IMG/VR virus record: IMGVR_UViG_3300018414_000007
Location: 17,107-81,106 of that record
Length of the DNA: 64,000 nt
Source of the DNA: a virus
Reading direction: 5' to 3' (one strand)
A program made the translations under genes and the position numbers. Shown here piece by piece: positions 1-64,000 of this stretch (its first letter is position 1; each line of letters begins with the position of its first letter). The notes under the pieces were generated by a model. That model saw only the letters and a list, made by a program, of their open reading frames with translations, was not told where the DNA came from and made no database searches.

Positions 1-1528
1 CTACAGATTGAGATAAAGTCATATCAACTCCAGCAAACTGATTAAAGTTTGATGTCTGTCCTTGGAATTTACCTTTACCTTCTTCAAATGAGTTTATGAA
101 TGCTATACCAGCTGTATCAAAGTAATACATCCATTTATCAATATCTATACCTTGTGATCTAGGAATTTGTGCAATATCCATAATCATCTTCTTACCTTTA
201 GCTTTAGCTATCTCAAGTTCCATTCTATACATGATGATGTTGTATAGATATTGGTGATGTTTAACTAAGTCTACTAAAGAAGTTGGTTGAGAGTTTCTAC
301 CATTAGATACTGCTCCTACAAATCCAAGTTTACAAAGACTAGGATTATCTATAGTTCTATATTGAATACTCTTAGGTCTAATTCTTGTATAAATAGCTTG
401 ACCTATTTTAGTACCTTCCCATACTTCAGATATCCAAATCCATTCTACAGTTTCTCCATTTTCCTTTACAGGTTTATATGTTTCATCTACTATAGTTTCA
501 GACTTCTCAAGTGTTTGTGGATCATAAGTAGTTAGATAACCTATTTTTCTCATAGACTTCCATTCTACTCTTGTAACTCTTACATAACCACTTCTATGAG
601 TATTATCAAAGCTTGGTCTAGTATAAGAGATAGGAACAATAGGACCAGTAGCTGGACCCATAGGCATTCTAGTTTGACCTGCTACACCTGTTGTACCACT
701 GTCTATTGCAGTTATATCATCCTCTGATAGATCACTACCATAAGTATCTATAACTTCACTAGGAGTACAATACTTAGTATGAGCTCCCCATTGAGAGTCT
801 TCAATAAAGTCTTTATCTGGGTTTTTATCATAATCAAAATCTAATGGATTAACTACTTCACAAATAGGTTCACCATTTTCAATACCAACATAGTAGAACT
901 CTTCAGAAGTAATTAAACTATCTTTAAATCCTTTATTAAATTTATATTCTAGATTTTGTTGTTTTACAAGATATTCAGCTATTCTATTAGCTGTTACTTC
1001 TCTCATATCATTTAGAGAGTATGTAGAGTAATCCTGTAATTGTTTTGGAGTTTGTTGTTGAGGAGGATTAGGATTTTGTATATTAACTCCTTGTTGTTGT
1101 AACTGTCCTACTAGTTCTTGTTCTAAGAAGTCTAGTACTAGTTCTTTCTTTTTATCTTCTATCTGAGATACTGCATCTTCATTTACAGCAACTACTCTAA
1201 AGTTAAAAGGACGCTTAATTTCTTCTCCTTCTAAAAGTTTTAGTTTAGGAGTAATGATATTATAGTTTTGTAACTTAGCTGGAAACTCTTCTTTTAATCC
1301 ATATGGATTAGTAATGTATCTCCAGTCTTCAGGATCTATAATAGAGTTATATAAATCATAATTGATCTTTTTCTTTTGAAAAGAGTTATATCCTACACTT
1401 AATGAGTGTGAAGTAGATAGTCCAATAATGAAGTCTACATTTTGCTTTCCCCACTCTTCATCCTTTTTTGATCTAGGAAGTTTCTGTCTTGGAAAGGAAT
1501 ATGGTAAATTATAATTTATATCTGACAT
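1..1528 (-). CDS. Portal protein, crAss-like (N-terminal 509 residues, cut by window edge)
   Basis: This minus-strand frame is open from an ATG at 1528 to the left edge. The portal is the dodecameric ring at the capsid vertex through which TerL pumps DNA. The call rests on position just downstream of TerL and on a crAss-portal-like body: a charged N-terminus, a Gln/Pro-rich stretch near residues 160-180, and a long Tyr/Asp/Glu-rich segment containing VNPLDFDYDKNPD. Crassvirales portals are usually longer than this, consistent with a missing C-terminus. The gene is 51 bp downstream of the TerL stop, and a host-type promoter fits in that gap. The start is the first ATG after the TerL stop. Family assignment is from memory of the family, not a search. 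Confidence 0.82.
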   Translation of the reverse strand, partial: MSDINYNLPYSFPRQKLPRSKKDEEWGKQNVDFIIGLSTSHSLSVGYNSFQKKKINYDLYNSIIDPEDWRYITNPYGLKEEFPAKLQNYNIITPKLKLLEGEEIKRPFNFRVVAVNEDAVSQIEDKKKELVLDFLEQELVGQLQQQGVNIQNPNPPQQQTPKQLQDYSTYSLNDMREVTANRIAEYLVKQQNLEYKFNKGFKDSLITSEEFYYVGIENGEPICEVVNPLDFDYDKNPDKDFIEDSQWGAHTKYCTPSEVIDTYGSDLSEDDITAIDSGTTGVAGQTRMPMGPATGPIVPISYTRPSFDNTHRSGYVRVTRVEWKSMRKIGYLTTYDPQTLEKSETIVDETYKPVKENGETVEWIWISEVWEGTKIGQAIYTRIRPKSIQYRTIDNPSLCKLGFVGAVSNGRNSQPTSLVDLVKHHQYLYNIIMYRMELEIAKAKGKKMIMDIAQIPRSQGIDIDKWMYYFDTAGIAFINSFEEGKGKFQGQTSNFNQFAGVDMTLSQSV

Positions 1529-1546
1529 TAAGAAATAATAATTTTA

Positions 1547-1578
1547 CAAAATTAATCAATTTATTTTGAATTTCCAAA
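1547..1578 (-). promoter_or_regulatory. Bacteroides-type promoter upstream of portal gene
   Basis: Read on the minus strand: TTTG (1578-1575), 20 bp spacer, TAATTTTG (1554-1547), matching the Bacteroides -33/-7 consensus TTTG/TAnnTTTG. The predicted +1 is near 1543, giving a 14-nt leader before the portal ATG. It sits in the TerL-portal gap, which suggests separate late expression of the structural genes. Confidence 0.5.
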
Positions 1579-3783
1579 TTAATAATATTGAGGCTTTCTA
1601 TTTACAAATAATTGTCTAGTAAAAAAGTTATCAACTTCATCAACATCTAACTGAGGTTCTTCTACTTGGATCTTGTGCATTTCCAAATCTTGCATCATTA
1701 CAAGCATAAAAGCAATGACTCTATCAAAGTTACCATCTTTATTATAACCTATTAATTCTTTTAATAGAGGTATACTAGGTATCTTAGTTAATTGTAATTT
1801 CCCTGGTTCTAATTCAGTCTTTAACCAATCTCTAGTCATAATCTCTATAGCATCTTTTATTTGGTTAGTCATGTGAGTACCAAATACTCTATCTACTTTA
1901 GTATTAGGAGATATAGACTTTATAATAGCAGGTTGTCTACAAAGTAAATGTAAACTATTCTTTGTTTCAAAATAAGCTTTAATTCCTGGAGTTTGATTTT
2001 CATACAATGCTTGTGCATTATAATACTCTAGTAATCTTCTACACTGTTCATAGAAATCACTAGCAAATTCTGGTCTACCAGTGTATTCAGCTACAAGTGT
2101 ATGATAAGTTTGGTCTGCATTAACAAATCTTTTATATATCATTATAGAACCCATAGAAGAAGAGCTATCAGCTTGATCTTGGTCTATACTATCTATACCA
2201 GCTATATATGTACCATATTGAGGATTCTCAATAGGTTGTTCCCATATTACTACAGCTCCTCTAGGATCTTTAGAATACTTAGTAGGATAGTCACAAGGAG
2301 TTAAATCATGGTCTACTTTAAACATAGCTTTACCATTTTCATCTCTTTGCATCCAACCAGTAGCACCTAATTCTTTTAATCTTCTATTAGATTCTATATT
2401 AGCTAGATGTTCTTTTAGTTCAGCTGTAGGGAATATATTACCTTGTTGTACTAAAAATGCTTCAGATGGAACTACTGGTCTATTCTGTAACTCATCATAT
2501 AGAGGTTGTTTACTTCTACCATTAGCTAGTTTAACTCTTTCATTCTCTAAGAACTTTCTAGCTTGAACTTCATCAGTAACTCCTTCATCATTCTTAAACT
2601 GATTAAGAGTTTTCCAAGCAGGTACAAAATAACCTATCTTACCTTTGTTTTCATACTCATCTTCAAATACTAAACAATCATAAGGTTCAGGATGGTAGAA
2701 CACTTCTTTAACAGCTTCAGTACTACCTCCAGCCATATCACCACCTGTACCAAACATCCATATAGTACCAAACTTTTCTGAACCATTCATAGTACATTCT
2801 TTTAATTGACCTAGAGCTAATAAGAGATTACCCATAAAACCAATCTCTTCTAAAGCTACAAATCCTGGTCTTGTTCCATTGGCAGCCATAGGATTGTCTG
2901 CAAATGACCTATGATGAATCATAGACTTCGACCCTTTCTTTACCCAGTTATTACCTATCTTTTGATCATACTCAGCTACAACAGTTTTACCAGATTCCCA
3001 AGAGCCTGAGAATTTCTTTAAGAAAGGAGCAGGATAATATCTATCACCTAACTCCATTCCACCAGTAAGATTCTCTAGTCCTAGTCTAACTTTCTTAAGT
3101 AAACCAGAACTATATTTAGTATCAATAGCTCCTACTAGAGTTTCACTCTTAGCTTCTTTTAAATCACTATAAGAGAATACTCCATCATGTAAGAAGTTCC
3201 AAGCTATAAGATTAGCTGCAAAGAAAGATTTACCACCACCTCTAGCTTCTATATCAACAACATTCTTAGCATTGTTATACATAAGAGGTCTACCAAGATC
3301 TTCTTTATGATTCCATCTTAAGTAGTCTCTAGCTTCAACATAATTAACTGGAACATATCTTTTAGGTAAACTACGAGCTTCTCCTAATCTAATATCATCC
3401 CAAGGTTCTATCTGAATTTGTTTACATTCAAACTCATCATAGAATAACATTGTATCTTTTAATGACCTATCACAAGTATTGTAATGGTCATATTCAAAAC
3501 CAGAGAAACCTCTAGCTTCCATAAAAAGATATCCTTTCTCCCATTCTAAATCTCTGAGGAAAGGATGATCTATTACCTTATTTTTACTATTCTTAGTTTT
3601 ATTTAATTCTATCTTCCAATGGTTAATGTATTGATATACAGGTCCAGGCATATACTTACCACCAGACCAATAACCTTCAATACATCTCCTTCTCTCCTCT
3701 TTCCAGAAAGTTCTATAGTCTAAACTGAGAGGATTTAACTTCTCAATCTTTTGTTTGAAATTAGAATTAGATACATAACTCAT
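1579..3783 (-). CDS. terL: Terminase large subunit (TerL)
   Basis: The 734-residue protein is the packaging motor: an N-terminal ATPase that translocates DNA into the procapsid through the portal and a C-terminal RNase H-like nuclease that cuts concatemers. Visible motifs are a Walker A-like RGGGKS at about 181-186, a hydrophobic Walker B strand with two acidic residues (FVALEE, 308-313), and a nuclease strand beginning AGIDSIDQD with Asp531. The length is normal for phage TerL. The upstream gene's stop overlaps the start (TAATG). No separate small terminase is recognised nearby, which is common in crAss-like phages. Confidence 0.95.
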   Translation of the reverse strand: MSYVSNSNFKQKIEKLNPLSLDYRTFWKEERRRCIEGYWSGGKYMPGPVYQYINHWKIELNKTKNSKNKVIDHPFLRDLEWEKGYLFMEARGFSGFEYDHYNTCDRSLKDTMLFYDEFECKQIQIEPWDDIRLGEARSLPKRYVPVNYVEARDYLRWNHKEDLGRPLMYNNAKNVVDIEARGGGKSFFAANLIAWNFLHDGVFSYSDLKEAKSETLVGAIDTKYSSGLLKKVRLGLENLTGGMELGDRYYPAPFLKKFSGSWESGKTVVAEYDQKIGNNWVKKGSKSMIHHRSFADNPMAANGTRPGFVALEEIGFMGNLLLALGQLKECTMNGSEKFGTIWMFGTGGDMAGGSTEAVKEVFYHPEPYDCLVFEDEYENKGKIGYFVPAWKTLNQFKNDEGVTDEVQARKFLENERVKLANGRSKQPLYDELQNRPVVPSEAFLVQQGNIFPTAELKEHLANIESNRRLKELGATGWMQRDENGKAMFKVDHDLTPCDYPTKYSKDPRGAVVIWEQPIENPQYGTYIAGIDSIDQDQADSSSSMGSIMIYKRFVNADQTYHTLVAEYTGRPEFASDFYEQCRRLLEYYNAQALYENQTPGIKAYFETKNSLHLLCRQPAIIKSISPNTKVDRVFGTHMTNQIKDAIEIMTRDWLKTELEPGKLQLTKIPSIPLLKELIGYNKDGNFDRVIAFMLVMMQDLEMHKIQVEEPQLDVDEVDNFFTRQLFVNRKPQYY

Positions 3784-3983
3784 TACTGTTTAAAATAACC
3801 TGATGGTACATGGAGTGTTGTGACTATTTCTATATTACTATCATCTTCTTTATAGTACATACTAAGGTCTCCTTTTTCAGTATCATCTATAAACTCTGTT
3901 TTAAAATTAGTAGGCATCTTATAATTAATATCTTCCTTTATAATTTGTACAAAGTCTTCTGGTAATTTTAGTTCTTTTTCCAT
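3783..3983 (-). CDS. Small conserved hypothetical protein upstream of TerL
   Basis: A 66-residue acidic protein starting MEKELKLPEDF. An upstream in-frame ATG at 4037 would overlap the preceding gene by 53 nt, so the ATG at 3983, one base after that gene's TAA, is preferred. The stop overlaps the TerL start. No domain is recognised. Its place in the packaging operon suggests a packaging or assembly accessory role, which is inference. Confidence 0.7.
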   Translation of the reverse strand: MEKELKLPEDFVQIIKEDINYKMPTNFKTEFIDDTEKGDLSMYYKEDDSNIEIVTTLHVPSGYFKQ

Positions 3984-3984
3984 A

Positions 3985-4515
3985 TTATATATCTTCACTA
4001 TCTGCAAGTGACAACTCATGTCCACCTTTAGTTGCACCTACATTCTTTTCTTTACTTAATTCTTCTTGTATAATTTTAAATGTCTTAAATATCTTTTCAG
4101 TACCTACAGACATTTTATCTATCTTATCAAAGTTATCTAAATCATATTCAGTATCTCTGAGGAACTTAGTTCTTTTATCTAGAGTTTCTAACCACTGTCT
4201 TAAGTGTCTTTTAGCTGGAGTATCTACAAGTTTCATAATCATTTCTATAGCAGGATTAATCATCTTAAGATTCTTATTATAGAAATCTTTATCTTTAAGA
4301 TAATCTTTACCTACTATAGAAACTCTTTCTTCTAGTTCTAAATTATAGAATCTAGAATCTAAATCAAAGCAAGCTACTATAAACCACATAACATCAGATG
4401 ACTTAGTTTTAAACTCTTTCTGTATAGTCTTAAACTCTTCAATCTTTTTAAACTCTGGATACATTTCCCAGAAGTTATACTCAGGATCTATAATATTAAA
4501 TACTTTGTCTGTCAT
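3985..4515 (-). CDS. Conserved hypothetical protein of the packaging operon
   Basis: The 176-residue protein is rich in aromatic and charged residues and looks mostly helical, with a serine/glycine-rich tail. It has no signal peptide or membrane segment, and I recognise no named domain. Lying between an IHF-like gene and TerL, it resembles the unnamed conserved genes next to terminase in crAss-like phages. A structural or small-terminase-like role is possible but cannot be shown here. Its start overlaps the end of the upstream gene by 20 nt, as expected for translational coupling. Confidence 0.75.
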   Translation of the reverse strand: MTDKVFNIIDPEYNFWEMYPEFKKIEEFKTIQKEFKTKSSDVMWFIVACFDLDSRFYNLELEERVSIVGKDYLKDKDFYNKNLKMINPAIEMIMKLVDTPAKRHLRQWLETLDKRTKFLRDTEYDLDNFDKIDKMSVGTEKIFKTFKIIQEELSKEKNVGATKGGHELSLADSEDI

Positions 4516-4711
4516 TCTTATTCTTTATGTAGTTTTCAACTCTTCTAGGTTTGACACCAAATACACCTAAATGATGTAATCTAATTGCTTGAAATTCTCC
4601 TTGCTCCATAGTATCTCTAACAAATTCAAATTGAGATCTAATCACCCTTTCAATTACTTCTTCATCTAGATTATATTTACTCGCTAGAACTGTTAGTATC
4701 TTCTGATTCAT
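4496..4711 (-). CDS. IHF/HU-like DNA-bending protein
   Basis: The 71-residue protein has an N-terminal helical pair and then a segment with the HU/IHF pattern: VRDTMEQGEFQAIRLHHLG, then a Gly-Val-Phe strand and basic KPRR. This corresponds to the family's GExVxLxGFGxF...R pattern. Crass-like phages are known to encode IHF-like proteins. The likely role is bending DNA during packaging, replication or transcription. It is shorter than bacterial IHF (about 90-100 residues), so the DNA-binding arm may be reduced. The call is moderate and would need a profile search. Confidence 0.6.
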   Translation of the reverse strand: MNQKILTVLASKYNLDEEVIERVIRSQFEFVRDTMEQGEFQAIRLHHLGVFGVKPRRVENYIKNKNDRQSI

Positions 4712-4982
4712 TTTGATGTCTTTTAATATAATCTTTTAAATCAGTAAATGAAGTCTCTCCAATATGACTAATCATAAATGTAACTCTATTACCTTCTGAA
4801 TCTACACAACTCTTCCAGATTCTTTTATAATCTATTCCTTTAGTAATTGCACTATATCCTAAGTATAAGTAATCTGTTTTACTTAATGGATAAATAAGTG
4901 TATCATATTTTTTAGCATAAGGAGATTTCTTTTTTGCTGGTTTAAATCCAATGCTAATTATTTGTTCTCTTGTAATGGACAT
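4677..4982 (-). CDS. Conserved hypothetical protein
   Basis: The 101-residue basic protein contains KPAKKKSPYAKKYDTLIYPL near its N-terminus and a Ser/Glu-rich C-terminus. No domain is recognised. Its 3' end overlaps the start of the IHF-like gene by 35 nt in another frame, so the two are probably co-translated. It belongs to the leftward operon. Confidence 0.7.
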   Translation of the reverse strand: MSITREQIISIGFKPAKKKSPYAKKYDTLIYPLSKTDYLYLGYSAITKGIDYKRIWKSCVDSEGNRVTFMISHIGETSFTDLKDYIKRHQNESEDTNSSSE

Positions 4983-4983
4983 A

Positions 4984-5184
4984 TTAATCCTTTAATTTAA
5001 TTCTAAGTTTTAATGTATATTTATTATTCTTAACTATAATTTCTTTATCTAGAAACTCATAAGCATCTTCTCTATCTAGATAATTAGTAAGAGTCTTAAT
5101 CATAGTATTCTCTCTATCAAATAACTCATCAAGTGAATTGTAACTAATTGTTATTATTTTTATATATTCTTTTGTATCTTCCAT
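4984..5184 (-). CDS. Small hypothetical protein
   Basis: A 66-residue protein, MEDTKEYIKIITISYNSLDE onward, with alternating charged and hydrophobic residues. It is separated by one or two bases from both neighbours, so it is in the same transcript. No domain is recognised. Confidence 0.65.
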   Translation of the reverse strand: MEDTKEYIKIITISYNSLDELFDRENTMIKTLTNYLDREDAYEFLDKEIIVKNNKYTLKLRIKLKD

Positions 5185-5186
5185 TA

Positions 5187-5576
5187 TTAATCTTGTATTG
5201 TAAATTTAAATTCATTAATATACTCTGTACCTACCTCTGGTATCTGTACAAATAATCTAGGATTAATTGTAAGAGCTCTTACATTATCATCTGTTTCTCT
5301 TTTAACAAATACACCTTTATCTGTTAAAGATTTGATGTAGTTATTTAAATTATAGATAGAAATGCCCAATGCCTCTGCTATGATTTTACGGTTAGCAGAG
5401 GAGAAGGTAATAGCTTCTTGTTGATTGGGTGTCAACTCATTGGGAAGACTAGCTAGTGTATTTGTGAAGTGCACTAAGATTGCTAGTTCTTGTTTGGATA
5501 GATTGAGTATAAAGTTTATTGATTTGTAGAAATTTGTATAAAAATCTTTTCTACTAATTGTTTTTTTAAATATCAT
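5187..5576 (-). CDS. Winged-helix DNA-binding protein (RepL/MarR-like)
   Basis: The 129-residue protein has a central helix-turn-helix: SANRKIIAEALGISIYNLNN, then a helix IKSLTDKGVF and a wing with VKRETDDNVRALTINPRLF. This layout is typical of winged-helix regulators and of RepL-type plasmid/phage replication proteins. It is the first gene downstream of the tRNA-like locus in the leftward operon, so it may regulate the late leftward genes. Regulator versus replication initiator cannot be decided from sequence alone. Confidence 0.6.
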   Translation of the reverse strand: MIFKKTISRKDFYTNFYKSINFILNLSKQELAILVHFTNTLASLPNELTPNQQEAITFSSANRKIIAEALGISIYNLNNYIKSLTDKGVFVKRETDDNVRALTINPRLFVQIPEVGTEYINEFKFTIQD

Positions 5577-5595
5577 ATTTATATTTTAACTTTGT

Positions 5596-5668
5596 AGCGG
5601 GAGTTTGACTCGAACAAACAATACTTAGGATAATGAAACCTACCAGCCTACCCAGGCTTGTTCCCGCA
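5596..5668 (-). tRNA. Degenerate tRNA-like sequence, CAT anticodon position
   Basis: On the minus strand the ends pair GCGGGA with TCCCGC, the T arm is GTTTG-TTCGAGT-CAAAC with a canonical TTCRANY loop, and the D arm pairs AGCC with GGCT around TGGGTA. The anticodon arm pairs TAGG with CCTA around a loop containing CAT (Met). Oddities: T rather than A follows the anticodon, there is a T-T mismatch at the base of the anticodon stem, and the first acceptor pair is mismatched or missing. CCA is not encoded. It is either a diverged tRNA-Met or a decayed tRNA. Confidence 0.55.
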
Positions 5669-5675
5669 ATATTTA

Positions 5676-5730
5676 AAGTAAGCTCCTGCTCCTGGATAAA
5701 GGAATTAAGCAGTATTTGCTGCACTTACTT
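5676..5730 (-). other. Stem-loop next to the tRNA-like locus
   Basis: AAGTAAG near 5676 can pair with CTTACTT at 5724-5730 around two internal hairpins (GCAG/CTGC and CTCCTG/CAGGAG). It fills the gap between the tiny membrane protein gene and the tRNA-like sequence. It lacks a T loop, so it is not a second tRNA. It may be a processing signal or leader structure. Confidence 0.4.
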
Positions 5731-5737
5731 ATTAATT

Positions 5738-5830
5738 TTATTTATCTTTCTTTAGACCTGTGTATAATGCTAGTATAAATAAACCTCCACCTACTCCAAC
5801 AAATACACACAGTTCTAAAAGATGTTCCAT
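5738..5830 (-). CDS. Tiny single-pass membrane protein in the lysis region
   Basis: A 30-residue ORF: short acidic N-terminus, a hydrophobic Gly-rich helix (VFVGVGGGLFILALY) and a basic tail TGLKKDK, suggesting N-out/C-in topology. Its ATG overlaps the TAA of the upstream gene (TAATG), which supports real translation despite its size. Because it lies beside the endolysin genes it could be a minimal holin or lysis regulator; this is inference only. Confidence 0.55.
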   Translation of the reverse strand: MEHLLELCVFVGVGGGLFILALYTGLKKDK

Positions 5831-6111
5831 TACAAATTTTCTATTAGTTCAATTAATTTCTTTTCAGCTCTTTCTCTAGCTTTATCCATTAAAATTGGAA
5901 CTTGGGTATTACCTAAGAATTTTTTCTTCCCAATATTAATTGGATCTGATTCATATTCTGGCATAAGTATCATTGTACCTAATGCTTTAACTACTGCTTC
6001 AACTTCTTGTGGAGATGAGTGTCTTATATAATTTGATGGTACTGTTCCTTGGTATACACCACTAAATGAATCACTTTTCATACTTTCTATTGCTATTTCT
6101 TTTCCTGCCAT
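5830..6111 (-). CDS. Hypothetical protein in the lysis region
   Basis: A 93-residue protein with an amphipathic C-terminal helix (DKARERAEKKLIELIENL) and a Pro/Ile-rich middle. It has no membrane segment and no recognised domain. Its start lies inside the 3' end of the 48-residue ORF upstream, and its stop overlaps the next start, so it is translationally coupled on both sides. Confidence 0.65.
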   Translation of the reverse strand: MAGKEIAIESMKSDSFSGVYQGTVPSNYIRHSSPQEVEAVVKALGTMILMPEYESDPINIGKKKFLGNTQVPILMDKARERAEKKLIELIENL

Positions 6112-6239
6112 AATTCTTCTTTTAAATCTTCTAAGAATTTCTTCTTAGCTTTTTCTGTTTTTAATTCTAAATATATATCTAATTCTTTATCTTTAAGCAA
6201 TCTCTTTGAGTGGTAAACCACTTTGTTTTCTAACTTCAT
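6093..6239 (-). CDS. Small charged helical protein overlapping the nuclease gene
   Basis: A 48-residue ORF starting MKLENKVVYHSKRLLKDKE and continuing as a Lys/Glu-rich coiled-coil-like helix. It overlaps the 3' end of the nuclease gene by 47 nt and the next gene's start by 19 nt. A later TTG at 6200 would give a 35-residue form with less overlap. It fills an otherwise empty gap of about 80 bp in the operon, which supports it. Function unknown. Confidence 0.5.
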   Translation of the reverse strand: MKLENKVVYHSKRLLKDKELDIYLELKTEKAKKKFLEDLKEELWQEKK

Positions 6240-6774
6240 CTACTGTTACTAAGTACTGAATGTACTTCTTTTTATTTACATCTGCTGTATTAGGCATTAA
6301 ATAAGCTTGTATAATATCATTACCAAACTTAATTACTTTCCAACAGAATGTAGGTATAACAAACTTACTCTCTATTAATCCTTGATTACCAAAACTACCA
6401 CACCATACTTCTACTTGTTTATCTTCTAATGCTAGAGCTCTAGTATCTTCTTCTAAAGCTTTCCAAGTAATCCTATTTAAGTGAGGATGTTGAGGAGCCA
6501 TATTAGTATAATAGAAAGATTCATCTTCGTCTTCTTTATTATCTTCACTATCCTTTGCAGGACAATTATGACCTCTATCCCATTCACTACTATTCCATAC
6601 TTGATCTACTTCTTGTAGTTCTGGATCAGCTTTAAAGTCATCTGCTCTTTCTACACTTGTAGAACCAGGAGTTAGCTCTTCTTTAGTTTCTATCCAATGT
6701 ACTAATATAGGATAATGCAGATCAGTATCATAGTTAGTAGTATAATGATTATGTTGTATTATTACTATTCCCAT
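6193..6774 (-). CDS. DNA/RNA non-specific endonuclease (NUC1 family)
   Basis: The 193-residue protein has the family signature DRGHNCPA (the DRGH motif carrying the catalytic His) followed by the metal-binding Asn region YYTNMAPQHPHLNRITW. This is the beta-beta-alpha-metal fold that cuts single- and double-stranded nucleic acid. No signal peptide is visible. It lies two bases downstream of the lysozyme gene, so it probably acts late, for example degrading host DNA or thinning the lysate; the role is inference. Length is slightly short for the family, but the active-site core is intact. Confidence 0.85.
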   Translation of the reverse strand: MGIVIIQHNHYTTNYDTDLHYPILVHWIETKEELTPGSTSVERADDFKADPELQEVDQVWNSSEWDRGHNCPAKDSEDNKEDEDESFYYTNMAPQHPHLNRITWKALEEDTRALALEDKQVEVWCGSFGNQGLIESKFVIPTFCWKVIKFGNDIIQAYLMPNTADVNKKKYIQYLVTVDEVRKQSGLPLKEIA

Positions 6775-6775
6775 A

Positions 6776-7399
6776 TTATAATTTACTTAAGTCTGTACCA
6801 TTAAAATAATCTAAATCAAACTCACCACCTATTTCTTTACCATCAATAGTACCATACTGACTATACTGCCAGAAATCCCATTTAGAATAACCTTTAGGTA
6901 ATCCAGGTTCAGTCTTTTGATAAGAAGCTAACCATAGATAGTTATTAGGCCAAGCCATATTATTTAGATACTCAGCAAAGAAGTTTTTATAACTATAGAT
7001 AACTACTTTCCTTTTTGTTGCTGCTTGTACTAAATCTATCCATTCATCTATTAATTGGATGAATCCTTGTTTATTTTTAGTTATTTCAATATTTAAATCT
7101 GCTGGTACTTGATCTTCTACATCTAGCATAGGAGGAAGTACATTTGGTTTAGAGAAATCAATATCTAAACTTAAGAAGTTATCAGCTTGAGATTTAGCAT
7201 CTGCATTAACTGTTAAGAAGTGATAAGCTCCTCTATATATATCTTTAGTCTTTAAGTATTGCCAATAAGTATTAAACTTAGGATCTCTAAAACCATTTCC
7301 TTGTGTAGCTTTACAATAGACAAACTTAATGTTTGGATCCAGCTTAGTAAAGTCTACTGTATTATTGTGACTAATGTCTATTCCTTTTATATAACTCAT
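6776..7399 (-). CDS. Endolysin, GH25 muramidase
   Basis: The 207-residue protein is a single GH25 lysozyme domain: the first strand GIDISHNNTVDF with its Asp, the central LPPMLDVED strand carrying the catalytic Asp-x-Glu, and the C-terminal WDFWQYSQYGTIDG strand. Such enzymes cut the MurNAc-GlcNAc bond in peptidoglycan at lysis. There is no signal peptide and no cell-wall-binding domain, so release would need a holin. It precedes the nuclease gene with a one-base gap. Confidence 0.92.
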   Translation of the reverse strand: MSYIKGIDISHNNTVDFTKLDPNIKFVYCKATQGNGFRDPKFNTYWQYLKTKDIYRGAYHFLTVNADAKSQADNFLSLDIDFSKPNVLPPMLDVEDQVPADLNIEITKNKQGFIQLIDEWIDLVQAATKRKVVIYSYKNFFAEYLNNMAWPNNYLWLASYQKTEPGLPKGYSKWDFWQYSQYGTIDGKEIGGEFDLDYFNGTDLSKL

Positions 7400-7400
7400 A

Positions 7401-7577
7401 TTACTCTTTTATTCCATATTTTTCTTCTGCAATCTTTTTAAATCTTTCTACTAACTCTGTATCAGTAGGATTTAAACTCTCTTGCTTCTTTAGTATCTCT
7501 TGCATATAAGCTAGAGCTCTACCATTACTCCTTAACTGACTTTTACCTCTAGTCTTTCCAAATAAATTTCTACTCAC
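7401..7577 (-). CDS. Small basic protein, GTG start
   Basis: A 58-residue ORF starting at a GTG directly after the upstream TAG: V(M)SRNLFGKTRGKSQLRSNG followed by a helical Glu/Lys-rich half. It fills the otherwise empty 177 bp between the lysozyme gene and its upstream neighbour and ends two bases before the lysozyme ATG. The tight packing argues it is real. No domain recognised. Confidence 0.6.
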   Translation of the reverse strand: MSRNLFGKTRGKSQLRSNGRALAYMQEILKKQESLNPTDTELVERFKKIAEEKYGIKE

Positions 7578-7784
7578 CTAATTAATTATAAAATCTTTAT
7601 ATCTTTTTCTAACTATATCTGAAGCTTTCTTTTCAGACATCTTAGAAGCATTCATTAAATCTATTACCTCATTATCATAACTCTGATAGATTCCTAGAAG
7701 TTGATTAATAATAATATTCATATCATAATCATTTATAGGAAGATTCTCATTCTTCATAACAAGATAGAATCCATCTTGAATCAT
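7578..7784 (-). CDS. Small hypothetical helical protein
   Basis: A 68-residue protein with mixed acidic/hydrophobic helices (YDMNIIINQLLGIYQSYDNE) and a basic end (KKASDIVRKRYKDF). Its start overlaps the stop of the ParB-like gene by one base (TAATG-type junction). No domain recognised. Confidence 0.65.
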   Translation of the reverse strand: MIQDGFYLVMKNENLPINDYDMNIIINQLLGIYQSYDNEVIDLMNASKMSEKKASDIVRKRYKDFIIN

Positions 7785-8161
7785 TATACTAGTCTACAAG
7801 GTATATCCAAATCTTCACTAAGGTAATAAGCAGCACATACTCTATGATATCCATCTGCAATAATTAAAGTATCATTAGAACCTCTTACTAACAGTACTGG
7901 TGATAACTTCTTACCTTTATTTACCTTCTTTATATTCTCTTTAACATGTTGATTAGAACTAGGTAGCAATTCTAGCTTACTAGCTCTTAGTATATCTTTA
8001 GCTTTCTTCTTTATAGTTCTAGTAGTCTTAAGATACTCAACAATTACATCTACAACTTCAGATTCTTTAATTAACTCTAAATAATCTGCAGCAGCAGGAT
8101 AATCATGTTCCTCTGGGTCTTTTAACCAAATACTTTTATTCCTTTTTAATTCCTTTGACAT
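7784..8161 (-). CDS. ParB/Srx-like nuclease-fold protein
   Basis: The 125-residue protein ends with a ParB N-terminal-like fold: GKKLSPVLLVRG, then DTLIIADGYHRVCAAYYLSE, matching the family pattern DGyHRxxAa. ParB/Srx-fold proteins bind nucleotides or act as nucleases or CTPases. In phages, stand-alone versions are common and rarely characterised. The N-terminal half is charged and helical. It sits between small unknown genes early in the leftward operon, so a regulatory or DNA-processing role is possible. Confidence 0.7.
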   Translation of the reverse strand: MSKELKRNKSIWLKDPEEHDYPAAADYLELIKESEVVDVIVEYLKTTRTIKKKAKDILRASKLELLPSSNQHVKENIKKVNKGKKLSPVLLVRGSNDTLIIADGYHRVCAAYYLSEDLDIPCRLV

Positions 8162-8294
8162 CTAATAATCTTTTTAAAAAATCTATCAACATAGATCTTT
8201 CTATTTCCATTCTAGGAGATATATTACTATCACTAATAACAATATATTCTTTTTCTAGAATAACTTTATCATCTATACTTAATTTAATAATCAT
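8136..8294 (-). CDS. Small hypothetical protein, first gene after a structured leader
   Basis: A 52-residue ORF, MIIKLSIDDKVILEKEYIV onward. A longer in-frame start at 8333 exists but falls inside the structured leader, so 8294 is preferred. It overlaps the ParB-like gene by 26 nt. No domain recognised. It is the first gene transcribed from the promoter at 8492-8461. Confidence 0.55.
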   Translation of the reverse strand: MIIKLSIDDKVILEKEYIVISDSNISPRMEIERSMLIDFLKRLLDVKGIKKE

Positions 8295-8456
8295 AATATT
8301 AATAATAGAGAGGTTTCCCCATTTATAGGACAACCTTGGCTTAACTAGTCTTAGAAGCAGTCATACCTCTCAAAACCCATAATGATTGGGGCATCTCTAT
8401 CAACCTTTTAGCCTTATTCCAATCCAACTAATCCTAGTTAAGTTGCTCTTTATATA
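8295..8456 (-). ncRNA. Structured 5' leader RNA of the leftward operon
   Basis: About 160 nt lie between the promoter and the first ORF. Strong pairings are visible: 8340-8348 with 8434-8442 (9 bp, CTTAACTAG/CTAGTTAAG), 8308-8314 with 8365-8371 (GAGAGGT/ACCTCTC), and competing 8305-8311 with 8394-8400 plus 8317-8321 with 8387-8391. Two mutually exclusive folds share the GAGAGG segment, as in riboswitch or attenuator leaders. No known riboswitch class is recognised. Confidence 0.5.
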
Positions 8457-8460
8457 AGTA

Positions 8461-8492
8461 CAAATGTAAGTAAAATAAATGACAATTCCAAA
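8461..8492 (-). promoter_or_regulatory. Bacteroides-type promoter for leftward operon
   Basis: Minus strand: TTTG (8492-8489), 20 bp spacer, TACATTTG (8468-8461). This matches the Bacteroides -33/-7 consensus exactly. Predicted +1 near 8457, at the start of the structured leader. It would drive the ParB-like, lysis and regulator genes. Confidence 0.65.
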
Positions 8493-8493
8493 T

Positions 8494-8871
8494 TTATTTT
8501 ATTATATTTTTATTATATTCTAATAGAACTGTTTTATCTATTATATTAATCATCCAGTCTAATAACTCAAATGGTTCTACACATTCTTCTATAAATAAAA
8601 CTCTAGGCAGTATACCATTTAATCTATCTTCTTTCCACATTTTAATATGAAGATTAATACTACCCTTTGTTTTTAAAAGTGTTCTTAGTAAATTAGGATG
8701 TTTAGTAGGCTTTAACTTTCCTTGTGAATCAAATAAAAAGAAAGCCTTTTTACCATCTATTCCTTTAGTATCATACTCTATATCTCTATCTAATCTACCA
8801 TCAAAATCAAATGTGTGTCTAAACTTTAAATACCAATTAAAGTCTCTATTGAAGTTATCACTATACTTCAT
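8494..8871 (-). CDS. Hypothetical protein, own transcription unit
   Basis: The 125-residue protein is rich in Asp, Phe and Lys (DFDGRLDRDIEYDTKGIDG). It has no membrane segment and no recognised domain. It is the first leftward gene after the divergent intergenic region and has its own promoter (9031-9000) with a leader of about 125 nt. Position at the divergence point suggests early expression by host RNA polymerase, possibly a takeover or regulatory role; this is inference. Confidence 0.7.
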   Translation of the reverse strand: MKYSDNFNRDFNWYLKFRHTFDFDGRLDRDIEYDTKGIDGKKAFFLFDSQGKLKPTKHPNLLRTLLKTKGSINLHIKMWKEDRLNGILPRVLFIEECVEPFELLDWMINIIDKTVLLEYNKNIIK

Positions 8872-8996
8872 AAAAAATTTTAAAAATTTTAAAAAAATGT
8901 TTGTGGTTAATCTTTATATCTACCCTATTATCATTACCCCATCCTAACATTTGACCTGATTATACCGGGTTGTTTCTTATTAGGTGGAAGTGATTT
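8872..8996 (-). other. Structured leader in divergent intergenic region
   Basis: The leader upstream of the 8494-8871 gene contains CCA-T-CCTAA (8939-8947) pairing with TTAGGTGG (8980-8987), an 8-bp stem with one bulge, and an A-rich tract just before the ATG. No rightward host-type promoter is visible here, although a rightward gene starts at 9067. Confidence 0.4.
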
Positions 8997-8999
8997 CTG

Positions 9000-9031
9000 C
9001 AAATATAAGAATTCTTTTTTACAATTGCAAA
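9000..9031 (-). promoter_or_regulatory. Bacteroides-type promoter, leftward, divergent region
   Basis: Minus strand: TTTG (9031-9028), 20 bp spacer, TATATTTG (9007-9000), an exact match to TTTG-N19-21-TAnnTTTG. Predicted +1 near 8996. It faces the 8494-8871 gene. Confidence 0.65.
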
Positions 9032-9032
9032 T

Positions 9033-9066
9033 TAATCAATTAAATAATTACTCAAACATTAAACAC
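9033..9066 (+). repeat. Recurrent leader motif, copy A
   Basis: Begins ATTAATCAA and continues through ATTACTCAAAC to AAACACATG. Similar leaders precede the genes at 11314 and 12521, and a partial copy follows the tRNA at 14911. It may be a phage early promoter element or a translation-enhancing A/T leader; the sequence alone cannot tell. Confidence 0.45.
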
Positions 9067-9384
9067 ATGAACAAGATTAAATCTTTATTTGTTTTCAACA
9101 AGGTTGATAACAATGGTAATGCAAGGACAGTTGCTTGCATCAATGGTGATACATTCATCAATGCTAAATGGTTAGCAAGTCAAACTGAATTAACTATTGC
9201 TTCATTACCACTATTGGTAGGTAGTAGCATAGAAGTTGAATACTTTGTTGAAGGTGAAGTATTGCAAGCTGCAGAAGGTGATATAGCTGAAAAGCTTTGC
9301 ACCAAGAATAATACTATAGTTAAAAGCTTTAGTGTTGAGTACAGCATTGCACTTACAGTTGCTAAAATGTATAAAGCTGCATAA
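9067..9384 (+). CDS. Hypothetical protein, first rightward gene
   Basis: A 105-residue protein starting MNKIKSLFVFNKVDNNGNAR. A TTG-started form would extend it 14 residues into the leader motif, so the ATG at 9067 is preferred. The fold looks beta-rich and small (VEYFVEGEVLQAAEGD, ending TVAKMYKAA). No domain recognised. As the first rightward gene it is probably expressed early. Its stop overlaps the next start. Confidence 0.75.
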   Translation: MNKIKSLFVFNKVDNNGNARTVACINGDTFINAKWLASQTELTIASLPLLVGSSIEVEYFVEGEVLQAAEGDIAEKLCTKNNTIVKSFSVEYSIALTVAKMYKAA

Positions 9385-9497
9385 TGATGCAATTAACATT
9401 AGGAATAAGTGTCATAGTGATGCTTATTCCTATTATACTTGCAATCAAGGATGAGAGAAAAGACAAACAGTCTAAATGGTATAAAGAGAATAGATGA
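9384..9497 (+). CDS. Tiny single-pass membrane protein
   Basis: A 37-residue ORF whose ATG overlaps the preceding TAA. It has one hydrophobic helix (LTLGISVIVMLIPIILAI) and then a charged tail DERKDKQSKWYKENR. Similar one-helix miniproteins recur through this region. Function unknown. Confidence 0.6.
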   Translation: MMQLTLGISVIVMLIPIILAIKDERKDKQSKWYKENR

Positions 9498-9502
9498 TTA
9501 AA

Positions 9503-9610
9503 TAAACTAAAGGTAAGCATAAAGGTTAAAGTTAGCTCTGCACTAAAGTAGCTAATTAGGTATCTAACTGCTGGTATTCTCGATGAATACTATTGCTTAT
9601 CTTTAGTTTA
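9503..9610 (+). ncRNA. Structured intergenic RNA element 1 (17-bp closing stem)
   Basis: Bases 9503-9519 pair with 9594-9610 over 17 bp with one G-U wobble. Inside are a hairpin GTATTC/GAATAC (9574-9590, loop TCGAT) and a weaker GTTAGCT/AGCTAAT pairing. There is no T-run, so it is not a simple terminator, and no tRNA arms. The 213-bp gap 9498-9710 contains no ORF of note. Confidence 0.6.
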
Positions 9611-9710
9611 ATATCTTATGTAAAAGAGTGTTAATTGAGTACTCTCTATCTCTCAGCACTATTTCTCACTAATCAACTTATCAGTTAACTTACACTAATT
9701 CATTATTATT

Positions 9711-10004
9711 ATGGCTAATCAAGAGTTTAATCCTTCTGAAAATAGTATAATATTACTATCAGTTTTAAAGTATATTACAGGTGAAGTTGTTCAAATAAAT
9801 AGAACAAATAGAACAATTTACCTTAGTAATAACACTCATTGGAATGCTCATACATTTCATCAAAACGTTCAATTATTAAGAATGTTTATGAATAGAGAAA
9901 TATCTATTGACCCAACTATACAATTAATGCAAAATGCAGTAAAGTCAACAATAGATGCTATGAAAAAGCAATGTCCAATGAAAGTTATATCTTTAATAAA
10001 ATAA
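9711..10004 (+). CDS. Hypothetical protein
   Basis: A 97-residue protein, MANQEFNPSENSIILLSVLK onward, polar with two amphipathic helices and a C-terminal Lys/Met-rich helix. No domain recognised. Its 3' end overlaps the next gene by 34 nt in another frame. Confidence 0.65.
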   Translation: MANQEFNPSENSIILLSVLKYITGEVVQINRTNRTIYLSNNTHWNAHTFHQNVQLLRMFMNREISIDPTIQLMQNAVKSTIDAMKKQCPMKVISLIK

Positions 10005-10159
10005 ATATATTACTTCCTAATGGTAAATACAAAGGACAATCTGTTTCTTATGTATATTCAATTCATCCAAGCTATATTAAATGGTATTTTGACCATGTTA
10101 AAGAGCTTAATGAATTCATTGAATTGCAAAGAAAATACGACAGTAAACAAGGTGATTAA
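9971..10159 (+). CDS. Small protein with exonuclease X C-terminal / DUF3820-like motif
   Basis: The 62-residue protein carries LPNGKYKGQSVSYVYSIHPS followed by YIKWYFDH. This resembles the short module found at the C-terminus of some DnaQ-type exonucleases and in DUF3820 proteins (pattern fGKYKG...dpsYlxWl). That module is thought to help nucleic acid or protein binding. The exonuclease domain itself is absent, so this is the stand-alone module only. Confidence 0.55.
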   Translation: MSNESYIFNKINILLPNGKYKGQSVSYVYSIHPSYIKWYFDHVKELNEFIELQRKYDSKQGD

Positions 10160-10168
10160 TTTCGCCTT
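10149..10168 (+). other. Intergenic hairpin
   Basis: AAGGTGA (10149-10155) pairs with TCGCCTT (10162-10168), with one G-U pair, straddling the stop codon of the preceding gene. There is no proper T-run, so it is either a weak terminator or an RNA-processing/stability hairpin. Confidence 0.4.
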
Positions 10169-10208
10169 TAACTAATCATTTTATTAACCTATTTTAATTA
10201 TCAGCATT

Positions 10209-10400
10209 ATGTACCTTTTATTACTCCTAATAATACTATCAGTAATACTCTTTTACTTAGTATTTAAGACAAACAAGATTAAAAAGTCTTATCAATATAA
10301 TAATTATAAGATTGATAAGGCTAAGAATACACCTGTTTATACAAAGACTAAAGACCTTTGTAGAAGAGGAATGCATCATTCATTTAAGTTTAAATACTAA
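10209..10400 (+). CDS. Small membrane protein with basic tail
   Basis: The 63-residue protein starts with a Leu/Ile-rich helix (MYLLLLLIILSVILFYLVF) and continues as a strongly basic cytoplasmic-type tail (KTNKIKKSYQYNNYK...). It could be a membrane anchor or signal-anchor protein. No domain recognised. Confidence 0.65.
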   Translation: MYLLLLLIILSVILFYLVFKTNKIKKSYQYNNYKIDKAKNTPVYTKTKDLCRRGMHHSFKFKY

Positions 10401-10404
10401 ACTT

Positions 10405-10596
10405 ATGGCAAGACAAGAATTACATAAATGTTCTATATGTGGTAAAACATATGATATTCAAAAACATGAGTTTTGTCCTAAGTGTGGAGAAAATGAAAAA
10501 GAATGGAAAAAAACACATTCAATGCTTAGTAATTTGAGTAATAACTTCATTGATGAAATGGAGTCTTTTCATGGATTTCAAGAAGTATTTGATTAA
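10405..10596 (+). CDS. Small zinc-ribbon protein
   Basis: The 63-residue protein has two Cys pairs, CSICGKTYDIQKHEFCPKCG, the layout of a zinc ribbon, followed by a polar helix. Longer in-frame starts overlap the preceding gene, so the ATG at 10405 is chosen. It probably binds DNA, RNA or protein. Confidence 0.65.
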   Translation: MARQELHKCSICGKTYDIQKHEFCPKCGENEKEWKKTHSMLSNLSNNFIDEMESFHGFQEVFD

Positions 10597-10632
10597 AATA
10601 CTACAAAGAACTTTATAAATTACATTCAGATT

Positions 10633-10666
10633 TTTCAATTACTACTGGTAGTAAGTATAATTGAAA
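10633..10666 (+). other. Structured intergenic RNA element 2
   Basis: TTTCAATTA (10633-10641) pairs with TAATTGAAA (10658-10666), 9 bp, around an inner CTA/TAG hairpin. First of three stem-loops in the 286-bp gap 10597-10882, which has no convincing ORF. Confidence 0.5.
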
Positions 10667-10688
10667 TTAGAGAGAGTAGTTTATATTG

Positions 10689-10752
10689 AATAGGATTCTA
10701 AAGTTGATTATACAGTCTTAAGTAGACTTAGACTACAAACTTCTTGCCTATT
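10689..10752 (+). other. Structured intergenic RNA element 3
   Basis: AATAGG (10689-10694) pairs with CCTATT (10747-10752). Inside, AAGTT (10701-10705) pairs with AACTT (10738-10742) and AGTCT (10714-10718) with AGACT (10724-10728), giving one interrupted long stem. Confidence 0.45.
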
Positions 10753-10770
10753 ATTTAAATGCATAACACG

Positions 10771-10852
10771 ATAAAGAGGAATAATAAACTATCTAGTTAA
10801 TAACCAATTGCAACAGGTGAAAACTAAAAGGATGTGATAGCAGCCTCTTTAT
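10771..10852 (+). ncRNA. Structured intergenic RNA element 4
   Basis: ATAAAGAGG (10771-10779) pairs with CCTCTTTAT (10844-10852), 9 bp. Inner stems are CTATC (10789-10793) with GATAG (10836-10840) and TAGTT (10794-10798) with AACTA (10822-10826). Three nested helices make chance unlikely. AGTTTAT at 10676-10682 could alternatively pair with ATAAACT at 10784-10790, linking it to the preceding elements. Confidence 0.55.
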
Positions 10853-10882
10853 TAAATTAAATTGAAATCAAATTAAATAACT

Positions 10883-11020
10883 ATGATACCTACAGTAATA
10901 CTTTTAATTATTCTATTTGCATTGTTAATCAATATCTGTACAAATACAGATTGGAAACAAGAGAATGAAGATTTAATAACTATTTGGAAATGGTTATTTA
11001 AATCAAAAATATTGAAATAG
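10883..11020 (+). CDS. Tiny membrane protein
   Basis: A 45-residue ORF: a hydrophobic helix (MIPTVILLIILFALLINI), an acidic stretch NTDWKQENEDL, then an aromatic, basic end. It follows the A/T leader style of this region. Its TAG lies inside the next RNA stem. Confidence 0.6.
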   Translation: MIPTVILLIILFALLINICTNTDWKQENEDLITIWKWLFKSKILK

Positions 11021-11071
11021 TATAGATAACAATGCTTCTCAATTAGGCACGGTTAATTGAGTATACTATTT
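11015..11071 (+). ncRNA. Structured intergenic RNA element 5
   Basis: AAATAGTATA (11015-11024) pairs with TATACTATTT (11062-11071), and CTCAATTA (11038-11045) pairs with TAATTGAG (11054-11061) around loop GGCACGGT. The two helices stack on the 3' side with a 13-nt bulge on the 5' side. The upstream gene's stop codon is inside the lower stem. Confidence 0.55.
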
Positions 11072-11096
11072 TAAAGAACTTCATTTAACTCTTCAA

Positions 11097-11161
11097 ACTT
11101 GTACAAAGGAGTTATCTTATAGAAGCAGAGATTAGTTGCAAATAATCTTTGCAGTACAAGT
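11097..11161 (+). ncRNA. Structured intergenic RNA element 6
   Basis: ACTTGTAC (11097-11104) pairs with GTACAAGT (11154-11161). Inside, GCAGAGATTA (11125-11134) pairs with TAATCTTTGC (11143-11152) around GTTGCAAA. A competing helix TAACTC (11086-11091)/GAGTTA (11109-11114) would break the outer stem, so the element could switch. Confidence 0.55.
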
Positions 11162-11206
11162 GTGGTGCACATCATCAAAACGAGAAAGAAAAGATCATTT
11201 AAAAAA

Positions 11207-11247
11207 GACTATTATGTAGAAAACGGCATGAAGAGCCCTTAATAGTC
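11207..11247 (+). other. Structured intergenic RNA element 7
   Basis: GACTATTA (11207-11214) pairs with TAATAGTC (11240-11247), 8 bp, with an inner GGC/GCC pairing. The 293-bp gap 11021-11313 holds elements 5-7 and leader motif copy B, but no convincing ORF. Confidence 0.5.
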
Positions 11248-11279
11248 GAAAACTTAGCTTGTGTGCAGAGCTATTTTAT

Positions 11280-11313
11280 TAATTAATCAAACAAATTACT
11301 CAAACTTAAAACT
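11280..11313 (+). repeat. Recurrent leader motif, copy B
   Basis: Starts near 11280 with AATTAATCAA, continues ATTACTCAAAC and ends AAAACTATG. Closest relative of copies A (9033) and C (12486). Confidence 0.45.
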
Positions 11314-11451
11314 ATGCAAATAGAAATCTTTAACCATATTAGTCTAGGACAGGTATGGAATGTGAAACAGCGTGGAACTAAAATGTATTGTAGAACTGTT
11401 TCAGATAATATACAATACAAAATTAATCTAATTGATTTAATTGATTACTAA
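11314..11451 (+). CDS. Small hypothetical protein
   Basis: A 45-residue ORF, MQIEIFNHISLGQVWNVKQR onward, beta-rich and soluble. It has the recurrent leader immediately upstream and the next gene begins one base after its stop, which supports translation. No domain recognised. Confidence 0.55.
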   Translation: MQIEIFNHISLGQVWNVKQRGTKMYCRTVSDNIQYKINLIDLIDY

Positions 11452-11452
11452 T

Positions 11453-11671
11453 ATGTGGTATTTTGTTTTAATATGTATAGTAATATTTCAAGGATATATT
11501 ATTTATAAACAATACAGAATAATTCAGTTAGATAATAAATTACATGAATTAGCGGATCAATGTGCTGAATTAGCAGAATTATTCAGACCAAAAGATAACT
11601 CATTACCAATAAAATCAACAGGATATTATAAAACTGATGAAAATGGTAAATTAATATTTGTTGAACATTAA
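11453..11671 (+). CDS. Small membrane protein
   Basis: A 72-residue protein: N-terminal membrane helix (MWYFVLICIVIFQGYIIY), then a helical acidic segment and a polar tail. A TTG-start form four residues longer overlaps the preceding gene, so the ATG at 11453 is used. No domain recognised. Confidence 0.65.
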   Translation: MWYFVLICIVIFQGYIIYKQYRIIQLDNKLHELADQCAELAELFRPKDNSLPIKSTGYYKTDENGKLIFVEH

Positions 11672-11676
11672 AATAT

Positions 11677-11755
11677 TAAGGGTAATAGCATCGTTCTTTT
11701 CCATTTTGCGTTTTTGTGAACTTTTATTTAACATCTAAAAAGTCTATTACCCTTA
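11677..11755 (+). ncRNA. Structured intergenic RNA element 8 (12-bp closing stem)
   Basis: TAAGGGTAATAG (11677-11688) pairs perfectly with CTATTACCCTTA (11744-11755). The long internal loop has only a weak GTTC/GAAC helix. No T-run follows, so it is not a standard terminator. Confidence 0.6.
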
Positions 11756-11771
11756 TTTAAAACTTAAAATT

Positions 11772-11957
11772 ATGGTATCAATAACAGTATTAACAATAGG
11801 ATTTTTATTCTTTCTATCCTATATATATTTAATGACAACTCCTACACCAAGAAAACATTGTGATAGATGTGGTAGAGAGTTAAAAGAAAGACATTATGGA
11901 AATATCTATTATTGGATATGTCCTATTCATGGTATAAAAGAAACTAAAGTTAAATAA
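11772..11957 (+). CDS. Membrane-anchored mini zinc-ribbon protein
   Basis: A 61-residue protein: membrane helix (MVSITVLTIGFLFFLSYIYL), then CDRCGRELKER and a second metal-ligand-like pair CPIHG. It looks like a zinc knuckle tethered to the inner membrane. The next gene follows after one base. Function unknown. Confidence 0.65.
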   Translation: MVSITVLTIGFLFFLSYIYLMTTPTPRKHCDRCGRELKERHYGNIYYWICPIHGIKETKVK

Positions 11958-11958
11958 T

Positions 11959-12150
11959 ATGAAATGGTTTAAAGCAATAACAACAATTTTAATACTTATA
12001 TGTATTATGGTTGGAATCAATTGGTTTGTTATATCCATTAATAGTATTAAGCGAGGTATCAATAAACCAAGAATTGATACAGTATTAACTATAAGAACTA
12101 TTAGACATTATAGAGATACTGATACAGTAATATTAAAACATTTAAATTAA
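11959..12150 (+). CDS. Small membrane protein
   Basis: A 63-residue protein with one N-terminal membrane helix (AITTILILICIMVGINWFVI) and a basic tail with repeated Arg/Thr (RIDTVLTIRTIRHYRDTDTV). No domain recognised. Confidence 0.65.
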   Translation: MKWFKAITTILILICIMVGINWFVISINSIKRGINKPRIDTVLTIRTIRHYRDTDTVILKHLN

Positions 12151-12155
12151 ATTTA

Positions 12156-12359
12156 ATGGCATCAAAACAAGAACAATTAGAATTAGACTTTCTAAAAGTG
12201 AAAGTTAGAATTGTAAGAGATATTACTGATTGTTCTACATTTGAACAATTAGATGAATATATTCATAATGTAAACAAAATATTTGATATAACCTCATTCT
12301 TAGACAAAAATAAAGCGAGTCATAAAGAGATTGGTAATGTTGAAATATTAGAAGAATAG
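12156..12359 (+). CDS. Small soluble hypothetical protein
   Basis: A 67-residue helical protein, MASKQEQLELDFLKVKVRIV onward, acidic at the C-terminus. No domain recognised. It ends the four-gene run 11453-12359. Confidence 0.65.
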   Translation: MASKQEQLELDFLKVKVRIVRDITDCSTFEQLDEYIHNVNKIFDITSFLDKNKASHKEIGNVEILEE

Positions 12360-12375
12360 TAAAGATCCAGGGAAA

Positions 12376-12480
12376 TACTGTATGGAAACAGTATAATAGT
12401 AGGTGAAGGTTTCACCTTAAATGAAGTTATCTTGAAGAGACTAACGACTCTTTAAAGAGAATTAATCAGCCTACTATTAT
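12376..12480 (+). ncRNA. Structured intergenic RNA element 9
   Basis: ATAATAGTAGG (12393-12403) pairs perfectly with CCTACTATTAT (12470-12480). Inside are AAGGT/ACCTT (12406-12418) and AAGAG/CTCTT (12435-12452). A separate hairpin TACTGT/ACAGTA (12376-12393) precedes it. The closing stem resembles that of element 10. Confidence 0.6.
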
Positions 12481-12485
12481 TATTT

Positions 12486-12520
12486 TAATTAATCAAATTT
12501 ACTACTCTAAACAATAAACT
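12486..12520 (+). repeat. Recurrent leader motif, copy C
   Basis: Starts AATTAATCAA, continues CTACTCTAAAC and ends AAACTATG, aligned with copies A and B. It lies directly between RNA element 9 and the next ATG. Confidence 0.45.
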
Positions 12521-12718
12521 ATGACAGATGAAATAGTACAATCAAATGTAAGAGCATATAATGTAGTCCAACAAGGATATAGTGATGATGCTTTAAAGGT
12601 AAGAGAGTCATTAGGTAAAGACTTTACTGATATTCTATTTAGGAAGTTGTGTACTTTATCTAAATTAGAAAGAATTGAAGTAATAACTAGTCTTTCTAAA
12701 GTTATTAACAAAATTTAA
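12521..12718 (+). CDS. Small soluble hypothetical protein
   Basis: A 65-residue helical protein (MTDEIVQSNVRAYNVVQQGY onward). No membrane segment or domain recognised. It has the recurrent leader upstream. Confidence 0.65.
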   Translation: MTDEIVQSNVRAYNVVQQGYSDDALKVRESLGKDFTDILFRKLCTLSKLERIEVITSLSKVINKI

Positions 12719-12728
12719 CCAATTTATT

Positions 12729-12902
12729 ATGAAATATAAATATTTTATATATAATATAAATGGTACTTTATTATATGAATCAATGTGCTCATATAAAGAA
12801 CCATTAGCATTAAAATTAGCTGAAAAGCATTGTTTAATATCACAATTAAATGGTAATAAAGGTGCATATAGCAAATTAATGCCAGAAGGAATTGCAGTTT
12901 AG
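12729..12902 (+). CDS. Small hypothetical protein
   Basis: A 57-residue ORF, MKYKYFIYNINGTLLYESMC onward. The pattern YFIYNINGTLLYE looks like a beta hairpin followed by a helix. It lies ten bases after the preceding gene. No domain recognised. Confidence 0.55.
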   Translation: MKYKYFIYNINGTLLYESMCSYKEPLALKLAEKHCLISQLNGNKGAYSKLMPEGIAV

Positions 12903-13049
12903 TTAGGAGTAATTACTGTAATTTGATTAGTTTTTAATATAGTGGGAGACAGTGGTGCAAAGCCATTCTTGCCAAGGTTGAAACCCAGTCTTGGTTAGTA
13001 GTATAACAGTTATTACGCCTACTATATTATTTTATTTAGCTTACCTAAC
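12902..13049 (+). ncRNA. Structured intergenic RNA element 10
   Basis: TAATATAGTGGG (12935-12946) pairs with CCTACTATATTA (13018-13029), 12 bp with one G-U. Inner hairpins are TGG/CCA and CCAAG/CTTGG. An outer stem GTTAGG (12902-12907) with CCTAAC (13044-13049) encloses it. This is the most complex of the elements and is a good candidate for a discrete RNA. Confidence 0.6.
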
Positions 13050-13059
13050 AATAATTATT

Positions 13060-13137
13060 ATGAAACCAGAAAATTTTGCGATAGTGAATGGTGTAATAGT
13101 TTCAGATGAAGATGCAATCATTTGGGATTTTCAATAA
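13060..13137 (+). CDS. Possible 25-residue peptide
   Basis: ATG at 13060 after an A/T leader encodes MKPENFAIVNGVIVSDEDAI plus five residues. The codon choice and leader look like its neighbours, but the length makes it uncertain. It would sit between two RNA elements. Confidence 0.35.
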   Translation: MKPENFAIVNGVIVSDEDAIIWDFQ

Positions 13138-13139
13138 AT

Positions 13140-13372
13140 AGGATATAAGTATATATCCTGCATTTGTAAGCGTATTGGATGTATAAAATATCCCCTAAGA
13201 TGATGGAACATAAACAGAACTATACGTATTCCCCAAGAATATAGTCCTTCTGTTAGGCAAACATGAGCATTTAGATTTAATGCTTGGGAACTATAGGAAA
13301 ATCTCGACGATATAACTATCCCTTGAAGGTTCGTACCCTTCTCTTAGGACTATTCTATATGATAGGATATAG
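13140..13372 (+). ncRNA. Structured intergenic RNA element 11 (several domains)
   Basis: Fills the 286-bp gap 13138-13423. Hairpin AGGATATA/TATATCCT (13140-13159) comes first. A larger domain is closed by TAGTCCT (13242-13248) with AGGACTA (13346-13352), enclosing AGCATT/AATGCT, GGGA/TCCC and GAAGG/CCTTC hairpins. A last hairpin CTATAT/ATATAG spans 13355-13372. The GAAGG hairpin has a TTCG-starting loop, but the rest does not fit a tRNA. Confidence 0.55.
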
Positions 13373-13423
13373 AGTATGAAGTTAACACAAATTATCTACA
13401 AACAAATTTAAATTTAAAACAAA

Positions 13424-13954
13424 ATGAATAAAAGATTTTTAACAGGCTTTGCTATGATGCATTTAGCCGCTGATGCTGCTTCTCAAGGTGGAAATAGCAA
13501 TGAATTAACTAAAGAACAAGTTAAACAAATCATTGAATCTCGTAAAATTGTTACAGAACCTGGTCAATATCAGGCTAAAGTAACTAATGTTACTCTTTAT
13601 ACAAGAGAAGATGATACATTAGTACAAATCAATAACTTTGATTTGATGACTCCTTGGAATCTATCTGAAGCAAAGCGTTTGTATAAAGAAGGAGAGTATA
13701 CTGAAGCTGCAAGCCAAAAGCTCTCTAACAATTCAAGAGTAGGTACTGATTTCTGCCCTAAGAAAGGAGATATTGTAAATGTTGTATTAGATATAATTGC
13801 TACTAAGAATCAACCAAATGGTGTTCTTTTGATTAAAGCAATTATGCCTCTTGAAACAAAGAAAGCATCTGCTGTATCTTTTGGTTTTGATGATGAAACT
13901 GAAGAAGTTAATTTAGCAACTGAAAAAGCAGTTGAAGAACCAGCATTAACTTAA
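13424..13954 (+). CDS. Conserved hypothetical protein, possibly nucleic-acid binding
   Basis: The 176-residue protein has a helical N-terminus, a beta-rich middle (GQYQAKVTNVTLYTREDDTL ...DIVNVVLDIIATKN) and a long acidic tail (FDDETEEVNLATEKAVEEP). An OB-like core with an acidic tail is the layout of phage single-stranded DNA-binding proteins, but no diagnostic motif is visible, and a better SSB candidate exists at 37849. It is the largest gene of this stretch and is followed by a strong hairpin. Confidence 0.7.
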   Translation: MNKRFLTGFAMMHLAADAASQGGNSNELTKEQVKQIIESRKIVTEPGQYQAKVTNVTLYTREDDTLVQINNFDLMTPWNLSEAKRLYKEGEYTEAASQKLSNNSRVGTDFCPKKGDIVNVVLDIIATKNQPNGVLLIKAIMPLETKKASAVSFGFDDETEEVNLATEKAVEEPALT

Positions 13955-13966
13955 TTGTAAACCTAA

Positions 13967-13994
13967 TAGTAGTAGAGCCTATCCTCTACTACTA
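13967..13994 (+). other. Perfect 11-bp intergenic hairpin
   Basis: TAGTAGTAGAG (13967-13977) pairs with CTCTACTACTA (13984-13994), loop CCTATC. The following bases are ATTTAAATT rather than a T-run, so it is more likely a processing or mRNA-stabilising hairpin than a terminator. Confidence 0.55.
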
Positions 13995-14009
13995 ATTTAA
14001 ATTAAAACT

Positions 14010-14192
14010 ATGAAATCAAAAGCATTTGGAATAACATTTTTAATATTGTTATTCTTGTTACATCTCATACCACTTATTATATATATTATATCAAGAAATA
14101 TCAATACTCTTAGTATGTATGCTGGTCTTTTAGTACTTGATATAATTATAATAACAATTTGCGATATGAATGGTTTATTTACTGATTATTAA
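14010..14192 (+). CDS. Small two-helix membrane protein
   Basis: A 60-residue protein with two hydrophobic segments (FLILLFLLHLIPLIIYIISR and MYAGLLVLDIIIITICD). No domain recognised. Possibly a small inner-membrane protein acting on the host envelope. Confidence 0.65.
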   Translation: MKSKAFGITFLILLFLLHLIPLIIYIISRNINTLSMYAGLLVLDIIIITICDMNGLFTDY

Positions 14193-14203
14193 CCTTAATT
14201 AAT

Positions 14204-14680
14204 ATGAAATTAAAACAAAAATCTTGGTATGCTTGGTATTATCAGAACTTTTATGGTGAAGATTTACCAGTATCTTTATGTGTATTCTTTTGGAAAGAAT
14301 TACTAGCAATAATACTATTTCCTATTACATGGCTTAATGTTATATTTAATTACAAAAAACAAGACTACGATAGACTTCCTATTGGATTAACTATTGCATT
14401 ACATTGTGTAGGAATAGGAGTTGGGTTATTAATTACAATTCCATTACATCTTAAAAATCCAATACATTTACTTTGGGTAGGTATTCCCGGTTTAATTTTA
14501 TTAGCAATATTAATTGGTATCGTAGTAGGAGTAGGTTTTGTATTATATCAATTAGTTGGATTTATATCTAGATTATTTTATAAATATAAACCTGCTTATA
14601 AAGAACCTAAACCCAGTTGGTTTAAAGAAGGTATAAAAGCATTCTTTGGTAAATATTGTCCTAAAATAGATTGGTTATGA
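14204..14680 (+). CDS. Integral membrane protein, 3-4 helices
   Basis: The 158-residue protein has hydrophobic segments near residues 26-48, 62-85 and 87-127 with a Gly/Val-rich stretch, and a basic Pro-rich tail (YKEPKPSWFKEG). No enzyme motif seen. It ends with a stop overlapping the next start. Confidence 0.7.
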   Translation: MKLKQKSWYAWYYQNFYGEDLPVSLCVFFWKELLAIILFPITWLNVIFNYKKQDYDRLPIGLTIALHCVGIGVGLLITIPLHLKNPIHLLWVGIPGLILLAILIGIVVGVGFVLYQLVGFISRLFYKYKPAYKEPKPSWFKEGIKAFFGKYCPKIDWL

Positions 14681-14832
14681 TTTATAGACTTATTATAATA
14701 CTTTCAGTATTATTCTTTGCTATGCACAATAAAATAACTATTGGAGAATTTTATATTATCTGGTGTATATTATTAGTAGATCTAATAAAAATAATGATGA
14801 ATATGGAAATAATGATTATTTCTATTAAATAA
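14677..14832 (+). CDS. Tiny membrane protein
   Basis: A 51-residue ORF, hydrophobic almost throughout (MIYRLIIILSVLFFAMHNK, then YIIWCILLVDLI), starting in an ATGA overlap with the preceding gene. It ends just before tRNA-Arg. Two membrane helices likely. Confidence 0.6.
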   Translation: MIYRLIIILSVLFFAMHNKITIGEFYIIWCILLVDLIKIMMNMEIMIISIK

Positions 14833-14837
14833 GGTAA

Positions 14838-14909
14838 GGTCCTGTAGTTCAACGGATAGAACGGGAGATTTCTAATCTCTAGATAATGGTTCGATTCCAT
14901 TCAGGACTA
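14838..14909 (+). tRNA. tRNA-Arg (anticodon TCT)
   Basis: A full cloverleaf: acceptor GGTCCTG/CAGGACT with a G-U first pair, D loop with TTCAACGGATAGAAC, anticodon stem GGAGA/TCTCT with loop TTTCTAA reading AGA codons, and T arm AATGG-TTCGATT-CCATT. CCA is not encoded. AGA is the main Arg codon in these AT-rich genes, so the tRNA likely supports phage translation. Confidence 0.95.
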
Positions 14910-14930
14910 CAATTAATCAAATTAAATAAT

Positions 14931-15164
14931 ATAAAAATAGAATTAGAACAAACAACAAACAATACTGTACCAATTAAAATATCAGTTACAATAGAAACTC
15001 AAGAAGAATTTGATAGTATATCTAATTTTACAGGATGTGTTATTGTAAATGATTTAATAGATACTATTGAAAGACCTGCTGTAAAACAATTTTTATCAGT
15101 AAAGTCAAGAAAAACTATTATTGCAAACTTTTTACAAGGATTTTGGAAAAAACTAGTGTTATGA
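14931..15164 (+). CDS. Hypothetical protein, non-AUG start or start inside tRNA
   Basis: The frame encodes about 77 residues from an ATA at 14931: (M)KIELEQTTNNTVPIKISV onward, with a basic C-terminus. The only in-frame ATG (14886) lies inside the T arm of tRNA-Arg and would add residues encoded by the tRNA, which is unlikely if the tRNA is processed out. A recurrent-leader-like sequence (AATTAATCAA) starts at 14911. Its stop overlaps the next gene's ATG. No domain recognised. Confidence 0.55.
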   Translation: MKIELEQTTNNTVPIKISVTIETQEEFDSISNFTGCVIVNDLIDTIERPAVKQFLSVKSRKTIIANFLQGFWKKLVL

Positions 15165-15997
15165 AAAAGTATAAATTAATTAAAGAATATCCGGGTTCAC
15201 CTAAACTGGGAACTATAGTAGAACATGAAACTAAATGTGTATGTCCTAATTATAAAGTTAGTATAAATCAAGAAACTTGGATATTTGCAGAATCTAGTAT
15301 ACAGAATTTCCCTGAATTTTGGAAAGAGATAATAGGAAAAGAATATGAAATATTATCTTTTAAAATTAATGAGGATATATATAGTCATGTAATTATACTA
15401 AATAAAACTCGAAAAGGATTTATGAATACATTAAACGGTTTATATTTATATGAAGAACAACTATTAACCAATAATGACTATAAAATATATTCAGTAAAAC
15501 GTTTATCAGATGGAGAAGTGTTTACTATTGGTGATGGTATTAAATCTACTGAATGGTCTAAAAAAGATGATCAAGATATAATTACAAATATATGCATTTG
15601 TACTGAAGATCATAGTAAAGTATTTGGAAATTTAAAACCAAATAAAATAATTTTACAAACAGAAATAACTTGGCAATGTAATTTAGAATCTGCAATTAAA
15701 GTTAAAAAACCATTATTTACTACAGAAGATGGAGTAGATATATTTGAAGGTGACACATTTAGTATAGTTTATTCTGATTTTTCTACTCATTACAATGTAA
15801 CCTTTAAAAATCTTATTAAACCATTTTGTAAGGTATTTTCAACAAAAGAAAAAGCAGAAGAATATATTTTATTAAATAAACCTGTTTTAACTTATAATGA
15901 TATCATTAATATTACTCAATTTATAACAGCAGTAGAAAGAGCGTGTGTATTAATTCAAACTGAAAAATTACTAAAACAAAAACTTAATATTAAATAA
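15161..15997 (+). CDS. Phage modular protein with YKLIKEYPGSP-type repeats
   Basis: The 278-residue protein starts MKKYKLIKEYPGSPKLGTIV and later has FPEFWKEI, then IYSVKRLSDGEVFTIGDG, FEGDTF and a second acidic/aromatic module. From memory, such short domains recur in proteins of Bacteroides phages, including crAss-like phages, often beside tail or accessory genes. They are small beta-rich modules of unknown function, probably for binding. An earlier in-frame start at 15143 would overlap the preceding gene; the ATG at 15161 makes an ATGA overlap. Confidence 0.65.
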   Translation: MKKYKLIKEYPGSPKLGTIVEHETKCVCPNYKVSINQETWIFAESSIQNFPEFWKEIIGKEYEILSFKINEDIYSHVIILNKTRKGFMNTLNGLYLYEEQLLTNNDYKIYSVKRLSDGEVFTIGDGIKSTEWSKKDDQDIITNICICTEDHSKVFGNLKPNKIILQTEITWQCNLESAIKVKKPLFTTEDGVDIFEGDTFSIVYSDFSTHYNVTFKNLIKPFCKVFSTKEKAEEYILLNKPVLTYNDIINITQFITAVERACVLIQTEKLLKQKLNIK

Positions 15998-15998
15998 C

Positions 15999-16376
15999 AT
16001 GAATGCAACAATAACAACTGGAATAATTTTATTAGCTACATTAATAGCTATTAATTTAACTTGTATAATAATCAATCATTTTGTAATTAAAGCGGAAATA
16101 AATGATATATTAGACAAGGATTTAAGAATAGATTTACTTCAATCTCTTCAACCTATTTATAAAATATTCTTTAAAAGGGTAATAATCTCAGCAAATACAG
16201 ATTATTTTAGTTGTAAAGAAGATTATATAAGATATTCAAGTTATTTAAATATTGAAGGATTGCAAGAAGATTTAAATAATTTTTATCATAAATCCAGAAG
16301 AAAAGAACATACAGATTATGAGTTATTTAATGAATTTAAAGAAAAGAAAGTTTTAGAAGTAGAAGAAATGTTTTGA
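15999..16376 (+). CDS. Membrane-anchored hypothetical protein
   Basis: The 125-residue protein has one N-terminal helix (GIILLATLIAINLTCIIINH) and a soluble, charged helical C-terminal domain ending KEKKVLEVEEMF. No domain recognised. The -33 box of the next promoter overlaps its stop codon. Confidence 0.65.
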   Translation: MNATITTGIILLATLIAINLTCIIINHFVIKAEINDILDKDLRIDLLQSLQPIYKIFFKRVIISANTDYFSCKEDYIRYSSYLNIEGLQEDLNNFYHKSRRKEHTDYELFNEFKEKKVLEVEEMF

Positions 16377-16403
16377 TTTTTCAATTATTTTATCGTATTT
16401 TTG
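16372..16403 (+). promoter_or_regulatory. Bacteroides-type promoter before holin-like pair
   Basis: TTTG (16372-16375), 20 bp spacer, TATTTTTG (16396-16403). Predicted +1 near 16407, 17 nt upstream of the ATG at 16424. Exact consensus match. Confidence 0.65.
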
Positions 16404-16423
16404 TATAATATTCCAATTATTTA

Positions 16424-16852
16424 ATGTATGAAATTAAAGACTTTACTAATCTCTTTACCTCTACTAAGCTATCTGAACTATTAATATTAGCAATTCTAGT
16501 ATTTTTAGGTGTTGCTGCAAGAATTAGTATAGATATTGAGATTAGTAAAAAGTCTTTTAAACAGATTAAATTTTTTCCTAGATATTTCTTAGCATTAGTA
16601 TTATCTTATGTTATTGAATTATATTTAGTGGAACATGAAGATGCAAGAAAATATTACGCAGAAATTATAATATTATTTTGTATCTTTGTAAATGATCTTA
16701 TTAAGTTTGTACTTAATAACACTGGTAGAATATTTATTTATATTTTAAGTGCCTTTACTAAAGGTGTATTTGATTTAAAGAAGTTTCTTGCTAAATCTGA
16801 GAATAATGGAAACAAACCAATAAATAAAGAATTTGATAATAAAGAAGAATAA
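16424..16852 (+). CDS. Holin-like membrane protein
   Basis: The 142-residue protein has three or four membrane helices (SELLILAILVFLGVAARI, then YFLALVLSYVIELYL, then IIILFCIFVNDLIKFVL) and a polar tail (NNGNKPINKEFDNKEE). Size and topology fit phage holins, which open the inner membrane so that endolysin can escape. It has its own host-type promoter and is followed directly by a second membrane protein. It is far from the lysozyme gene, so the holin call is tentative. Confidence 0.5.
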   Translation: MYEIKDFTNLFTSTKLSELLILAILVFLGVAARISIDIEISKKSFKQIKFFPRYFLALVLSYVIELYLVEHEDARKYYAEIIILFCIFVNDLIKFVLNNTGRIFIYILSAFTKGVFDLKKFLAKSENNGNKPINKEFDNKEE

Positions 16853-17298
16853 TGTATTATGCAGGACAATTAATTGATATTTCTCTATGGTCTTGGTTAC
16901 TTCTTATAATGATTAAGAGAGTAATATGTAGAGGCTTTGATATAAGATTAAATACAATAGTAACAGCTTTTAAACAACATAGCTTTATATCTATTACAAG
17001 AGAAAAACTTCACAATCTAATCAAGAATCATCATTACTATAGTGAAATATTAATATTAATTGCATCAGCATTAATGGTAATAAGTATAAGTAACGACTTA
17101 TATTTATACAGTCATAATCTTATAGATAAGATACAAACACTAGATATATTTAAACAATTAGTATTTAGTAAACTTATTAGTATAGGATTAATTTTTAAGT
17201 TTAGACGATCTCAGCCTAAACTATTCAGTAACATAAAGGAGGAAATCAAAGATGCATACAATAAAATTGTTTCTCCCTTTTCAGAAGCAGTTCATTGA
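16852..17298 (+). CDS. Membrane protein paired with the holin-like gene
   Basis: The 148-residue protein has hydrophobic segments near the N-terminus (ISLWSWLLLIMIKRVI) and centre (ILILIASALMVISISNDLYLY), and a polar C-terminal region. Its ATG overlaps the preceding TAA. Pairing suggests a holin/antiholin or two-component membrane system; inference. Part of a new gene with a strong SD lies inside its 3' end. Confidence 0.6.
   Translation: MYYAGQLIDISLWSWLLLIMIKRVICRGFDIRLNTIVTAFKQHSFISITREKLHNLIKNHHYYSEILILIASALMVISISNDLYLYSHNLIDKIQTLDIFKQLVFSKLISIGLIFKFRRSQPKLFSNIKEEIKDAYNKIVSPFSEAVH
17236..17242 (+). promoter_or_regulatory. Strong Shine-Dalgarno site
   Basis: AAGGAGG, nine bases before the ATG at 17252. 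Strong SDs are rare in Bacteroidota-type translation, so this marks the small ORF as probably well translated. Confidence 0.55.
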
Positions 17299-17404
17299 CC
17301 TTGGAGAAGGTAAAGATTTAGAAGCAACTGCAATACAATCACAGAAAAAACTTTTAGAACAAAATATATTATCTTGGATAATATACATACGTAATGAGGA
17401 TTAA
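17252..17404 (+). CDS. Small hypothetical protein with strong SD
   Basis: A 50-residue ORF, MHTIKLFLPFQKQFIDLGEG onward, overlapping the preceding gene by 47 nt. It has a strong SD and is followed directly by a terminator, so it closes this operon. No domain recognised. Confidence 0.55.
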   Translation: MHTIKLFLPFQKQFIDLGEGKDLEATAIQSQKKLLEQNILSWIIYIRNED

Positions 17405-17418
17405 TAGTCCTCTTTTTT
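17396..17418 (+). terminator. Rho-independent terminator
   Basis: GAGGA (17396-17400) pairs with TCCTC (17408-17412) and is followed by a T6 run. It overlaps the stop codon of the preceding small ORF and ends the unit driven by the promoter at 16372-16403. Confidence 0.7.
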
Positions 17419-17429
17419 ATTTTATATAT

Positions 17430-17564
17430 ATGAGTAAATCAAGTAGAAAAAGAAAAGCACAGAGGAGATTAGACTCTAAGATGGGTAATTATGATAAATT
17501 TGGAGGTAAGTCTCCTTATAGTGGTCATAAATTAAATAAACCAGGAAGTAAACAAATTAAATAG
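17430..17564 (+). CDS. Small highly basic protein
   Basis: A 44-residue ORF starting MSKSSRKRKAQRRLDSKMG with a Gly/Lys-rich end. Probably nucleic-acid binding from its charge. The next gene starts two bases after its stop. No domain recognised. Confidence 0.6.
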   Translation: MSKSSRKRKAQRRLDSKMGNYDKFGGKSPYSGHKLNKPGSKQIK

Positions 17565-17566
17565 AA

Positions 17567-18091
17567 ATGGGATCAACAATTTTAAATAATATAACAGACA
17601 CACCTTATTATATAAATTGGTTAAAAGATCAAGATTTTGTACAAAATTTCCATAAAACAATTATAAATCAAAATACATACCAATCACAAATAAATAATAC
17701 TATGGCAAAAGCAGTAAAAGAAGAAGGAGAACCCGCTCCTTCAGAAGAAAATAAAGGTAAAAAATGTTTTAGAGATTTAAAAATAGGTGATGAATATTAC
17801 CAAACAATACCTACTACTGGTATGTTATCAGTTATTAAAGTAACTTCTTTAGTTAAGTATGATGATAAAAGAGTTGTAGTTAATGGTAGTCATACAGTTA
17901 ATTTTGAGAATACACTACACAACGCAACTACTTTTATAGTATATTTAGATAAAGATGAAGCTGAATTTTCTATTATAGAAGGTTTAGAAAAGAAATTAGA
18001 ACAAGAGGTAAAAGATCTTGTGATAAGAGAACAATCTTTAAAAGAAAAAACTCAAAGACTTGAAGAATTAAAAAATAAATTTAAAAAATAA
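17567..18091 (+). CDS. Hypothetical protein with C-terminal coiled coil
   Basis: The 174-residue protein has an Asn/Tyr-rich N-terminus, a beta-rich middle (IGDEYYQTIPTTGMLSVIKV) and a long C-terminal coiled coil (EKKLEQEVKDLVIREQSLKE). A second in-frame ATG at 17702 (MAKAVKEEGEPAP) would remove the N-terminal 45 residues. No domain recognised. Confidence 0.7.
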   Translation: MGSTILNNITDTPYYINWLKDQDFVQNFHKTIINQNTYQSQINNTMAKAVKEEGEPAPSEENKGKKCFRDLKIGDEYYQTIPTTGMLSVIKVTSLVKYDDKRVVVNGSHTVNFENTLHNATTFIVYLDKDEAEFSIIEGLEKKLEQEVKDLVIREQSLKEKTQRLEELKNKFKK

Positions 18092-18114
18092 AAACAAATA
18101 AAACTTTCATTAAC

Positions 18115-18438
18115 ATGGAAAAAAATAATAACTCTATATTCTTCTTCTATCCAGATGCAGAAGAAGGTCAACCAAGAAAAGTAATTGCTGGAGTATTTAA
18201 CTCTAATACTAATACTCTTATAATTGCTAAATCAGAATGTTCTCCTAAAGACAACTTCTGTAAAGATAAAGGTAGGAAGATTGCATTAGGTAGAGCCTTA
18301 TGTAATAGAGAAATTAAAGTTAAAGAGTATAAAGGTAAACAATCTAAAACAAATAAAAATTTGTTACCAAGAATCTTTAACTTAGAATCTGCTGAAAAAC
18401 CACAACAAAAATTCATTCAAATAGCAAAATCACTTTAA
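18115..18438 (+). CDS. Hypothetical basic protein
   Basis: The 107-residue protein has a beta-rich N-terminus (SIFFFYPDAEEGQPRKVIAG) and a Lys-rich middle with KAL-like basic patches. No domain recognised. It is one base from the next gene. Confidence 0.65.
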   Translation: MEKNNNSIFFFYPDAEEGQPRKVIAGVFNSNTNTLIIAKSECSPKDNFCKDKGRKIALGRALCNREIKVKEYKGKQSKTNKNLLPRIFNLESAEKPQQKFIQIAKSL

Positions 18439-18439
18439 C

Positions 18440-19159
18440 ATGGCTAGGCTACAAGATATAGAAAAAATAATAGATAACTACGAAGAGAAGTTAAGAAAAG
18501 AAAAGCCTTTAAAAGCGTATAGTCATAGTAACAATTCTCTTGAATTAGAATCTGTACCTTATAATAAAACAGATTTAAAAAGCTTTATCATAGACTTCTT
18601 TAAAGACAATCATGGATACAATCCTAAACCTTGTTTTGCTAGAACTATTCAAACTAGAGAAGGGAAAGAAGAAACAACTAGTAGAGGACAAAGAAGAACT
18701 GCTGGAGATATATTCAGGTTTGCATTAAGATATTATTCTGATGATATTACTTTATATGATGTTATGGAAATATTATATGATTTAGTACAAAATGAATATA
18801 AATTTCAGACTCCTAACAGTAATAGTGATTATGCTACTCTTTATATGAATATTTGTAGTACTATTTATAGAAGGGTATTTAATTTATCACCTGGTTATAA
18901 AGGAAAATATAAATTTGATTCTAGTAATCAATATTATACTGATACTAGCACTAGTTCTATTAGAAATGAATTTCATATATTTGGATCTGATTACACTTTA
19001 CTTTTTGATACTAAAGAAGGTAAGGAATTAGTTTCAAGTAAACGTAATGAAATTGTTATTCCTGCTAATATGACTAGTGAAGAGCTAGATAGGTTAGTTA
19101 TGGAAAAACTAAAAAAATTGAAATCTCCAATAAAATTGGATAAAGTAGGTTATTTCTAA
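18440..19159 (+). CDS. Conserved hypothetical protein upstream of DNA polymerase
   Basis: The 239-residue protein has a helical N-terminus, an aromatic central domain (TAGDIFRFALRYYSDDITLY) and a basic C-terminal helix. Location directly before DNA polymerase suggests a replication accessory factor; inference only. Confidence 0.7.
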   Translation: MARLQDIEKIIDNYEEKLRKEKPLKAYSHSNNSLELESVPYNKTDLKSFIIDFFKDNHGYNPKPCFARTIQTREGKEETTSRGQRRTAGDIFRFALRYYSDDITLYDVMEILYDLVQNEYKFQTPNSNSDYATLYMNICSTIYRRVFNLSPGYKGKYKFDSSNQYYTDTSTSSIRNEFHIFGSDYTLLFDTKEGKELVSSKRNEIVIPANMTSEELDRLVMEKLKKLKSPIKLDKVGYF

Positions 19160-19160
19160 A

Positions 19161-19195
19161 CTATCTCCTCCAATAAAGCGTTAAAAAGGAGGTAG
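19161..19195 (+). promoter_or_regulatory. SD-sequestering hairpin before DNA polymerase
   Basis: CTATCTCC (19161-19168) pairs with GGAGGTAG (19188-19195), 8 bp with one U-G, around a 19-nt loop. The 3' arm contains the SD (AAGGAGG, 19186-19192) placed six bases before the ATA at 19199. Folded, the SD is hidden. Confidence 0.55.
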
Positions 19196-19198
19196 ATT

Positions 19199-21085
19199 AT
19201 AGAAAGTAAAATAAATTTTGTAGGTCCAGAGGATTTATACAAAGAGGAAGGTAATCAACTATATGATCTAAAATCTATAGAAGATTGCCTTTCTTGGTTA
19301 AAGACATTATCATCAGTATCTTTAGATACAGAAACAGAAGGATTTTTTAATTTTAAGAATAAAATTATAATGCTTCAGTTATCTGACGGTAAAGAAGTTT
19401 GGGTGATAGATGTAAGAGGAAAAGAATACTATAATAAGTTAAAACCTGTATTAGAAAGTATTTTAGTATTAGGTCAAAATTTAAAGTTTGATTACAAATT
19501 CTTAAAATTTGAAGGAATAGAACTAAATAATATATATGATACATTCTTAGCTGAATGTGCTTTAACTAACGGTCTTACTGAAAGGCAATTAGGATTAGGA
19601 GCTATTGCTAAGAAGTATTTAGATGTTAATTTAGATAAATCTGTTAGAAATCAATTTATAGGATTAGAAGGTAAACCCTTTACATTCAAACAAATTATAT
19701 ATGGTGCAGAAGATGTACTGTATTTACATAAAATAAGAGAATTACAATTACAGAAAGCAGCAGAGTTAGATCTAGTAGATTATATACTATTAGAATGTCA
19801 AGCTTGTCTTGCAATCAGTGATATTGAATATAATGGTCTTGGATTTAATCCTCAAGCTTGGTTAGATTTAGCTAAAAAGGTAAATAGTAATATACCTCAG
19901 CTAGAATTAGAATTAGATCAGTTTATATTATCTGAACCAAAGAAGTATTATAAGTTTATTAACCAAACTCCTCAATTAGATATATTTGGAGGTGAAAGTA
20001 GAAGAGTATTAGTTGAATGGAGTAGTCCTACACAAATGCTTAAGCTACTTAAAGTAGTCTTAAATGATCCAAATTTAGAAAAGACTGAGGAAAAAGAAAT
20101 TGCTAAATATCAATTTGATTATCCATTTATTAGTAAATTCATAGATTATAAGAAAGAAGCTAAACTTGCTTCTACTTATGGTGAAGATTTTATTAAGTAT
20201 GTTAATCCTGTTACAGGTAGAATCCATAGTGATTTTTGGCAGATTCTAGTTACTAGTAGAGTTAGTTCTAATAATCCTAATTTACAAAACCTTCCAGCTA
20301 AAAATGATTATTTAAATTGTTTTGTAGCAGATAAAGGTAAGAAAATAATAGGTATAGATTACAAAGGACAAGAAGCAAGAATAGCTGCTTGTTTTAGTAA
20401 AGAAGCTACTTGGTTAGATGCTATTAAAGATGATAAAGACTTACATGGTGAAGTTGCTAAGCTTATGTTTAATATTACAGATGCTGAAGTAAGAAATAAA
20501 CCAGATTTTCTTAGAGGTAAATCTTATAGAGATATAGCTAAGAATATTAACTTTATGGCTTTATTTGGTGGTACTAAATGGAAGTTAAGTAAAATGCTTT
20601 TGTGTAGCTTAGATGAAGCTCAGGATCTATTAGACAGATACTTTTCTGCAACTAAGAACTTACAAGTATATTTAAATAAATGTGCTTCTTATGGCCTTAA
20701 AAGAGGTTATATAAGAAGTGGTAAACCATATAGTGCTATTAGATGGTTTGAGAATTGGAAAGAAAATTTAGATATTTATAAAGACTCTAAAATTATTGGA
20801 GAAATTACAAGAAACTGTTTTAATAGTCCAATTCAATCTACTGCAGCTATTACTACTAAATTAGCATTAATTAAACTAAGAGATTATATAAAAGATAATT
20901 CTTTGTCTAACAAAGTAAAGATTATTCATGTAGTTCATGATGCAATATATACTGAAGTAGATGATGATATTTGTAATGAATTTGCAGAAATTCAATCAAA
21001 TATAATGAAAAAGGCTGGTAAAGTATTCATACAAGATTTAATTATGGATACAGATATAACCATAGATATATATTGGAAAAAATAA
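19199..21085 (+). CDS. DNA polymerase, family A, with 3'-5' exonuclease domain
   Basis: The 628-residue enzyme replicates the phage genome. The exonuclease motif SLDTETEG (Asp43, Glu45) lies upstream of the only plausible in-frame ATG (19370), so translation must start earlier. No ATG, GTG or TTG is in frame before the TAG at 19193. ATA at 19199, six bases after AAGGAGG, is the best start. Polymerase motifs: A, IGIDYKGQEARIAA (Asp387); B, RDIAKNINFMALFGG; C, VVHDAIYTEVDDD (Asp581). In motif C the usual VHDE is VHDA. The non-AUG start with a hidden SD suggests tight translational control. Confidence 0.93.
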   Translation: MESKINFVGPEDLYKEEGNQLYDLKSIEDCLSWLKTLSSVSLDTETEGFFNFKNKIIMLQLSDGKEVWVIDVRGKEYYNKLKPVLESILVLGQNLKFDYKFLKFEGIELNNIYDTFLAECALTNGLTERQLGLGAIAKKYLDVNLDKSVRNQFIGLEGKPFTFKQIIYGAEDVLYLHKIRELQLQKAAELDLVDYILLECQACLAISDIEYNGLGFNPQAWLDLAKKVNSNIPQLELELDQFILSEPKKYYKFINQTPQLDIFGGESRRVLVEWSSPTQMLKLLKVVLNDPNLEKTEEKEIAKYQFDYPFISKFIDYKKEAKLASTYGEDFIKYVNPVTGRIHSDFWQILVTSRVSSNNPNLQNLPAKNDYLNCFVADKGKKIIGIDYKGQEARIAACFSKEATWLDAIKDDKDLHGEVAKLMFNITDAEVRNKPDFLRGKSYRDIAKNINFMALFGGTKWKLSKMLLCSLDEAQDLLDRYFSATKNLQVYLNKCASYGLKRGYIRSGKPYSAIRWFENWKENLDIYKDSKIIGEITRNCFNSPIQSTAAITTKLALIKLRDYIKDNSLSNKVKIIHVVHDAIYTEVDDDICNEFAEIQSNIMKKAGKVFIQDLIMDTDITIDIYWKK

Positions 21086-21103
21086 ATATTAAATTAAAAA
21101 ATA

Positions 21104-22747
21104 ATGCAAATAAGAAATAAAAAAAGAAAGGCATTAGAAGCAGAAATACAAAGAGAAAAAGACCCCAACTTTAACCCTGTAGAACATATAGTAGTAAACT
21201 CATTAGAGTATATTTTTGGTAAAGATCCTTCTGAATGGGGGATTTTATGTAAACCAATTGAAACTGTAGTTTCATATATGTGGGAAGAAAAGAAAAGAAA
21301 GCCTTTACATAAAAGGTTAAAACCTAAAAAGAATTTTCCTACTAATAGTCCTTCTACTAGTTTTGAACCAGTAAGCGTAACTTTTAGTTCAGGAACATCT
21401 ACAATAATATCTTCAACACCTAGTTGGGAATTAACAGAATCTTCTGATCAAGAAGAATCAATTGTAGATATTGAATTTGATGGAGAAGAATCTACTTCTA
21501 TTACTGATCATGGTGTAATTACAGCTACTGATGCACAAAAATTTAATTACTATACTCATGATGCTAAGTTGTCAAATCTTAATCTTGGAGAATTACAAGA
21601 GTATATAAATATATTATATAAGTATATTAATAAAGCTAACCAAAGAATAGAGCATTATAGTAATATAATGTTAACTAGTCCTAATCCTGCAATTAATGAA
21701 TTAAGAAACAGTTCAATTTCAAATAGAGACGAACTTCTTAATAAATTAAATCTTATTAAAATCTATATAAGTAATTTTAAAGAAAGTGTTGTTAAACAAC
21801 CATTAGAAGAGATAAATAAAAAGGAATCTTTTAATGATAAGATTAAACAGGGATTTAGATCTTTTTATTCAGCTACACTTGGATATCCTACTGTTATAAA
21901 GGGTTATATAATCAATGATAAAATATTTACTAATAATAGTGAATTAGCTTTATATGCAAGTACTAATAAAATACTTTGGGATCTTACAAAAATGATTTTA
22001 AGGGTTTCAAGATTCAATTATGAAACAAATGAAATTGAAACTAAAACTAAAATTGTTTCATTTAAACCTTTAAGTAAAGTTAAAGAAAGTTTAATACTTT
22101 CAGTACTACCTTTATTAGTAGATTTTAAAATCTGTTCATTTAAAAATAGTAACAATTTCTTTAATGATAAGATAGATAGAGAAAAGTTTCTTTATACTAA
22201 AACTCCATTTTGGAAAGTTAAAACAGTTAAATCCTTAATTGGTAAAAACAGATTAAGTAATTCCGTAGTTTCTATTGAAAATCCAGATAAAGGAGATGAA
22301 ATTTACTTTTTATTAGGTGATTGTAAAGTAGAAAATAAAGAACTTTGTGGTTATAGTATACCAATGGATAAGACTATAACTATAAATTCTATAGTAAAAG
22401 TAAAGGATAGTAAAATATCTAAATATAATTTAAAACAAGTAACAAATACAGAGGCTGAAGTTATCTCTATTAAACCAAATTCTTCTAGTAAAAAGATATC
22501 TAAGAATTCTAATAATCATAGATTGGATATTATAACTATTAGAAATAGATTTAAAGAGATGAAAGTCTATGCACAAGATCTAAAATTTATTAAAAACAAA
22601 TCAATTAAAACAAATGACAGCAGTATTAAAAAAGAAAGTGGTAATAAAGAGCCTTACCACGGAATCTCCAAAGACTGGTTTGAAAGTACAATCCAAAATA
22701 TCTACCAAAGTGAGTACATCCAATACACATCCAGTCCAAACTTCTAA
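21104..22747 (+). CDS. Large hypothetical protein
   Basis: The 547-residue protein has a basic N-terminus, a Ser/Thr-rich low-complexity acidic stretch near residues 85-150, a helical region, and a beta-rich C-terminal half. No domain recognised. Its last 134 nt overlap the ATP-grasp gene in another frame. The overlap could reflect a diverged C-terminus or a frameshift; both frames look coding. It may belong to the amidoligase cluster that follows. Confidence 0.65.
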   Translation: MQIRNKKRKALEAEIQREKDPNFNPVEHIVVNSLEYIFGKDPSEWGILCKPIETVVSYMWEEKKRKPLHKRLKPKKNFPTNSPSTSFEPVSVTFSSGTSTIISSTPSWELTESSDQEESIVDIEFDGEESTSITDHGVITATDAQKFNYYTHDAKLSNLNLGELQEYINILYKYINKANQRIEHYSNIMLTSPNPAINELRNSSISNRDELLNKLNLIKIYISNFKESVVKQPLEEINKKESFNDKIKQGFRSFYSATLGYPTVIKGYIINDKIFTNNSELALYASTNKILWDLTKMILRVSRFNYETNEIETKTKIVSFKPLSKVKESLILSVLPLLVDFKICSFKNSNNFFNDKIDREKFLYTKTPFWKVKTVKSLIGKNRLSNSVVSIENPDKGDEIYFLLGDCKVENKELCGYSIPMDKTITINSIVKVKDSKISKYNLKQVTNTEAEVISIKPNSSSKKISKNSNNHRLDIITIRNRFKEMKVYAQDLKFIKNKSIKTNDSSIKKESGNKEPYHGISKDWFESTIQNIYQSEYIQYTSSPNF

Positions 22748-23558
22748 AATTCCTACTTATCGTCCACAAGTAAGAAGTAGACATCCTTCACATAATGGAT
22801 TAAGGACATTATTAGCTAAATTACCTTTTAAATCTTTAATTAGATTTGGAAGTACTACCGAAGTAAATGATGGTATAAAAAGAGTAGAACTTAATTCTCC
22901 TGAAGCTATTAGAAAAAGTAGTAATAAACTACTTATGAAACAAAGCTTCTCTGAAGGTAATGTTAAAACAGCAGATTGGACTAATCAAGTTGCTAATGTA
23001 CCTGCAATTACAGAAAACTGGAAATATAAGTGTGTAATCAAAAAGCATTTTGGTAGTAGAGGTGAAGGTAATACTTTAGTATCTACTCAAAAGGAGTTTG
23101 ATTTGTTTATGAAGGGTAAAAGTGCTTCTGAATATATATTTGAGAGATTCTATAATTATGATAGAGAATACAGACTTCATGTAAATGAAGATGGTTGTTA
23201 TTATACTTGTAGAAAAGCATTAAAATCAGATACTCCAGAAAGCTCTAAATGGTTTAAAAATGATAGTAATTGTGTTTGGTATTTAGAAACTAATCCAAGC
23301 TTTGATAAACCAGTAAATTGGGATAGTGTTGTTAGTCAGAGTGTTAAAGCTCTTAAAGCAGTAGGATTAGACTTTGGAGCAGTTGATTTGAGAATTCAAT
23401 CAGCTAAAGATTCAAAAGGTAGAGTTAGGGAAGATCCTGACTTTATTGTAATTGAAATTAATAGTGCTCCAAGTTTGAATGATAGTGAAAGTATTGTATT
23501 TGCTAAATACTTAGAAGTACTTCCTACCATGTTAAAGAAAAAGTTTTTAAAAAGTTAA
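22614..23558 (+). CDS. ATP-grasp ligase (amidoligase cluster)
   Basis: The 314-residue protein has ATP-grasp hallmarks: a strand with VIKKHFGSRGEGN (phosphate-binding loop), FERFYNYDREYRLHV, FGAVDLRI and the metal-binding DFIVIEINSAPSL. ATP-grasp enzymes activate a carboxylate as acyl-phosphate and join it to an amine. The first 60 residues are basic and disordered. It begins a run of amidoligase-type genes. The start follows an A-rich leader; the 134-nt overlap upstream is odd but plausible. Confidence 0.85.
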   Translation: MTAVLKKKVVIKSLTTESPKTGLKVQSKISTKVSTSNTHPVQTSKIPTYRPQVRSRHPSHNGLRTLLAKLPFKSLIRFGSTTEVNDGIKRVELNSPEAIRKSSNKLLMKQSFSEGNVKTADWTNQVANVPAITENWKYKCVIKKHFGSRGEGNTLVSTQKEFDLFMKGKSASEYIFERFYNYDREYRLHVNEDGCYYTCRKALKSDTPESSKWFKNDSNCVWYLETNPSFDKPVNWDSVVSQSVKALKAVGLDFGAVDLRIQSAKDSKGRVREDPDFIVIEINSAPSLNDSESIVFAKYLEVLPTMLKKKFLKS

Positions 23559-23570
23559 TATAAAAGAATA

Positions 23571-24383
23571 ATGAATAAACATAAAAATTTTAAAGTATTT
23601 GTAGTAGGATTTAATACTGGCTACGCTAGGTGGATACAAGGTGAACTTGCTAAAAATATGAAAGAGGCTGATGTTGTTCTGTTTACAGGGGGAGAAGATA
23701 TTTCTCCCTCTTTATACGGAGAAACAGCTGGAAGACATACATTTCCCTATGATAGACCAAATGGTCAATTACCTTTAAGAGATGAATTTGAGGTAAGGAA
23801 TTATAAAGAAGCGTTAGAGTTAGGTAAACCTATGTGGGGTACTTGTAGAGGTGCTCAATTGTTATGTGCTTTAGCTGGTGGTAAATTAGTACAGGATATG
23901 AGTCATCATAGTTCTCATAAATTGTATTTCTATGATAATGAGTATGAGTGTGTAAGTAATACTTTACATCACCAAATGCAATATCCTTACACTATGAAAG
24001 ATGGTGAAGACTATAAAATCTTAGCTCATGCTATAGGTCAGAGCCCTTACTTCTTAGATGGTAATGATAAACCTCTTATTATGCCTGAAACAGTGAAAAA
24101 ACAAGGATATGCTAAACCTCTTATTAAAGAACCAGAGTTTGTATATTATCCTAAAATTAAATCTTTAGGTATACAAGGACATCCTGAAATGATGTCTACT
24201 AATAGTGATATGGTTTTAGTATGTCATGCATTTTTAAATCTTTTGATAGAGGATAAGTTAAATGATGCTCTCCTTTTAAATATTCCTGTTAAATCTATTA
24301 TAAGTAGAGCTTGGGATTTTAATTTTACAAAAGAAGAAAATGCATTATTAAATCAAATTAAAGAAGTCCCTATCGAGGTATAA
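23571..24383 (+). CDS. Class I glutamine amidotransferase / peptidase C26-like protein
   Basis: The 270-residue protein has a nucleophile elbow GTCRGAQLLCALAGGKLVQD with Cys in the right place, an early VVLFTGGEDISPSLYGE, and a late SLGIQGHPEM carrying the His and Glu of the triad. The closest type is gamma-glutamyl-gamma-aminobutyrate or gamma-glutamyl hydrolase (C26). In this cluster it may hydrolyse or supply glutamine-derived groups for the ligases. Confidence 0.85.
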   Translation: MNKHKNFKVFVVGFNTGYARWIQGELAKNMKEADVVLFTGGEDISPSLYGETAGRHTFPYDRPNGQLPLRDEFEVRNYKEALELGKPMWGTCRGAQLLCALAGGKLVQDMSHHSSHKLYFYDNEYECVSNTLHHQMQYPYTMKDGEDYKILAHAIGQSPYFLDGNDKPLIMPETVKKQGYAKPLIKEPEFVYYPKIKSLGIQGHPEMMSTNSDMVLVCHAFLNLLIEDKLNDALLLNIPVKSIISRAWDFNFTKEENALLNQIKEVPIEV

Positions 24384-24384
24384 A

Positions 24385-25014
24385 ATGAAAGAAGTAACAA
24401 TAGATAATATATTAGAGATTTTAAAAGAAGATATAGCAGGTTTAACTGAAGATAATAGAGAATCTACTATAGAAAAAATACAGTCTTATTTAATTAAATT
24501 TAGTTTCTTAACAAAAATTCCAAATATATTATTTGTTTATGGAAGCTTAAGAAAAGGAGAATTTAATTTTAAAAAGATTCAAGAAACTTTTGGGGAAAAT
24601 AGTATAATACATCTTTATCCTACAAGAGCAGATTATATGACTCTTTATGATTTAGGTGATTATCCTGTAATGATGAAGGCTAAAGGAACTTATCATACAT
24701 TTGGTGAATTAGTTTACTGTACTGATGAAGTAGTTGAAGTTATTAAACAAATGGAGTTAGAAGCAGGTTATCTATATGATACTTGTAATATATGGATTGA
24801 AAATAATAATAATCCATCTACAAAATATAGATTAATAAGTGTTCCTACTTATGTAGCAGGACCTCGCCTTAAAGATAAAATTTTCTTAAATCCAAGTACA
24901 TATCCAAGAATTACTTGTGGAGACTGGAAAAAGTATTTAAAATCTGTAGAAATAGAAGATACAAGAACTGATTTAGAAAAATTGCAAGAATCTTATTTTG
25001 GTTATTGCTACTAA
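24385..25014 (+). CDS. Gamma-glutamylcyclotransferase-like protein
   Basis: The 209-residue protein has the GGCT signature NILFVYGSLRKGEFNF followed by a beta-barrel (YMTLYDLGDYPVMMKAKGTY, FGELVYC) and an acidic pair in QMELEAGYLYD, where the family keeps its catalytic Glu. These enzymes cyclise and remove gamma-glutamyl groups. The first 50 residues are a helical extension. It starts one base after the preceding stop. Confidence 0.85.
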   Translation: MKEVTIDNILEILKEDIAGLTEDNRESTIEKIQSYLIKFSFLTKIPNILFVYGSLRKGEFNFKKIQETFGENSIIHLYPTRADYMTLYDLGDYPVMMKAKGTYHTFGELVYCTDEVVEVIKQMELEAGYLYDTCNIWIENNNNPSTKYRLISVPTYVAGPRLKDKIFLNPSTYPRITCGDWKKYLKSVEIEDTRTDLEKLQESYFGYCY

Positions 25015-25029
25015 ATTAAATATATATAA

Positions 25030-25869
25030 ATGAAAATAAAAATTGATAATTGGAAAATAGGTTCTGATCCAGAAGTTTTCCTTCATAATAAAAGTACAAA
25101 AGAAGTAGTATCTGCAATTCCCTTTATTCCGGGAGATAAACATGATCCATACCAAATACCTACATTACCAGAGGGTCATATGATTCAAACTGATAATATA
25201 ATGGTAGAGTATTGTTTACCTCCTACAAGTGATTATAGGGCTTTAATTAAGTCTTTTAGAGACTGTATAGCATATACTAATAATACTATACCAAGTGAAT
25301 TAGAAGTGGTTGTTAAAGCTTCTGCAAATGTAAGTGAACAATACTTACAAGATGAACAAGCTAAAAGATTTGGATGTGATCCAGATTTTAATGCTTGGAC
25401 AGATGATTTAAACAATCCTCCTAATAGTGATACTAATCTTAGAACTTGTGGTGGTCATATCCATATTGGCTATGATAATCCAGACTATGAACTTTCAAAG
25501 AAATTAATTAAAGCGTTAGATATATTTTTAGGTGTTCCATCTATTCTTTTAGATCCTGATAAAGATAGAAAGAAAATGTATGGTAAAGCTGGTGCACATA
25601 GGTTAAAAACTTATGGTGTAGAATATAGAGGTTTATCTAATTTCTGGTTGGCAGAAGAAGAATTAACTCAGTTAGTATTTAATGGAGTTAGAATGGCCAT
25701 TGCTATGATTAATAGTTCTGAATCTTACTTAGATAAGATGAGTGATACATTACAGTTAAAGATTCAAACTTGTATTAATACAGGAGACGAAGAGTTAGCT
25801 CAACAACTTGTACATCAACTTAGTTTATCTAGTTTATTGGCTGGTTCTACTAAAGTATATATTGACTAA
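25030..25869 (+). CDS. Amidoligase, COOH-NH2 ligase type 2 (phiEco32-like)
   Basis: The 279-residue protein has KIGSDPEVFLHN at the start and CGGHIHIGYDNPDYELSKKL centrally, matching phage phiEco32-type amidoligases with a glutamine-synthetase-like fold. Arg and Glu residues in YGVEYRGLSNFW probably line the active site. It should form an amide from a carboxylate and an amine with ATP. A strong stem with a terminator-like 3' half follows the gene. Confidence 0.85.
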   Translation: MKIKIDNWKIGSDPEVFLHNKSTKEVVSAIPFIPGDKHDPYQIPTLPEGHMIQTDNIMVEYCLPPTSDYRALIKSFRDCIAYTNNTIPSELEVVVKASANVSEQYLQDEQAKRFGCDPDFNAWTDDLNNPPNSDTNLRTCGGHIHIGYDNPDYELSKKLIKALDIFLGVPSILLDPDKDRKKMYGKAGAHRLKTYGVEYRGLSNFWLAEEELTQLVFNGVRMAIAMINSSESYLDKMSDTLQLKIQTCINTGDEELAQQLVHQLSLSSLLAGSTKVYID

Positions 25870-25881
25870 TTAAAGAAACTT

Positions 25882-25950
25882 AAGAGTAGTGATAGCCTTG
25901 AGTTCGCTTTAGTTACTAATTTATTGGTAGCCTCCGGCTATCCTACTTTT
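25882..25950 (+). terminator. Terminator/antiterminator-like stem after amidoligase 1
   Basis: Bases 25882-25897 pair with 25936-25950 (15 bp, one bulge). A competing hairpin GGTAGCC (25926-25932) with GGCTATC (25936-25942) ends in TACTTTT, like an intrinsic terminator. The two folds cannot coexist, so this may be an attenuator. Confidence 0.5.
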
Positions 25951-25968
25951 AAATTAAATAAAACAAAT

Positions 25969-25989
25969 ATGTGTGGATTAATATTTTGA
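25969..25989 (+). pseudogene. Orphaned start of class II glutaminase (MCGLIF-stop)
   Basis: ATG TGT GGA TTA ATA TTT TGA encodes MCGLIF and stops. Class II glutaminases begin MCGI/MCGL, and the nearby GATase lacks this start. TGTGGATTAAT (25972-25982) reappears as TGTGGCTTAAT (26628-26638) at the GATase Cys. A second decoy start ATGTGTGGATTA lies at 25989. This looks like the 5' end of the GATase gene cut off by the HNH insertion. Confidence 0.6.
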
Positions 25990-26015
25990 TGTGTGGATTA
26001 TATTCACTATCTTTG
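25985..26015 (+). promoter_or_regulatory. Bacteroides-type promoter of HNH endonuclease 1
   Basis: TTTG (25985-25988), 19 bp spacer, TATCTTTG (26008-26015). With the -7 box centred at -7, +1 falls near 26019, two bases before the HNH ATG. The mRNA would be essentially leaderless. Confidence 0.65.
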
Positions 26016-26020
26016 TATTA

Positions 26021-26551
26021 ATGAAAATATGTAAAAAATGTAATGTTGAAAAATCTCTAGGAGAGTTTCACAAAGATAAAAGAACTAAGGATGGATTATA
26101 TAAATGGTGTAAATCTTGTAAAAAAGAGTATGATTTAATATACAGAAAAACAGATAAAATTCAAAATTTATATAAGTCTAAAGAGTATAGAAATAGAAAA
26201 AAGGAATATAAAAAATGGAGAGATATGACTGATCCAAGAGAACAACTTTTAATATCTGCTAAAGCTAGGGCTAAAAAGTATAATATACCTTTTAATTTAA
26301 CTATAGATGATATAGAATTAAGAGCTTATTGCCCTTTATTGGAAATTAAATTAGAAAGAAAACAATATGGAAAGGTGGGTTCATTTAATCCAAATTCCCC
26401 TTCTTTAGATAGAATAATTCCTAGTTTAGGTTATGTAAAAGGAAATATAGAGGTAATTTCAATGAAAGCAAATATAATGAAAAATAACGCAAGTATAGAA
26501 GAATTAAAAACATTTGCGAATAATATATTAAGGTGGTATGATTATGATTAA
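26021..26551 (+). CDS. HNH homing endonuclease 1
   Basis: The 176-residue protein has an N-terminal Cys4 finger (MKICKKCNVEKSLGEF, CKSCK) and a C-terminal HNH core: CPLLEIKLE, then SPSLDRIIPSLGYVKGNIEV, then SMKANIMKNNAS. Free-standing homing endonucleases cut intronless or uninserted alleles and spread by repair. It sits between the orphaned start and the body of a class II glutaminase, flanked by 11-bp imperfect repeats. A ten-residue-longer start falls inside the promoter, so the ATG at 26021 is used. Its N-terminal finger resembles that of the 38438 HNH. Confidence 0.88.
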   Translation: MKICKKCNVEKSLGEFHKDKRTKDGLYKWCKSCKKEYDLIYRKTDKIQNLYKSKEYRNRKKEYKKWRDMTDPREQLLISAKARAKKYNIPFNLTIDDIELRAYCPLLEIKLERKQYGKVGSFNPNSPSLDRIIPSLGYVKGNIEVISMKANIMKNNASIEELKTFANNILRWYDYD

Positions 26552-28142
26552 AATAATATTAATATTAGCATTTATAAATTATTTGCTATACTTCCTTAAT
26601 GGAAGAAAAAAGACTAATTTAGCTCTTTGTGGCTTAATTGGTTACTCTGGACAAGAGAACTATAATATAGACAAAATAAGGTTTCTAATGCTATGGAATA
26701 GTGTAGAAAGAGGTAAAGATGCTACAGGCATATATACCCCCTCAACAGGACTTATAAAAGATAATGAACCTGCTGGTAAGTTTCTATTTCAAAGTCATTT
26801 TAAAAAATTAGTTGATGATAATCAATTAATAGCTCATGTAAGAGCTAAAACAATTGGAGCAAATTTAGTTAAAAACGCTCATCCATTTGATGAAGAGAAT
26901 ATTGTATTAGCTCATAATGGTACTTTAGTTGACTATGTAGCGTTAGCATCCAAATATGATATGAAAGCTCTTAATTGGGATGTAGATTCTCAAGTATTAT
27001 CTTTTGGTATTAATAGAGCATTTAATGCTGAAACTACTTTAGATAACTTAAATATTGAAACTTTAAGTGAATATAAAGGTGCTGCTGCTTTACTATTTTA
27101 TAGTAAAAACTTAGATATGATATTTGTATTTAAGGATAAAGAGAGACCTTTATTTTATGGGTATGATCTTGATGGAGGAATGTATATGTCTTCTATTGAA
27201 GAGTCATTAAAAGCTGCAGGATTATTTGAAATTAAAGCGTTTACTGATAATACTTTGTATGCTATTGATCATGGTGAAATTGTAAAGACTTGGGTTTATA
27301 AAACCTATGCTGAACTTAATAAAACAGCTTATGTTGGTAAAGTTCGAGGGAGGGAACCAGGTCAGAGATTCCCAAAGTTAAAAAAAGGGGAAAGAGGAAT
27401 AGACATCACAAATGGAACCACTAAAGCATATTGGTTCTTAGATATGTGGCTATATTCTAATACCCAAACATGGAATCATCAAAGAGGAATCTATGGTAAG
27501 TTTGCTGAAATGAAAACTGGAAGGTTTTATTTAGTAACTGGATTCTATGCTGAAGATATAATGTTTGTTCAGGTAAAAGATGAGAATGGAAATGATGGAA
27601 TGGCAGCCTTAAGTTCATTTGATATAGATAGGTGTATTCCTCAACCTGAACAGTTATTTAGAATAACGGCTCCCCTTGTTGCTAAAAAGACAAAACAAAA
27701 ACTTTGGGAAAAAGGACAAATAGTTGAATTGATGAGTTATGATATAACAGAAGGATCAGTTTCTTTCTGGTCTGATTCAGAAAATGCAGAATACGAAATT
27801 CCTATGAAGTGTTGTAAACCATTAACACCTCAAGAAGTTATAGATTTCTGCTTAGAAACAGAAGATCCTAAAGATAAAGGAACTAAAGAACCATTACTTA
27901 TTCAACCCGCTCCTGAACCATCACCTTTTATAGAAAATACACCTGAGCCTGAACCTTTAGGAGATTTCATATCAACTCCAGTATTCTTGGGAGCTTTGGA
28001 ATTAATTGAAAGTGGATTAGGTAAATTAGAAGAAAAGTATGATGAAAATGGAGATTTAACCCCAGAAATTAATGCTATACGTATGGACATCACAAATTGC
28101 AAAGATAAGACATATCTTGACAACTTACTGGTACATAATTAA
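26538..28142 (+). CDS. Class II glutamine amidotransferase, 5' end displaced by HNH insertion
   Basis: The Ntn-hydrolase domain is clear: CGLIGYSGQENYN, RGKDATGIYTPSTG, IAHVRAKTIGAN, LAHNGTLVDY. Cys31 should be the N-terminal nucleophile, but here 30 residues precede it, including a hydrophobic stretch (IKIILILAFINYLLYFL). Intact relatives start MC. Either a leader is removed, an unusual bypass or RNA event joins MCGLI upstream, or the enzyme is inactive. The C-terminal half (about residues 280-534) is unknown with a Pro-rich linker near residue 460. It overlaps the HNH gene by 14 nt. Confidence 0.85.
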   Translation: MIMIKIILILAFINYLLYFLNGRKKTNLALCGLIGYSGQENYNIDKIRFLMLWNSVERGKDATGIYTPSTGLIKDNEPAGKFLFQSHFKKLVDDNQLIAHVRAKTIGANLVKNAHPFDEENIVLAHNGTLVDYVALASKYDMKALNWDVDSQVLSFGINRAFNAETTLDNLNIETLSEYKGAAALLFYSKNLDMIFVFKDKERPLFYGYDLDGGMYMSSIEESLKAAGLFEIKAFTDNTLYAIDHGEIVKTWVYKTYAELNKTAYVGKVRGREPGQRFPKLKKGERGIDITNGTTKAYWFLDMWLYSNTQTWNHQRGIYGKFAEMKTGRFYLVTGFYAEDIMFVQVKDENGNDGMAALSSFDIDRCIPQPEQLFRITAPLVAKKTKQKLWEKGQIVELMSYDITEGSVSFWSDSENAEYEIPMKCCKPLTPQEVIDFCLETEDPKDKGTKEPLLIQPAPEPSPFIENTPEPEPLGDFISTPVFLGALELIESGLGKLEEKYDENGDLTPEINAIRMDITNCKDKTYLDNLLVHN

Positions 28143-28152
28143 AGAATATATA

Positions 28153-29805
28153 ATGTTAGAAGAGATAAAAACAAAAGAAGAATTAAAAAACAAAAAAGAT
28201 TTTCTTTTAAAGAACCCATTTCATCCTAATAAGTTTATATACGCCGAAGAAGGAGAATCTCCTAAAGAGATTGTAATAATTAATGGAAGAGGATATGATG
28301 TAGATAAAAGTAATTTATCAGAAGATTTTTACCATCCTGGGTATTTCTTTTTGGCTGGAACAGGAGCAATGCTTGCGTTTGTTACTGCTACTAAAGCTAG
28401 AAGAGTGTTTGATCCAGAAAACCCTGAAACCTGGTGTCAAATAGTTTCTGAGTACAAACCTTCTAAAGAAAGGTATAAGAACGTTGAAACATCTGATTAT
28501 GAAACTTATAATGCTTCTCTTAAAAAGATTATTTCACAAGCTTATGGTGAATTAAAACCAGTATCTAATACAGAAGAGGAGTTATTAAACTTAAGTTTTG
28601 TAAAAGGAACTGTTAATCCTGATTTTTGGTTTCCTTTACAAGAAAAACAACATTTAGACAAGATGTTACCTTATAAAAAGTTTGAAAATATATATCACAA
28701 GGTTGATATAAATGATCTTGAGCATCAAATGAGATCTCAAGGATACCCAGAAGAAGAAATAAAGAAAAGAATAACAGAAGCTTTACAAAAGAATATTTTG
28801 TATGGTGTTGACTCTTTAACTTACACAGCTTTTGAAGGAATAAGATTTACATTTGGTGTTGAAATTGAGACTTGTATTGGAAGACTTGATGATGATCAAA
28901 TTAAATTTTTAAATGTTAAAGCAGTTCATGATGGTTCTCTAAGAGATAAAAATGGTAATACTCCTGGTGGAGAATATGTTACTGGTGTATTAACTGGAGA
29001 TGCTGGATTGACTCAATTAAGTGACTTATGTAGAGCTTTGTCTTCTAAATGTAGAGTAAATGCTCAGTGTGGAGTTCACGTTCATGCAGGAAGTTTAAAT
29101 TGGAATAGAGAAGATATTGTTTATTCTTATATTTTAGCAGAAATGTTAGAAGATGAGTTATTTATGATGCTTCCTAAATCAAGAAGAAGTAATACTTACT
29201 GTAGAAGATTAACTGAACTTACTTTAGATAAAGTTCCTTTGTTAAAAACAGCAGTTAGATCTGAATATAATATTCTTATAGATACAATCTATAATGATAT
29301 TTTGAAAGAAGTAACTCAAGTTAAAAATAAAGGTAAAATATATTCTGGAGTAGAAGAAGGAGTAGAAGAACCAATAATTGCTAGTGGGATTTATAACAGA
29401 GAAAAGCAACATCCAAATGGAGCTAAATGTGGTTATGATAAATCTGCACAAAGATATTGTTGGTTAAACTATGTTACTCTTATGTATAATACTAAAGGGG
29501 GTAAAAATAGTAACACTTTAGAGATTAGAAGTCATAGTGCTACAATGAATTTCAAAAAGATAAAGAATTGGATTAAGATTTTCTTTGCTTTTTGTAAGTA
29601 TGTAGAAACTAGTAAATCTAAGATTAGAAAAGGAAATGTAACTCTTGCTCATGTAATTAAAAAGGCATATCCTAAAACTGGAGATAAACTTCTTAAGTAT
29701 ATTGAAGAAAGAAAACAAGTGTTTAATTCTCATGATGAGTCTGTAGATTATGTAGAAATCTCAGAAGAAAGAAAGACTATAAAGGAGATAGTAGCAGCAG
29801 AATAA
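28153..29805 (+). CDS. Amidoligase (Amidoligase_2 family)
   Basis: The 550-residue protein has a 230-residue N-terminal region of unknown function and then the amidoligase core: FTFGVEIETCIGR, VKAVHDGSLRD, GGEYVTGVLTGDAGLTQL, CGVHVHAGSL and LEIRSHSATMNFKK. The family has a glutamine-synthetase-like fold and forms amide bonds in secondary metabolism or peptide tagging. An in-frame ATG at 28072 overlaps the preceding gene; 28153 is preferred. Its stop overlaps the next ATG (TAATG). Confidence 0.85.
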   Translation: MLEEIKTKEELKNKKDFLLKNPFHPNKFIYAEEGESPKEIVIINGRGYDVDKSNLSEDFYHPGYFFLAGTGAMLAFVTATKARRVFDPENPETWCQIVSEYKPSKERYKNVETSDYETYNASLKKIISQAYGELKPVSNTEEELLNLSFVKGTVNPDFWFPLQEKQHLDKMLPYKKFENIYHKVDINDLEHQMRSQGYPEEEIKKRITEALQKNILYGVDSLTYTAFEGIRFTFGVEIETCIGRLDDDQIKFLNVKAVHDGSLRDKNGNTPGGEYVTGVLTGDAGLTQLSDLCRALSSKCRVNAQCGVHVHAGSLNWNREDIVYSYILAEMLEDELFMMLPKSRRSNTYCRRLTELTLDKVPLLKTAVRSEYNILIDTIYNDILKEVTQVKNKGKIYSGVEEGVEEPIIASGIYNREKQHPNGAKCGYDKSAQRYCWLNYVTLMYNTKGGKNSNTLEIRSHSATMNFKKIKNWIKIFFAFCKYVETSKSKIRKGNVTLAHVIKKAYPKTGDKLLKYIEERKQVFNSHDESVDYVEISEERKTIKEIVAAE

Positions 29806-31397
29806 TGTGTTTATTAATCGCAGTAAAGTCAGGAGTAGATAAGTCTAGTGACATCCTCTTTGACGCTATAAGAACAGGAGCTACTACTAATACAGATGGA
29901 ATTGGGTATGCATTTAAAAAAAGCAAACAAAATAAAATTTGGATTAGTAAAGGTTTTCAAGATGTAGATAAATTCATTACAACTCTACAAAAGAAGCACT
30001 TAAAACCAGAAGATGAACTTATTGTTCATTTAAGAATTGGTAATAAGGGTGCTAAAACTGTTGAAATGAATCATCCATTTGTTATATCTGATGATGCTGA
30101 TACAATTTTATCTAATGATGAATATGTACAGCTTCCAGTACTTGCACATAATGGTACTTTTCATAGTTACTCCATAACTAATAGTCAACTATCAGATACA
30201 TTCTATTTTACTAAAGACTTTATGTCTATTCCAGAAATACAAAGTCTTCTGAAAAGAGATACAGATACTTTTAAAAGAATCTTTACTTCTACACTGGGAA
30301 TTAATAGACTAGCTCTATTATTCCCAGATAATACTCCACTAATAACACTTGGTAACTTTATTGAATCAGAAGGATATTTATTTTCTAATGAATCATATAA
30401 GAAAAAGGTGTATAATGTTGGAGGATATGAAAGTTGGGATGATGAAAGGTATGCTACTAGTCGTGGTGGTGGACAAAATATATCTGATGGATGTTGGCAA
30501 AATGGAGTGTACCACAGTGGAAGTAAATACCCAGTAACACATTCTAGTATTCCAATTAATACTCCACATAAAGATACTAAATGGTTAGATAGAGATGATG
30601 AAGATGAAGATGTTGTTATTGCTAATAAGAAGTTTTGTAAAGTAGGAGAAAGAAAAAGAGATGTTAGGGGCTTTTTACAAGCTGATCCTAAGTTTGATAT
30701 TATTCCTCCAACAACTCCATTTTGGTGTATATTTAACAAAGCTACTAAACAATGGTATGATTCAACTGAAGGAAATATAGCTTATGTACCTCGTGCATAT
30801 CCTGTTAATCAGTTTGATAGAACATTCTTTACTCCAACAGTATTTAACTATACTCATTTCACCTATTATAGTCCAATAGGAGATTCAATAAAAGGGATAA
30901 ATCCTACAAAAAGATATCGTATTTATAACTTTGATTCTAGAGATCCTAGAGGAGCTACTTCAAAAGGTGTACATTTAGTTAATGAAATAAATTCTTATAA
31001 AAATGGTGAACCTCTTTATGGTACAACTGTTAGATCTTTGTGGTTAACTACTGAATCTTTAGTAGAACTATTTATACCTCAGTTAGAATCACCAAAACTA
31101 ACATTAGCTTATAGAACTCTCTATAGACTTATGCATAGATTTAGCACCCCTTCTAAGAATTTAATGAATGCTACTGAGAAAGCTATCAGAGGAGCTGAAA
31201 AGAATGGAAAAGAATCTAATATTAACTTTAAGAATCAACAAGGATTAGAGTTATTAGGATTGAAGTTATTCTATAATTATTTATTAATAGACCTTCTTCC
31301 TTTTGATCAAGCTAGATTGAAATTTCTTGAAGTTCAAGATTTAACTCCAGACAATACAGTTTCTTATAAAGAAGCTTTAGAAGCATTAAATAATTAA
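29805..31397 (+). CDS. Class II glutamine amidotransferase 2
   Basis: The 530-residue protein begins MCLLIAVKSGVDKSSDILFD, with Cys2 as the expected Ntn nucleophile once Met is removed, and has TNTDGIGYAF, VHLRIGNKG and LAHNGTFHSY. It is thus an intact counterpart of the disrupted GATase upstream. The C-terminal region (after about residue 215) is Tyr/Arg-rich and unknown. It likely provides ammonia from glutamine to one of the amidoligases. Confidence 0.85.
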   Translation: MCLLIAVKSGVDKSSDILFDAIRTGATTNTDGIGYAFKKSKQNKIWISKGFQDVDKFITTLQKKHLKPEDELIVHLRIGNKGAKTVEMNHPFVISDDADTILSNDEYVQLPVLAHNGTFHSYSITNSQLSDTFYFTKDFMSIPEIQSLLKRDTDTFKRIFTSTLGINRLALLFPDNTPLITLGNFIESEGYLFSNESYKKKVYNVGGYESWDDERYATSRGGGQNISDGCWQNGVYHSGSKYPVTHSSIPINTPHKDTKWLDRDDEDEDVVIANKKFCKVGERKRDVRGFLQADPKFDIIPPTTPFWCIFNKATKQWYDSTEGNIAYVPRAYPVNQFDRTFFTPTVFNYTHFTYYSPIGDSIKGINPTKRYRIYNFDSRDPRGATSKGVHLVNEINSYKNGEPLYGTTVRSLWLTTESLVELFIPQLESPKLTLAYRTLYRLMHRFSTPSKNLMNATEKAIRGAEKNGKESNINFKNQQGLELLGLKLFYNYLLIDLLPFDQARLKFLEVQDLTPDNTVSYKEALEALNN

Positions 31398-31436
31398 AAT
31401 AAACTTGTAAATTAAAATAAAAAACATTAAATTTGT

Positions 31437-31697
31437 ATGGAAAATTTAGCATCAATCCTTATTGGTATAGCATTAATTGCAGCAGGAATACTGTCTTATT
31501 GGTTATTTAAACCAAAAGATAAGAAGTCTATAGATAGTAATACACCTATTGAAGTAGATGAAAAGAAAGCTGAAGTAACTGAAGCAATTGTGACAAAACC
31601 AAAGAGAGTGTATAAGAAAAAAGTAGCAAAAGAAGAGGAGATTAGTGGAGAAGGAGAAAGTTTACCAAGTACAACAGAAGGAGGACAGCAATCTTAG
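31437..31697 (+). CDS. Small membrane-anchored protein
   Basis: The 86-residue protein has an N-terminal helix (LASILIGIALIAAGILSYWLF) and a Lys/Glu-rich disordered tail ending in Ser/Gly. It overlaps the reductase gene by 53 nt. No domain recognised. Confidence 0.65.
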   Translation: MENLASILIGIALIAAGILSYWLFKPKDKKSIDSNTPIEVDEKKAEVTEAIVTKPKRVYKKKVAKEEEISGEGESLPSTTEGGQQS

Positions 31698-33540
31698 TAA
31701 TAAGATTCTATCTGATATTGTAGTATTTAACAAATATGCAAAGTATATTCCAGAACTTAATAGAAGAGAGTCTTGGGAAGAGATAGTAACTAGATATGTA
31801 AATATGCTTACAGATAAATATCCACTCTTAACAGAGGAGATATTAGTCAAAAGTAAATTTATATTTGAAAAGAAGGTATTACCTTCTATGAGAGCATTAC
31901 AATTCGCTGGTATTCCTATTGAAAGGAATCCTAGTAGAGTATATAATTGTGCTTACTTACCAGTTGATGATTACAGAGCTTTTAGTGAAGCTATGTTTTT
32001 ATTATTAGGTGGTACAGGAGTAGGATATAGTGTACAATTTGCTCATATAGAAAAATTACCAGAGATAGTTAAACCAACTAAAACTAAACGTTACTTAGTT
32101 AGTGATAGTATAGAAGGTTGGGCAGATTCCATTAAAGCTCTTATAAAGAGTTATCTGGGATATACTAATGCAAAGCCAAGATTTGATCTTTCTGATATTA
32201 GAAAGAAAGGAGCTAGGTTAATAACTGCTGGAGGTAAAGCTCCAGGTCCAGAACCACTAAAGACTTGTTTGTTTCAAATTGAAACATTACTAGAAAGGAA
32301 AGAAAATGGGAGTAAACTAACAGATGTAGAATGTCATGATATTATGTGTTATATTGCAAATGCAGTATTAGCAGGTGGTATTAGAAGAGCTGCAATGATT
32401 AGTTTATTCTCATTTGATTCCGAAGCTATGCTTACTAGTAAAACAGGTAATTGGTGGGAATTAAATGAACAAAGAGGTAGAGCAAATAACTCTGCTGTAA
32501 TTGTTAGAAATAGAATAAACAAAGAAGATTGGGATAGAGTTTGGAAGATAATTGAAAATAGTAATTCAGGAGAACCTGGAGTCTATTTTACAAATGATGC
32601 TAATTGGGGTACTAACCCTTGTTGTGAAATAGCATTAAGACCATTTCAATTTTGTAATCTTACTGAAGTAAATGTATCTGATGTTGAATCTCAAGAAGAT
32701 TTAAATGAGAGAGTAACAATAGCTGCATTCTTTGGTACACTTCAAGCAGGATTTACAGATTTCCATTATCTAAGAGATATATGGAGAAAAACAACTGAAA
32801 AAGAAGCTCTGATTGGAGTAGGTATGACTGGAATAGGTTCTGGTCAAGTATTAAAATATGATTTAAAAAGTGCTAGTAAAGAAGTTAAAAAAGAAAATGC
32901 AAGAGTATCTGATATTATATCTATCAACTCTGCAGCTAGGTGTACAACAATTAAACCTTCTGGGACTAGTAGTTGTGTACTTGGTACTTCTAGTGGAATT
33001 CATGCATGGCATGATACTTATTATCTCAGATCTATTAGAGTTGGTAAAAACGAGTCTTTATATACTTATTTAAGTATATATCATCCAGAACTAATAGAAG
33101 ATGACTTTTTTAAACCAGAGACACAAGCAGTAATAAGAATTCCACAGAAAGCTCCTAAAGGTTCTATATTAAGAACTGAAAGTGCTTTAGACCTATTAAA
33201 TAGAGTAAAGAAATTTAATCTTGAGTGGGTTAAATCTGGTCATAATAAAGGTAGTAATACTAATAATGTATCAGCTACAATATCAATTAAACCTGAAGAA
33301 TGGGTAGAAGTTGGTGAATGGATGTGGAATAATAAAGAGACATTTAATGGATTAAGTGTATTACCATATGATAATGGTAGTTATATCCAGGCACCCTTTG
33401 AAGTAATAACTGAAGAGGAATACAATAAGAAATTTGAAACACTAAAAAATATAGATTTAACAAAAGTAATAGAACTAGATGATAGTACACAGCATTCTCA
33501 AGAAGCTTCTTGTGCAGGAGGACTATGTGAAGTTACTTAA
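31645..33540 (+). CDS. nrdJ: Class II (B12-dependent) ribonucleotide reductase
   Basis: The 631-residue enzyme reduces ribonucleotides using adenosylcobalamin. Motifs: MRALQFAG, first redox Cys102 in RVYNCAYLP, active-site NPCCEIALRPFQFCNL (Cys326/327), KPSGTSSCVLGTSSGIH, and a C-terminal CAGGLC (Cys623, Cys628) that shuttles electrons from thioredoxin. This pattern is closest to the monomeric RTPR type. The start is a GTG at 31645 after AGAGGAG. It gives an anaerobic-gut phage an oxygen-independent dNTP supply if the host has cobalamin. Confidence 0.9.
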   Translation: MEKEKVYQVQQKEDSNLSNKILSDIVVFNKYAKYIPELNRRESWEEIVTRYVNMLTDKYPLLTEEILVKSKFIFEKKVLPSMRALQFAGIPIERNPSRVYNCAYLPVDDYRAFSEAMFLLLGGTGVGYSVQFAHIEKLPEIVKPTKTKRYLVSDSIEGWADSIKALIKSYLGYTNAKPRFDLSDIRKKGARLITAGGKAPGPEPLKTCLFQIETLLERKENGSKLTDVECHDIMCYIANAVLAGGIRRAAMISLFSFDSEAMLTSKTGNWWELNEQRGRANNSAVIVRNRINKEDWDRVWKIIENSNSGEPGVYFTNDANWGTNPCCEIALRPFQFCNLTEVNVSDVESQEDLNERVTIAAFFGTLQAGFTDFHYLRDIWRKTTEKEALIGVGMTGIGSGQVLKYDLKSASKEVKKENARVSDIISINSAARCTTIKPSGTSSCVLGTSSGIHAWHDTYYLRSIRVGKNESLYTYLSIYHPELIEDDFFKPETQAVIRIPQKAPKGSILRTESALDLLNRVKKFNLEWVKSGHNKGSNTNNVSATISIKPEEWVEVGEWMWNNKETFNGLSVLPYDNGSYIQAPFEVITEEEYNKKFETLKNIDLTKVIELDDSTQHSQEASCAGGLCEVT

Positions 33541-33551
33541 TACATAAAATT

Positions 33552-34103
33552 ATGAATTCAAGTCCAAGACTGAAATTTAGTTCTTTCATGAGAAGAACAC
33601 CAAAAGTAACAACAGTTACAACTCCTACAGTAACTACAGAAAGAAGGAGAAGATCAGCATTAATGGAAGAAACTCCTGCACAACAAATAGTTGAGAAAAA
33701 GGAAGAACCAAAACCAGTTAAAAAGGTTAAATTAGAAGTTACAGTAAAAGAGACTTCTTATGACATTTATGAATGTGGTACAAAATCATTGGGTAGATTA
33801 TGTAGTGTTTATCCCAGTCCTACAAACAATTGTCAAATTCAATCAATTTCTGGTATAGATTATGTTTTAGCTAATTTAAATACAGAAGATACTATTACAT
33901 TTCTTCATGAAGTTTATGAGAATACAGCTATGAAAACATTATTTCTAGTAGATGTATCTTCTCCTTATTTAAAAAGGATAGAAGCTATATTTGAACCTAG
34001 TGAAATGTTAGTTAAAGCTCCTTATATTAATAATACAGGGAGTAGTATGTGTTTATACCTTCTTCAAATAAAACAAATGTTGGAAAGAAGAGATTTAATA
34101 TGA
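33552..34103 (+). CDS. Hypothetical protein with disordered N-terminus
   Basis: The 183-residue protein has a Thr/Arg/Lys-rich N-terminal 65 residues and a compact C-terminal domain (YDIYECGTKSLGRLCSVYPS ... IEAIFEPSEMLVKAPYIN). No domain recognised. Placement beside reductase and dUTPase suggests nucleotide metabolism, but that is only context. Confidence 0.65.
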   Translation: MNSSPRLKFSSFMRRTPKVTTVTTPTVTTERRRRSALMEETPAQQIVEKKEEPKPVKKVKLEVTVKETSYDIYECGTKSLGRLCSVYPSPTNNCQIQSISGIDYVLANLNTEDTITFLHEVYENTAMKTLFLVDVSSPYLKRIEAIFEPSEMLVKAPYINNTGSSMCLYLLQIKQMLERRDLI

Positions 34104-34312
34104 TTGATAAGAGAACGTTTAATAGACTTAAAAATTATTATTTTTCATTATATGAGATAGAACAAGAGCTAAGTGAAGCTCAATATCCCCAAAAATCTAC
34201 TATTAATGTAGATGAATATGACTTTTTAGAGTCTTTAAAGAGTAGACAAACTGATCAAATTGATAAAATAAAACAATTACTAGATGAATATAAAAATTCA
34301 GAAAGCACATGA
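34100..34312 (+). CDS. Small coiled-coil protein
   Basis: A 70-residue helical, charged protein (MIDKRTFNRLKNYYFSLYE onward). The ATG at 34100 overlaps the preceding TGA; a longer frame from 34049 overlaps further. No domain recognised. Confidence 0.65.
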   Translation: MIDKRTFNRLKNYYFSLYEIEQELSEAQYPQKSTINVDEYDFLESLKSRQTDQIDKIKQLLDEYKNSEST

Positions 34313-34712
34313 GGATGCAATCATCCCAAAATATCAAACTAAAGGAGCTGCAGGATTTGATTTTCATGCAATAGAGGATTTTACTCTATTAGAAGGACAA
34401 ACAAGTCTTATTAAAACAGGATTAGTTTTTGAAGTTCCAGAAGGTTATGAATTACAGATTAGATCAAGGAGTGGTCTAGCTTTAAAGCACGGTGTATTTG
34501 TATTAAATGGTCCGGGTACTATAGACTCTGATTACAGAGGAGAAGTAGGTATTATTTTAACAAATGCAGGTAAGAATTTTACAATTAAAAAAGGAGACAG
34601 AATTGCACAAGGAGTAATTAACGCAATTATACAAGCAGAGTTTGAAGAGGCTTTAGAAGTTTCAGAAACTGGTAGAGGTAAAGGTGGTTTTGGTAGCACA
34701 AAATTAAAATAA
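34284..34712 (+). CDS. dut: dUTPase
   Basis: The 142-residue trimeric dUTPase hydrolyses dUTP to dUMP and pyrophosphate. All five motifs are present: AGFDFHA, RSRSGLAL, GTIDSDYRGEVG, GDRIAQGVI and the C-terminal RGKGGFGST. Length is typical. It overlaps the preceding gene by 29 nt and is part of the nucleotide/replication module. Confidence 0.95.
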   Translation: MNIKIQKAHEDAIIPKYQTKGAAGFDFHAIEDFTLLEGQTSLIKTGLVFEVPEGYELQIRSRSGLALKHGVFVLNGPGTIDSDYRGEVGIILTNAGKNFTIKKGDRIAQGVINAIIQAEFEEALEVSETGRGKGGFGSTKLK

Positions 34713-34714
34713 TT

Positions 34715-34966
34715 ATGAATAATGTAATTGAAGTATCAAAGAAAAGAACTCCTTTAGATGAGGTAGAACTCTGGCTAGGAGTTGCTAAAGCTAGATTTGC
34801 TTATGAAATTAAAGATATGACTAGTTTACAATTATCAAACTTTCTGAATAGACAGTTTAGTATCAATTGTAGAGAAAGTGATATCTTTCTTTTATATGAA
34901 CCTACCGTTGATGAAATGGAAATAGATCTAGTAGCTCAGTTTAGTGCAATGGGTCTTTATTATTAG
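34715..34966 (+). CDS. Small hypothetical protein
   Basis: An 83-residue acidic protein, MNNVIEVSKKRTPLDEVELW onward. No domain recognised. Confidence 0.65.
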   Translation: MNNVIEVSKKRTPLDEVELWLGVAKARFAYEIKDMTSLQLSNFLNRQFSINCRESDIFLLYEPTVDEMEIDLVAQFSAMGLYY

Positions 34967-34974
34967 AATGTAGA

Positions 34975-35211
34975 ATGATTACAAACAAAACAAAATGTAA
35001 AACTTGTAATGGAACAGGTAGAGTTATAGACACTATTATTCCAGGACGAGTAGATGAATTAAAATTATGTCCAGTATGTGAAGGATTAGGAGTTCCTTTA
35101 AGAACTATTGTAGAAGATCAATTTGATGAATCTGCAGAGATTGAAGGAACACTCTTACATAATGATGATGTTGGATATATAGATTTTGAAGAAGAGGATT
35201 ACGAGTTTTAA
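34975..35211 (+). CDS. DnaJ-type zinc-finger protein
   Basis: A 78-residue protein with CKTCNGTGRV and CPVCEGLG, the CxxCxGxG layout of DnaJ central zinc fingers, and a very acidic C-terminus. No J domain. It may act as a small chaperone-like or protein-binding factor. Confidence 0.7.
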   Translation: MITNKTKCKTCNGTGRVIDTIIPGRVDELKLCPVCEGLGVPLRTIVEDQFDESAEIEGTLLHNDDVGYIDFEEEDYEF

Positions 35212-35219
35212 AAAAATAA

Positions 35220-35903
35220 ATGAAATTTGAGATAGATATAGAGAGATTAATAGATGAAGGAGTAAAACTCCATCAATTCTTTTTATGTCAATTAGTATAT
35301 CAACAAGACAGTAAAATATTAAACTATTACTTAGAACAATTTGGTACTTTTTTAGATAAAAATGATTTTGAATTTTTAGTAAGTAATGAATATTTAGGTT
35401 TACATAATCCACAAAAAGGATATGTATTCAGTAATCTATTTATTACTAAGAAATTTATAAATAAGTTTATTGAAAAAGAAGTTAAATCAAAATTGGAACA
35501 AGAATCAGTTGAAGATTGGATTGATTTGTGGTATAATTTATTTCCTAAAGGAGTAAAATCAGGAGGTTATCTTGTCAGAAGTGATAAGAATGGCTGTCTT
35601 AATAAGATGAAGAAATTCTGTAAGAAGAATCCTGATTTTACTAAGGAGATAATCTTAAAAGCTACTAGTGATTATATAGATTATTATAGAATGAGGAATT
35701 GGAGTTATATGACTTCAGCTCATTATCTAATATATAAGAATGATATATCACTATTAGCAGGTCAATGTGAGATGATACTAGACAAAATAAATTCTGGTAA
35801 AGAAGTAAATCTAAAAATAGAACAATATAAAATTGATTCTAAAGATAAAGATTATTTCTCAGAAACAGATATATTTGGTAGTAACATGATGGATAGATTG
35901 TAG
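35220..35903 (+). CDS. Putative replisome organiser / helicase-loader-like protein
   Basis: The 227-residue protein lies directly upstream of the DnaB-like helicase. The C-terminal half (MKKFCKKNPDFTKEIILKAT ... MRNWSYMTSAHYLIYKND) resembles the helical C-terminal domain of phage replication proteins that load helicases. The N-terminal half is helical and unknown. The call is mainly context plus this resemblance. Confidence 0.5.
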   Translation: MKFEIDIERLIDEGVKLHQFFLCQLVYQQDSKILNYYLEQFGTFLDKNDFEFLVSNEYLGLHNPQKGYVFSNLFITKKFINKFIEKEVKSKLEQESVEDWIDLWYNLFPKGVKSGGYLVRSDKNGCLNKMKKFCKKNPDFTKEIILKATSDYIDYYRMRNWSYMTSAHYLIYKNDISLLAGQCEMILDKINSGKEVNLKIEQYKIDSKDKDYFSETDIFGSNMMDRL

Positions 35904-35911
35904 GGAGGAAA

Positions 35912-37048
35912 TTGACAGGAGAAGTAACAAGTTCTTCATATTACCGTAAAGTAATAGAAGACATAAAAAATAACAAGAAAAGAAGGTTAGAAGGAAAACT
36001 AAATTGTATACCTTGGAGAAGTTTTCCTAAATTATGTACAAAAATTCCAGGTATAGAACAAGAACAATATGTTATTGTTACAGCAAATAGTAAAGTAGGT
36101 AAGACTCAACTTGCAGATTTTCTATATGTATTAGAGCCATATAAGTTTATTAAGGATAATCCTGATTGTGGTATTAAGTTAAAGATATTTTATTTCTCTT
36201 TAGAAATTAGTAGAAAGAAGAAACTAATATCTCTATTAACAAATAAGATTTATAATGAAACTGGTAAAATAATTGATGCTCAGAATATTAATTCTAAGTT
36301 TGATAATTATATACTAGAAGATGATATAGAACAATTAATAGAAAAATATATACCCTATTTTGATGAGTTCGAGAAAACTGTATCTATTATTGATAATATT
36401 AGGAATCCTTTTGGTATTTATAAGTATATGCGAACCTATGCGGAAACTCATGGTAAGTATGTTAAAAAGGAAATAGAAATAATAGATGAATATGGAAATG
36501 TAAAGAATGAACTAGTAAATGATTACTATGTTCCAAATGATCCAGATGAATATGTAATTGTGTTAACTGACTCAGCTAACTTATTAGCTCCTGAGAATGG
36601 AGGTAATTTGCATCAAGCTATGAGTAAGTTTAGTAGTGATTATTGTCTTCATATGAGAGATAAATGGAAGTACACAGTAGTTAATATACAGCAACAAGCT
36701 GCAGAACAAGAGAAACAACAATTTAATAACTTTGGTGGTTCTATCACTAATAAACTAAGACCATCAGCAGATGGATTAGGTGATAATAAGCTAACTGGTA
36801 GAGATTGTAATCTTATGTTTGGTTTATTTGCTCCACATAGATATGAAATAAAAACATATAATGGCTATGATATTGAAAGATTAAAAGACAATTATAGAGA
36901 ATTAAATGTTTTATTTAATAGAGATGGTGGTGGATTTTTTACAGATGACTTACTATTTAGTGGTGCTGTAAATCATTTTGAAGAAGCTCCTAGAGAAATC
37001 AGAGGAGATGAAGAATATAGTAAATTGTTAAAAAGGATAAGGAGTTAA
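35912..37048 (+). CDS. DnaB-like replicative helicase
   Basis: The 378-residue protein has a RecA-type ATPase core: Walker A-like TANSKVGKTQ, then KIFYFSLEISRKKKLISLL, a Walker B strand YVIVLTDSANLL, and a later KYTVVNIQQQAAEQEKQQF with the sensor Gln. It probably unwinds the phage DNA ahead of the primase and family A polymerase. There is no N-terminal primase domain. The start is a TTG preceded by GGGAGG, six bases upstream. Confidence 0.78.
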   Translation: MTGEVTSSSYYRKVIEDIKNNKKRRLEGKLNCIPWRSFPKLCTKIPGIEQEQYVIVTANSKVGKTQLADFLYVLEPYKFIKDNPDCGIKLKIFYFSLEISRKKKLISLLTNKIYNETGKIIDAQNINSKFDNYILEDDIEQLIEKYIPYFDEFEKTVSIIDNIRNPFGIYKYMRTYAETHGKYVKKEIEIIDEYGNVKNELVNDYYVPNDPDEYVIVLTDSANLLAPENGGNLHQAMSKFSSDYCLHMRDKWKYTVVNIQQQAAEQEKQQFNNFGGSITNKLRPSADGLGDNKLTGRDCNLMFGLFAPHRYEIKTYNGYDIERLKDNYRELNVLFNRDGGGFFTDDLLFSGAVNHFEEAPREIRGDEEYSKLLKRIRS

Positions 37049-37660
37049 GTGAGAGAAGAAGAAGTAATGATAATGAGTGATACTAGTAGAGACTTAGTAA
37101 TTCAAAAAACTAACCAAGATACAATGTTGCAAGAAGCACATACTTGGGTTAAGAGTGGATTATTGCCTGCTAATATCAAAACTCCAGAGCAAGCTGTAGT
37201 AATAGCTCTGAAGGGTAAAGAATTAAATCTACAGACTATGGCATCATTTGAAATGATTGATGTTATAATGGGTAAACCTTGTCTAAAGCCTAAAGGAATG
37301 GCAGCTTTAGTAAGAAAAGGTGGAGTAAAAACTAAAACCATCAAAGACTTTGAACCTGTTTATAATGAAGAGGGAAAGAAAGTAGATATGGAAACTGTTA
37401 TCAGATTCTATAGAGATGGTATTGAAGAAGACGTAAAATATACTTATATGGATGCTTCTAATTTAGGTTTAACTTCCAAAGATAATTGGAAGAAACAACC
37501 TGGGGTTATGATGTATTGGAGGTGTTATAGCAAAGGAGCTAATAGAGTTTGTCCAGACTTGATTGGAGGATTATATACAACAGAAGAATTAGCATCCTTT
37601 ACAGCAAATGCACCAGAAATCATCTTAACAGAAGATGGAGAATCTGTAGTAGTACAATAA
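37049..37660 (+). CDS. RecT/Bet-like single-strand annealing protein
   Basis: The 203-residue protein has TPEQAVVIALKGKELNLQTM, VIMGKPCLKPKGMAALVRKGG, and MYWRCYSKGANRVCPDLIGG then LYTTEEL, which follow the RecT/Redbeta pattern (alkGxelGi...GkpxlsaklM ... Rxxs.a.r..cPdvigG.yt.eE). Such proteins anneal ssDNA for recombination. The GTG at 37049 is used; ATGs at 37067 and 37073 are alternatives. Confidence 0.65.
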   Translation: MREEEVMIMSDTSRDLVIQKTNQDTMLQEAHTWVKSGLLPANIKTPEQAVVIALKGKELNLQTMASFEMIDVIMGKPCLKPKGMAALVRKGGVKTKTIKDFEPVYNEEGKKVDMETVIRFYRDGIEEDVKYTYMDASNLGLTSKDNWKKQPGVMMYWRCYSKGANRVCPDLIGGLYTTEELASFTANAPEIILTEDGESVVVQ

Positions 37661-37666
37661 ATAATA

Positions 37667-37828
37667 ATGAAAGTTGATAAAGTAGAAATAGCTAAAGAAG
37701 TATTAAGAGAAATGAAGATTTCATTTTGTAATGATATAGATGATAATGAATGGTATATTAGTACAGATGAAGATCATATAATTAATGCTATGTTAGTATT
37801 TTTAGAAAAAGTAAATAATTTAAAATAG
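37667..37828 (+). CDS. Small hypothetical protein
   Basis: A 53-residue acidic protein, MKVDKVEIAKEVLREMKISF onward. It lies in the gap between the RecT-like and SSB-like genes. No domain recognised. Confidence 0.6.
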   Translation: MKVDKVEIAKEVLREMKISFCNDIDDNEWYISTDEDHIINAMLVFLEKVNNLK

Positions 37829-37848
37829 ATAGATAAGTGAACGAGGTA

Positions 37849-38388
37849 ATGACAGAAAATAATAACGTAGTAGATTTTAGCCAAGTAGTAGAACCTACAA
37901 ATACTAATAAACCAGCAGTAAAAAGAGTATCTAAAGGTGCTCAAGTATTAACAATTACTGCTATTGAAGATACAATGAGTAGAGGTGGAACTCCAGGTTT
38001 TGCTGTAACTTTTGCAAATGTAGAAGGAGCAACTTTTCCACATACATTTTGGAATACACCAAAAGCAGTTGTAAGGATTCAAAATTTAGTAACAGGTTTT
38101 ACTGGTGAAAAACCTACTGGTAAAATGGATACAGCATCTTTAAGTGCAGCTTTAGTAGGGCAATCCTCAAACTGTATTGTTGATGCTAATATCAAATTAA
38201 ATGAAAGTAATGGAAAGGTATACAGAAATGAATATCCTACATTAAGATATAGTGGTTTTGCTAATAAAGTAACTCCATTTAAAGATTCTGATGCAGTAGT
38301 TAATGAACCAGCAGAACTTGGAAGTGTAACTTCTAATACTGTATTAGGAGTTATGGATCAACCAGATAATGGAGGACTTCCTTTTTAA
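37849..38388 (+). CDS. SSB-like single-stranded DNA-binding protein
   Basis: The 179-residue protein is beta-rich (KGAQVLTITAIEDTMSRGG ... FANVEGATFPHTFWNTPK) and ends DQPDNGGLPF, an SSB-type tail (acidic, ending in Pro-Phe) that recruits replication partners. It lies between RecT-like and primase genes, as expected. A GTG at 37837 would add four residues; the ATG after GAGG is used. Confidence 0.7.
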   Translation: MTENNNVVDFSQVVEPTNTNKPAVKRVSKGAQVLTITAIEDTMSRGGTPGFAVTFANVEGATFPHTFWNTPKAVVRIQNLVTGFTGEKPTGKMDTASLSAALVGQSSNCIVDANIKLNESNGKVYRNEYPTLRYSGFANKVTPFKDSDAVVNEPAELGSVTSNTVLGVMDQPDNGGLPF

Positions 38389-38402
38389 AATGGTAAGTTA
38401 AA

Positions 38403-38434
38403 TTTGTAATTACCGTTTTAATTTAGTATCTTTA
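38403..38434 (+). promoter_or_regulatory. Bacteroides-type promoter of HNH endonuclease 2
   Basis: TTTG (38403-38406), 20 bp spacer, TATCTTTA (38427-38434), one mismatch to TAnnTTTG. The predicted +1 is the A of the HNH ATG at 38438. The architecture is like HNH 1. Confidence 0.55.
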
Positions 38435-38437
38435 TAC

Positions 38438-38977
38438 ATGAAGAATTGTATCATATGTAAAGAAGTACAGCCATTAGATAACTTTTATAAACATAAGGGT
38501 ATGTCTGATGGCTTACTTAATAAATGTAAGTCTTGTTGTAAAAATCAGAGTAAGAAAAGAGAAAAGTTTCTAAGATTAAATAATCCTGAATGGGTTAAAA
38601 AGGATAGAAATAGGTGTAGATTAAAATTTCATAGGCTTAGTAAAAATTGGAAACAGCCCTCTGTAGAAGTTAAAAGAAAGAGAAATATGAATTATAAAAA
38701 GAATTATCCAGAAAAATATGCTGCTCATTTAGCTTGTAAAAATTTAATCAAAGGAGATTCAAGTAATCACTTACACCATTGGTCTTATAATGAACAACAT
38801 TATACAGATTGTATTGAACTAAATTCTGAATGTCATAATTATGTACATAGATTTATCATATATGATCAAGAGTATATGATGTATAGAACTATAGATAATA
38901 AACTTTTAGATACAAAGGAAAAGCATTTGGATTATATAAATCAATGTTTTAAAGACAATTTAATTAATAAACTTTGA
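38438..38977 (+). CDS. HNH homing endonuclease 2
   Basis: The 179-residue protein has an N-terminal Cys finger like HNH 1 (MKNCIICKEVQPLDNFYKHK, CKSCCK) and an HNH core LHHWSYNEQHYTDCIELN then CHNYVHRF. It is inserted between the SSB-like gene and the primase and overlaps the primase start by 4 nt. It is a free-standing homing endonuclease. Confidence 0.8.
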   Translation: MKNCIICKEVQPLDNFYKHKGMSDGLLNKCKSCCKNQSKKREKFLRLNNPEWVKKDRNRCRLKFHRLSKNWKQPSVEVKRKRNMNYKKNYPEKYAAHLACKNLIKGDSSNHLHHWSYNEQHYTDCIELNSECHNYVHRFIIYDQEYMMYRTIDNKLLDTKEKHLDYINQCFKDNLINKL

Positions 38978-39993
38978 TCGTAGATTTTGATAGTATACCT
39001 TTAACAAGTGCTGAGGATTTACTTAGTAAGGTTTCTGAAAAAGAAATCTATGAGTACTATCTTGGAGAATCTATTAAGGAAGGACGAGCTTATACTTGTC
39101 CTTTCCATAAAGATAACACTCCATCTTTAAGCTTCAAATTGATGCCTAGTGGTTTATTATATCACAAATGCTTTGGATGTGGAGAGGGAGGAAGTGCAAT
39201 TAACTTTGTAAGTAAATTAAAACATTTGTACTCAACCAGAGATGCAATAAGCCTAATACAGAGAGATTTAAACTTGGGTTTAGGAGGACCTGTAAGTTCT
39301 TCTACTACTCCTAGAGAAAGAGTATTAAATACGGGCTTTACTACAGAGGATAATACTGTTATTATACCAGTGAAACAATCTTTCACTCTAGCTGATTATA
39401 GATATTGGCAGCAGTATTATATATCTCTTAACATGTTACTAAAGTATAATATAAGTAGCTGCAAGGAAGTATATATCAAAAGAATCAAAGAAAATAGTCT
39501 AGCTTTATTTGCAGTGTATTCTAATACTAATCCTATTTATTGTTATGAGATAGGAAACAAATATAAGATTTATAGACCGTTAAATCCTACCAAATCATTT
39601 AAATGGCTTAGTACCTGTAAAGCCATTGATATACAGGGGATGGAACAATTACCTTCTAAAGGTGATTTGCTTATTATAACATCCTCAATGAAAGATCTAC
39701 TTGTACTCAAACTATTTGGATATAATGCTATAGCATTAGGAGGAGAAGGTAATAGAATATCTGCAAAAATTCTAGACTATCTCTATGCCTGTTTTAATAA
39801 AATTATTGTATTTTATGATAATGATGAAGCAGGATTAAAGTATGGAGAAAAGTTTGCCTCTGAGATAGAGTCTAATTACATTTATATTCCAACAGAATAT
39901 AGTGATACAAAAGATATCTCAGATTTTATTAAAAAGTATGGAAAAGAACAGACGGGAAGTTTGCTCAAAAATTTAATTAATGATAGTAAGTAA
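38974..39993 (+). CDS. DNA primase (DnaG-type)
   Basis: The 339-residue primase makes RNA primers for replication. The N-terminus has a CHC2 zinc finger (CPFHKDNTPSLSF ... YHKCFGCGEGGSAINFV) and the C-terminal half a Toprim domain (LLIITSSMKDLLVLKLFGY, IIVFYDNDEAGLKYG). It is shorter than bacterial DnaG and lacks the helicase-binding C-terminal domain. The start is a TTG at 38974 inside the end of HNH 2. Confidence 0.92.
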   Translation: MIVDFDSIPLTSAEDLLSKVSEKEIYEYYLGESIKEGRAYTCPFHKDNTPSLSFKLMPSGLLYHKCFGCGEGGSAINFVSKLKHLYSTRDAISLIQRDLNLGLGGPVSSSTTPRERVLNTGFTTEDNTVIIPVKQSFTLADYRYWQQYYISLNMLLKYNISSCKEVYIKRIKENSLALFAVYSNTNPIYCYEIGNKYKIYRPLNPTKSFKWLSTCKAIDIQGMEQLPSKGDLLIITSSMKDLLVLKLFGYNAIALGGEGNRISAKILDYLYACFNKIIVFYDNDEAGLKYGEKFASEIESNYIYIPTEYSDTKDISDFIKKYGKEQTGSLLKNLINDSK

Positions 39994-40615
39994 TGTTAAC
40001 AAGGAGTCAATTGAAGAAAAGACAGTTAAGGACAAAGAGTATCAGTTACTTAAGAGGACTGAAATCCCCTTTAGTGAATATGTCCAAGTCTCAAAGAAAA
40101 GAAGACCAGTACCATATATAAAAGGAAGATGTAGACTTCCTAAAAGATATCAGGATAAAACTTTGTATGATTTTAATGCAAAAGGTTATCTTGCAGTTAT
40201 AGCTACAGGAGAAGTATTAGTATCTAATACAAAGACTGTAGGAACTCCTAGAATAAAGAAAGTAAATGGTCAAAACATATATAATGGTAATGTTAGTAGA
40301 CAAGCAAGAGCGAGTCTAGTAAAAGGATTACATGAACAATTTGGTAGATATATCAAAGATATAGAACCAATTCAAGATATTAAGCATTTTCCTTTAGGAT
40401 TACATCTACATTTTAAAGTGCATGATAAAGGAAATCTTAATTTAGATAATGATAATAGGTGGATTTGGAGAAAGGCTATTCAAGATACAATGGTACAAGA
40501 AGGTATAATTCCAGAAGATAATCCATATGTTATTTGGGAAAACTTAGAAAGAACAATACTAATATCTCCAGAAAAGGAGCCATCATTAGTAATAGAAATT
40601 TGGGGATATGCGTAA
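39980..40615 (+). CDS. RusA-like Holliday junction resolvase
   Basis: The 211-residue protein has in its C-terminal half LHFKVHDKGNLNLDNDNRWI then RKAIQDTMVQEGIIPEDNP and ILISPEKEPSLVIEIWGY. This fits the RusA layout (D-x-D-N, a helix, then a second Asp-bearing turn). The first 110 residues are basic and unusual for RusA. It likely resolves branched DNA before packaging. Confidence 0.6.
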   Translation: MIVSNVNKESIEEKTVKDKEYQLLKRTEIPFSEYVQVSKKRRPVPYIKGRCRLPKRYQDKTLYDFNAKGYLAVIATGEVLVSNTKTVGTPRIKKVNGQNIYNGNVSRQARASLVKGLHEQFGRYIKDIEPIQDIKHFPLGLHLHFKVHDKGNLNLDNDNRWIWRKAIQDTMVQEGIIPEDNPYVIWENLERTILISPEKEPSLVIEIWGYA

Positions 40616-41423
40616 TTTAGCAATATTAGATGCAGATTTTTTATTATTTAGTTGTACTGCTGGAAATAAAGTATTAGATTCTGAAGGTGATCCTATAAGA
40701 GAAGATAATAAATTTGTATATACAGATAAAACCTTAGAAGAGGTTTTTAAGGCTGCTGACGTCACTATTAGTAATTTACTAGATAAGTGTTCAGCTGATT
40801 ATTATTGTGGCTTCCTAGGGGCTTGTAAGAGCTTTAGAAAGGAAATCTATCCAGATTATAAAGCCAATAGAAAAGATTTTGAAAGACCAAGATTTTATAG
40901 AGAGTTAATAAACTATTTATATGATACTTGGAAATTTATAGGTACTACTGATGGTCTTGAAGCAGATGATGCTGTTAATATAGTTAAGAATAATTTTAAA
41001 AATGACTATAACTGTATAATTGTATCATCTGATAAAGACTTGATTAAGTGCATTGAAGGAACTTATTTAAATCCAAGAGATTTAAGTATAGTTGAAACAG
41101 ATAATACAGAAGCCAGAAGAAGTTTCTGGAAGAGTATGATAACAGGAGATCCTATTGATAATATCAAGGGTTTACCTGGAAAAGGTATTGTTTATGCAAA
41201 TAGTGTAATAGATTTTTGTGAAGAAAAGAAGGAGAATTATGCTATTGAAGTGCTAGATAGATACATTAGACAGTTTGGTGAGGAGGATGGAATAGAAGAA
41301 TTTAGAAAAAACTATAAATGTTTGAAAATATTAGATAATTTTCGTAACTTTGTTTTGCCGACATTGCGAAGTTGGGAATTATCTTTTACTAAATCTTCTA
41401 AATTAGATTTGGAAGGAGTTTAA
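40608..41423 (+). CDS. 5'-3' exonuclease (FLAP/PIN family)
   Basis: The 271-residue protein has the FEN/5'-exonuclease layout: LAILDADFLLFSC, FLGACKSFRKEIYPDYKANR, TDGLEADDAVNIV, IVSSDKDLIKCIEGTYLNPR and GDPIDNIKGLPGKG. Acidic residues in these motifs bind the metals. It removes primers and 5' flaps. It overlaps the RusA-like gene by 8 nt. Confidence 0.9.
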   Translation: MRNLAILDADFLLFSCTAGNKVLDSEGDPIREDNKFVYTDKTLEEVFKAADVTISNLLDKCSADYYCGFLGACKSFRKEIYPDYKANRKDFERPRFYRELINYLYDTWKFIGTTDGLEADDAVNIVKNNFKNDYNCIIVSSDKDLIKCIEGTYLNPRDLSIVETDNTEARRSFWKSMITGDPIDNIKGLPGKGIVYANSVIDFCEEKKENYAIEVLDRYIRQFGEEDGIEEFRKNYKCLKILDNFRNFVLPTLRSWELSFTKSSKLDLEGV

Positions 41424-42028
41424 TGAATAAAAACGAGGAGGCAGAAACATTTAATTTAAGGGACCAAATCAGTCCTAAAGAAGCATATGTTCCTAAAAAG
41501 AATAAATCATGTTTCTTTGTATTACCATTATTAGGATATCCTAGTTATTGGTATTATGGATTAATAAACTGTTACTTAAGAGATAATATAAATAAACCTG
41601 AACTTGGTTATAAGATTTTCTTAAATCTATCAAATTATGATAAAAAGGTATTAAATATACATGAGTTTAATCAATTCTATCAATTAGAAGATAAGACTTA
41701 TATGTATGTATTTGATATACCTAAGAGATTTGAAGATGATTATTATAAATTTTGTGAAGGTAAATATTCTAAAATTTCACCTGAAGCTAAAACATTAATT
41801 TGTAAGCTGAGTGGGATTAAACCAGTTACAGAAAGTGTTGTACACAAAGTATTGTACAAAACTTCAGATATGAAACAAAGAATAGAAGAATTAATAGGTG
41901 AGATATTACCAATGGAAGCTGAAGTATATTCAGTACCCAATTTAGATAAAGAAACATATTCTATTTTTAAAATTAGAAATAGTAATATAGTTAAAGCAGT
42001 GGAGGATGAGGTAAGTGAAAGAGGATAA
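41423..42028 (+). CDS. Hypothetical protein
   Basis: The 201-residue protein has an aromatic region SCFFVLPLLGYPSYWYYGLI and a helical C-terminal region. The hydrophobic part is short for a membrane span and looks like a buried core. No domain recognised. Its stop overlaps the next gene. Confidence 0.65.
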   Translation: MNKNEEAETFNLRDQISPKEAYVPKKNKSCFFVLPLLGYPSYWYYGLINCYLRDNINKPELGYKIFLNLSNYDKKVLNIHEFNQFYQLEDKTYMYVFDIPKRFEDDYYKFCEGKYSKISPEAKTLICKLSGIKPVTESVVHKVLYKTSDMKQRIEELIGEILPMEAEVYSVPNLDKETYSIFKIRNSNIVKAVEDEVSERG

Positions 42029-42347
42029 ATTCTTTAAATTTGTTGATTGGAGAGTAAAACAAATAGTTACTGTTCTAGCAAGTAAAGGAAAAGAATATAG
42101 TACAGAAGATAATAAACTGCATAATTTTGATAAAGCTTCAATTAAATCTGGAAAGATTAGAGAAGAAGTAATTAAAGATTTTATGTTAAAACATGAAATT
42201 AGTGTAGATGATATTATTGATAATATTAAGGAAGGTAAACTTCCAAGTAAAAGTTTAGTAGCTGAAAAAGTAGGAGATATAATTAACTATTATATTCTAC
42301 TAGAAGCTTCAATATATGATAGAATAGATAAGGAGGTGAATGGATAA
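42015..42347 (+). CDS. DUF1599 / Nmad1-like small protein
   Basis: The 110-residue all-helical protein has VTVLASKGKEYSTEDNKLHNFDKA (partly) and EKVGDIINYYILLEASIYDR. The pattern KGxEYxxxDNxLxNF...EKxxDixNYxxLLxA matches DUF1599 / nucleotide-modification-associated domain 1, related to all-alpha NTP pyrophosphohydrolases. It may sanitise or modify nucleotides. The start is GTG. Confidence 0.6.
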   Translation: MKEDKFFKFVDWRVKQIVTVLASKGKEYSTEDNKLHNFDKASIKSGKIREEVIKDFMLKHEISVDDIIDNIKEGKLPSKSLVAEKVGDIINYYILLEASIYDRIDKEVNG

Positions 42348-43224
42348 GGAAAGAGTAAGAAAGTTTTTATTAGCTAATAGAGGATATTTAAAGAAAGGAG
42401 CTAATACTGTATCTATAAGAGTCTTTGGAGTAAATACTTCAGATAAAGTAGATTTAGTTAAATTAGTACAACAAGAAATTAGGAGAGGAACTAAAGTTAA
42501 AGTAGAAAAAGCCATAGAATTAGAGGAAAAACCTCAAAAAGCTTCTTTTAATATTAACAGTTATAAGAATCTTGATATTCTAGTTGTAGGAGATTTACAT
42601 GCACCTTTTGCTCTACCTGATTATATTGAATGGTGCTATCAACTTAGTAAAGAGTATAAAACAAATAAAACTATCTTTATAGGTGATGTAATAGATTCAC
42701 ATAGTTGGAGCTATCATGAACATGATGTAGATGGTTTAAGTGTAGGACATGAATTAGATGCTGGTATTAGACAACTAAGAGTAGCATATAAAATGTTTCC
42801 TGAAGTTGATATAACTCTTGGAAATCATGATTTACTTATTGCTAGGAAAGCTAAAACAGCTGGATTATCAAGAAGGTTTATTAGAGATTTAGGAGAAGTA
42901 TTAGAAGCACCTAAAACATGGAATTTTGTACATGAAGTTAAATATCATGATGTTAATTATATTCATGGTACAACTGGTAATGCTTTTACAAGAGCTAAGG
43001 ATAGTAGAACAAGTACAGTGCAAGGTCATTTACATAGCCAAGCATTTGTACAATATAGTGTTTCTGAAAAAGATGCAATTTTTGGATTGCAAATAGGATG
43101 TGGTGTAGATCATCATAAATATGCATTTGAATATGCTAAACCTATGACTAAGAAACCAATAATTAGTGCAGGAGTTGTTCTTGAAAATGGAACACTTCCT
43201 ATTTTAAGATTAATGAAATTATAA
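42340..43224 (+). CDS. Calcineurin-like metallophosphoesterase 1 (with HTH-like N-terminus)
   Basis: The 294-residue protein has a 70-residue helical N-terminus (KERVRKFLLANRGYLKKGA) and then a metallophosphoesterase core: LVVGDLHAPF (Asp, His), FIGDVIDSHSW (Asp), TLGNHDLL (Asn, His), YIHGTTG and VQGHLHSQ. These are the metal ligands of the family. Its target could be a nucleotide, DNA end or phosphoprotein. The start ATG follows AGGAGG. Confidence 0.85.
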   Translation: MDKERVRKFLLANRGYLKKGANTVSIRVFGVNTSDKVDLVKLVQQEIRRGTKVKVEKAIELEEKPQKASFNINSYKNLDILVVGDLHAPFALPDYIEWCYQLSKEYKTNKTIFIGDVIDSHSWSYHEHDVDGLSVGHELDAGIRQLRVAYKMFPEVDITLGNHDLLIARKAKTAGLSRRFIRDLGEVLEAPKTWNFVHEVKYHDVNYIHGTTGNAFTRAKDSRTSTVQGHLHSQAFVQYSVSEKDAIFGLQIGCGVDHHKYAFEYAKPMTKKPIISAGVVLENGTLPILRLMKL

Positions 43225-43226
43225 AT

Positions 43227-43412
43227 TTGAAAAAGAGTACAACAGGATATAAAGGGGTTTCCCAACAAACAGGAAAAAAGAAGAGATATGAGGCGTATTT
43301 TACAACTCATAATAATGATAAGACTAAGACAATCAAATATTATATTGGATTGTTTGATACACCACAATTAGCTCATATAGCTAGAATAAATTATATAGAT
43401 AGTCTTAAATAA
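43227..43412 (+). CDS. Stand-alone AP2-domain protein
   Basis: The 61-residue protein has STTGYKGVSQQTGKKKRYEA then YYIGLFDTPQLAHIARINY, the beta-sheet plus helix of AP2 DNA-binding domains (GykGV....W.A......lGxFdtxeeAaxAy). In phages AP2 is usually fused to HNH nucleases; here it stands alone. The start is a TTG. It may be a DNA-binding protein or the remnant of a homing endonuclease. Confidence 0.75.
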   Translation: MKKSTTGYKGVSQQTGKKKRYEAYFTTHNNDKTKTIKYYIGLFDTPQLAHIARINYIDSLK

Positions 43413-43425
43413 ATATAAACATACA

Positions 43426-43449
43426 GGGAGGTCAAAAGCCTCCCTTTTT
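43426..43449 (+). terminator. Rho-independent terminator
   Basis: GGGAGG (43426-43431) pairs with CCTCCC (43439-43444) around TCAAAAG and is followed by T5. It ends the replication operon after the AP2 gene. Confidence 0.85.
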
Positions 43450-43460
43450 AATTTAATAAG

Positions 43461-43673
43461 ATGTTAGAAATTGAATCATTATCTTCTATAGCAGAAACAA
43501 AAGTAGAAAACATTGAGAAGGAGTTATCTTCAAGACAAAAAACAATTTTAAAAAATAGAATTGAAAAGAACTCTAAAATTACTTTAAAAAGAGCAGTTAA
43601 ACAACTAGGTAAAAGAAGAGTTAATAAAATTATAAAAGCAGTTAGAACTGTTATAAATAATAAAAATATATGA
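43461..43673 (+). CDS. Small basic helical protein
   Basis: A 70-residue protein, acidic at first and then very basic (KNRIEKNSKITLKRAVKQLG, KRRVNKIIKAVR). Probably nucleic-acid binding. It overlaps the next gene by 4 nt (ATGA). No domain recognised. Confidence 0.65.
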   Translation: MLEIESLSSIAETKVENIEKELSSRQKTILKNRIEKNSKITLKRAVKQLGKRRVNKIIKAVRTVINNKNI

Positions 43674-44467
43674 TAGACACAGCAGAACTAGATGAACTAG
43701 TTATGAACAAAATATTAGGTAAGCCTAATAAAGTAATTATTCCTAAAGATGTAAAGGTTATAGATTCTTTTAGAAGAAAGGGATTAAATGAAGGAAGAGA
43801 TCATGGCTTAGGTTATTCTATATTACATAAAGAGTCAGATACTGAATTTAAAGCGTTAATGGCATTTACAGCCTGTAAAGATTACTTAAATGATTTTGTA
43901 TATGTAGAAACAACTGGTAAATCTCTTAGTAGTATTTATGGATTTAAACATAATTATACTGGATTATTAAAAGGTAAAGAACATTTCTATCTTGGTTTAA
44001 GACCTTTAAACTATTTACACGGTTCTAAGTATTCTGGTTTTGAAGCAGTTAGTAATTCATTAAAAGATAATAATTCTAATATTATTAAGTATTTAAATAA
44101 TCTTGAAGATAAATTTAAAGTTAATGGAAGAACAACATTTGAAACTTATACAGATGACATATTAATTCTGAAAGTTCCAATGTTTTGGATAAAATTTCCT
44201 TTTATGTTTAGTTTATATGGATTATTAGTAAGATGCTTTTTAAATATAACTAAAGAAGAATTAGAAAAAGATCCAATTACAACTATTAATGACAAGAAGT
44301 CAACTGTAATAGTTGGAGATAACTCTTTATTAAGTTCTTTAAAAAACTATTTAGACTCTTTAAATCCTGATAAATTATTAGATTATCAATATCCAACAGA
44401 TCCAAATAGTAGTTATATACATAATTTTGGGATTATTGGAAGATTAAATACAATAAAGAAAAAATGA
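43670..44467 (+). CDS. Conserved hypothetical protein
   Basis: The 265-residue protein has no visible catalytic motif. There is a hydrophobic/aromatic stretch VPMFWIKFPFMFSLYGLLVR near the centre that could be a membrane-associated helix. It overlaps the next small gene in an ATGA. Confidence 0.65.
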   Translation: MIDTAELDELVMNKILGKPNKVIIPKDVKVIDSFRRKGLNEGRDHGLGYSILHKESDTEFKALMAFTACKDYLNDFVYVETTGKSLSSIYGFKHNYTGLLKGKEHFYLGLRPLNYLHGSKYSGFEAVSNSLKDNNSNIIKYLNNLEDKFKVNGRTTFETYTDDILILKVPMFWIKFPFMFSLYGLLVRCFLNITKEELEKDPITTINDKKSTVIVGDNSLLSSLKNYLDSLNPDKLLDYQYPTDPNSSYIHNFGIIGRLNTIKKK

Positions 44468-44574
44468 AATACATATTAAGAAAAATGTACTGGGCTTTTA
44501 CAGAAGGATTAGCTGCAGGAATAGGATTTATTATTGGTCTTTGGATTACAATGAAAATATTTACACTTATTTAA
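44464..44574 (+). CDS. Tiny membrane protein
   Basis: A 36-residue ORF in an ATGA overlap with the preceding gene: MKYILRKMYWAFTEGLAAG then a hydrophobic helix IGFIIGLWITMKIF. The next ATG follows immediately after its stop. Function unknown. Confidence 0.55.
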   Translation: MKYILRKMYWAFTEGLAAGIGFIIGLWITMKIFTLI

Positions 44575-44757
44575 ATGTCAGAAAAGATTAAAACATTGAT
44601 AGATTTCCAAGCAGCATCATTTGATAGAACAGCTTACATAGAAATAATAGGAGATGAAGTAGTTTATGATGTATCAGATGGAGAATATGGTCCTTGTTAT
44701 TTTTCATTGAAAGAATTAGAAGAAAAAATTAAAGAACATAAGGAGAAATTAAAGTAA
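44575..44757 (+). CDS. Small hypothetical protein
   Basis: A 60-residue protein, acidic and beta-rich with a basic C-terminal helix. Its TAA overlaps the next ATG (TAATG). No domain recognised. Confidence 0.65.
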   Translation: MSEKIKTLIDFQAASFDRTAYIEIIGDEVVYDVSDGEYGPCYFSLKELEEKIKEHKEKLK

Positions 44758-45284
44758 TGAGTACATTTTTTATAGGATGTCTCCATTTTGGTCATGAATG
44801 GATGGCTAAGCATAGAGGTTTTACATCCTCTAAAGAACATGACGAAAATATTATTAATAATTGGAACAAAACTATTAGTAAAAATGATATAACTTTTATA
44901 CTTGGAGATATTACCATGGAAACTACTGAGTTTTATCCATATTTAGATGAACTTAAAGGTAGAAAAATAGTAGTTCTTGGAAATCATGACAATTGGAAAC
45001 ACACTAGAGAATTATTGAAGTATGTAGAAAGCGTAGCAGGAATGATAGATTATAAGGGTTATGTATTAACTCATTGCCCTATTCATCCAGTAGAAATAAG
45101 TTTTTGTAGAGGTAATATTCATGCTCATATACATGAAAATAAACTTTTAGAAGTAGAGTATTTATCTCGTTATGGAGATCCTGGATCAATAATTGAGCCT
45201 ACATTATTTAAATATATTAATGTAGATGCTCAGCAAATAGGTTATACACCATTAGCATTAGAGGAGATAAGAAAAAATGAATAA
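44757..45284 (+). CDS. Metallophosphoesterase 2
   Basis: The 175-residue protein is a compact metallophosphoesterase: FFIGCLHFGH, FILGDITMET, VVLGNHDNWK, LTHCPIHP and NIHAHIHEN carry the metal-binding Asp, Asn and His residues (in the first motif the usual Asp is Cys: GCLHFGH). Members of this small class are often found in phages. It overlaps the next gene by 8 nt. Confidence 0.85.
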   Translation: MSTFFIGCLHFGHEWMAKHRGFTSSKEHDENIINNWNKTISKNDITFILGDITMETTEFYPYLDELKGRKIVVLGNHDNWKHTRELLKYVESVAGMIDYKGYVLTHCPIHPVEISFCRGNIHAHIHENKLLEVEYLSRYGDPGSIIEPTLFKYINVDAQQIGYTPLALEEIRKNE

Positions 45285-46041
45285 AATATGGATAATAGGT
45301 GATATTCACGGAGCATATAAAGCTTTATTGCAATGCATTGAAAGAAGTAAATTTGATAAAGAAAAAGATACTCTAATTCAATTGGGTGATATTGCTGATG
45401 GATGGGATCAAGTTTATGAATGTATTGAAGAACTTTTAACTATTAAAAACTTAATTTCTATTAAAGGTAATCATGACCAATGGTTTTTAGAATGGATAAA
45501 TGAAAGTAGACATCCTACTCTTTGGACACAAGGAGGTTATGGTACTCTTGTTTCTTATTGTAAACACTTAGATAAAGAGTATCATCAAGGAATGTATTCA
45601 TGTATTACTAGCCTTCTTCCAGAAGATCTTCCTATTACCCATATTAATTTTTTTAAGAATCAACTACATTATTATGTAGATAAGAAAAATAATTGTTTTG
45701 TACATGGAGGATTTGATAGAAATTATCTTATAGAAGATATAGATTATTTAGATCCTTCTAGTTTATGGTGGGATAGAGATTTATGGAATAAAGCATTATC
45801 TCATCATAATTTTGATCAACCTAAACTTGTTACTAAAAATAATTTTAAAGAAATTTTTATAGGACATACTACTACAAGCACTTGGGATAAATCATTTAAA
45901 CCAATGAGTGCTGCAAATGTTTGGAATTTAGATCAAGGAGCAGGATGGGAAGGTAAATTAACTATTATGAATTTAGAAACAAAAGAATATTTTCAAAGTG
46001 ATATAGTAAAAAAATTATATCCTAATCAAAAGGGAAGGTAA
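45277..46041 (+). CDS. Ser/Thr protein phosphatase-like metallophosphoesterase 3
   Basis: The 254-residue protein resembles the bacteriophage lambda phosphatase type: WIIGDIHGAY, IQLGDIADGWD, SIKGNHDQWF, CFVHGGFDRN and FIGHTTTS. It may dephosphorylate proteins or diadenosine/nucleotide substrates. It is the third such enzyme in 4 kb. Confidence 0.88.
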   Translation: MNKIWIIGDIHGAYKALLQCIERSKFDKEKDTLIQLGDIADGWDQVYECIEELLTIKNLISIKGNHDQWFLEWINESRHPTLWTQGGYGTLVSYCKHLDKEYHQGMYSCITSLLPEDLPITHINFFKNQLHYYVDKKNNCFVHGGFDRNYLIEDIDYLDPSSLWWDRDLWNKALSHHNFDQPKLVTKNNFKEIFIGHTTTSTWDKSFKPMSAANVWNLDQGAGWEGKLTIMNLETKEYFQSDIVKKLYPNQKGR

Positions 46042-46043
46042 AA

Positions 46044-46220
46044 TTGAAAAAATTATATAATTACGTATTTCATTACAATCCACTTAGTAAGAAATGGGCT
46101 GCTATCCCAAGAGATAAGTATGATGAGTATTGGAATGATTACACTAGTAGAGTCAAAAATGGAGTATTATATGCAGATAATTGCCAAACCCTAATTGATT
46201 TTATTATCAATAAAAAATGA
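46044..46220 (+). CDS. Small hypothetical protein, TTG start
   Basis: A 58-residue ORF (M)KKLYNYVFHYNPLSKKWAAI onward, from a TTG after AGGGAAGG. Its stop overlaps the next ATG. It fills an otherwise empty gap. No domain recognised. Confidence 0.6.
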   Translation: MKKLYNYVFHYNPLSKKWAAIPRDKYDEYWNDYTSRVKNGVLYADNCQTLIDFIINKK

Positions 46221-46516
46221 GAGTAGAAGTAAGGAATCAAGGATTTGCAGTTCCATATCTTGAAAATGTACCCAAATGGATTCCTCAAGGAGACTCTGTT
46301 GTATTAAGTAAAGAGTGGTTTAAATACCATAAAGATACAAAAAGTCTTTTAGCTCTAAAGAAAGATCAGACAGGATTACCTCCTGGAATTCATGAAGCTA
46401 GATTAGTATTTCAAAAATATGATGTTAATCTAAGACAATGGGTAGAAATAGAAAGTCCTAGAGAAGTTAATGATCAAAGGGATTTTTGGAGACTAATCTT
46501 TATAGAAAAAGAATGA
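46217..46516 (+). CDS. Hypothetical protein
   Basis: A 99-residue beta-rich protein, MRVEVRNQGFAVPYLENVPK onward. No domain recognised. It overlaps the small ORFs on both sides by 4 nt. Confidence 0.65.
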   Translation: MRVEVRNQGFAVPYLENVPKWIPQGDSVVLSKEWFKYHKDTKSLLALKKDQTGLPPGIHEARLVFQKYDVNLRQWVEIESPREVNDQRDFWRLIFIEKE

Positions 46517-46596
46517 TTCTATTTGTATTAATTTGGACTTGTATCCTTGAAATTTTATGGTTAAGTACTAGCTGGAGTAATAAATATTCCAGCTAG
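46513..46596 (+). CDS. Possible 27-residue membrane peptide
   Basis: ATG at 46513 overlaps the previous TGA and gives MILFVLIWTCILEILWLSTS plus seven residues. The 3' half lies in the following hairpin. It may be real because of the ATGA coupling, but it is very short. Confidence 0.35.
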   Translation: MILFVLIWTCILEILWLSTSWSNKYSS

Positions 46597-46597
46597 T
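46567..46597 (+). other. Strong 10-bp hairpin
   Basis: ACTAGCTGGA (46567-46576) pairs with TCCAGCTAGT (46588-46597). It is followed by TTAAAAATT, so it is a weak terminator at best. Confidence 0.5.
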
Positions 46598-46610
46598 TTA
46601 AAAATTAAAT

Positions 46611-46910
46611 ATGGGTTATAGATTAGCTAATATAGACAAAGTATTGCTTATAAATTTTGTAAAACATATTGATGGTAACTTAGTTTATAATACAATTAAT
46701 AACATAACTACTGTTAAACTAAAATTTAATAAAAAGTCTTTTGAATTAAATTGTAAGTTTTATAATTTAGATAAGATACAAAGTATAAATATGTGTGATG
46801 CATTTAATTATACAACAGGCTTATTTGGACATAAGAATTATCAATTCAATAGGGACACTTTAAATAGTATTATAAAAACTTATAATGATGCAATAAAAGT
46901 AGCTAGTTAA
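46611..46910 (+). CDS. Hypothetical protein, last rightward gene
   Basis: A 99-residue protein, MGYRLANIDKVLLINFVKHI onward. No domain recognised. It is followed directly by the bidirectional terminator. Confidence 0.65.
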   Translation: MGYRLANIDKVLLINFVKHIDGNLVYNTINNITTVKLKFNKKSFELNCKFYNLDKIQSINMCDAFNYTTGLFGHKNYQFNRDTLNSIIKTYNDAIKVAS

Positions 46911-46927
46911 TTCCAGCTACTTTTTTT
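46895..46927. terminator. Bidirectional terminator between convergent units
   Basis: AAAAGTAGCT (46895-46904) pairs with AGCTACTTTT (46915-46924); a T7 run follows on the plus strand and a TTTTATTG on the minus strand. It separates the last rightward gene from the end of the giant leftward gene. Confidence 0.75.
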
Positions 46928-46940
46928 AATCTGCGGGGAA

Positions 46941-49900
46941 TTACTTGTTGTCAATAGCTTGTTTAGTAGCTGAATAAACCTTTTCAGGTATATTTACTAT
47001 AGGCAATGCTTTAGCAAGTTTAACTGCTATCTTACTATGACCTTTATGTATTCCTGTTTTATAAGTACCTTTACCTTCAATTGTTTGAGCTACTGCTTGA
47101 CCTAAATCTGCAAAGTCCATTAAAGTTTTAAATGCTGGTATGGGCTCTCTTATTACTGCTTGGAATGAGTAAGGATTGTAGAAGAAAGTTAAATCTCCAG
47201 ATACTCTAGTAGTAGAATTTAATAAGAATGTTAATGCAGCTTTCTCTTTATCATCATCATGATACAATCCATGAAGCATTGCTTTCATAGCTAATGCAGC
47301 TCCCCAAAGAACAGGAATAAAAGCTAACTCATAAGCATTCATTCTTAAGTTTCTATTATCTATACTATCAGCATTTTCATCAGTAGTAAATGCCTTGTAC
47401 ATATCTTTGATTAAAGGAATAACGGCTAAGTGACTTAGTTTATAACTTAAGTATCTACCTTTCTGTATATCTCCAGATAGAGTTTGATACTCTTTACCAA
47501 ATCTTACAGAGATAGATCTTGGAAGCCACTTCCTCATAGTAAGAAGGTTTCTCAATATGTACTTCTGAGAAGCCATAGTAGCATCACCATAATCACCATG
47601 TACAGCTGTAACTACAGATTGAATATGAGAACTCATCTCTAATCTCTTTCTATCATCATCGTAAGGATTAGGACCAAATTGATCTGTTTTCCATTCACCT
47701 TTACCATCAAATGCATCAAATAAATCATGTTCAACTCCAGACAAATCTGTTACTTTCTCTTTCATAAGTACAGATATACCTGTTTGATGCTGAATAAAAT
47801 CTTCAGTTTTATTTACAAGTACATAAGGAGTAGCTTCAGCTAATGGATTATTAATACTTGGTAATTTAAACTTACCAAACTTAATCTCTCCTAACTGCTG
47901 TCTCATATCAAAATATTCAGCTAATGCTTTAACTTTAGAATGAGCTTCAGTCCAAGGTAAACTAGCTTCTAACATATAACCAAAGGATTTAATATTCTCT
48001 CTTTCACCATATGCTTTTCTATCACCTGCATAGATTGTATTAGATAATACTCCCCATATAACACGACCAATAGAAGATACAGGATTTAAACCTAATGCTT
48101 TTAATCTAGTATAAGCAGATACAGTATCAACAACTTTACTACCTGTTAAAGCTCTAGTTTCTGTAACTGGTTCTCCTTTAGCATTAAGTGTAGTTCTTTT
48201 GATTGTAGCATCTGGATTAGCTCCAGTATGTTCTACACCTCTATCATACAAGAAAGATTCTAACATATAGTTAGATTGAGATGTAATATTAGGAGCTCTA
48301 CCTGGACTTTCATCTAAGATAGGAGTACCATCATCATCTGTAACTATTTGATCTGAAGTATTAACTTTATAAGCAGGTTGTTTCTGAGTTAATTCTTTCA
48401 TCATTTGTAAATAAGGTTCTATCTCATTTTTATGATTAAGCATAAACTCTTGTAATTTAGCAGCTAATAATACTCTACCTAAGTCATATGATTTATCTGC
48501 TGGGTTCATAACATTACTCATCATATAAACAGGTATAGACTCATTAGGAAGACCATTTATATCTAAGCTATTAGTGTTAACAGTAGATTCTAATTTAGTT
48601 GTTACAGAGTCTGTAGCAAGCTGTTGGATAGCTTTAAATGCACCTTTGAAGTCTCCTTCTAACATTCTATCCATATAGTCTTTCTTTACTTCGGGTATAT
48701 AGTTAGATTCATTACCATAAAGTTTAGCCATAGATCTAAATTGAGAGTCTAGTTCATTATAAACTTTCATCTCTACAGAATCTTCACCAAATGCTTTTAA
48801 AGCAGTATATCTAGGATCTATCCACTTACTATTAGGAGTACTAGTAACATAGTCTTTATACTTATTTCTTTCTTCTTTAGATATGTAAGAACCTTTCTTA
48901 ACCTTAGCAATATATTGATCTGGATTATGAGAAGCAGTCCATTGTTTAAACTTAGCATAATCATGAGTACCTTCTTTATTCCAATCAGGTAATTCAGATT
49001 TTAACTGCTCAACATCAGCATTATATCTTTCTTTATCCTCTTCTGTAATCTTTACATCCCAATCTGTTCTATCATACTTCTTTTTAGTCCAGAACTCATG
49101 TTTATATTTATTAAGAAGTCTACCTGTAGGATTACCATCTTTATCTAATTGTAATACTGCATTGTAGTTTTTATATTTCTTTTGAAACTCTTTAAATACA
49201 GGAACTATTTTATCTTGGTATTTAGAAAAATCATCATTAGTTTTTAACTCAGCTTTTCTAATTACTGTTTGCATAGCTTGTAATTTAGGACTACTAGAAT
49301 ACATAGCAGATTCAAATGTAGATTCCATATTACCTACATCTTTGTTAGGTTGATTAAATACTTTACCTAAATCAACATTAGGATTAATATCAGTACCAAA
49401 GTAATAAGATAAAGTCTCTAATTTCTTTTTATCTAATTCATTATTTAAATCAATTGATTTTCTAACAATATCATCTAAGTTTTTATTTTCTTCAGCAAAA
49501 GCTTCATTATAAGTAATATAGTTTCTTATATTAGCATACCAAGATAAATATCTTTTAGTTTCATCTATATCATAAGCAGACATTCTTCCAGGTCTATTCA
49601 TAATAGTTTCAATAGAAGCTAACTTATCTTTAGCTTGAGCAGTAATTATACTAACTGTATTTTCAGCTTTAATCTGTTTGATTTGATTATTTATATCTTC
49701 TACTTTAGCTTGTAATCCAGGATTCTTTGCATAATTAGGATTAGATTGAAACTTGTTTCTAATATCATATAATCTCTTTAAAGACTTTTCAATAATTCTT
49801 TCTTCTTTAGACTTAGGCATAACTGGTTTAGGATCTATATCATATAAAGGAGTTCCACCTTTAGTAAATACTCTAAGAACTCTTTTACCATTTTCCCAAG

Positions 49901-52900
49901 CTAAATCTATTTTAATATTATTATATTTAGAATTCTTTTCCATAGCAGATTTAATCCTATCAAAATGAGGAGCTGTTAGTGGTTTACCATCATATAAATG
50001 ATACTTATTTAAGAACTCAGTTTTGGCATCTTTAGGAGCTAAATCATTCAATGAATCTGGATTTGTTAAAAGTTCTGAGAAACCCTCTTCAAATACCATA
50101 TTACTTGGTATAGGAAACTCACTAAACATCTTGGCCATTTCTGGATTTCCATAACCATTAAGGTTTTTACCAGCTCCATTATAAGCAACTAAAAAGTCTT
50201 TATCAGGATGTTGATTAGCATATTCATAAAGCTTTTGTATTTGAGATACTATTCTTTCTCTAGACACACTAGGATGTTTATCTTTAGTTAAATCCTTAGT
50301 TACAATAGCATAGGATTGTCCTTGTGGACCTTCTGCTTGACCATACTTAGCACCTGCAAATCTAGATGCAAATAAAGCAGCTCCCATACCATGTCTACCT
50401 TGAGTATTACTACCAAATACAAATACTTGATTAGGTTCTAATTTAGTAATTTGTCCTTCATAAGTTTTTACTTGTGGTGTATTAGGAGTTTCTTCTTTAG
50501 TTTCTTCAACTGATTTCTCTCTACCACCTAAATCTAAAGTAGTATTATATAATGCATCATAGTCATTTTTATAAGATTCATTTAATCCAAGAAGATTAGC
50601 TACAGCTTTCCATAATTTATCCCAGAAGTTGTTATCTTTTAACTTAGCTACAAAATTCATATCTGTTAATCCAGCTACAAACTCATGTATATTAGTTAGT
50701 GGATAAAATTCTGATTTATTATCCATAAACCACATCTTATCTTCATCAGATACTTGTTGTCCATTTCTGAGTTTCTCAGTAATATCTTTAAACTTTTGTA
50801 ATCCTTCTTGATCTGCAATTCTGTTATACTGATTAAATAATATTTTAATCTTATCTACAGATTTCTTATCTTCTGGAGACAACTTGTCATAATTATTTAT
50901 TTTGTATGCTGTAATGGCATGAATCATCTCATGAAGTATAGTCTTACTAATAGAGTTAATAGGATCTGTTGATCTATTTAATGCATTATCAATATTAATT
51001 GATATTGTATTATTAACATATGATCCAGCAACTCCTTCTCTAGATAAATTTGTATCTATCTTTAGATTAGGAAAGTTAACTAATACTCTCTTTAAATCAT
51101 TAGCAATATTAGCAAACTCCTTATTAGGACCATTAGCTATTGTAGTTAATGTAGATTCAGGATTATTATTATCTAAATTAAAGTGTTTAGTTAAGAAATT
51201 CTTATCTACAATTTGTACAGCTTTATCTGACTTAGTTAAATTATCATCTTGAGACTTATCTTCTTCTATCCTATTAGTGATTTCTCCTGGAATAGGAAGA
51301 TTAGCTTGATTATTTTTAAAGATACTATATTGACCTTCTTTAGCTGAAGCATTATATTCATCTATACCATCAGCTCCAAGTAAATCTATTCTACTATAAG
51401 AGCTTCCTAAAGGAGTAGACTTACTTATTTTATAAAGCATAAAGTCTTTAGCTTCTCTATCATATACACTCATATAAGTAGGATATGTAAGATTACCATA
51501 ACCATCTGGTACAAGATAACTACTTCTACCATCCATAGTAAATCCTTCTAATCTTTTATAATCATGTATATCCTTACTCTTTGGATCAAATGCAGAAGCT
51601 TTACTAGGATTATGTTGAAAGAATTGTTCTATAGCATTAGCTAATACATTAACTTGAGGGTCTCTAAGATTCTTATCTATTTCATGTAATTTATCACTAA
51701 ATCCATGCTCTTCTAATATATCATAAGGAATGAACTTAGCAATAGAACTAGGTCCTTGCTTAGCTCCAGTAAGTACAAAATAATTTACTAAATCTTTAGC
51801 AAGTTGTTTTTCTTCCTCTGTACCTTTATGATACATTCTATAGTAAGATAACATTGCTTCACTAGTATCACTAGTATTGGCTGCTGGTGTATTTAAAGCT
51901 TCTAATCTAATAGGATCAGATGTGCCTTTACCTCTTCTTACAAGAAGTCTCTCACTCAGCATATTTTTTTTACCTGCGGGAGTTTGAGTATAAGCTTCCC
52001 ATCTATTACCCAATGCTTGTGAACCAAATAGTAATCTATTTCTTTCTACATTAACATCTTCTATACCTAATAGATTGCTATGACTATATATGTAAGATTT
52101 GAAAGAATCATACATACTCTTTAAGTCCTTAGCATTGATTTCAGATCTATCAGCTTTACCCATTTCTTGAAGTACACTCTGAACATTAGATATGTAATCT
52201 CCAGTTTCATATGGAAGTATGTTAGAACCTATACCAAGAGCTTTATAAAGAACATCTGTAGCTTTACTAATAGTATTGTTTTGGAATAAATTCTCTGCAT
52301 TAATAATATCAGAAGTGTACTTAACAATATCAATATTATTAGCTTTAACTTGTAAGTCTACAAATCTAGTACCTAATCCATTAGTATCAACATTAATAGC
52401 ATTTTGTAGCATTCTAATAGACTTAGCCATATCCTTAATTTTAAGGAACTGATCTAAAATAGCTATTTGATTTTCATTAGTAGGATTTTTTAATTCCTCT
52501 TTTAATTCATCTATTGAGAATATATATTTAGAACTATTGTCTACTCCACCAGAAATGTATCCATGTAAACTTTCATCTTCTTTATTAGTTGTTGGATATT
52601 TTTCTATCTTAAGTTTTTGTAGAACTTCTAACTGTCTTTGAGCATTTGACTTAAATACAGGATTAGTTATATCATTAGCATTACTTAGCTCATTTACATA
52701 ATCTCTAAGGATAGGTTGAGATAAGAAATAACCAATATGATTTTCATCAAATCCAGCTAATAGAATAGTACCAGCTACATCCATAGTTAATGGATTAATA
52801 TTTAAATAACCAAGTAATTGTTCTTTAGCATTATCTACTGAAGCAGATTGTAAATATTGTACTACAGTAGAAGGAGATTTGTTTTCAATAAATCCTTTAC

Positions 52901-55900
52901 CATATAACTTATTACCTCTAACTATCTTATTGTCAATTTTAAAATCAATTGATTTATCTGTTGGTAAAGCTAATTTAGCATCTTGAGCAGCTCTAATAAA
53001 GGTACTAAACAAAGAGAATATACCCCTACCTGCTATACCATCATTATTGTTTTTATGAAACTCATTTTGTTTGATAGTACTAAAGAAGTGATTATCTGAA
53101 TCTAAATTCTGAATATACTTAATTTCATCAGCTAGTTTAGGTAAATCACCATAACCATTAGGTTCAAGAATCTTAGGAAGTAGATCTACATCCTTATATC
53201 TGTCTTCATAGTATTGTATAATAGAGTTATCTATTTGTTCATCACTAAATTTGGATATATCTGTATCTACAAGATTACCTTTTAAATCTCCATTCTCATC
53301 TACAGAAGTACCAGATTTAAAGTTACCTTCAATCTTAGAGAATTTATTACCATCAAATTTATAATGGTATCTGTACATAAATAATTTATCTACGTCAAAG
53401 TCAGAACCCATCTGAGCTACAATTTCAGCAGGAACAATAGCTAAATCTCCTACAGTCTTAGGTAAGAAACCTTTAACTTTAAAACTCATCATAGAGTTAT
53501 AACCTTGTGTAGGAATTCTAATACCTATAGTAGTAAGTAAGTTCTCAGGTAACCTATCTGTATCTAATGTACCATCTTCTTTTAAGAATTTAGTCATATC
53601 AATAAGTTTACCATCTTTACCAGTAAACCAACTAGGTACTAATATTTCAGCTTGTAAAAGAACTGTACCATCTTCACTTTTTCTAATATAATTAAGTGTA
53701 GTATCATTTGGATTAACCCAAACAATACTATCTTTAGCTTGAGCATTCAATTGATCTAAAGTTCTTAATCTGCTAAATCCAGCAGAAGAACCTTGTATCT
53801 TACTAAATCCAGGAAGTTCAGATTTAATAACTCTATTAGTAAATAGACTATTTAGAATAGACTCTAATCTACTACTACTATTATTAAATCCTAAAGGTAT
53901 TTTAAATCTTTGTACACCATCTACAGTTTCAATCTGTAAACCATATACATCATTTACATTATAATTTCTACTACTAGCTTCTTCAATTAGAATCTTTTGT
54001 AATTTACTAAGGTCCTTAATCTTAACGCTACTACCATCTGTTTCAGCTCCTATATCTTTTAATAATCCTTTAAGAGCTCTATTCATCTTCTCTATATGAA
54101 GATTTTCATATATTTGTTTAGCATCTTTACCAGATACAGGTGAATCAAATAAATGTAATGTATGGTCATCATCAACATCAAGAAGAATAAGTTTTCTACC
54201 TTGAGTACCTTCATTTACAGTAGAGTGACTCTCTGGACTATGATAAGGTACTTCTTGTTGTATTCTAAATCCATCCCTATCTAATGTAATAGCATTCTTA
54301 GATAAGTCTAAATCATCTCTAATAACACCCTGACTAGATTCAGTTTGTACTATGTTACTAATAGGTAAACCTAATTTAACACCAGACTCATATACAGCTC
54401 TATCTACTTTAGCTGTTTCCATAGCTACTCTAAGCTTATCTATTTCTAAACCTTTAGTAAGGGCTGGAATTAATGGGAAAGAAGATGTCTTAATATAGTA
54501 CATTCTATCTATACCCATAGACTTATCTACCATAGTACCAGCATATACTGGTTTCATAGGTTGTAAGATTAAATCTATATCTGATTCATTAGAACCACCA
54601 TCTATTAATCTTTTACCTGCCGCTTCAAGTTCTGGAGTTAATTTACCATAAGCTTTCATAACAGCTAAATGTTCAGCAAGAGTAGTATATTCTTGAGCAT
54701 CTGCAGGATTCATATTTTTATAAGCTTCTGCTCTTTCTTTAATTACTTCTTGGTACTTATCAAATAGTTTAGAAGTATACTTTAAGTCTTTTAAGAATAC
54801 AGTAGTATATTGAGGTTTATCAAATAAACCATCTAATCCAGGAGCAACATCTTTAGCTAACCTTTTATTATAGTTAATCCAAGTCTTATCTATATTACTT
54901 TTACCATGTAATGCTGGATCCCCTGATATTAATTGAGTATAGTTGAAGTGAGATATAAACTGATTAATAGCATACTCAGCAGCAAATGCAGCTAACTTAT
55001 GTTTATCATCTGTAAAGTCTCCAAACTTCTTATCAAAAGATTTATCATAGAAAGGAGTATCTTTTTCTAATAGACCTAATTGTTTCCAGTATTTAACTTG
55101 TTTTCTAATTAAATCTTCAGTAAACTTCTGTATTTCTGGAGTAACAATTCTTTCTAATGTTTGAGCATCAATAGTTCTTAATCTGCCCTTTTCATCAAAT
55201 AGTTCTTTATTCTTATTTAAGAAATCATAAACAAGGAATTTTTCTCCCATACCAAAGTGATATCCTTGTAATAGTCTATCTTGAAATTCAGGATTTTCTT
55301 GTTGAGATTGTACTTCTCTTATTCTGTTATATTCTGCAATAAATGGTGCATATAAAGCTCTTTTAGCTGCATCATTCTTTACTACTAAAGAACCTTCATT
55401 CAGTTTAACTGGAATTTTAGGAACTTCAATAACCATAGGAGTAGGTTTATCTGAATAGATTGGAGCTAAGAACATACTATTAGGTCTACCTTCATTTTGA
55501 TAGTTAGATATTCTAGTAAATTCTTTCTCTTTATTATTCATCTTACTAAACACTTTATTAGGTTGATTAGTTTCATTACTTCCTAATGAGTCAAGTGGAT
55601 GTATAACAAAGTTTTGTCTAAATGCTGGATCAGATACATATTTATTACCCCAAATAGAATTAGCAGCATAAGTTGTTGTTAACTTATTGTTAATAAATTG
55701 TAAACCCTTCTCTTCATTCTTCAGTCTATTAAAGAATTTAGATACCATAGTATTATTAGTAATAGAGTATCTAGGTTTACCATCTCCTCCTACATATGAA
55801 GATTCATATAAGAAAGGATTAGTAATATTCTCTAATCTAGCTAATTGAGTTAAAGCTCTGGTTTCAGATATAAATGGATTGTTTAATTCTAATTTACTAT

Positions 55901-58900
55901 CTTCTTCTTCAGCTACATCACCAATTAAATTTTCAGTTGGAGTATAACCAGCAGATAGTCTTTTAAATATTAGTGATACATAATCTTTTAAGAAGTTTTC
56001 TGCACTAACTTTCTTACCATTTATTTTAGTACCTTTTTTAAGTAAGTTATCTATTGTGTTTATAGACAAGTTAATACCAATAGCATCTAAACCATTCTTT
56101 AATCTTTTAGCATTATCTGTATTCTTAGAATCAAATGTTTTCAAGAAGTTATTAAATGAGTCATTAAACTCTTTACCTCTTTTAGTATCAACTACATAAT
56201 TACCATGACCATCATCTGTAACTACACTTGAATTCTTAAATTTATCATACCAACTATCCATCAAGATGTTATTAGCACCTTGTCTGTTAGTTCCAAATAC
56301 TCTAATAGTTCTTCTTGCAGTCTTATCTGCATAACCTATTTTAACAGTTACTGGACTTCTTTGATCTTGAGAAAATGCTACTACAAACTGATTCTGAATA
56401 GATGTATCTGGATCATTCATAATAGTTTGAAGAATAGTAGAATACATAGGGTTATTAACAGCCAATTCTGTTATTGTAGGAATAATTTCATCAGCAGATA
56501 AACCAGTTAAAACTCCTTGTAAAGAAGTCCAAACTTTATCTAAATCCATCATTTCTCCAGTACCTAAGAAGTTAGCAACAGGTTCTAATTTACCATCAAC
56601 TAATTCTACTTTAGGTATTAAAGATAACTTAAGTTTCAAATGAGCACTAGCTGTATCTTTAGTAGACTTCTGATCTACATCTAATGTATAGTCTCTTCTA
56701 TAATCTGCTTCAGTACCAACAAAATTATCTTGAGGATGCTCATCATCTTCAATAGGTTGAATATCTGATTTATCATCTTCAGAAGGAATATCAGGAGTAT
56801 TATTAACTACAAATGTTTTAGTTACTTTAACACCAATACCTTTTAAAGATTCAATAGTTTTTTCTTTAAATTTATCCCAATTATCATCAATATCTTTAAA
56901 CTTTTGAATAAGATTATCATATTGATTATTTGTATTAATATCTGGATCAGAGTAAAATTCTCTACTATTATCCATAACATCTCTAGCATAATCAAATAAG
57001 TCATCTACTGTAGTATAACCTTCTTTCTTACCTTCTTCAATAGCCCAGATAATAGATTTAATAACTGTTCTTTGTTGACTATCTGAAAACTTATCTAAGT
57101 TAACAAATAGTTTATCCATAACAGAGAAGTTAGGATTTATAGGAGTAAGATCATATAATTTATTAGATATATTATAATCTATATTTTTAAATGGGGCTCT
57201 TTTTAAGTTATAAGCAACGTCTTCATTACTATTAGTTTCTTGAAAGGTAGGAAAAAGAAATCTTTTATCTAGTACTTTACCAGCATATGCAAATGACATT
57301 AACTCATCATGTACATCTGAATTATAATTGAACTCAGCTTCCTTATAAGCCCAAGCTATATTAGCAGCAGCTTTTATTTCAGTTTCACTTAATTCTGGAT
57401 GGAGTTGTTTTAAAATATTAAGTAATATTTCCTGCTGACCTTTCCAGTTAGGACTATCTTTAAACTGTTCAGAAGCTGCTAGATGTTCAAATACATCCAT
57501 CTTAATATTTCTAGATGGAAGATACTTAACTTCTCCTTCTGCATATGGTCTAATAAAAGGTTCACCAAATTGATCACTAGCAATAGTATTAACTAATCCA
57601 AGTACTTGTCTAGCATAAATAGCAACTGCATCTTTGTTACCTAATTTTTTTATATCCTCTTCTAAATTTTTAAATAAACTATTAGTTTCATCACTATTTA
57701 GAATAGGATTAAGATCATCTAATGGAATATCTTTAATAGGAAGTTTTGGAAGAACTGTTTTAGTTTTCTTTTTACTTTTTTCTTCAACTTCTATTGGTTT
57801 TTCTTCTTCTATAGTTGGTTTTGTTTCTTCTGTATTAGGTTCTTTAACCTCTTCATTATTATTAGAAGTGATTTGTTTAGTTTCTTTTTCTACACTATTA
57901 GATATACCTATAACTGGTTGAGCTGTAAAAGCATACTCATTACCATCTATATGTACTCTTCTTAAATTAGTAGTAACAGCAGAGTGTTCATCTAAATAAT
58001 GTTGATAGCTGGGATTTTCTTTTTGTTGAATAACTCCATCATTATCTAAACTATAAGAGTAGTAAGGGTCTTTACTATTTAAATCTTTCAAACCAAAAGA
58101 GAAATACCTTTCAGCTAATTTATTAGCTAATTCATCTCTAGTAGCTTGATTATTAATAATATCATTTAAAGAATATTTATCTCCATCTAAACTACTCAAG
58201 TAAAGATTATCTTTAAATAATTTAAATACAGTATTAACTTGAGCATCTGATTTAGAAGAACTATACATAATTCTATTAATAAAATCAGTTACATCTTTAA
58301 AGTTATTAAAGTTAAACTCTGATATATTATTTATAGATTGTTTTTCTTTATCAGTTAAATTATCTTTCTTAGCAAATAATTTAATAGCTTCTACAATAGT
58401 CTTAGCATTACTTAATCCTATTTTATTAACTTTCATAGGATAAGCTATGTAAGAACCTTCTTTACTACTTGGAACAATAGAATACATAAATCCATTATGT
58501 AAAGTATCTGGGTTAATTATTTCTCCATCACTAAAGCTATTACCAGAAGTGTCTGTGTATAAATCACCTGCATCAGCAGCTATATCAGTATTAACCACTC
58601 TAACAATACCTAACTTAACTCTATCAGCTAATTTAGTACCATCTCCTAAAGCTTTGAATAAACTTTTCTGGTTTTCAAATTTATCAGAGATTAAATAACC
58701 TGGAGATTTAGAAGTAATAGAACCTTTAAATTTACCATCTTTGTTATCAAATATAAATTGTCTTAAAGTTAAATTATCAGCTAAAGCCTGTTCTTTAAAT
58801 TCATCTGCTACTCTTTTCTTTATATTGCTTTGAGTAGGAATATATGAAATTATTTTACCTTCCTCATTTTTAATAGCAATAGGAAATTCATTAACATCAT

Positions 58901-61900
58901 TAATAACATTTGTATATTTGTTGTCTCCAAACTCTTGAGTTCCTCTTTCATTCATCTCAGCAAAAGTAGGTACTTCAATAGAAACATTGTCTCCTACTTT
59001 ATAATGATTTGCAGAGAATAACTTTGGATCAACAAATTTGTTAACTTCTACATTTCCTTTGTCATCAAATGTATCATATATCTTTCCAGTAATGGAATTA
59101 GAATCTTCATCATAGTTTCCTATTTCAACTTTATCAATAGCTAAGTAAGCCATAGCATTACCTATAGTTCTTTTAGTATCTAAACTAATGATATTAACTT
59201 CACTATCTATATGATTAAAATGTTCTAATGAAACTTGTTTTACTAATTGATGTTCAGGACTAGTAATTAAATCTCTATTAGCTTTTAAATCTTTATTCTT
59301 TTCAATAGTAACTACAGCTGTTTCTTCTGGAGTTAATACTTCTGTACTAGACTCATTTGTAGCCTCTACAGGAGACTTTTCTACTTGAGTAGTATTAGTA
59401 TCTACTGAAGTATTATTAGTTGATTGTGAGGCTTCTTTAGTAGGTGTAGAAGGGATTTCTTCTTCATCATCCCAATCTTTAGTAGCACCATTACCTATAG
59501 GTTCATCTGTTTGAACATTCTGAGCTTTAGTTAAAGTCTCTTTAATGTTCTTTTTCTTAGTATCTTCTTCAGCTTTATCTTTAATATCTTTTAACTTATC
59601 TTGAACTTCAGCTTGCTGTTTATCTTTAATAAGCTGTTGAGCTTGTTCAAACTGTCTTTGACCTTCTTGAGTAAATAGATGATTATATACGTCTAAGTAA
59701 TCTTGTCTTTTTTGTCTAAGCTTCTGAGTATCTTGAAGTAATTGAACAATCTTATCACCATTTAAAACAGCAGCTGTAGGATTAACTTTTTGCAAGTTCT
59801 CCCAAGCCATTTGTTCTGGAGATTTTAATTCTGATTTATTTTTTAATTCTGCTTGATATTGAGATTTTTCAGCAGGAGTAGTGTCAGGATGATCTATTAA
59901 TTTCTTTAATGTATCAATTTCTAAGCCTAATTGACTTGAAGGAATATCAGAAGAATATCTTAAGTTAGTAATAACTCCATCAGACAATTGAGCTAATTGC
60001 TCATTCATCTGTTTTTCCCTAACATCTAAATTCTTAGCAGCAGCAATAGAATGAACTAAGTGATCTCTTAAATCATCATTATCTCCTCTATATACATCAT
60101 CAGCTATCTTCATAGCTTGTTTTGTATTCTCTGCTCTAGCTAAAAACTGATTAGTAGTATCTAACTGGAATTTAATCTTCTCCATATCAGTTGCTTTATC
60201 AGCAGCTTCATCTCCTTTAAAACTAGAATAGAATTCATCTGGAGATAATTTCTTCATATGATCTACTTCATCTAGTAAGTCTTGATACAGATTATTTTTT
60301 ATTCTACTACTTACATAACTATGGATTTGATCATCCTTAGCATTCTGAAAATTAAATATATCTCCAGCAGCAAGAGCAGCATCTTGGTCTTTTTGTAAAC
60401 TATGGTTTTCTACTAAAGTATCATAGTTAGCTTTAGCAGTTTTGAAGTAATTAGTATGTTGATTAAGGTCATTAAGTACTTTACCTATCTTACGTTCCTC
60501 TTCAGCTCTTTCATCAAAGCTTCCTTTAACACCACCAGTCCATAAAGGTAATTTTTCTTTACCTATTACATTACCATTAGCATCTGTAACATCTTTAAAA
60601 CCATATTTACCTAAAGGATTATTCTCACCTAATGGAGATAAAATACCTCTTCCTGGAGCCCCTAAAGCACCTATAATCATACCCATACCTATATTATTCC
60701 AACCTTCTTTAGTTGTATAGGTTTCAGCAAGTTTCTGTGCAAATGTAGTTAATAAATCACTGGTATTAGCCTTAGCTTCTTCATCATTCTTTCTATCCCA
60801 AAATTCTCTAGCAGTATTAGAAATAGTACCTTGTATACCAAACTTAGTAGATTCTTCAAATGGTTTAGTAAGACCTGTAGTTATATTATCTAATATAGAA
60901 TGTTTACCATTATTAGCTAATTTAAATAGACCACTTTCAGCATCTTTTACTATAGCACCTTCAGCAATTTTAGATGTTTCATGACCTAATCCAAATAGTT
61001 TAGGAAATAATAGTAAGTTAGTACCACCTACTAAAGCTAAGTTACCTAAGTAAGTAAATAAACCTGCTTTAGATAATCTATCATCTATATCATCTTTAAC
61101 AGATTGAGGCATATCCTCTCCAGGATGTTGCTTTTGATAATCATCAATCATCTTCTCTCTAAGTTCCATAGTAGCTTGTCTAGCTTCTACTATACCTTCA
61201 TAAGAAGCACCCATAGCCAAGTGTTTAATACTTGTACCTAAGTCTCCTGCAAGAGAAATTCCTTTTGTAGCTAATGAAGTTAATTGTGCTGTTGCTTCTG
61301 ATGCTTCTGCTCCTTCACTTAAATATTTCATAAACTTAAGTGCTCTTGGAACTAATGTTTCAGAACCTAATCCAGAAGTAGCAATTTCAGATAATACAGC
61401 TCCTGCCATGAAACTGGCTGTATCAGTTGCTTCATCTGTAAATTGGGTAGGATGGAGAAATAACTTCTGTAAGATATTATCATCCTTATAATCTGCGCTC
61501 TTATATACATGGAAGATATCATCTAATTTCTTATTACCAGAATCTACTGCATTAATAAATGAATTATCCCAAATCTTAGTAATATCTCCTTGTGCTATAG
61601 CATCACCAACACCATATACAGTACCTGCAATATTACCAACTGTAGATAAGAATGTCTTACCTAAAAATTTAGCTGTAGCATCTCCTAAAGCACCAATAGT
61701 ACTTTGATTTTGAGCCCTTTCATCTTCTAAATTTGGAATATCTGATTCATAAACACTCTTATCATCCAAGTCACTAGGTTGATACTGATTACCTACATAA
61801 TCAGCTGTACCTGTATCTGCAATTCTAGGAGTCTCAGAATAAGACTTAGAAAGATTAGGAATGCTAGATGGATCTACACTACCATATGAACTAAGAGGTA

Positions 61901-61958
61901 GGTTATTACTATCCAAGGGAGCTTGAGGGTCTACATACCTTGAAGATTTCTTAGCCAT
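46941..61958 (-). CDS. Giant virion RNA polymerase polyprotein (5005 residues)
   Basis: A single uninterrupted ORF. Around residues 2853-2857 it has GSDFDVDKL, a DxDxD motif like the metal-binding loop of crAss-like phage RNA polymerases (phi14:2 gp66), which resemble eukaryotic RNA-dependent RNA polymerases of RNA silencing. In those phages the enzyme is packaged and transcribes early genes after injection. The N-terminal 700 residues have hydrophobic segments (near residues 85-120 and after), as in ejected virion proteins, then an acidic linker. HExxH (ILHEMIHAI, 3676-3680) with a downstream NIHEFVAGL suggests a zinc-metallopeptidase domain. Near 3845 VFVFGSNTQGRHGMGAALFA suggests a macro-like domain. 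The C-terminal 1000 residues are unknown. Relatives usually split this region over several giant genes. Confidence 0.88.
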   Translation of the reverse strand: MAKKSSRYVDPQAPLDSNNLPLSSYGSVDPSSIPNLSKSYSETPRIADTGTADYVGNQYQPSDLDDKSVYESDIPNLEDERAQNQSTIGALGDATAKFLGKTFLSTVGNIAGTVYGVGDAIAQGDITKIWDNSFINAVDSGNKKLDDIFHVYKSADYKDDNILQKLFLHPTQFTDEATDTASFMAGAVLSEIATSGLGSETLVPRALKFMKYLSEGAEASEATAQLTSLATKGISLAGDLGTSIKHLAMGASYEGIVEARQATMELREKMIDDYQKQHPGEDMPQSVKDDIDDRLSKAGLFTYLGNLALVGGTNLLLFPKLFGLGHETSKIAEGAIVKDAESGLFKLANNGKHSILDNITTGLTKPFEESTKFGIQGTISNTAREFWDRKNDEEAKANTSDLLTTFAQKLAETYTTKEGWNNIGMGMIIGALGAPGRGILSPLGENNPLGKYGFKDVTDANGNVIGKEKLPLWTGGVKGSFDERAEEERKIGKVLNDLNQHTNYFKTAKANYDTLVENHSLQKDQDAALAAGDIFNFQNAKDDQIHSYVSSRIKNNLYQDLLDEVDHMKKLSPDEFYSSFKGDEAADKATDMEKIKFQLDTTNQFLARAENTKQAMKIADDVYRGDNDDLRDHLVHSIAAAKNLDVREKQMNEQLAQLSDGVITNLRYSSDIPSSQLGLEIDTLKKLIDHPDTTPAEKSQYQAELKNKSELKSPEQMAWENLQKVNPTAAVLNGDKIVQLLQDTQKLRQKRQDYLDVYNHLFTQEGQRQFEQAQQLIKDKQQAEVQDKLKDIKDKAEEDTKKKNIKETLTKAQNVQTDEPIGNGATKDWDDEEEIPSTPTKEASQSTNNTSVDTNTTQVEKSPVEATNESSTEVLTPEETAVVTIEKNKDLKANRDLITSPEHQLVKQVSLEHFNHIDSEVNIISLDTKRTIGNAMAYLAIDKVEIGNYDEDSNSITGKIYDTFDDKGNVEVNKFVDPKLFSANHYKVGDNVSIEVPTFAEMNERGTQEFGDNKYTNVINDVNEFPIAIKNEEGKIISYIPTQSNIKKRVADEFKEQALADNLTLRQFIFDNKDGKFKGSITSKSPGYLISDKFENQKSLFKALGDGTKLADRVKLGIVRVVNTDIAADAGDLYTDTSGNSFSDGEIINPDTLHNGFMYSIVPSSKEGSYIAYPMKVNKIGLSNAKTIVEAIKLFAKKDNLTDKEKQSINNISEFNFNNFKDVTDFINRIMYSSSKSDAQVNTVFKLFKDNLYLSSLDGDKYSLNDIINNQATRDELANKLAERYFSFGLKDLNSKDPYYSYSLDNDGVIQQKENPSYQHYLDEHSAVTTNLRRVHIDGNEYAFTAQPVIGISNSVEKETKQITSNNNEEVKEPNTEETKPTIEEEKPIEVEEKSKKKTKTVLPKLPIKDIPLDDLNPILNSDETNSLFKNLEEDIKKLGNKDAVAIYARQVLGLVNTIASDQFGEPFIRPYAEGEVKYLPSRNIKMDVFEHLAASEQFKDSPNWKGQQEILLNILKQLHPELSETEIKAAANIAWAYKEAEFNYNSDVHDELMSFAYAGKVLDKRFLFPTFQETNSNEDVAYNLKRAPFKNIDYNISNKLYDLTPINPNFSVMDKLFVNLDKFSDSQQRTVIKSIIWAIEEGKKEGYTTVDDLFDYARDVMDNSREFYSDPDINTNNQYDNLIQKFKDIDDNWDKFKEKTIESLKGIGVKVTKTFVVNNTPDIPSEDDKSDIQPIEDDEHPQDNFVGTEADYRRDYTLDVDQKSTKDTASAHLKLKLSLIPKVELVDGKLEPVANFLGTGEMMDLDKVWTSLQGVLTGLSADEIIPTITELAVNNPMYSTILQTIMNDPDTSIQNQFVVAFSQDQRSPVTVKIGYADKTARRTIRVFGTNRQGANNILMDSWYDKFKNSSVVTDDGHGNYVVDTKRGKEFNDSFNNFLKTFDSKNTDNAKRLKNGLDAIGINLSINTIDNLLKKGTKINGKKVSAENFLKDYVSLIFKRLSAGYTPTENLIGDVAEEEDSKLELNNPFISETRALTQLARLENITNPFLYESSYVGGDGKPRYSITNNTMVSKFFNRLKNEEKGLQFINNKLTTTYAANSIWGNKYVSDPAFRQNFVIHPLDSLGSNETNQPNKVFSKMNNKEKEFTRISNYQNEGRPNSMFLAPIYSDKPTPMVIEVPKIPVKLNEGSLVVKNDAAKRALYAPFIAEYNRIREVQSQQENPEFQDRLLQGYHFGMGEKFLVYDFLNKNKELFDEKGRLRTIDAQTLERIVTPEIQKFTEDLIRKQVKYWKQLGLLEKDTPFYDKSFDKKFGDFTDDKHKLAAFAAEYAINQFISHFNYTQLISGDPALHGKSNIDKTWINYNKRLAKDVAPGLDGLFDKPQYTTVFLKDLKYTSKLFDKYQEVIKERAEAYKNMNPADAQEYTTLAEHLAVMKAYGKLTPELEAAGKRLIDGGSNESDIDLILQPMKPVYAGTMVDKSMGIDRMYYIKTSSFPLIPALTKGLEIDKLRVAMETAKVDRAVYESGVKLGLPISNIVQTESSQGVIRDDLDLSKNAITLDRDGFRIQQEVPYHSPESHSTVNEGTQGRKLILLDVDDDHTLHLFDSPVSGKDAKQIYENLHIEKMNRALKGLLKDIGAETDGSSVKIKDLSKLQKILIEEASSRNYNVNDVYGLQIETVDGVQRFKIPLGFNNSSSRLESILNSLFTNRVIKSELPGFSKIQGSSAGFSRLRTLDQLNAQAKDSIVWVNPNDTTLNYIRKSEDGTVLLQAEILVPSWFTGKDGKLIDMTKFLKEDGTLDTDRLPENLLTTIGIRIPTQGYNSMMSFKVKGFLPKTVGDLAIVPAEIVAQMGSDFDVDKLFMYRYHYKFDGNKFSKIEGNFKSGTSVDENGDLKGNLVDTDISKFSDEQIDNSIIQYYEDRYKDVDLLPKILEPNGYGDLPKLADEIKYIQNLDSDNHFFSTIKQNEFHKNNNDGIAGRGIFSLFSTFIRAAQDAKLALPTDKSIDFKIDNKIVRGNKLYGKGFIENKSPSTVVQYLQSASVDNAKEQLLGYLNINPLTMDVAGTILLAGFDENHIGYFLSQPILRDYVNELSNANDITNPVFKSNAQRQLEVLQKLKIEKYPTTNKEDESLHGYISGGVDNSSKYIFSIDELKEELKNPTNENQIAILDQFLKIKDMAKSIRMLQNAINVDTNGLGTRFVDLQVKANNIDIVKYTSDIINAENLFQNNTISKATDVLYKALGIGSNILPYETGDYISNVQSVLQEMGKADRSEINAKDLKSMYDSFKSYIYSHSNLLGIEDVNVERNRLLFGSQALGNRWEAYTQTPAGKKNMLSERLLVRRGKGTSDPIRLEALNTPAANTSDTSEAMLSYYRMYHKGTEEEKQLAKDLVNYFVLTGAKQGPSSIAKFIPYDILEEHGFSDKLHEIDKNLRDPQVNVLANAIEQFFQHNPSKASAFDPKSKDIHDYKRLEGFTMDGRSSYLVPDGYGNLTYPTYMSVYDREAKDFMLYKISKSTPLGSSYSRIDLLGADGIDEYNASAKEGQYSIFKNNQANLPIPGEITNRIEEDKSQDDNLTKSDKAVQIVDKNFLTKHFNLDNNNPESTLTTIANGPNKEFANIANDLKRVLVNFPNLKIDTNLSREGVAGSYVNNTISINIDNALNRSTDPINSISKTILHEMIHAITAYKINNYDKLSPEDKKSVDKIKILFNQYNRIADQEGLQKFKDITEKLRNGQQVSDEDKMWFMDNKSEFYPLTNIHEFVAGLTDMNFVAKLKDNNFWDKLWKAVANLLGLNESYKNDYDALYNTTLDLGGREKSVEETKEETPNTPQVKTYEGQITKLEPNQVFVFGSNTQGRHGMGAALFASRFAGAKYGQAEGPQGQSYAIVTKDLTKDKHPSVSRERIVSQIQKLYEYANQHPDKDFLVAYNGAGKNLNGYGNPEMAKMFSEFPIPSNMVFEEGFSELLTNPDSLNDLAPKDAKTEFLNKYHLYDGKPLTAPHFDRIKSAMEKNSKYNNIKIDLAWENGKRVLRVFTKGGTPLYDIDPKPVMPKSKEERIIEKSLKRLYDIRNKFQSNPNYAKNPGLQAKVEDINNQIKQIKAENTVSIITAQAKDKLASIETIMNRPGRMSAYDIDETKRYLSWYANIRNYITYNEAFAEENKNLDDIVRKSIDLNNELDKKKLETLSYYFGTDINPNVDLGKVFNQPNKDVGNMESTFESAMYSSSPKLQAMQTVIRKAELKTNDDFSKYQDKIVPVFKEFQKKYKNYNAVLQLDKDGNPTGRLLNKYKHEFWTKKKYDRTDWDVKITEEDKERYNADVEQLKSELPDWNKEGTHDYAKFKQWTASHNPDQYIAKVKKGSYISKEERNKYKDYVTSTPNSKWIDPRYTALKAFGEDSVEMKVYNELDSQFRSMAKLYGNESNYIPEVKKDYMDRMLEGDFKGAFKAIQQLATDSVTTKLESTVNTNSLDINGLPNESIPVYMMSNVMNPADKSYDLGRVLLAAKLQEFMLNHKNEIEPYLQMMKELTQKQPAYKVNTSDQIVTDDDGTPILDESPGRAPNITSQSNYMLESFLYDRGVEHTGANPDATIKRTTLNAKGEPVTETRALTGSKVVDTVSAYTRLKALGLNPVSSIGRVIWGVLSNTIYAGDRKAYGERENIKSFGYMLEASLPWTEAHSKVKALAEYFDMRQQLGEIKFGKFKLPSINNPLAEATPYVLVNKTEDFIQHQTGISVLMKEKVTDLSGVEHDLFDAFDGKGEWKTDQFGPNPYDDDRKRLEMSSHIQSVVTAVHGDYGDATMASQKYILRNLLTMRKWLPRSISVRFGKEYQTLSGDIQKGRYLSYKLSHLAVIPLIKDMYKAFTTDENADSIDNRNLRMNAYELAFIPVLWGAALAMKAMLHGLYHDDDKEKAALTFLLNSTTRVSGDLTFFYNPYSFQAVIREPIPAFKTLMDFADLGQAVAQTIEGKGTYKTGIHKGHSKIAVKLAKALPIVNIPEKVYSATKQAIDNK

Positions 61959-61961
61959 ATT

Positions 61962-63869
61962 TTAGTCTCCTTTTATTTTATTGTTATTAACTATTTCTGT
62001 AAATAGTGATGTCTTTTCTTCATTTTCTATTCTAGAAAGAGGAATTGGAATTGGTTTACCTACATCTCTTCCTGTCTTAGGATCTACTTCTTGGAATATT
62101 CCTCCTCCTGCAAGCTTACCATTTTGATTCTGTTTAAATGGAATCATTCTACCTACATGACCAGCAATAGCATAAGGAATGGGTTCTTGGTTAGGATTAG
62201 TTAAAATAGTTTGTGGTTTTCCACCTACATTAACTTTAACTTCTTGTAAATTCTTTGGATCAAAATCTTGTATATAGTTTTCTATTGATTTACTTCCAGT
62301 AAATTTCTGTTGAATCTGATCTGGTAGTGGTGAATAATAATTAGTACCTTTATTACTAAACTGAGTAAATCCATTTAATGGTCCTAATGTTTTAGGACTA
62401 ATACCAGCGATTTGAATATTTTTAACTTCATTATCTTTAGTATTATCTGAACTACTTGAAGTTTGAATTTCATCTAATTCTTTTGGATCTGTCACTTTAG
62501 CTAATTGACCATTTGTTAATTTATATACTTCTCCAGTACTAATTTGTCTTCTAGCAACATCTGCCATAACATCATTTAATTTTTTATTATCAGTACTAGT
62601 TACTTTATAATTAGCTCTATCAAAATCACTAATTAAATTTTTATACTCAGTTAAAACTTGTTTAGCTGTACCATGACCTGGGGAATAACCTAATAGTTTT
62701 CTAGCAGTAGCTAAAGTATTAACTTCATTTTCATCATAACCTCCTGGAACTTGAAGTTTAGTATTTGCAGATCCTATACCTAAAGAAGACAATCCTGATT
62801 TATTACTAGAATAATCTACTGGAACAGCATCTTTGAATTTAGCTCTATTTTCAGGTGTATCTTCTATAAATCTAGAACCATGATTTAAATTACCTTTATC
62901 ATCTAAACCATCTAGAATTTTCTGTACTTGTAAACTTAATTGTGAATTAGGTGTACTTTGATCTTGACCATCTGATCCCTTTCCTGTTGGGGTTATAGCT
63001 TTGCTATAATCAAGTAATTGAAAAGGAGGAGTAGAAGTACCTAATAAAGCTTTCTTTTTGTCTTCTTCTTCTTTATTAAACTTCCATTTTTCCCAATCTA
63101 ATTTTTGTTGTTCCATATATAATGGATCGTTAGATTGTTGTAAATAGCCCATACCAGCATCTATATGATTTTTAACCTTAGCAATTGCTTGGTCATCATT
63201 TAATCCTTGCTGTTTATAATAATTAATACCTTCTTGTACATCTTGACTATTAGTGTTAAGAGTACCATCTTGGTTATAATAAGATTGACGTACAGTATTT
63301 AATGCATCTATATTAGACATATGTCTACCATCAGACTTCATAATATGCTCTTTATCTTTAAATGCATTATTAATATTCTGATCAAAGTTAGTAGCTCTCA
63401 AATCTCCAGGATTAGATAAGAAATTACCTTGAGAGTCTTTTCCTGTAAAATTAGGATTAGAATCTATGTACTTAATACCTTTAGCATCTAATTCATCTTT
63501 GATGCTTTGTTTCTTCTTTAAAGCTTCATTAGCTGACTTAATAACTTGAAGTCTAGGATCAGCAGCAAATTGCATATTTAATCTTCTTGCTTCTTGTTCA
63601 TACATAGGATCAGAAGTATTACCATGATACTTATCAAGTAAAGCACCTTGTTGGGATCTATAGTCATTAGCAAATTGATTTATAAAGTCTTTATGAGCAG
63701 GAGCTAAAGCTTCAGCACTAGATAATCCAGTTTGAACTTGATCATTCTGAGCTTGAGCTAAATCTCCCCTTGATTGAATTGCTTGTGCTGCTTGGTACAT
63801 AGATTGTAATGGAAGAGGAACATATTGCTCTAATGTATTATTTACAGGCGAGCTATACTCATTAATCAT
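61962..63869 (-). CDS. Virion-associated protein (putative cargo/ejection protein)
   Basis: The 635-residue protein is polar and Gln/Asn/Lys-rich, with a helical N-terminal half (YQAAQAIQSRGDLAQAQNDQ) and a C-terminal beta-rich part. There is no signal peptide or enzyme motif. In crAss-like phages a protein of similar size and composition precedes the RNA polymerase genes and is found in virions. The ATG overlaps the stop of the upstream endonuclease; the RNA polymerase gene starts three bases after its stop. Confidence 0.65.
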   Translation of the reverse strand: MINEYSSPVNNTLEQYVPLPLQSMYQAAQAIQSRGDLAQAQNDQVQTGLSSAEALAPAHKDFINQFANDYRSQQGALLDKYHGNTSDPMYEQEARRLNMQFAADPRLQVIKSANEALKKKQSIKDELDAKGIKYIDSNPNFTGKDSQGNFLSNPGDLRATNFDQNINNAFKDKEHIMKSDGRHMSNIDALNTVRQSYYNQDGTLNTNSQDVQEGINYYKQQGLNDDQAIAKVKNHIDAGMGYLQQSNDPLYMEQQKLDWEKWKFNKEEEDKKKALLGTSTPPFQLLDYSKAITPTGKGSDGQDQSTPNSQLSLQVQKILDGLDDKGNLNHGSRFIEDTPENRAKFKDAVPVDYSSNKSGLSSLGIGSANTKLQVPGGYDENEVNTLATARKLLGYSPGHGTAKQVLTEYKNLISDFDRANYKVTSTDNKKLNDVMADVARRQISTGEVYKLTNGQLAKVTDPKELDEIQTSSSSDNTKDNEVKNIQIAGISPKTLGPLNGFTQFSNKGTNYYSPLPDQIQQKFTGSKSIENYIQDFDPKNLQEVKVNVGGKPQTILTNPNQEPIPYAIAGHVGRMIPFKQNQNGKLAGGGIFQEVDPKTGRDVGKPIPIPLSRIENEEKTSLFTEIVNNNKIKGD

Positions 63870-64000
63870 TTATAAACCTCCATTTAAATCCACCAGAAGT
63901 TTTTAATATTCCATGACAAACCATACTTATTCCAGTTCTATCTGTATTAGTTTCTCTTGAAGCCTGACTTATAGATCTGAATATATTTACAATATTATTG
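63862..64000 (-). CDS. Homing endonuclease C-terminus (NUMOD1-like), partial
   Basis: The frame open to the right edge ends SISQASRETNTDRTGISMVC then KTSGGFKWRF, the NUMOD1-type DNA-binding module found at the end of HNH and GIY-YIG homing endonucleases (pattern AS..T....I...C.G...taGGFkW). The catalytic part lies beyond the window. Its stop overlaps the next gene's ATG. It is the third homing-endonuclease gene in this window. Confidence 0.7.
   Translation of the reverse strand, partial: NNIVNIFRSISQASRETNTDRTGISMVCHGILKTSGGFKWRFIND

Follow-up and report, generated by a model that had tools for sequence, protein, structure and literature searches.

Few proteins injected into bacteria are as large as virion RNA polymerases. 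In phage N4, gp50 (PDB 9pnt/9pnr; PMC12633501) is an injected giant chain in which an N-terminal domain, a T7-type single-subunit polymerase core, a zincin (C1), and a large C-terminal domain (C2) follow one another. According to a review, the RNA polymerases (RNAPs) of crAss-like phages reach ~6000 aa (PMC10136315), and gp47, gp49, and gp50 of crAss001 are present in virions (PMC10172136). The Cellulophaga phage phi14:2 carries a DxDxD RNAP core (g066; PDB 6vr4) with flanking proteins g067 and g065 and a zincin at the N-terminal side of g065 (residue 245); g067, g066, and g065 were annotated from virion MS/MS. In the Flavobacterium phages FpV4 and Fpv1, the N terminus, RNAP, and zincin form one chain, a giant virion structural protein that measures 4287 aa in FpV4, and in cr50_1 (Cohcovirus) a 4774-aa protein annotated as "DNA helicase" joins the N terminus, RNAP, and a macrodomain on the C-terminal side. 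Polyvalent proteins (Iyer et al. 2017; PMC5512222, whose text does not mention crAss-like phages) also combine unrelated enzyme domains and zincin metallopeptidases (MPTases) in one virion-borne chain.

We analyzed a 64,000-nt stretch (positions 17107 to 81106 of an 81,106-base virus record), referred to below as the window. Its left end encodes a portal (up to 40% identity) and a TerL (33%) matching those of crAss-like phages, and the crAss-like label therefore holds. On the minus strand, on which all features of the chain described below also lie, a single open reading frame (46941..61958) encodes a 5005-aa polyprotein, a predicted virion RNAP, that resembles the polyvalent proteins in composition and would be injected like them. 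Its domains follow the same order as those of phi14:2, but phi14:2 has three separate genes and no macrodomain. Since the same content makes up three genes there, the window ORF represents three ancestral genes that have been fused, with one further domain inserted. FpV4 and Fpv1 also differ from the window in lacking the macrodomain and in having the g065-like part as a separate 1596-aa gene, whereas the cr50_1 protein, whose macrodomain is 66% identical, has no such zincin behind RNAP (a YHEAFH motif precedes RNAP instead) and a separate g065-like gene. N4 gp50 shares the overall layout and a homologous zincin with the window, but not the macrodomain. The T7-type core of N4-like virion RNAPs (Schitoviridae) was not found in the window, where the core matches 6vr4, so that only the zincin is common to both. 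The g065 domain (profile A5) and N4 C2 gave an hhalign probability of 0.4%, and no relation between them was detected by sequence. Both the polymerase and the protease ideas are already published. We consider it likely that the ORF encodes crAss-like transcription cargo made as one chain, in which the zincin is a shared ejection-protein module and the macrodomain a recurrent passenger.

Composition and frequency of the fused chain

The original prediction of one 15-kb frame with polymerase, protease-like, and macro-like regions was borne out: the ORF starts with ATG, comprises 5005 codons with zero internal stops, and contains an RNAP, a zincin-type metallopeptidase fold, and a macrodomain. 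Segment-wise profile searches and structure prediction, which had been suggested as checks, linked the RNAP core to 6vr4, the zincin to PHROG_2206, and the macro segment to NF049995, and produced AlphaFold models with a pLDDT of 90.5 for the zincin and 90.1 for the macrodomain. The anatomy of the chain was determined with iterated HMMs seeded from the window and run on 168 sequences (the window plus fetched loci, designated L). The N-terminal cargo region (residues 77-697; 59868..61730) is homologous to phi14:2 g067 and to phrog_32390 (E = 6.4e-16) and is followed by two low-complexity linkers, one at residues 771-896 (59271..59648) and an E/K/T-rich one at residues 1344-1428 (57675..57929). 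The two-barrel RNAP region, similar to phi14:2 g066, spans residues 1701-3310 (52029..56858) and precedes a conserved post-RNAP region (residues 3313-3552; 51303..52022). After the zincin (residues 3643-3776 by HMM) and the macrodomain (residues 3827-3965), a C-terminal region (residues 4181-4996; 46971..49418) is homologous to the C-terminal part of phi14:2 g065, an "RNA polymerase associated protein" (E = 2.5e-10).

The polymerase assignment was made by alignment, since a DxDxD motif by itself proves nothing: ~2.4 occurrences are expected by chance in the shuffled chain. Residues 2500-2900 matched 6vr4_A (phi14:2 gp66) with E = 4.3e-20 over 374 residues including DFDVD (residues 2853-2857; 53388..53402), and DFDVDK at residue 2853 aligned with the catalytic motif of 6vr4, which identifies the core as a crAss-like two-barrel RNAP. 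Another DxDxD (DVDDD, residue 2594) falls outside the aligned motif and was rejected as the catalytic site. We also discarded weak Pfam matches (DUF1168, DivIC, etc.) and a weak PHROG match to a "head maturation protease" (E = 0.037). Searches of the PDB with profiles of the g065 domain (A5) and the N-terminal region (A6) produced no convincing relative, and single-sequence IMG/VR scans with the zincin or RNAP segment found nothing, so profile queries were required. The upstream 635-aa gene (61962..63869) gave no match in sequence searches and was placed by position only, at that of phi14:2 g068 and cr50_1 QOR58059.

RNAP and the g065 domain were both seen in 92 of 101 dereplicated loci; they lie in one ORF in 16 loci and in separate ORFs in 76. 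The expectation that this region consists of several genes in most crAss-like phages is therefore correct for these two parts but not for the N-terminal part, which is joined to RNAP in one ORF in 35 of 49 loci. Single ORFs of ~4.7-5.3k aa with RNAP, zincin, and g065 domain occur in L014, L021, L033, L043, L047, L056, L061, and L078, among others. The window ORF itself is known from one metagenomic contig, as would be the case for an assembly artifact; however, the same domain order and comparable single ORFs recur in independent assemblies (L014, L021, L043, L047, L056, L061, and L078), and we find an artifact hardly credible. The fusion is genuine and uncommon, yet already known.

Some relatives carry polymerase genes divided in other ways. 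In four loci, the virion RNAP is split in two genes upstream of the DxDxD half, with a ferritin-like gene (Pfam PF00210; E, 3e-12 to 8e-17) exactly between them (L013:9117-9593, L034:9115-9588, L037:8946-9446, and L025:9076-9561). Introns were rejected as an explanation because the halves flank the ferritin-like gene; the arrangement resembles a beta/beta'-type split whose halves are separated by an iron-storage-like gene. In L005 (cr116_1), a LAGLIDADG-type ORF at 16608-17452 (GLLIGDG..WYMDDGH) interrupts the RNAP gene right after GSDFD. This insert is probably a homing element that has entered the catalytic motif, and the interruption had no Rfam match at the gathering threshold. Standard-code stops break the RNAP blocks of L092, L105, L106, and L158 into many short frames, suggesting stop-codon reassignment; a tRNA scan of L092, L105, and L158 found none.

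The zincin-type domain and its relatives

By structure modeling and profile matching, the HExxH region is a zincin-type metallopeptidase fold (residues 3587-3800 in the model; 50559..51200) with putative zinc binding and proteolysis. HEMIH (residues 3676-3680; 50919..50933), which would supply zinc ligands and the general base, is the one HExxH in the chain, with 0.08 expected by chance. In the family alignment, an HE..H..T motif is followed by a Y-G...N-x-EF motif, and HExxH together with the downstream Glu is conserved across ~50 relatives. Judging from its conserved EF column, the Glu of this second motif, Glu 3759 in the window (NIHEFVA; 50682..50684), is likely the third zinc ligand.

When searched alone, the window zincin matched PHROG_2206, "virion RNA polymerase" (E = 2.7e-9), as did 30 of 43 family members, and an hhalign comparison with N4 C1 gave 94.8% (5e-8). 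The zincin profile also matched solved ejection proteins, namely, the "internal virion protein" 9sfn (2.6e-14) and PhiM1 gp48 (8vb2; 7.6e-8), both of which retain HExxH and the Glu, and the region gave a SprT-like match at 1e-4. The top VIA-align match of the model was residues 2124-2363 of N4 gp50 (9pnt), with a Z score of 7.1, where values of <8 are weak taken alone; anthrax lethal factor and other zincins came next. A Foldseek search with the same model gave no significant match, and a missing match is not evidence. The sequence matches carry more weight here than the fold comparison. In PDB 8vb2, the same HExxH...E zincin occupies residues 381-486 of an ejection protein solved as a capsid tetramer; the main text on PhiM1 gp48 (PMC11440229) does not mention a metalloprotease.

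Because the N4 core is T7-type and unrelated to the two-barrel core, the zincin is common to N4 and the window phage and the polymerases are not. That it follows polymerase cores of two unrelated kinds and also occurs in ejection proteins suggests that it does the same job in all of them. We found no earlier description of this sharing in the open literature, and its novelty is provisional. It is conceivable, if quite unlikely in this full form, that the zincin is a portable virion-cargo or ejection module that has been exchanged between phage groups, joined behind T7-type (N4) and two-barrel (crAss-like) RNAPs and into podoviral ejection proteins, and that it serves packaging or ejection rather than self-cleavage.

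Two more zincin-like motif types were observed in the same gene block of crAss-like loci such as L042, L071, L072, L088, L104, L134, and L152. The YHEA[FW]H type (YHEIGH in L042) lies upstream of RNAP, and the HEF.HPF type lies near the N terminus of the g065-like protein in some loci.

Zincin and gene fusion

Self-processing by such domains was proposed in 2017 for N4-type and other polyvalent proteins, with processing of P1 DdrB as a precedent (PMC5512222), and the original prediction likewise cast the HExxH domain as a possible resolver of the fusion. On this reading, the zincin would autoproteolyze the chain, in the capsid or after ejection, and release equivalents of phi14:2 g067, g066, and g065. 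The domain is indeed present in all 16 loci with fused RNAP and g065 domain, 13 of which have HExxH. However, it is also intact where the genes are separate, in phi14:2 g065 and many other unfused loci (34 of 76). Six loci have lost the first His (EExxH in L011, L021, L024, L029, and L052; KExxH in L087), in about four separate events on the RNAP tree; in four of them (L021, L024, L029, and L087) RNAP and the g065 domain are fused, and in L021 all three parts form one chain of 5066 aa. Eight fusions of the N-terminal part and RNAP (3.9-5.1k aa; L051, L065, L066, L069, L070, L073, L076, and L081) have no HExxH anywhere in the ORF. In addition, the N4 virion RNAP is packaged unprocessed (PMC5512222), and no degradation of recombinant gp50 was observed (PMC12633501). 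We therefore regard autoproteolysis of this kind as improbable. The association of zincin and fusion exists at the clade level and may reflect shared descent as well as function, and the domain may have a processing role in some lineages. In the EExxH versions, metal might still be bound, with Glu in place of the first His.

Since its presence is uncoupled from fusion, the zincin looks like an ejection-protein module rather than an obligatory fusion resolver, with later processing possible. What such a module would do can be read in two further ways. A mainly structural domain for encapsidation or ejection, with residual or zero catalysis, would fit the need for the zincin-containing region in N4 encapsidation (PMC5512222), the same domain in structural ejection proteins, and the retention of the domain in four lineages that lost the first His. 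Nevertheless, HExxH and the downstream Glu are kept in ~90% of the family, which suggests selection for metal chemistry; we judge a mainly structural role decidedly improbable. A protease effector directed at a putative host target, a known alternative for polyvalent MPTases (PMC5512222), would agree with the YHEA[FW]H and HEF.HPF motifs at other sites of this gene block in related phages, but the conserved place after the polymerase suggests a task tied to transcription or ejection, making this role doubtful though not far-fetched.

The macrodomain and a model for cargo delivery

The macro-like segment (residues 3827-3965; 50064..50480) belongs to the A1S_2505 family: it scored 105.9 bits against NCBIfam NF049995 (A1S_2505 family phage protein; E = 1.3e-30), well above the cutoff of 45, and also matched phrog_2072. 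Pfam macro models matched none of 55 members at E <= 0.01, and PDB sequence searches with macro profiles A1 and A3 gave chance matches only; the macro assignment thus rests on the fold. Macrodomains were found throughout the list of the fold search (TARG1, Z = 11.7; alphavirus macro, 10.5; DarG, 10.4), and Foldseek gave 5.5e-4. By its model, the segment is a genuine TARG1/DarG-like macrodomain fold with putative ADP-ribose binding or hydrolysis. Across 55 sequences, the glycine-rich loop is invariant and a Lys (K65 of alignment A3) is near-invariant; it lies in a T-K-D motif that probably resembles the one around the catalytic Lys in TARG1 and DarG. The zincin and the g065 domain are 405 aa apart in the window, or 266 aa minus the macrodomain, which matches the spacing of 267 +/- 41 aa in 16 fused relatives lacking a macrodomain there; the insertion is therefore clean.

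The macrodomain had been viewed as a novel addition to a phage polymerase. Its place in the polymerase chain is genuine, but it is not unique to the window phage. It occurs in at least 9 of 80 loci sampled by RNAP, a lower bound because the sampled loci are truncated. Among 80 loci sampled by macrodomain, one ORF encodes both it and RNAP in ~32, a share biased upwards by a query alignment drawn from RNAP-fused proteins; most others are standalone genes of ~140-190 aa. It lies before RNAP (L004, L005, L022, L135, L155, L159, and L167), inside the first RNAP region (L060), inside the RNAP C-region (L138 and L140), after RNAP (cr50_1 and others), before the zincin (L038, L039, L041, L045, L089, and L129), or after it (the window, L025, L037, L145, and L157). 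Parsimony on the RNAP tree required 13 presence changes and 18 position changes, on loci partly sampled by macrodomain and with some weak deep nodes. Many crAss-like phages thus have the macrodomain in their RNAP polyproteins; it occupies about six different positions and was gained or lost about a dozen times. A search of the open literature for crAss, macro domain, and RNA polymerase returned no relevant paper; we found no earlier description of its repeated entry into this polyprotein there, and novelty is again provisional.

If a macrodomain keeps returning to this chain, ADP-ribose chemistry presumably counts within minutes of the start of infection, which would link crAss-like phages to NAD/ADP-ribose defense. 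The segment could instead be a neutral decoration or an RNA- or nucleotide-binding polymerase domain and not a deADP-ribosylase, as the absent Pfam macro match would allow. We consider that unlikely, given the TARG1/DarG fold, the invariant loop and near-invariant Lys, the many standalone versions in other phages, and the variety of unrelated insertion sites. As a passenger that was acquired repeatedly and would reach the host at time zero, the domain would most likely remove ADP-ribose from phage DNA or protein that a host defense (DarT-like) has modified or hydrolyze ADP-ribose-type signals; a 2022 survey of phage macrodomains favors small-molecule targets (PMC9503650).

In the model that we favor, which draws on homologues, the polyprotein would be packed in the capsid as loosely linked domains, thread through the tail ahead of the DNA as in the beads-on-a-string model for N4, and refold in the host to transcribe early genes. 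The zincin, if active, would act on a host or envelope protein, either in the course of ejection or once it is complete, or trim its own chain, and would not be what makes the fusion workable. The C-terminal part may, by analogy, regulate the polymerase as in N4, which shows autoinhibition, although no homology was found between the two C-terminal parts.

Elsewhere in the window, positions 26538-31397 encode in tandem a glutamine amidotransferase (GATase_6, 1.6e-12), an amidoligase (Amidoligase_2, 1.6e-12), and a weak second amidotransferase. A single tRNA-Arg (tct) gene at 14838-14910 overlaps a predicted ORF (14886-15164), and a ribonucleotide reductase whose insertion domain is of the B12-dependent (class II) type is encoded at 31645-33540.
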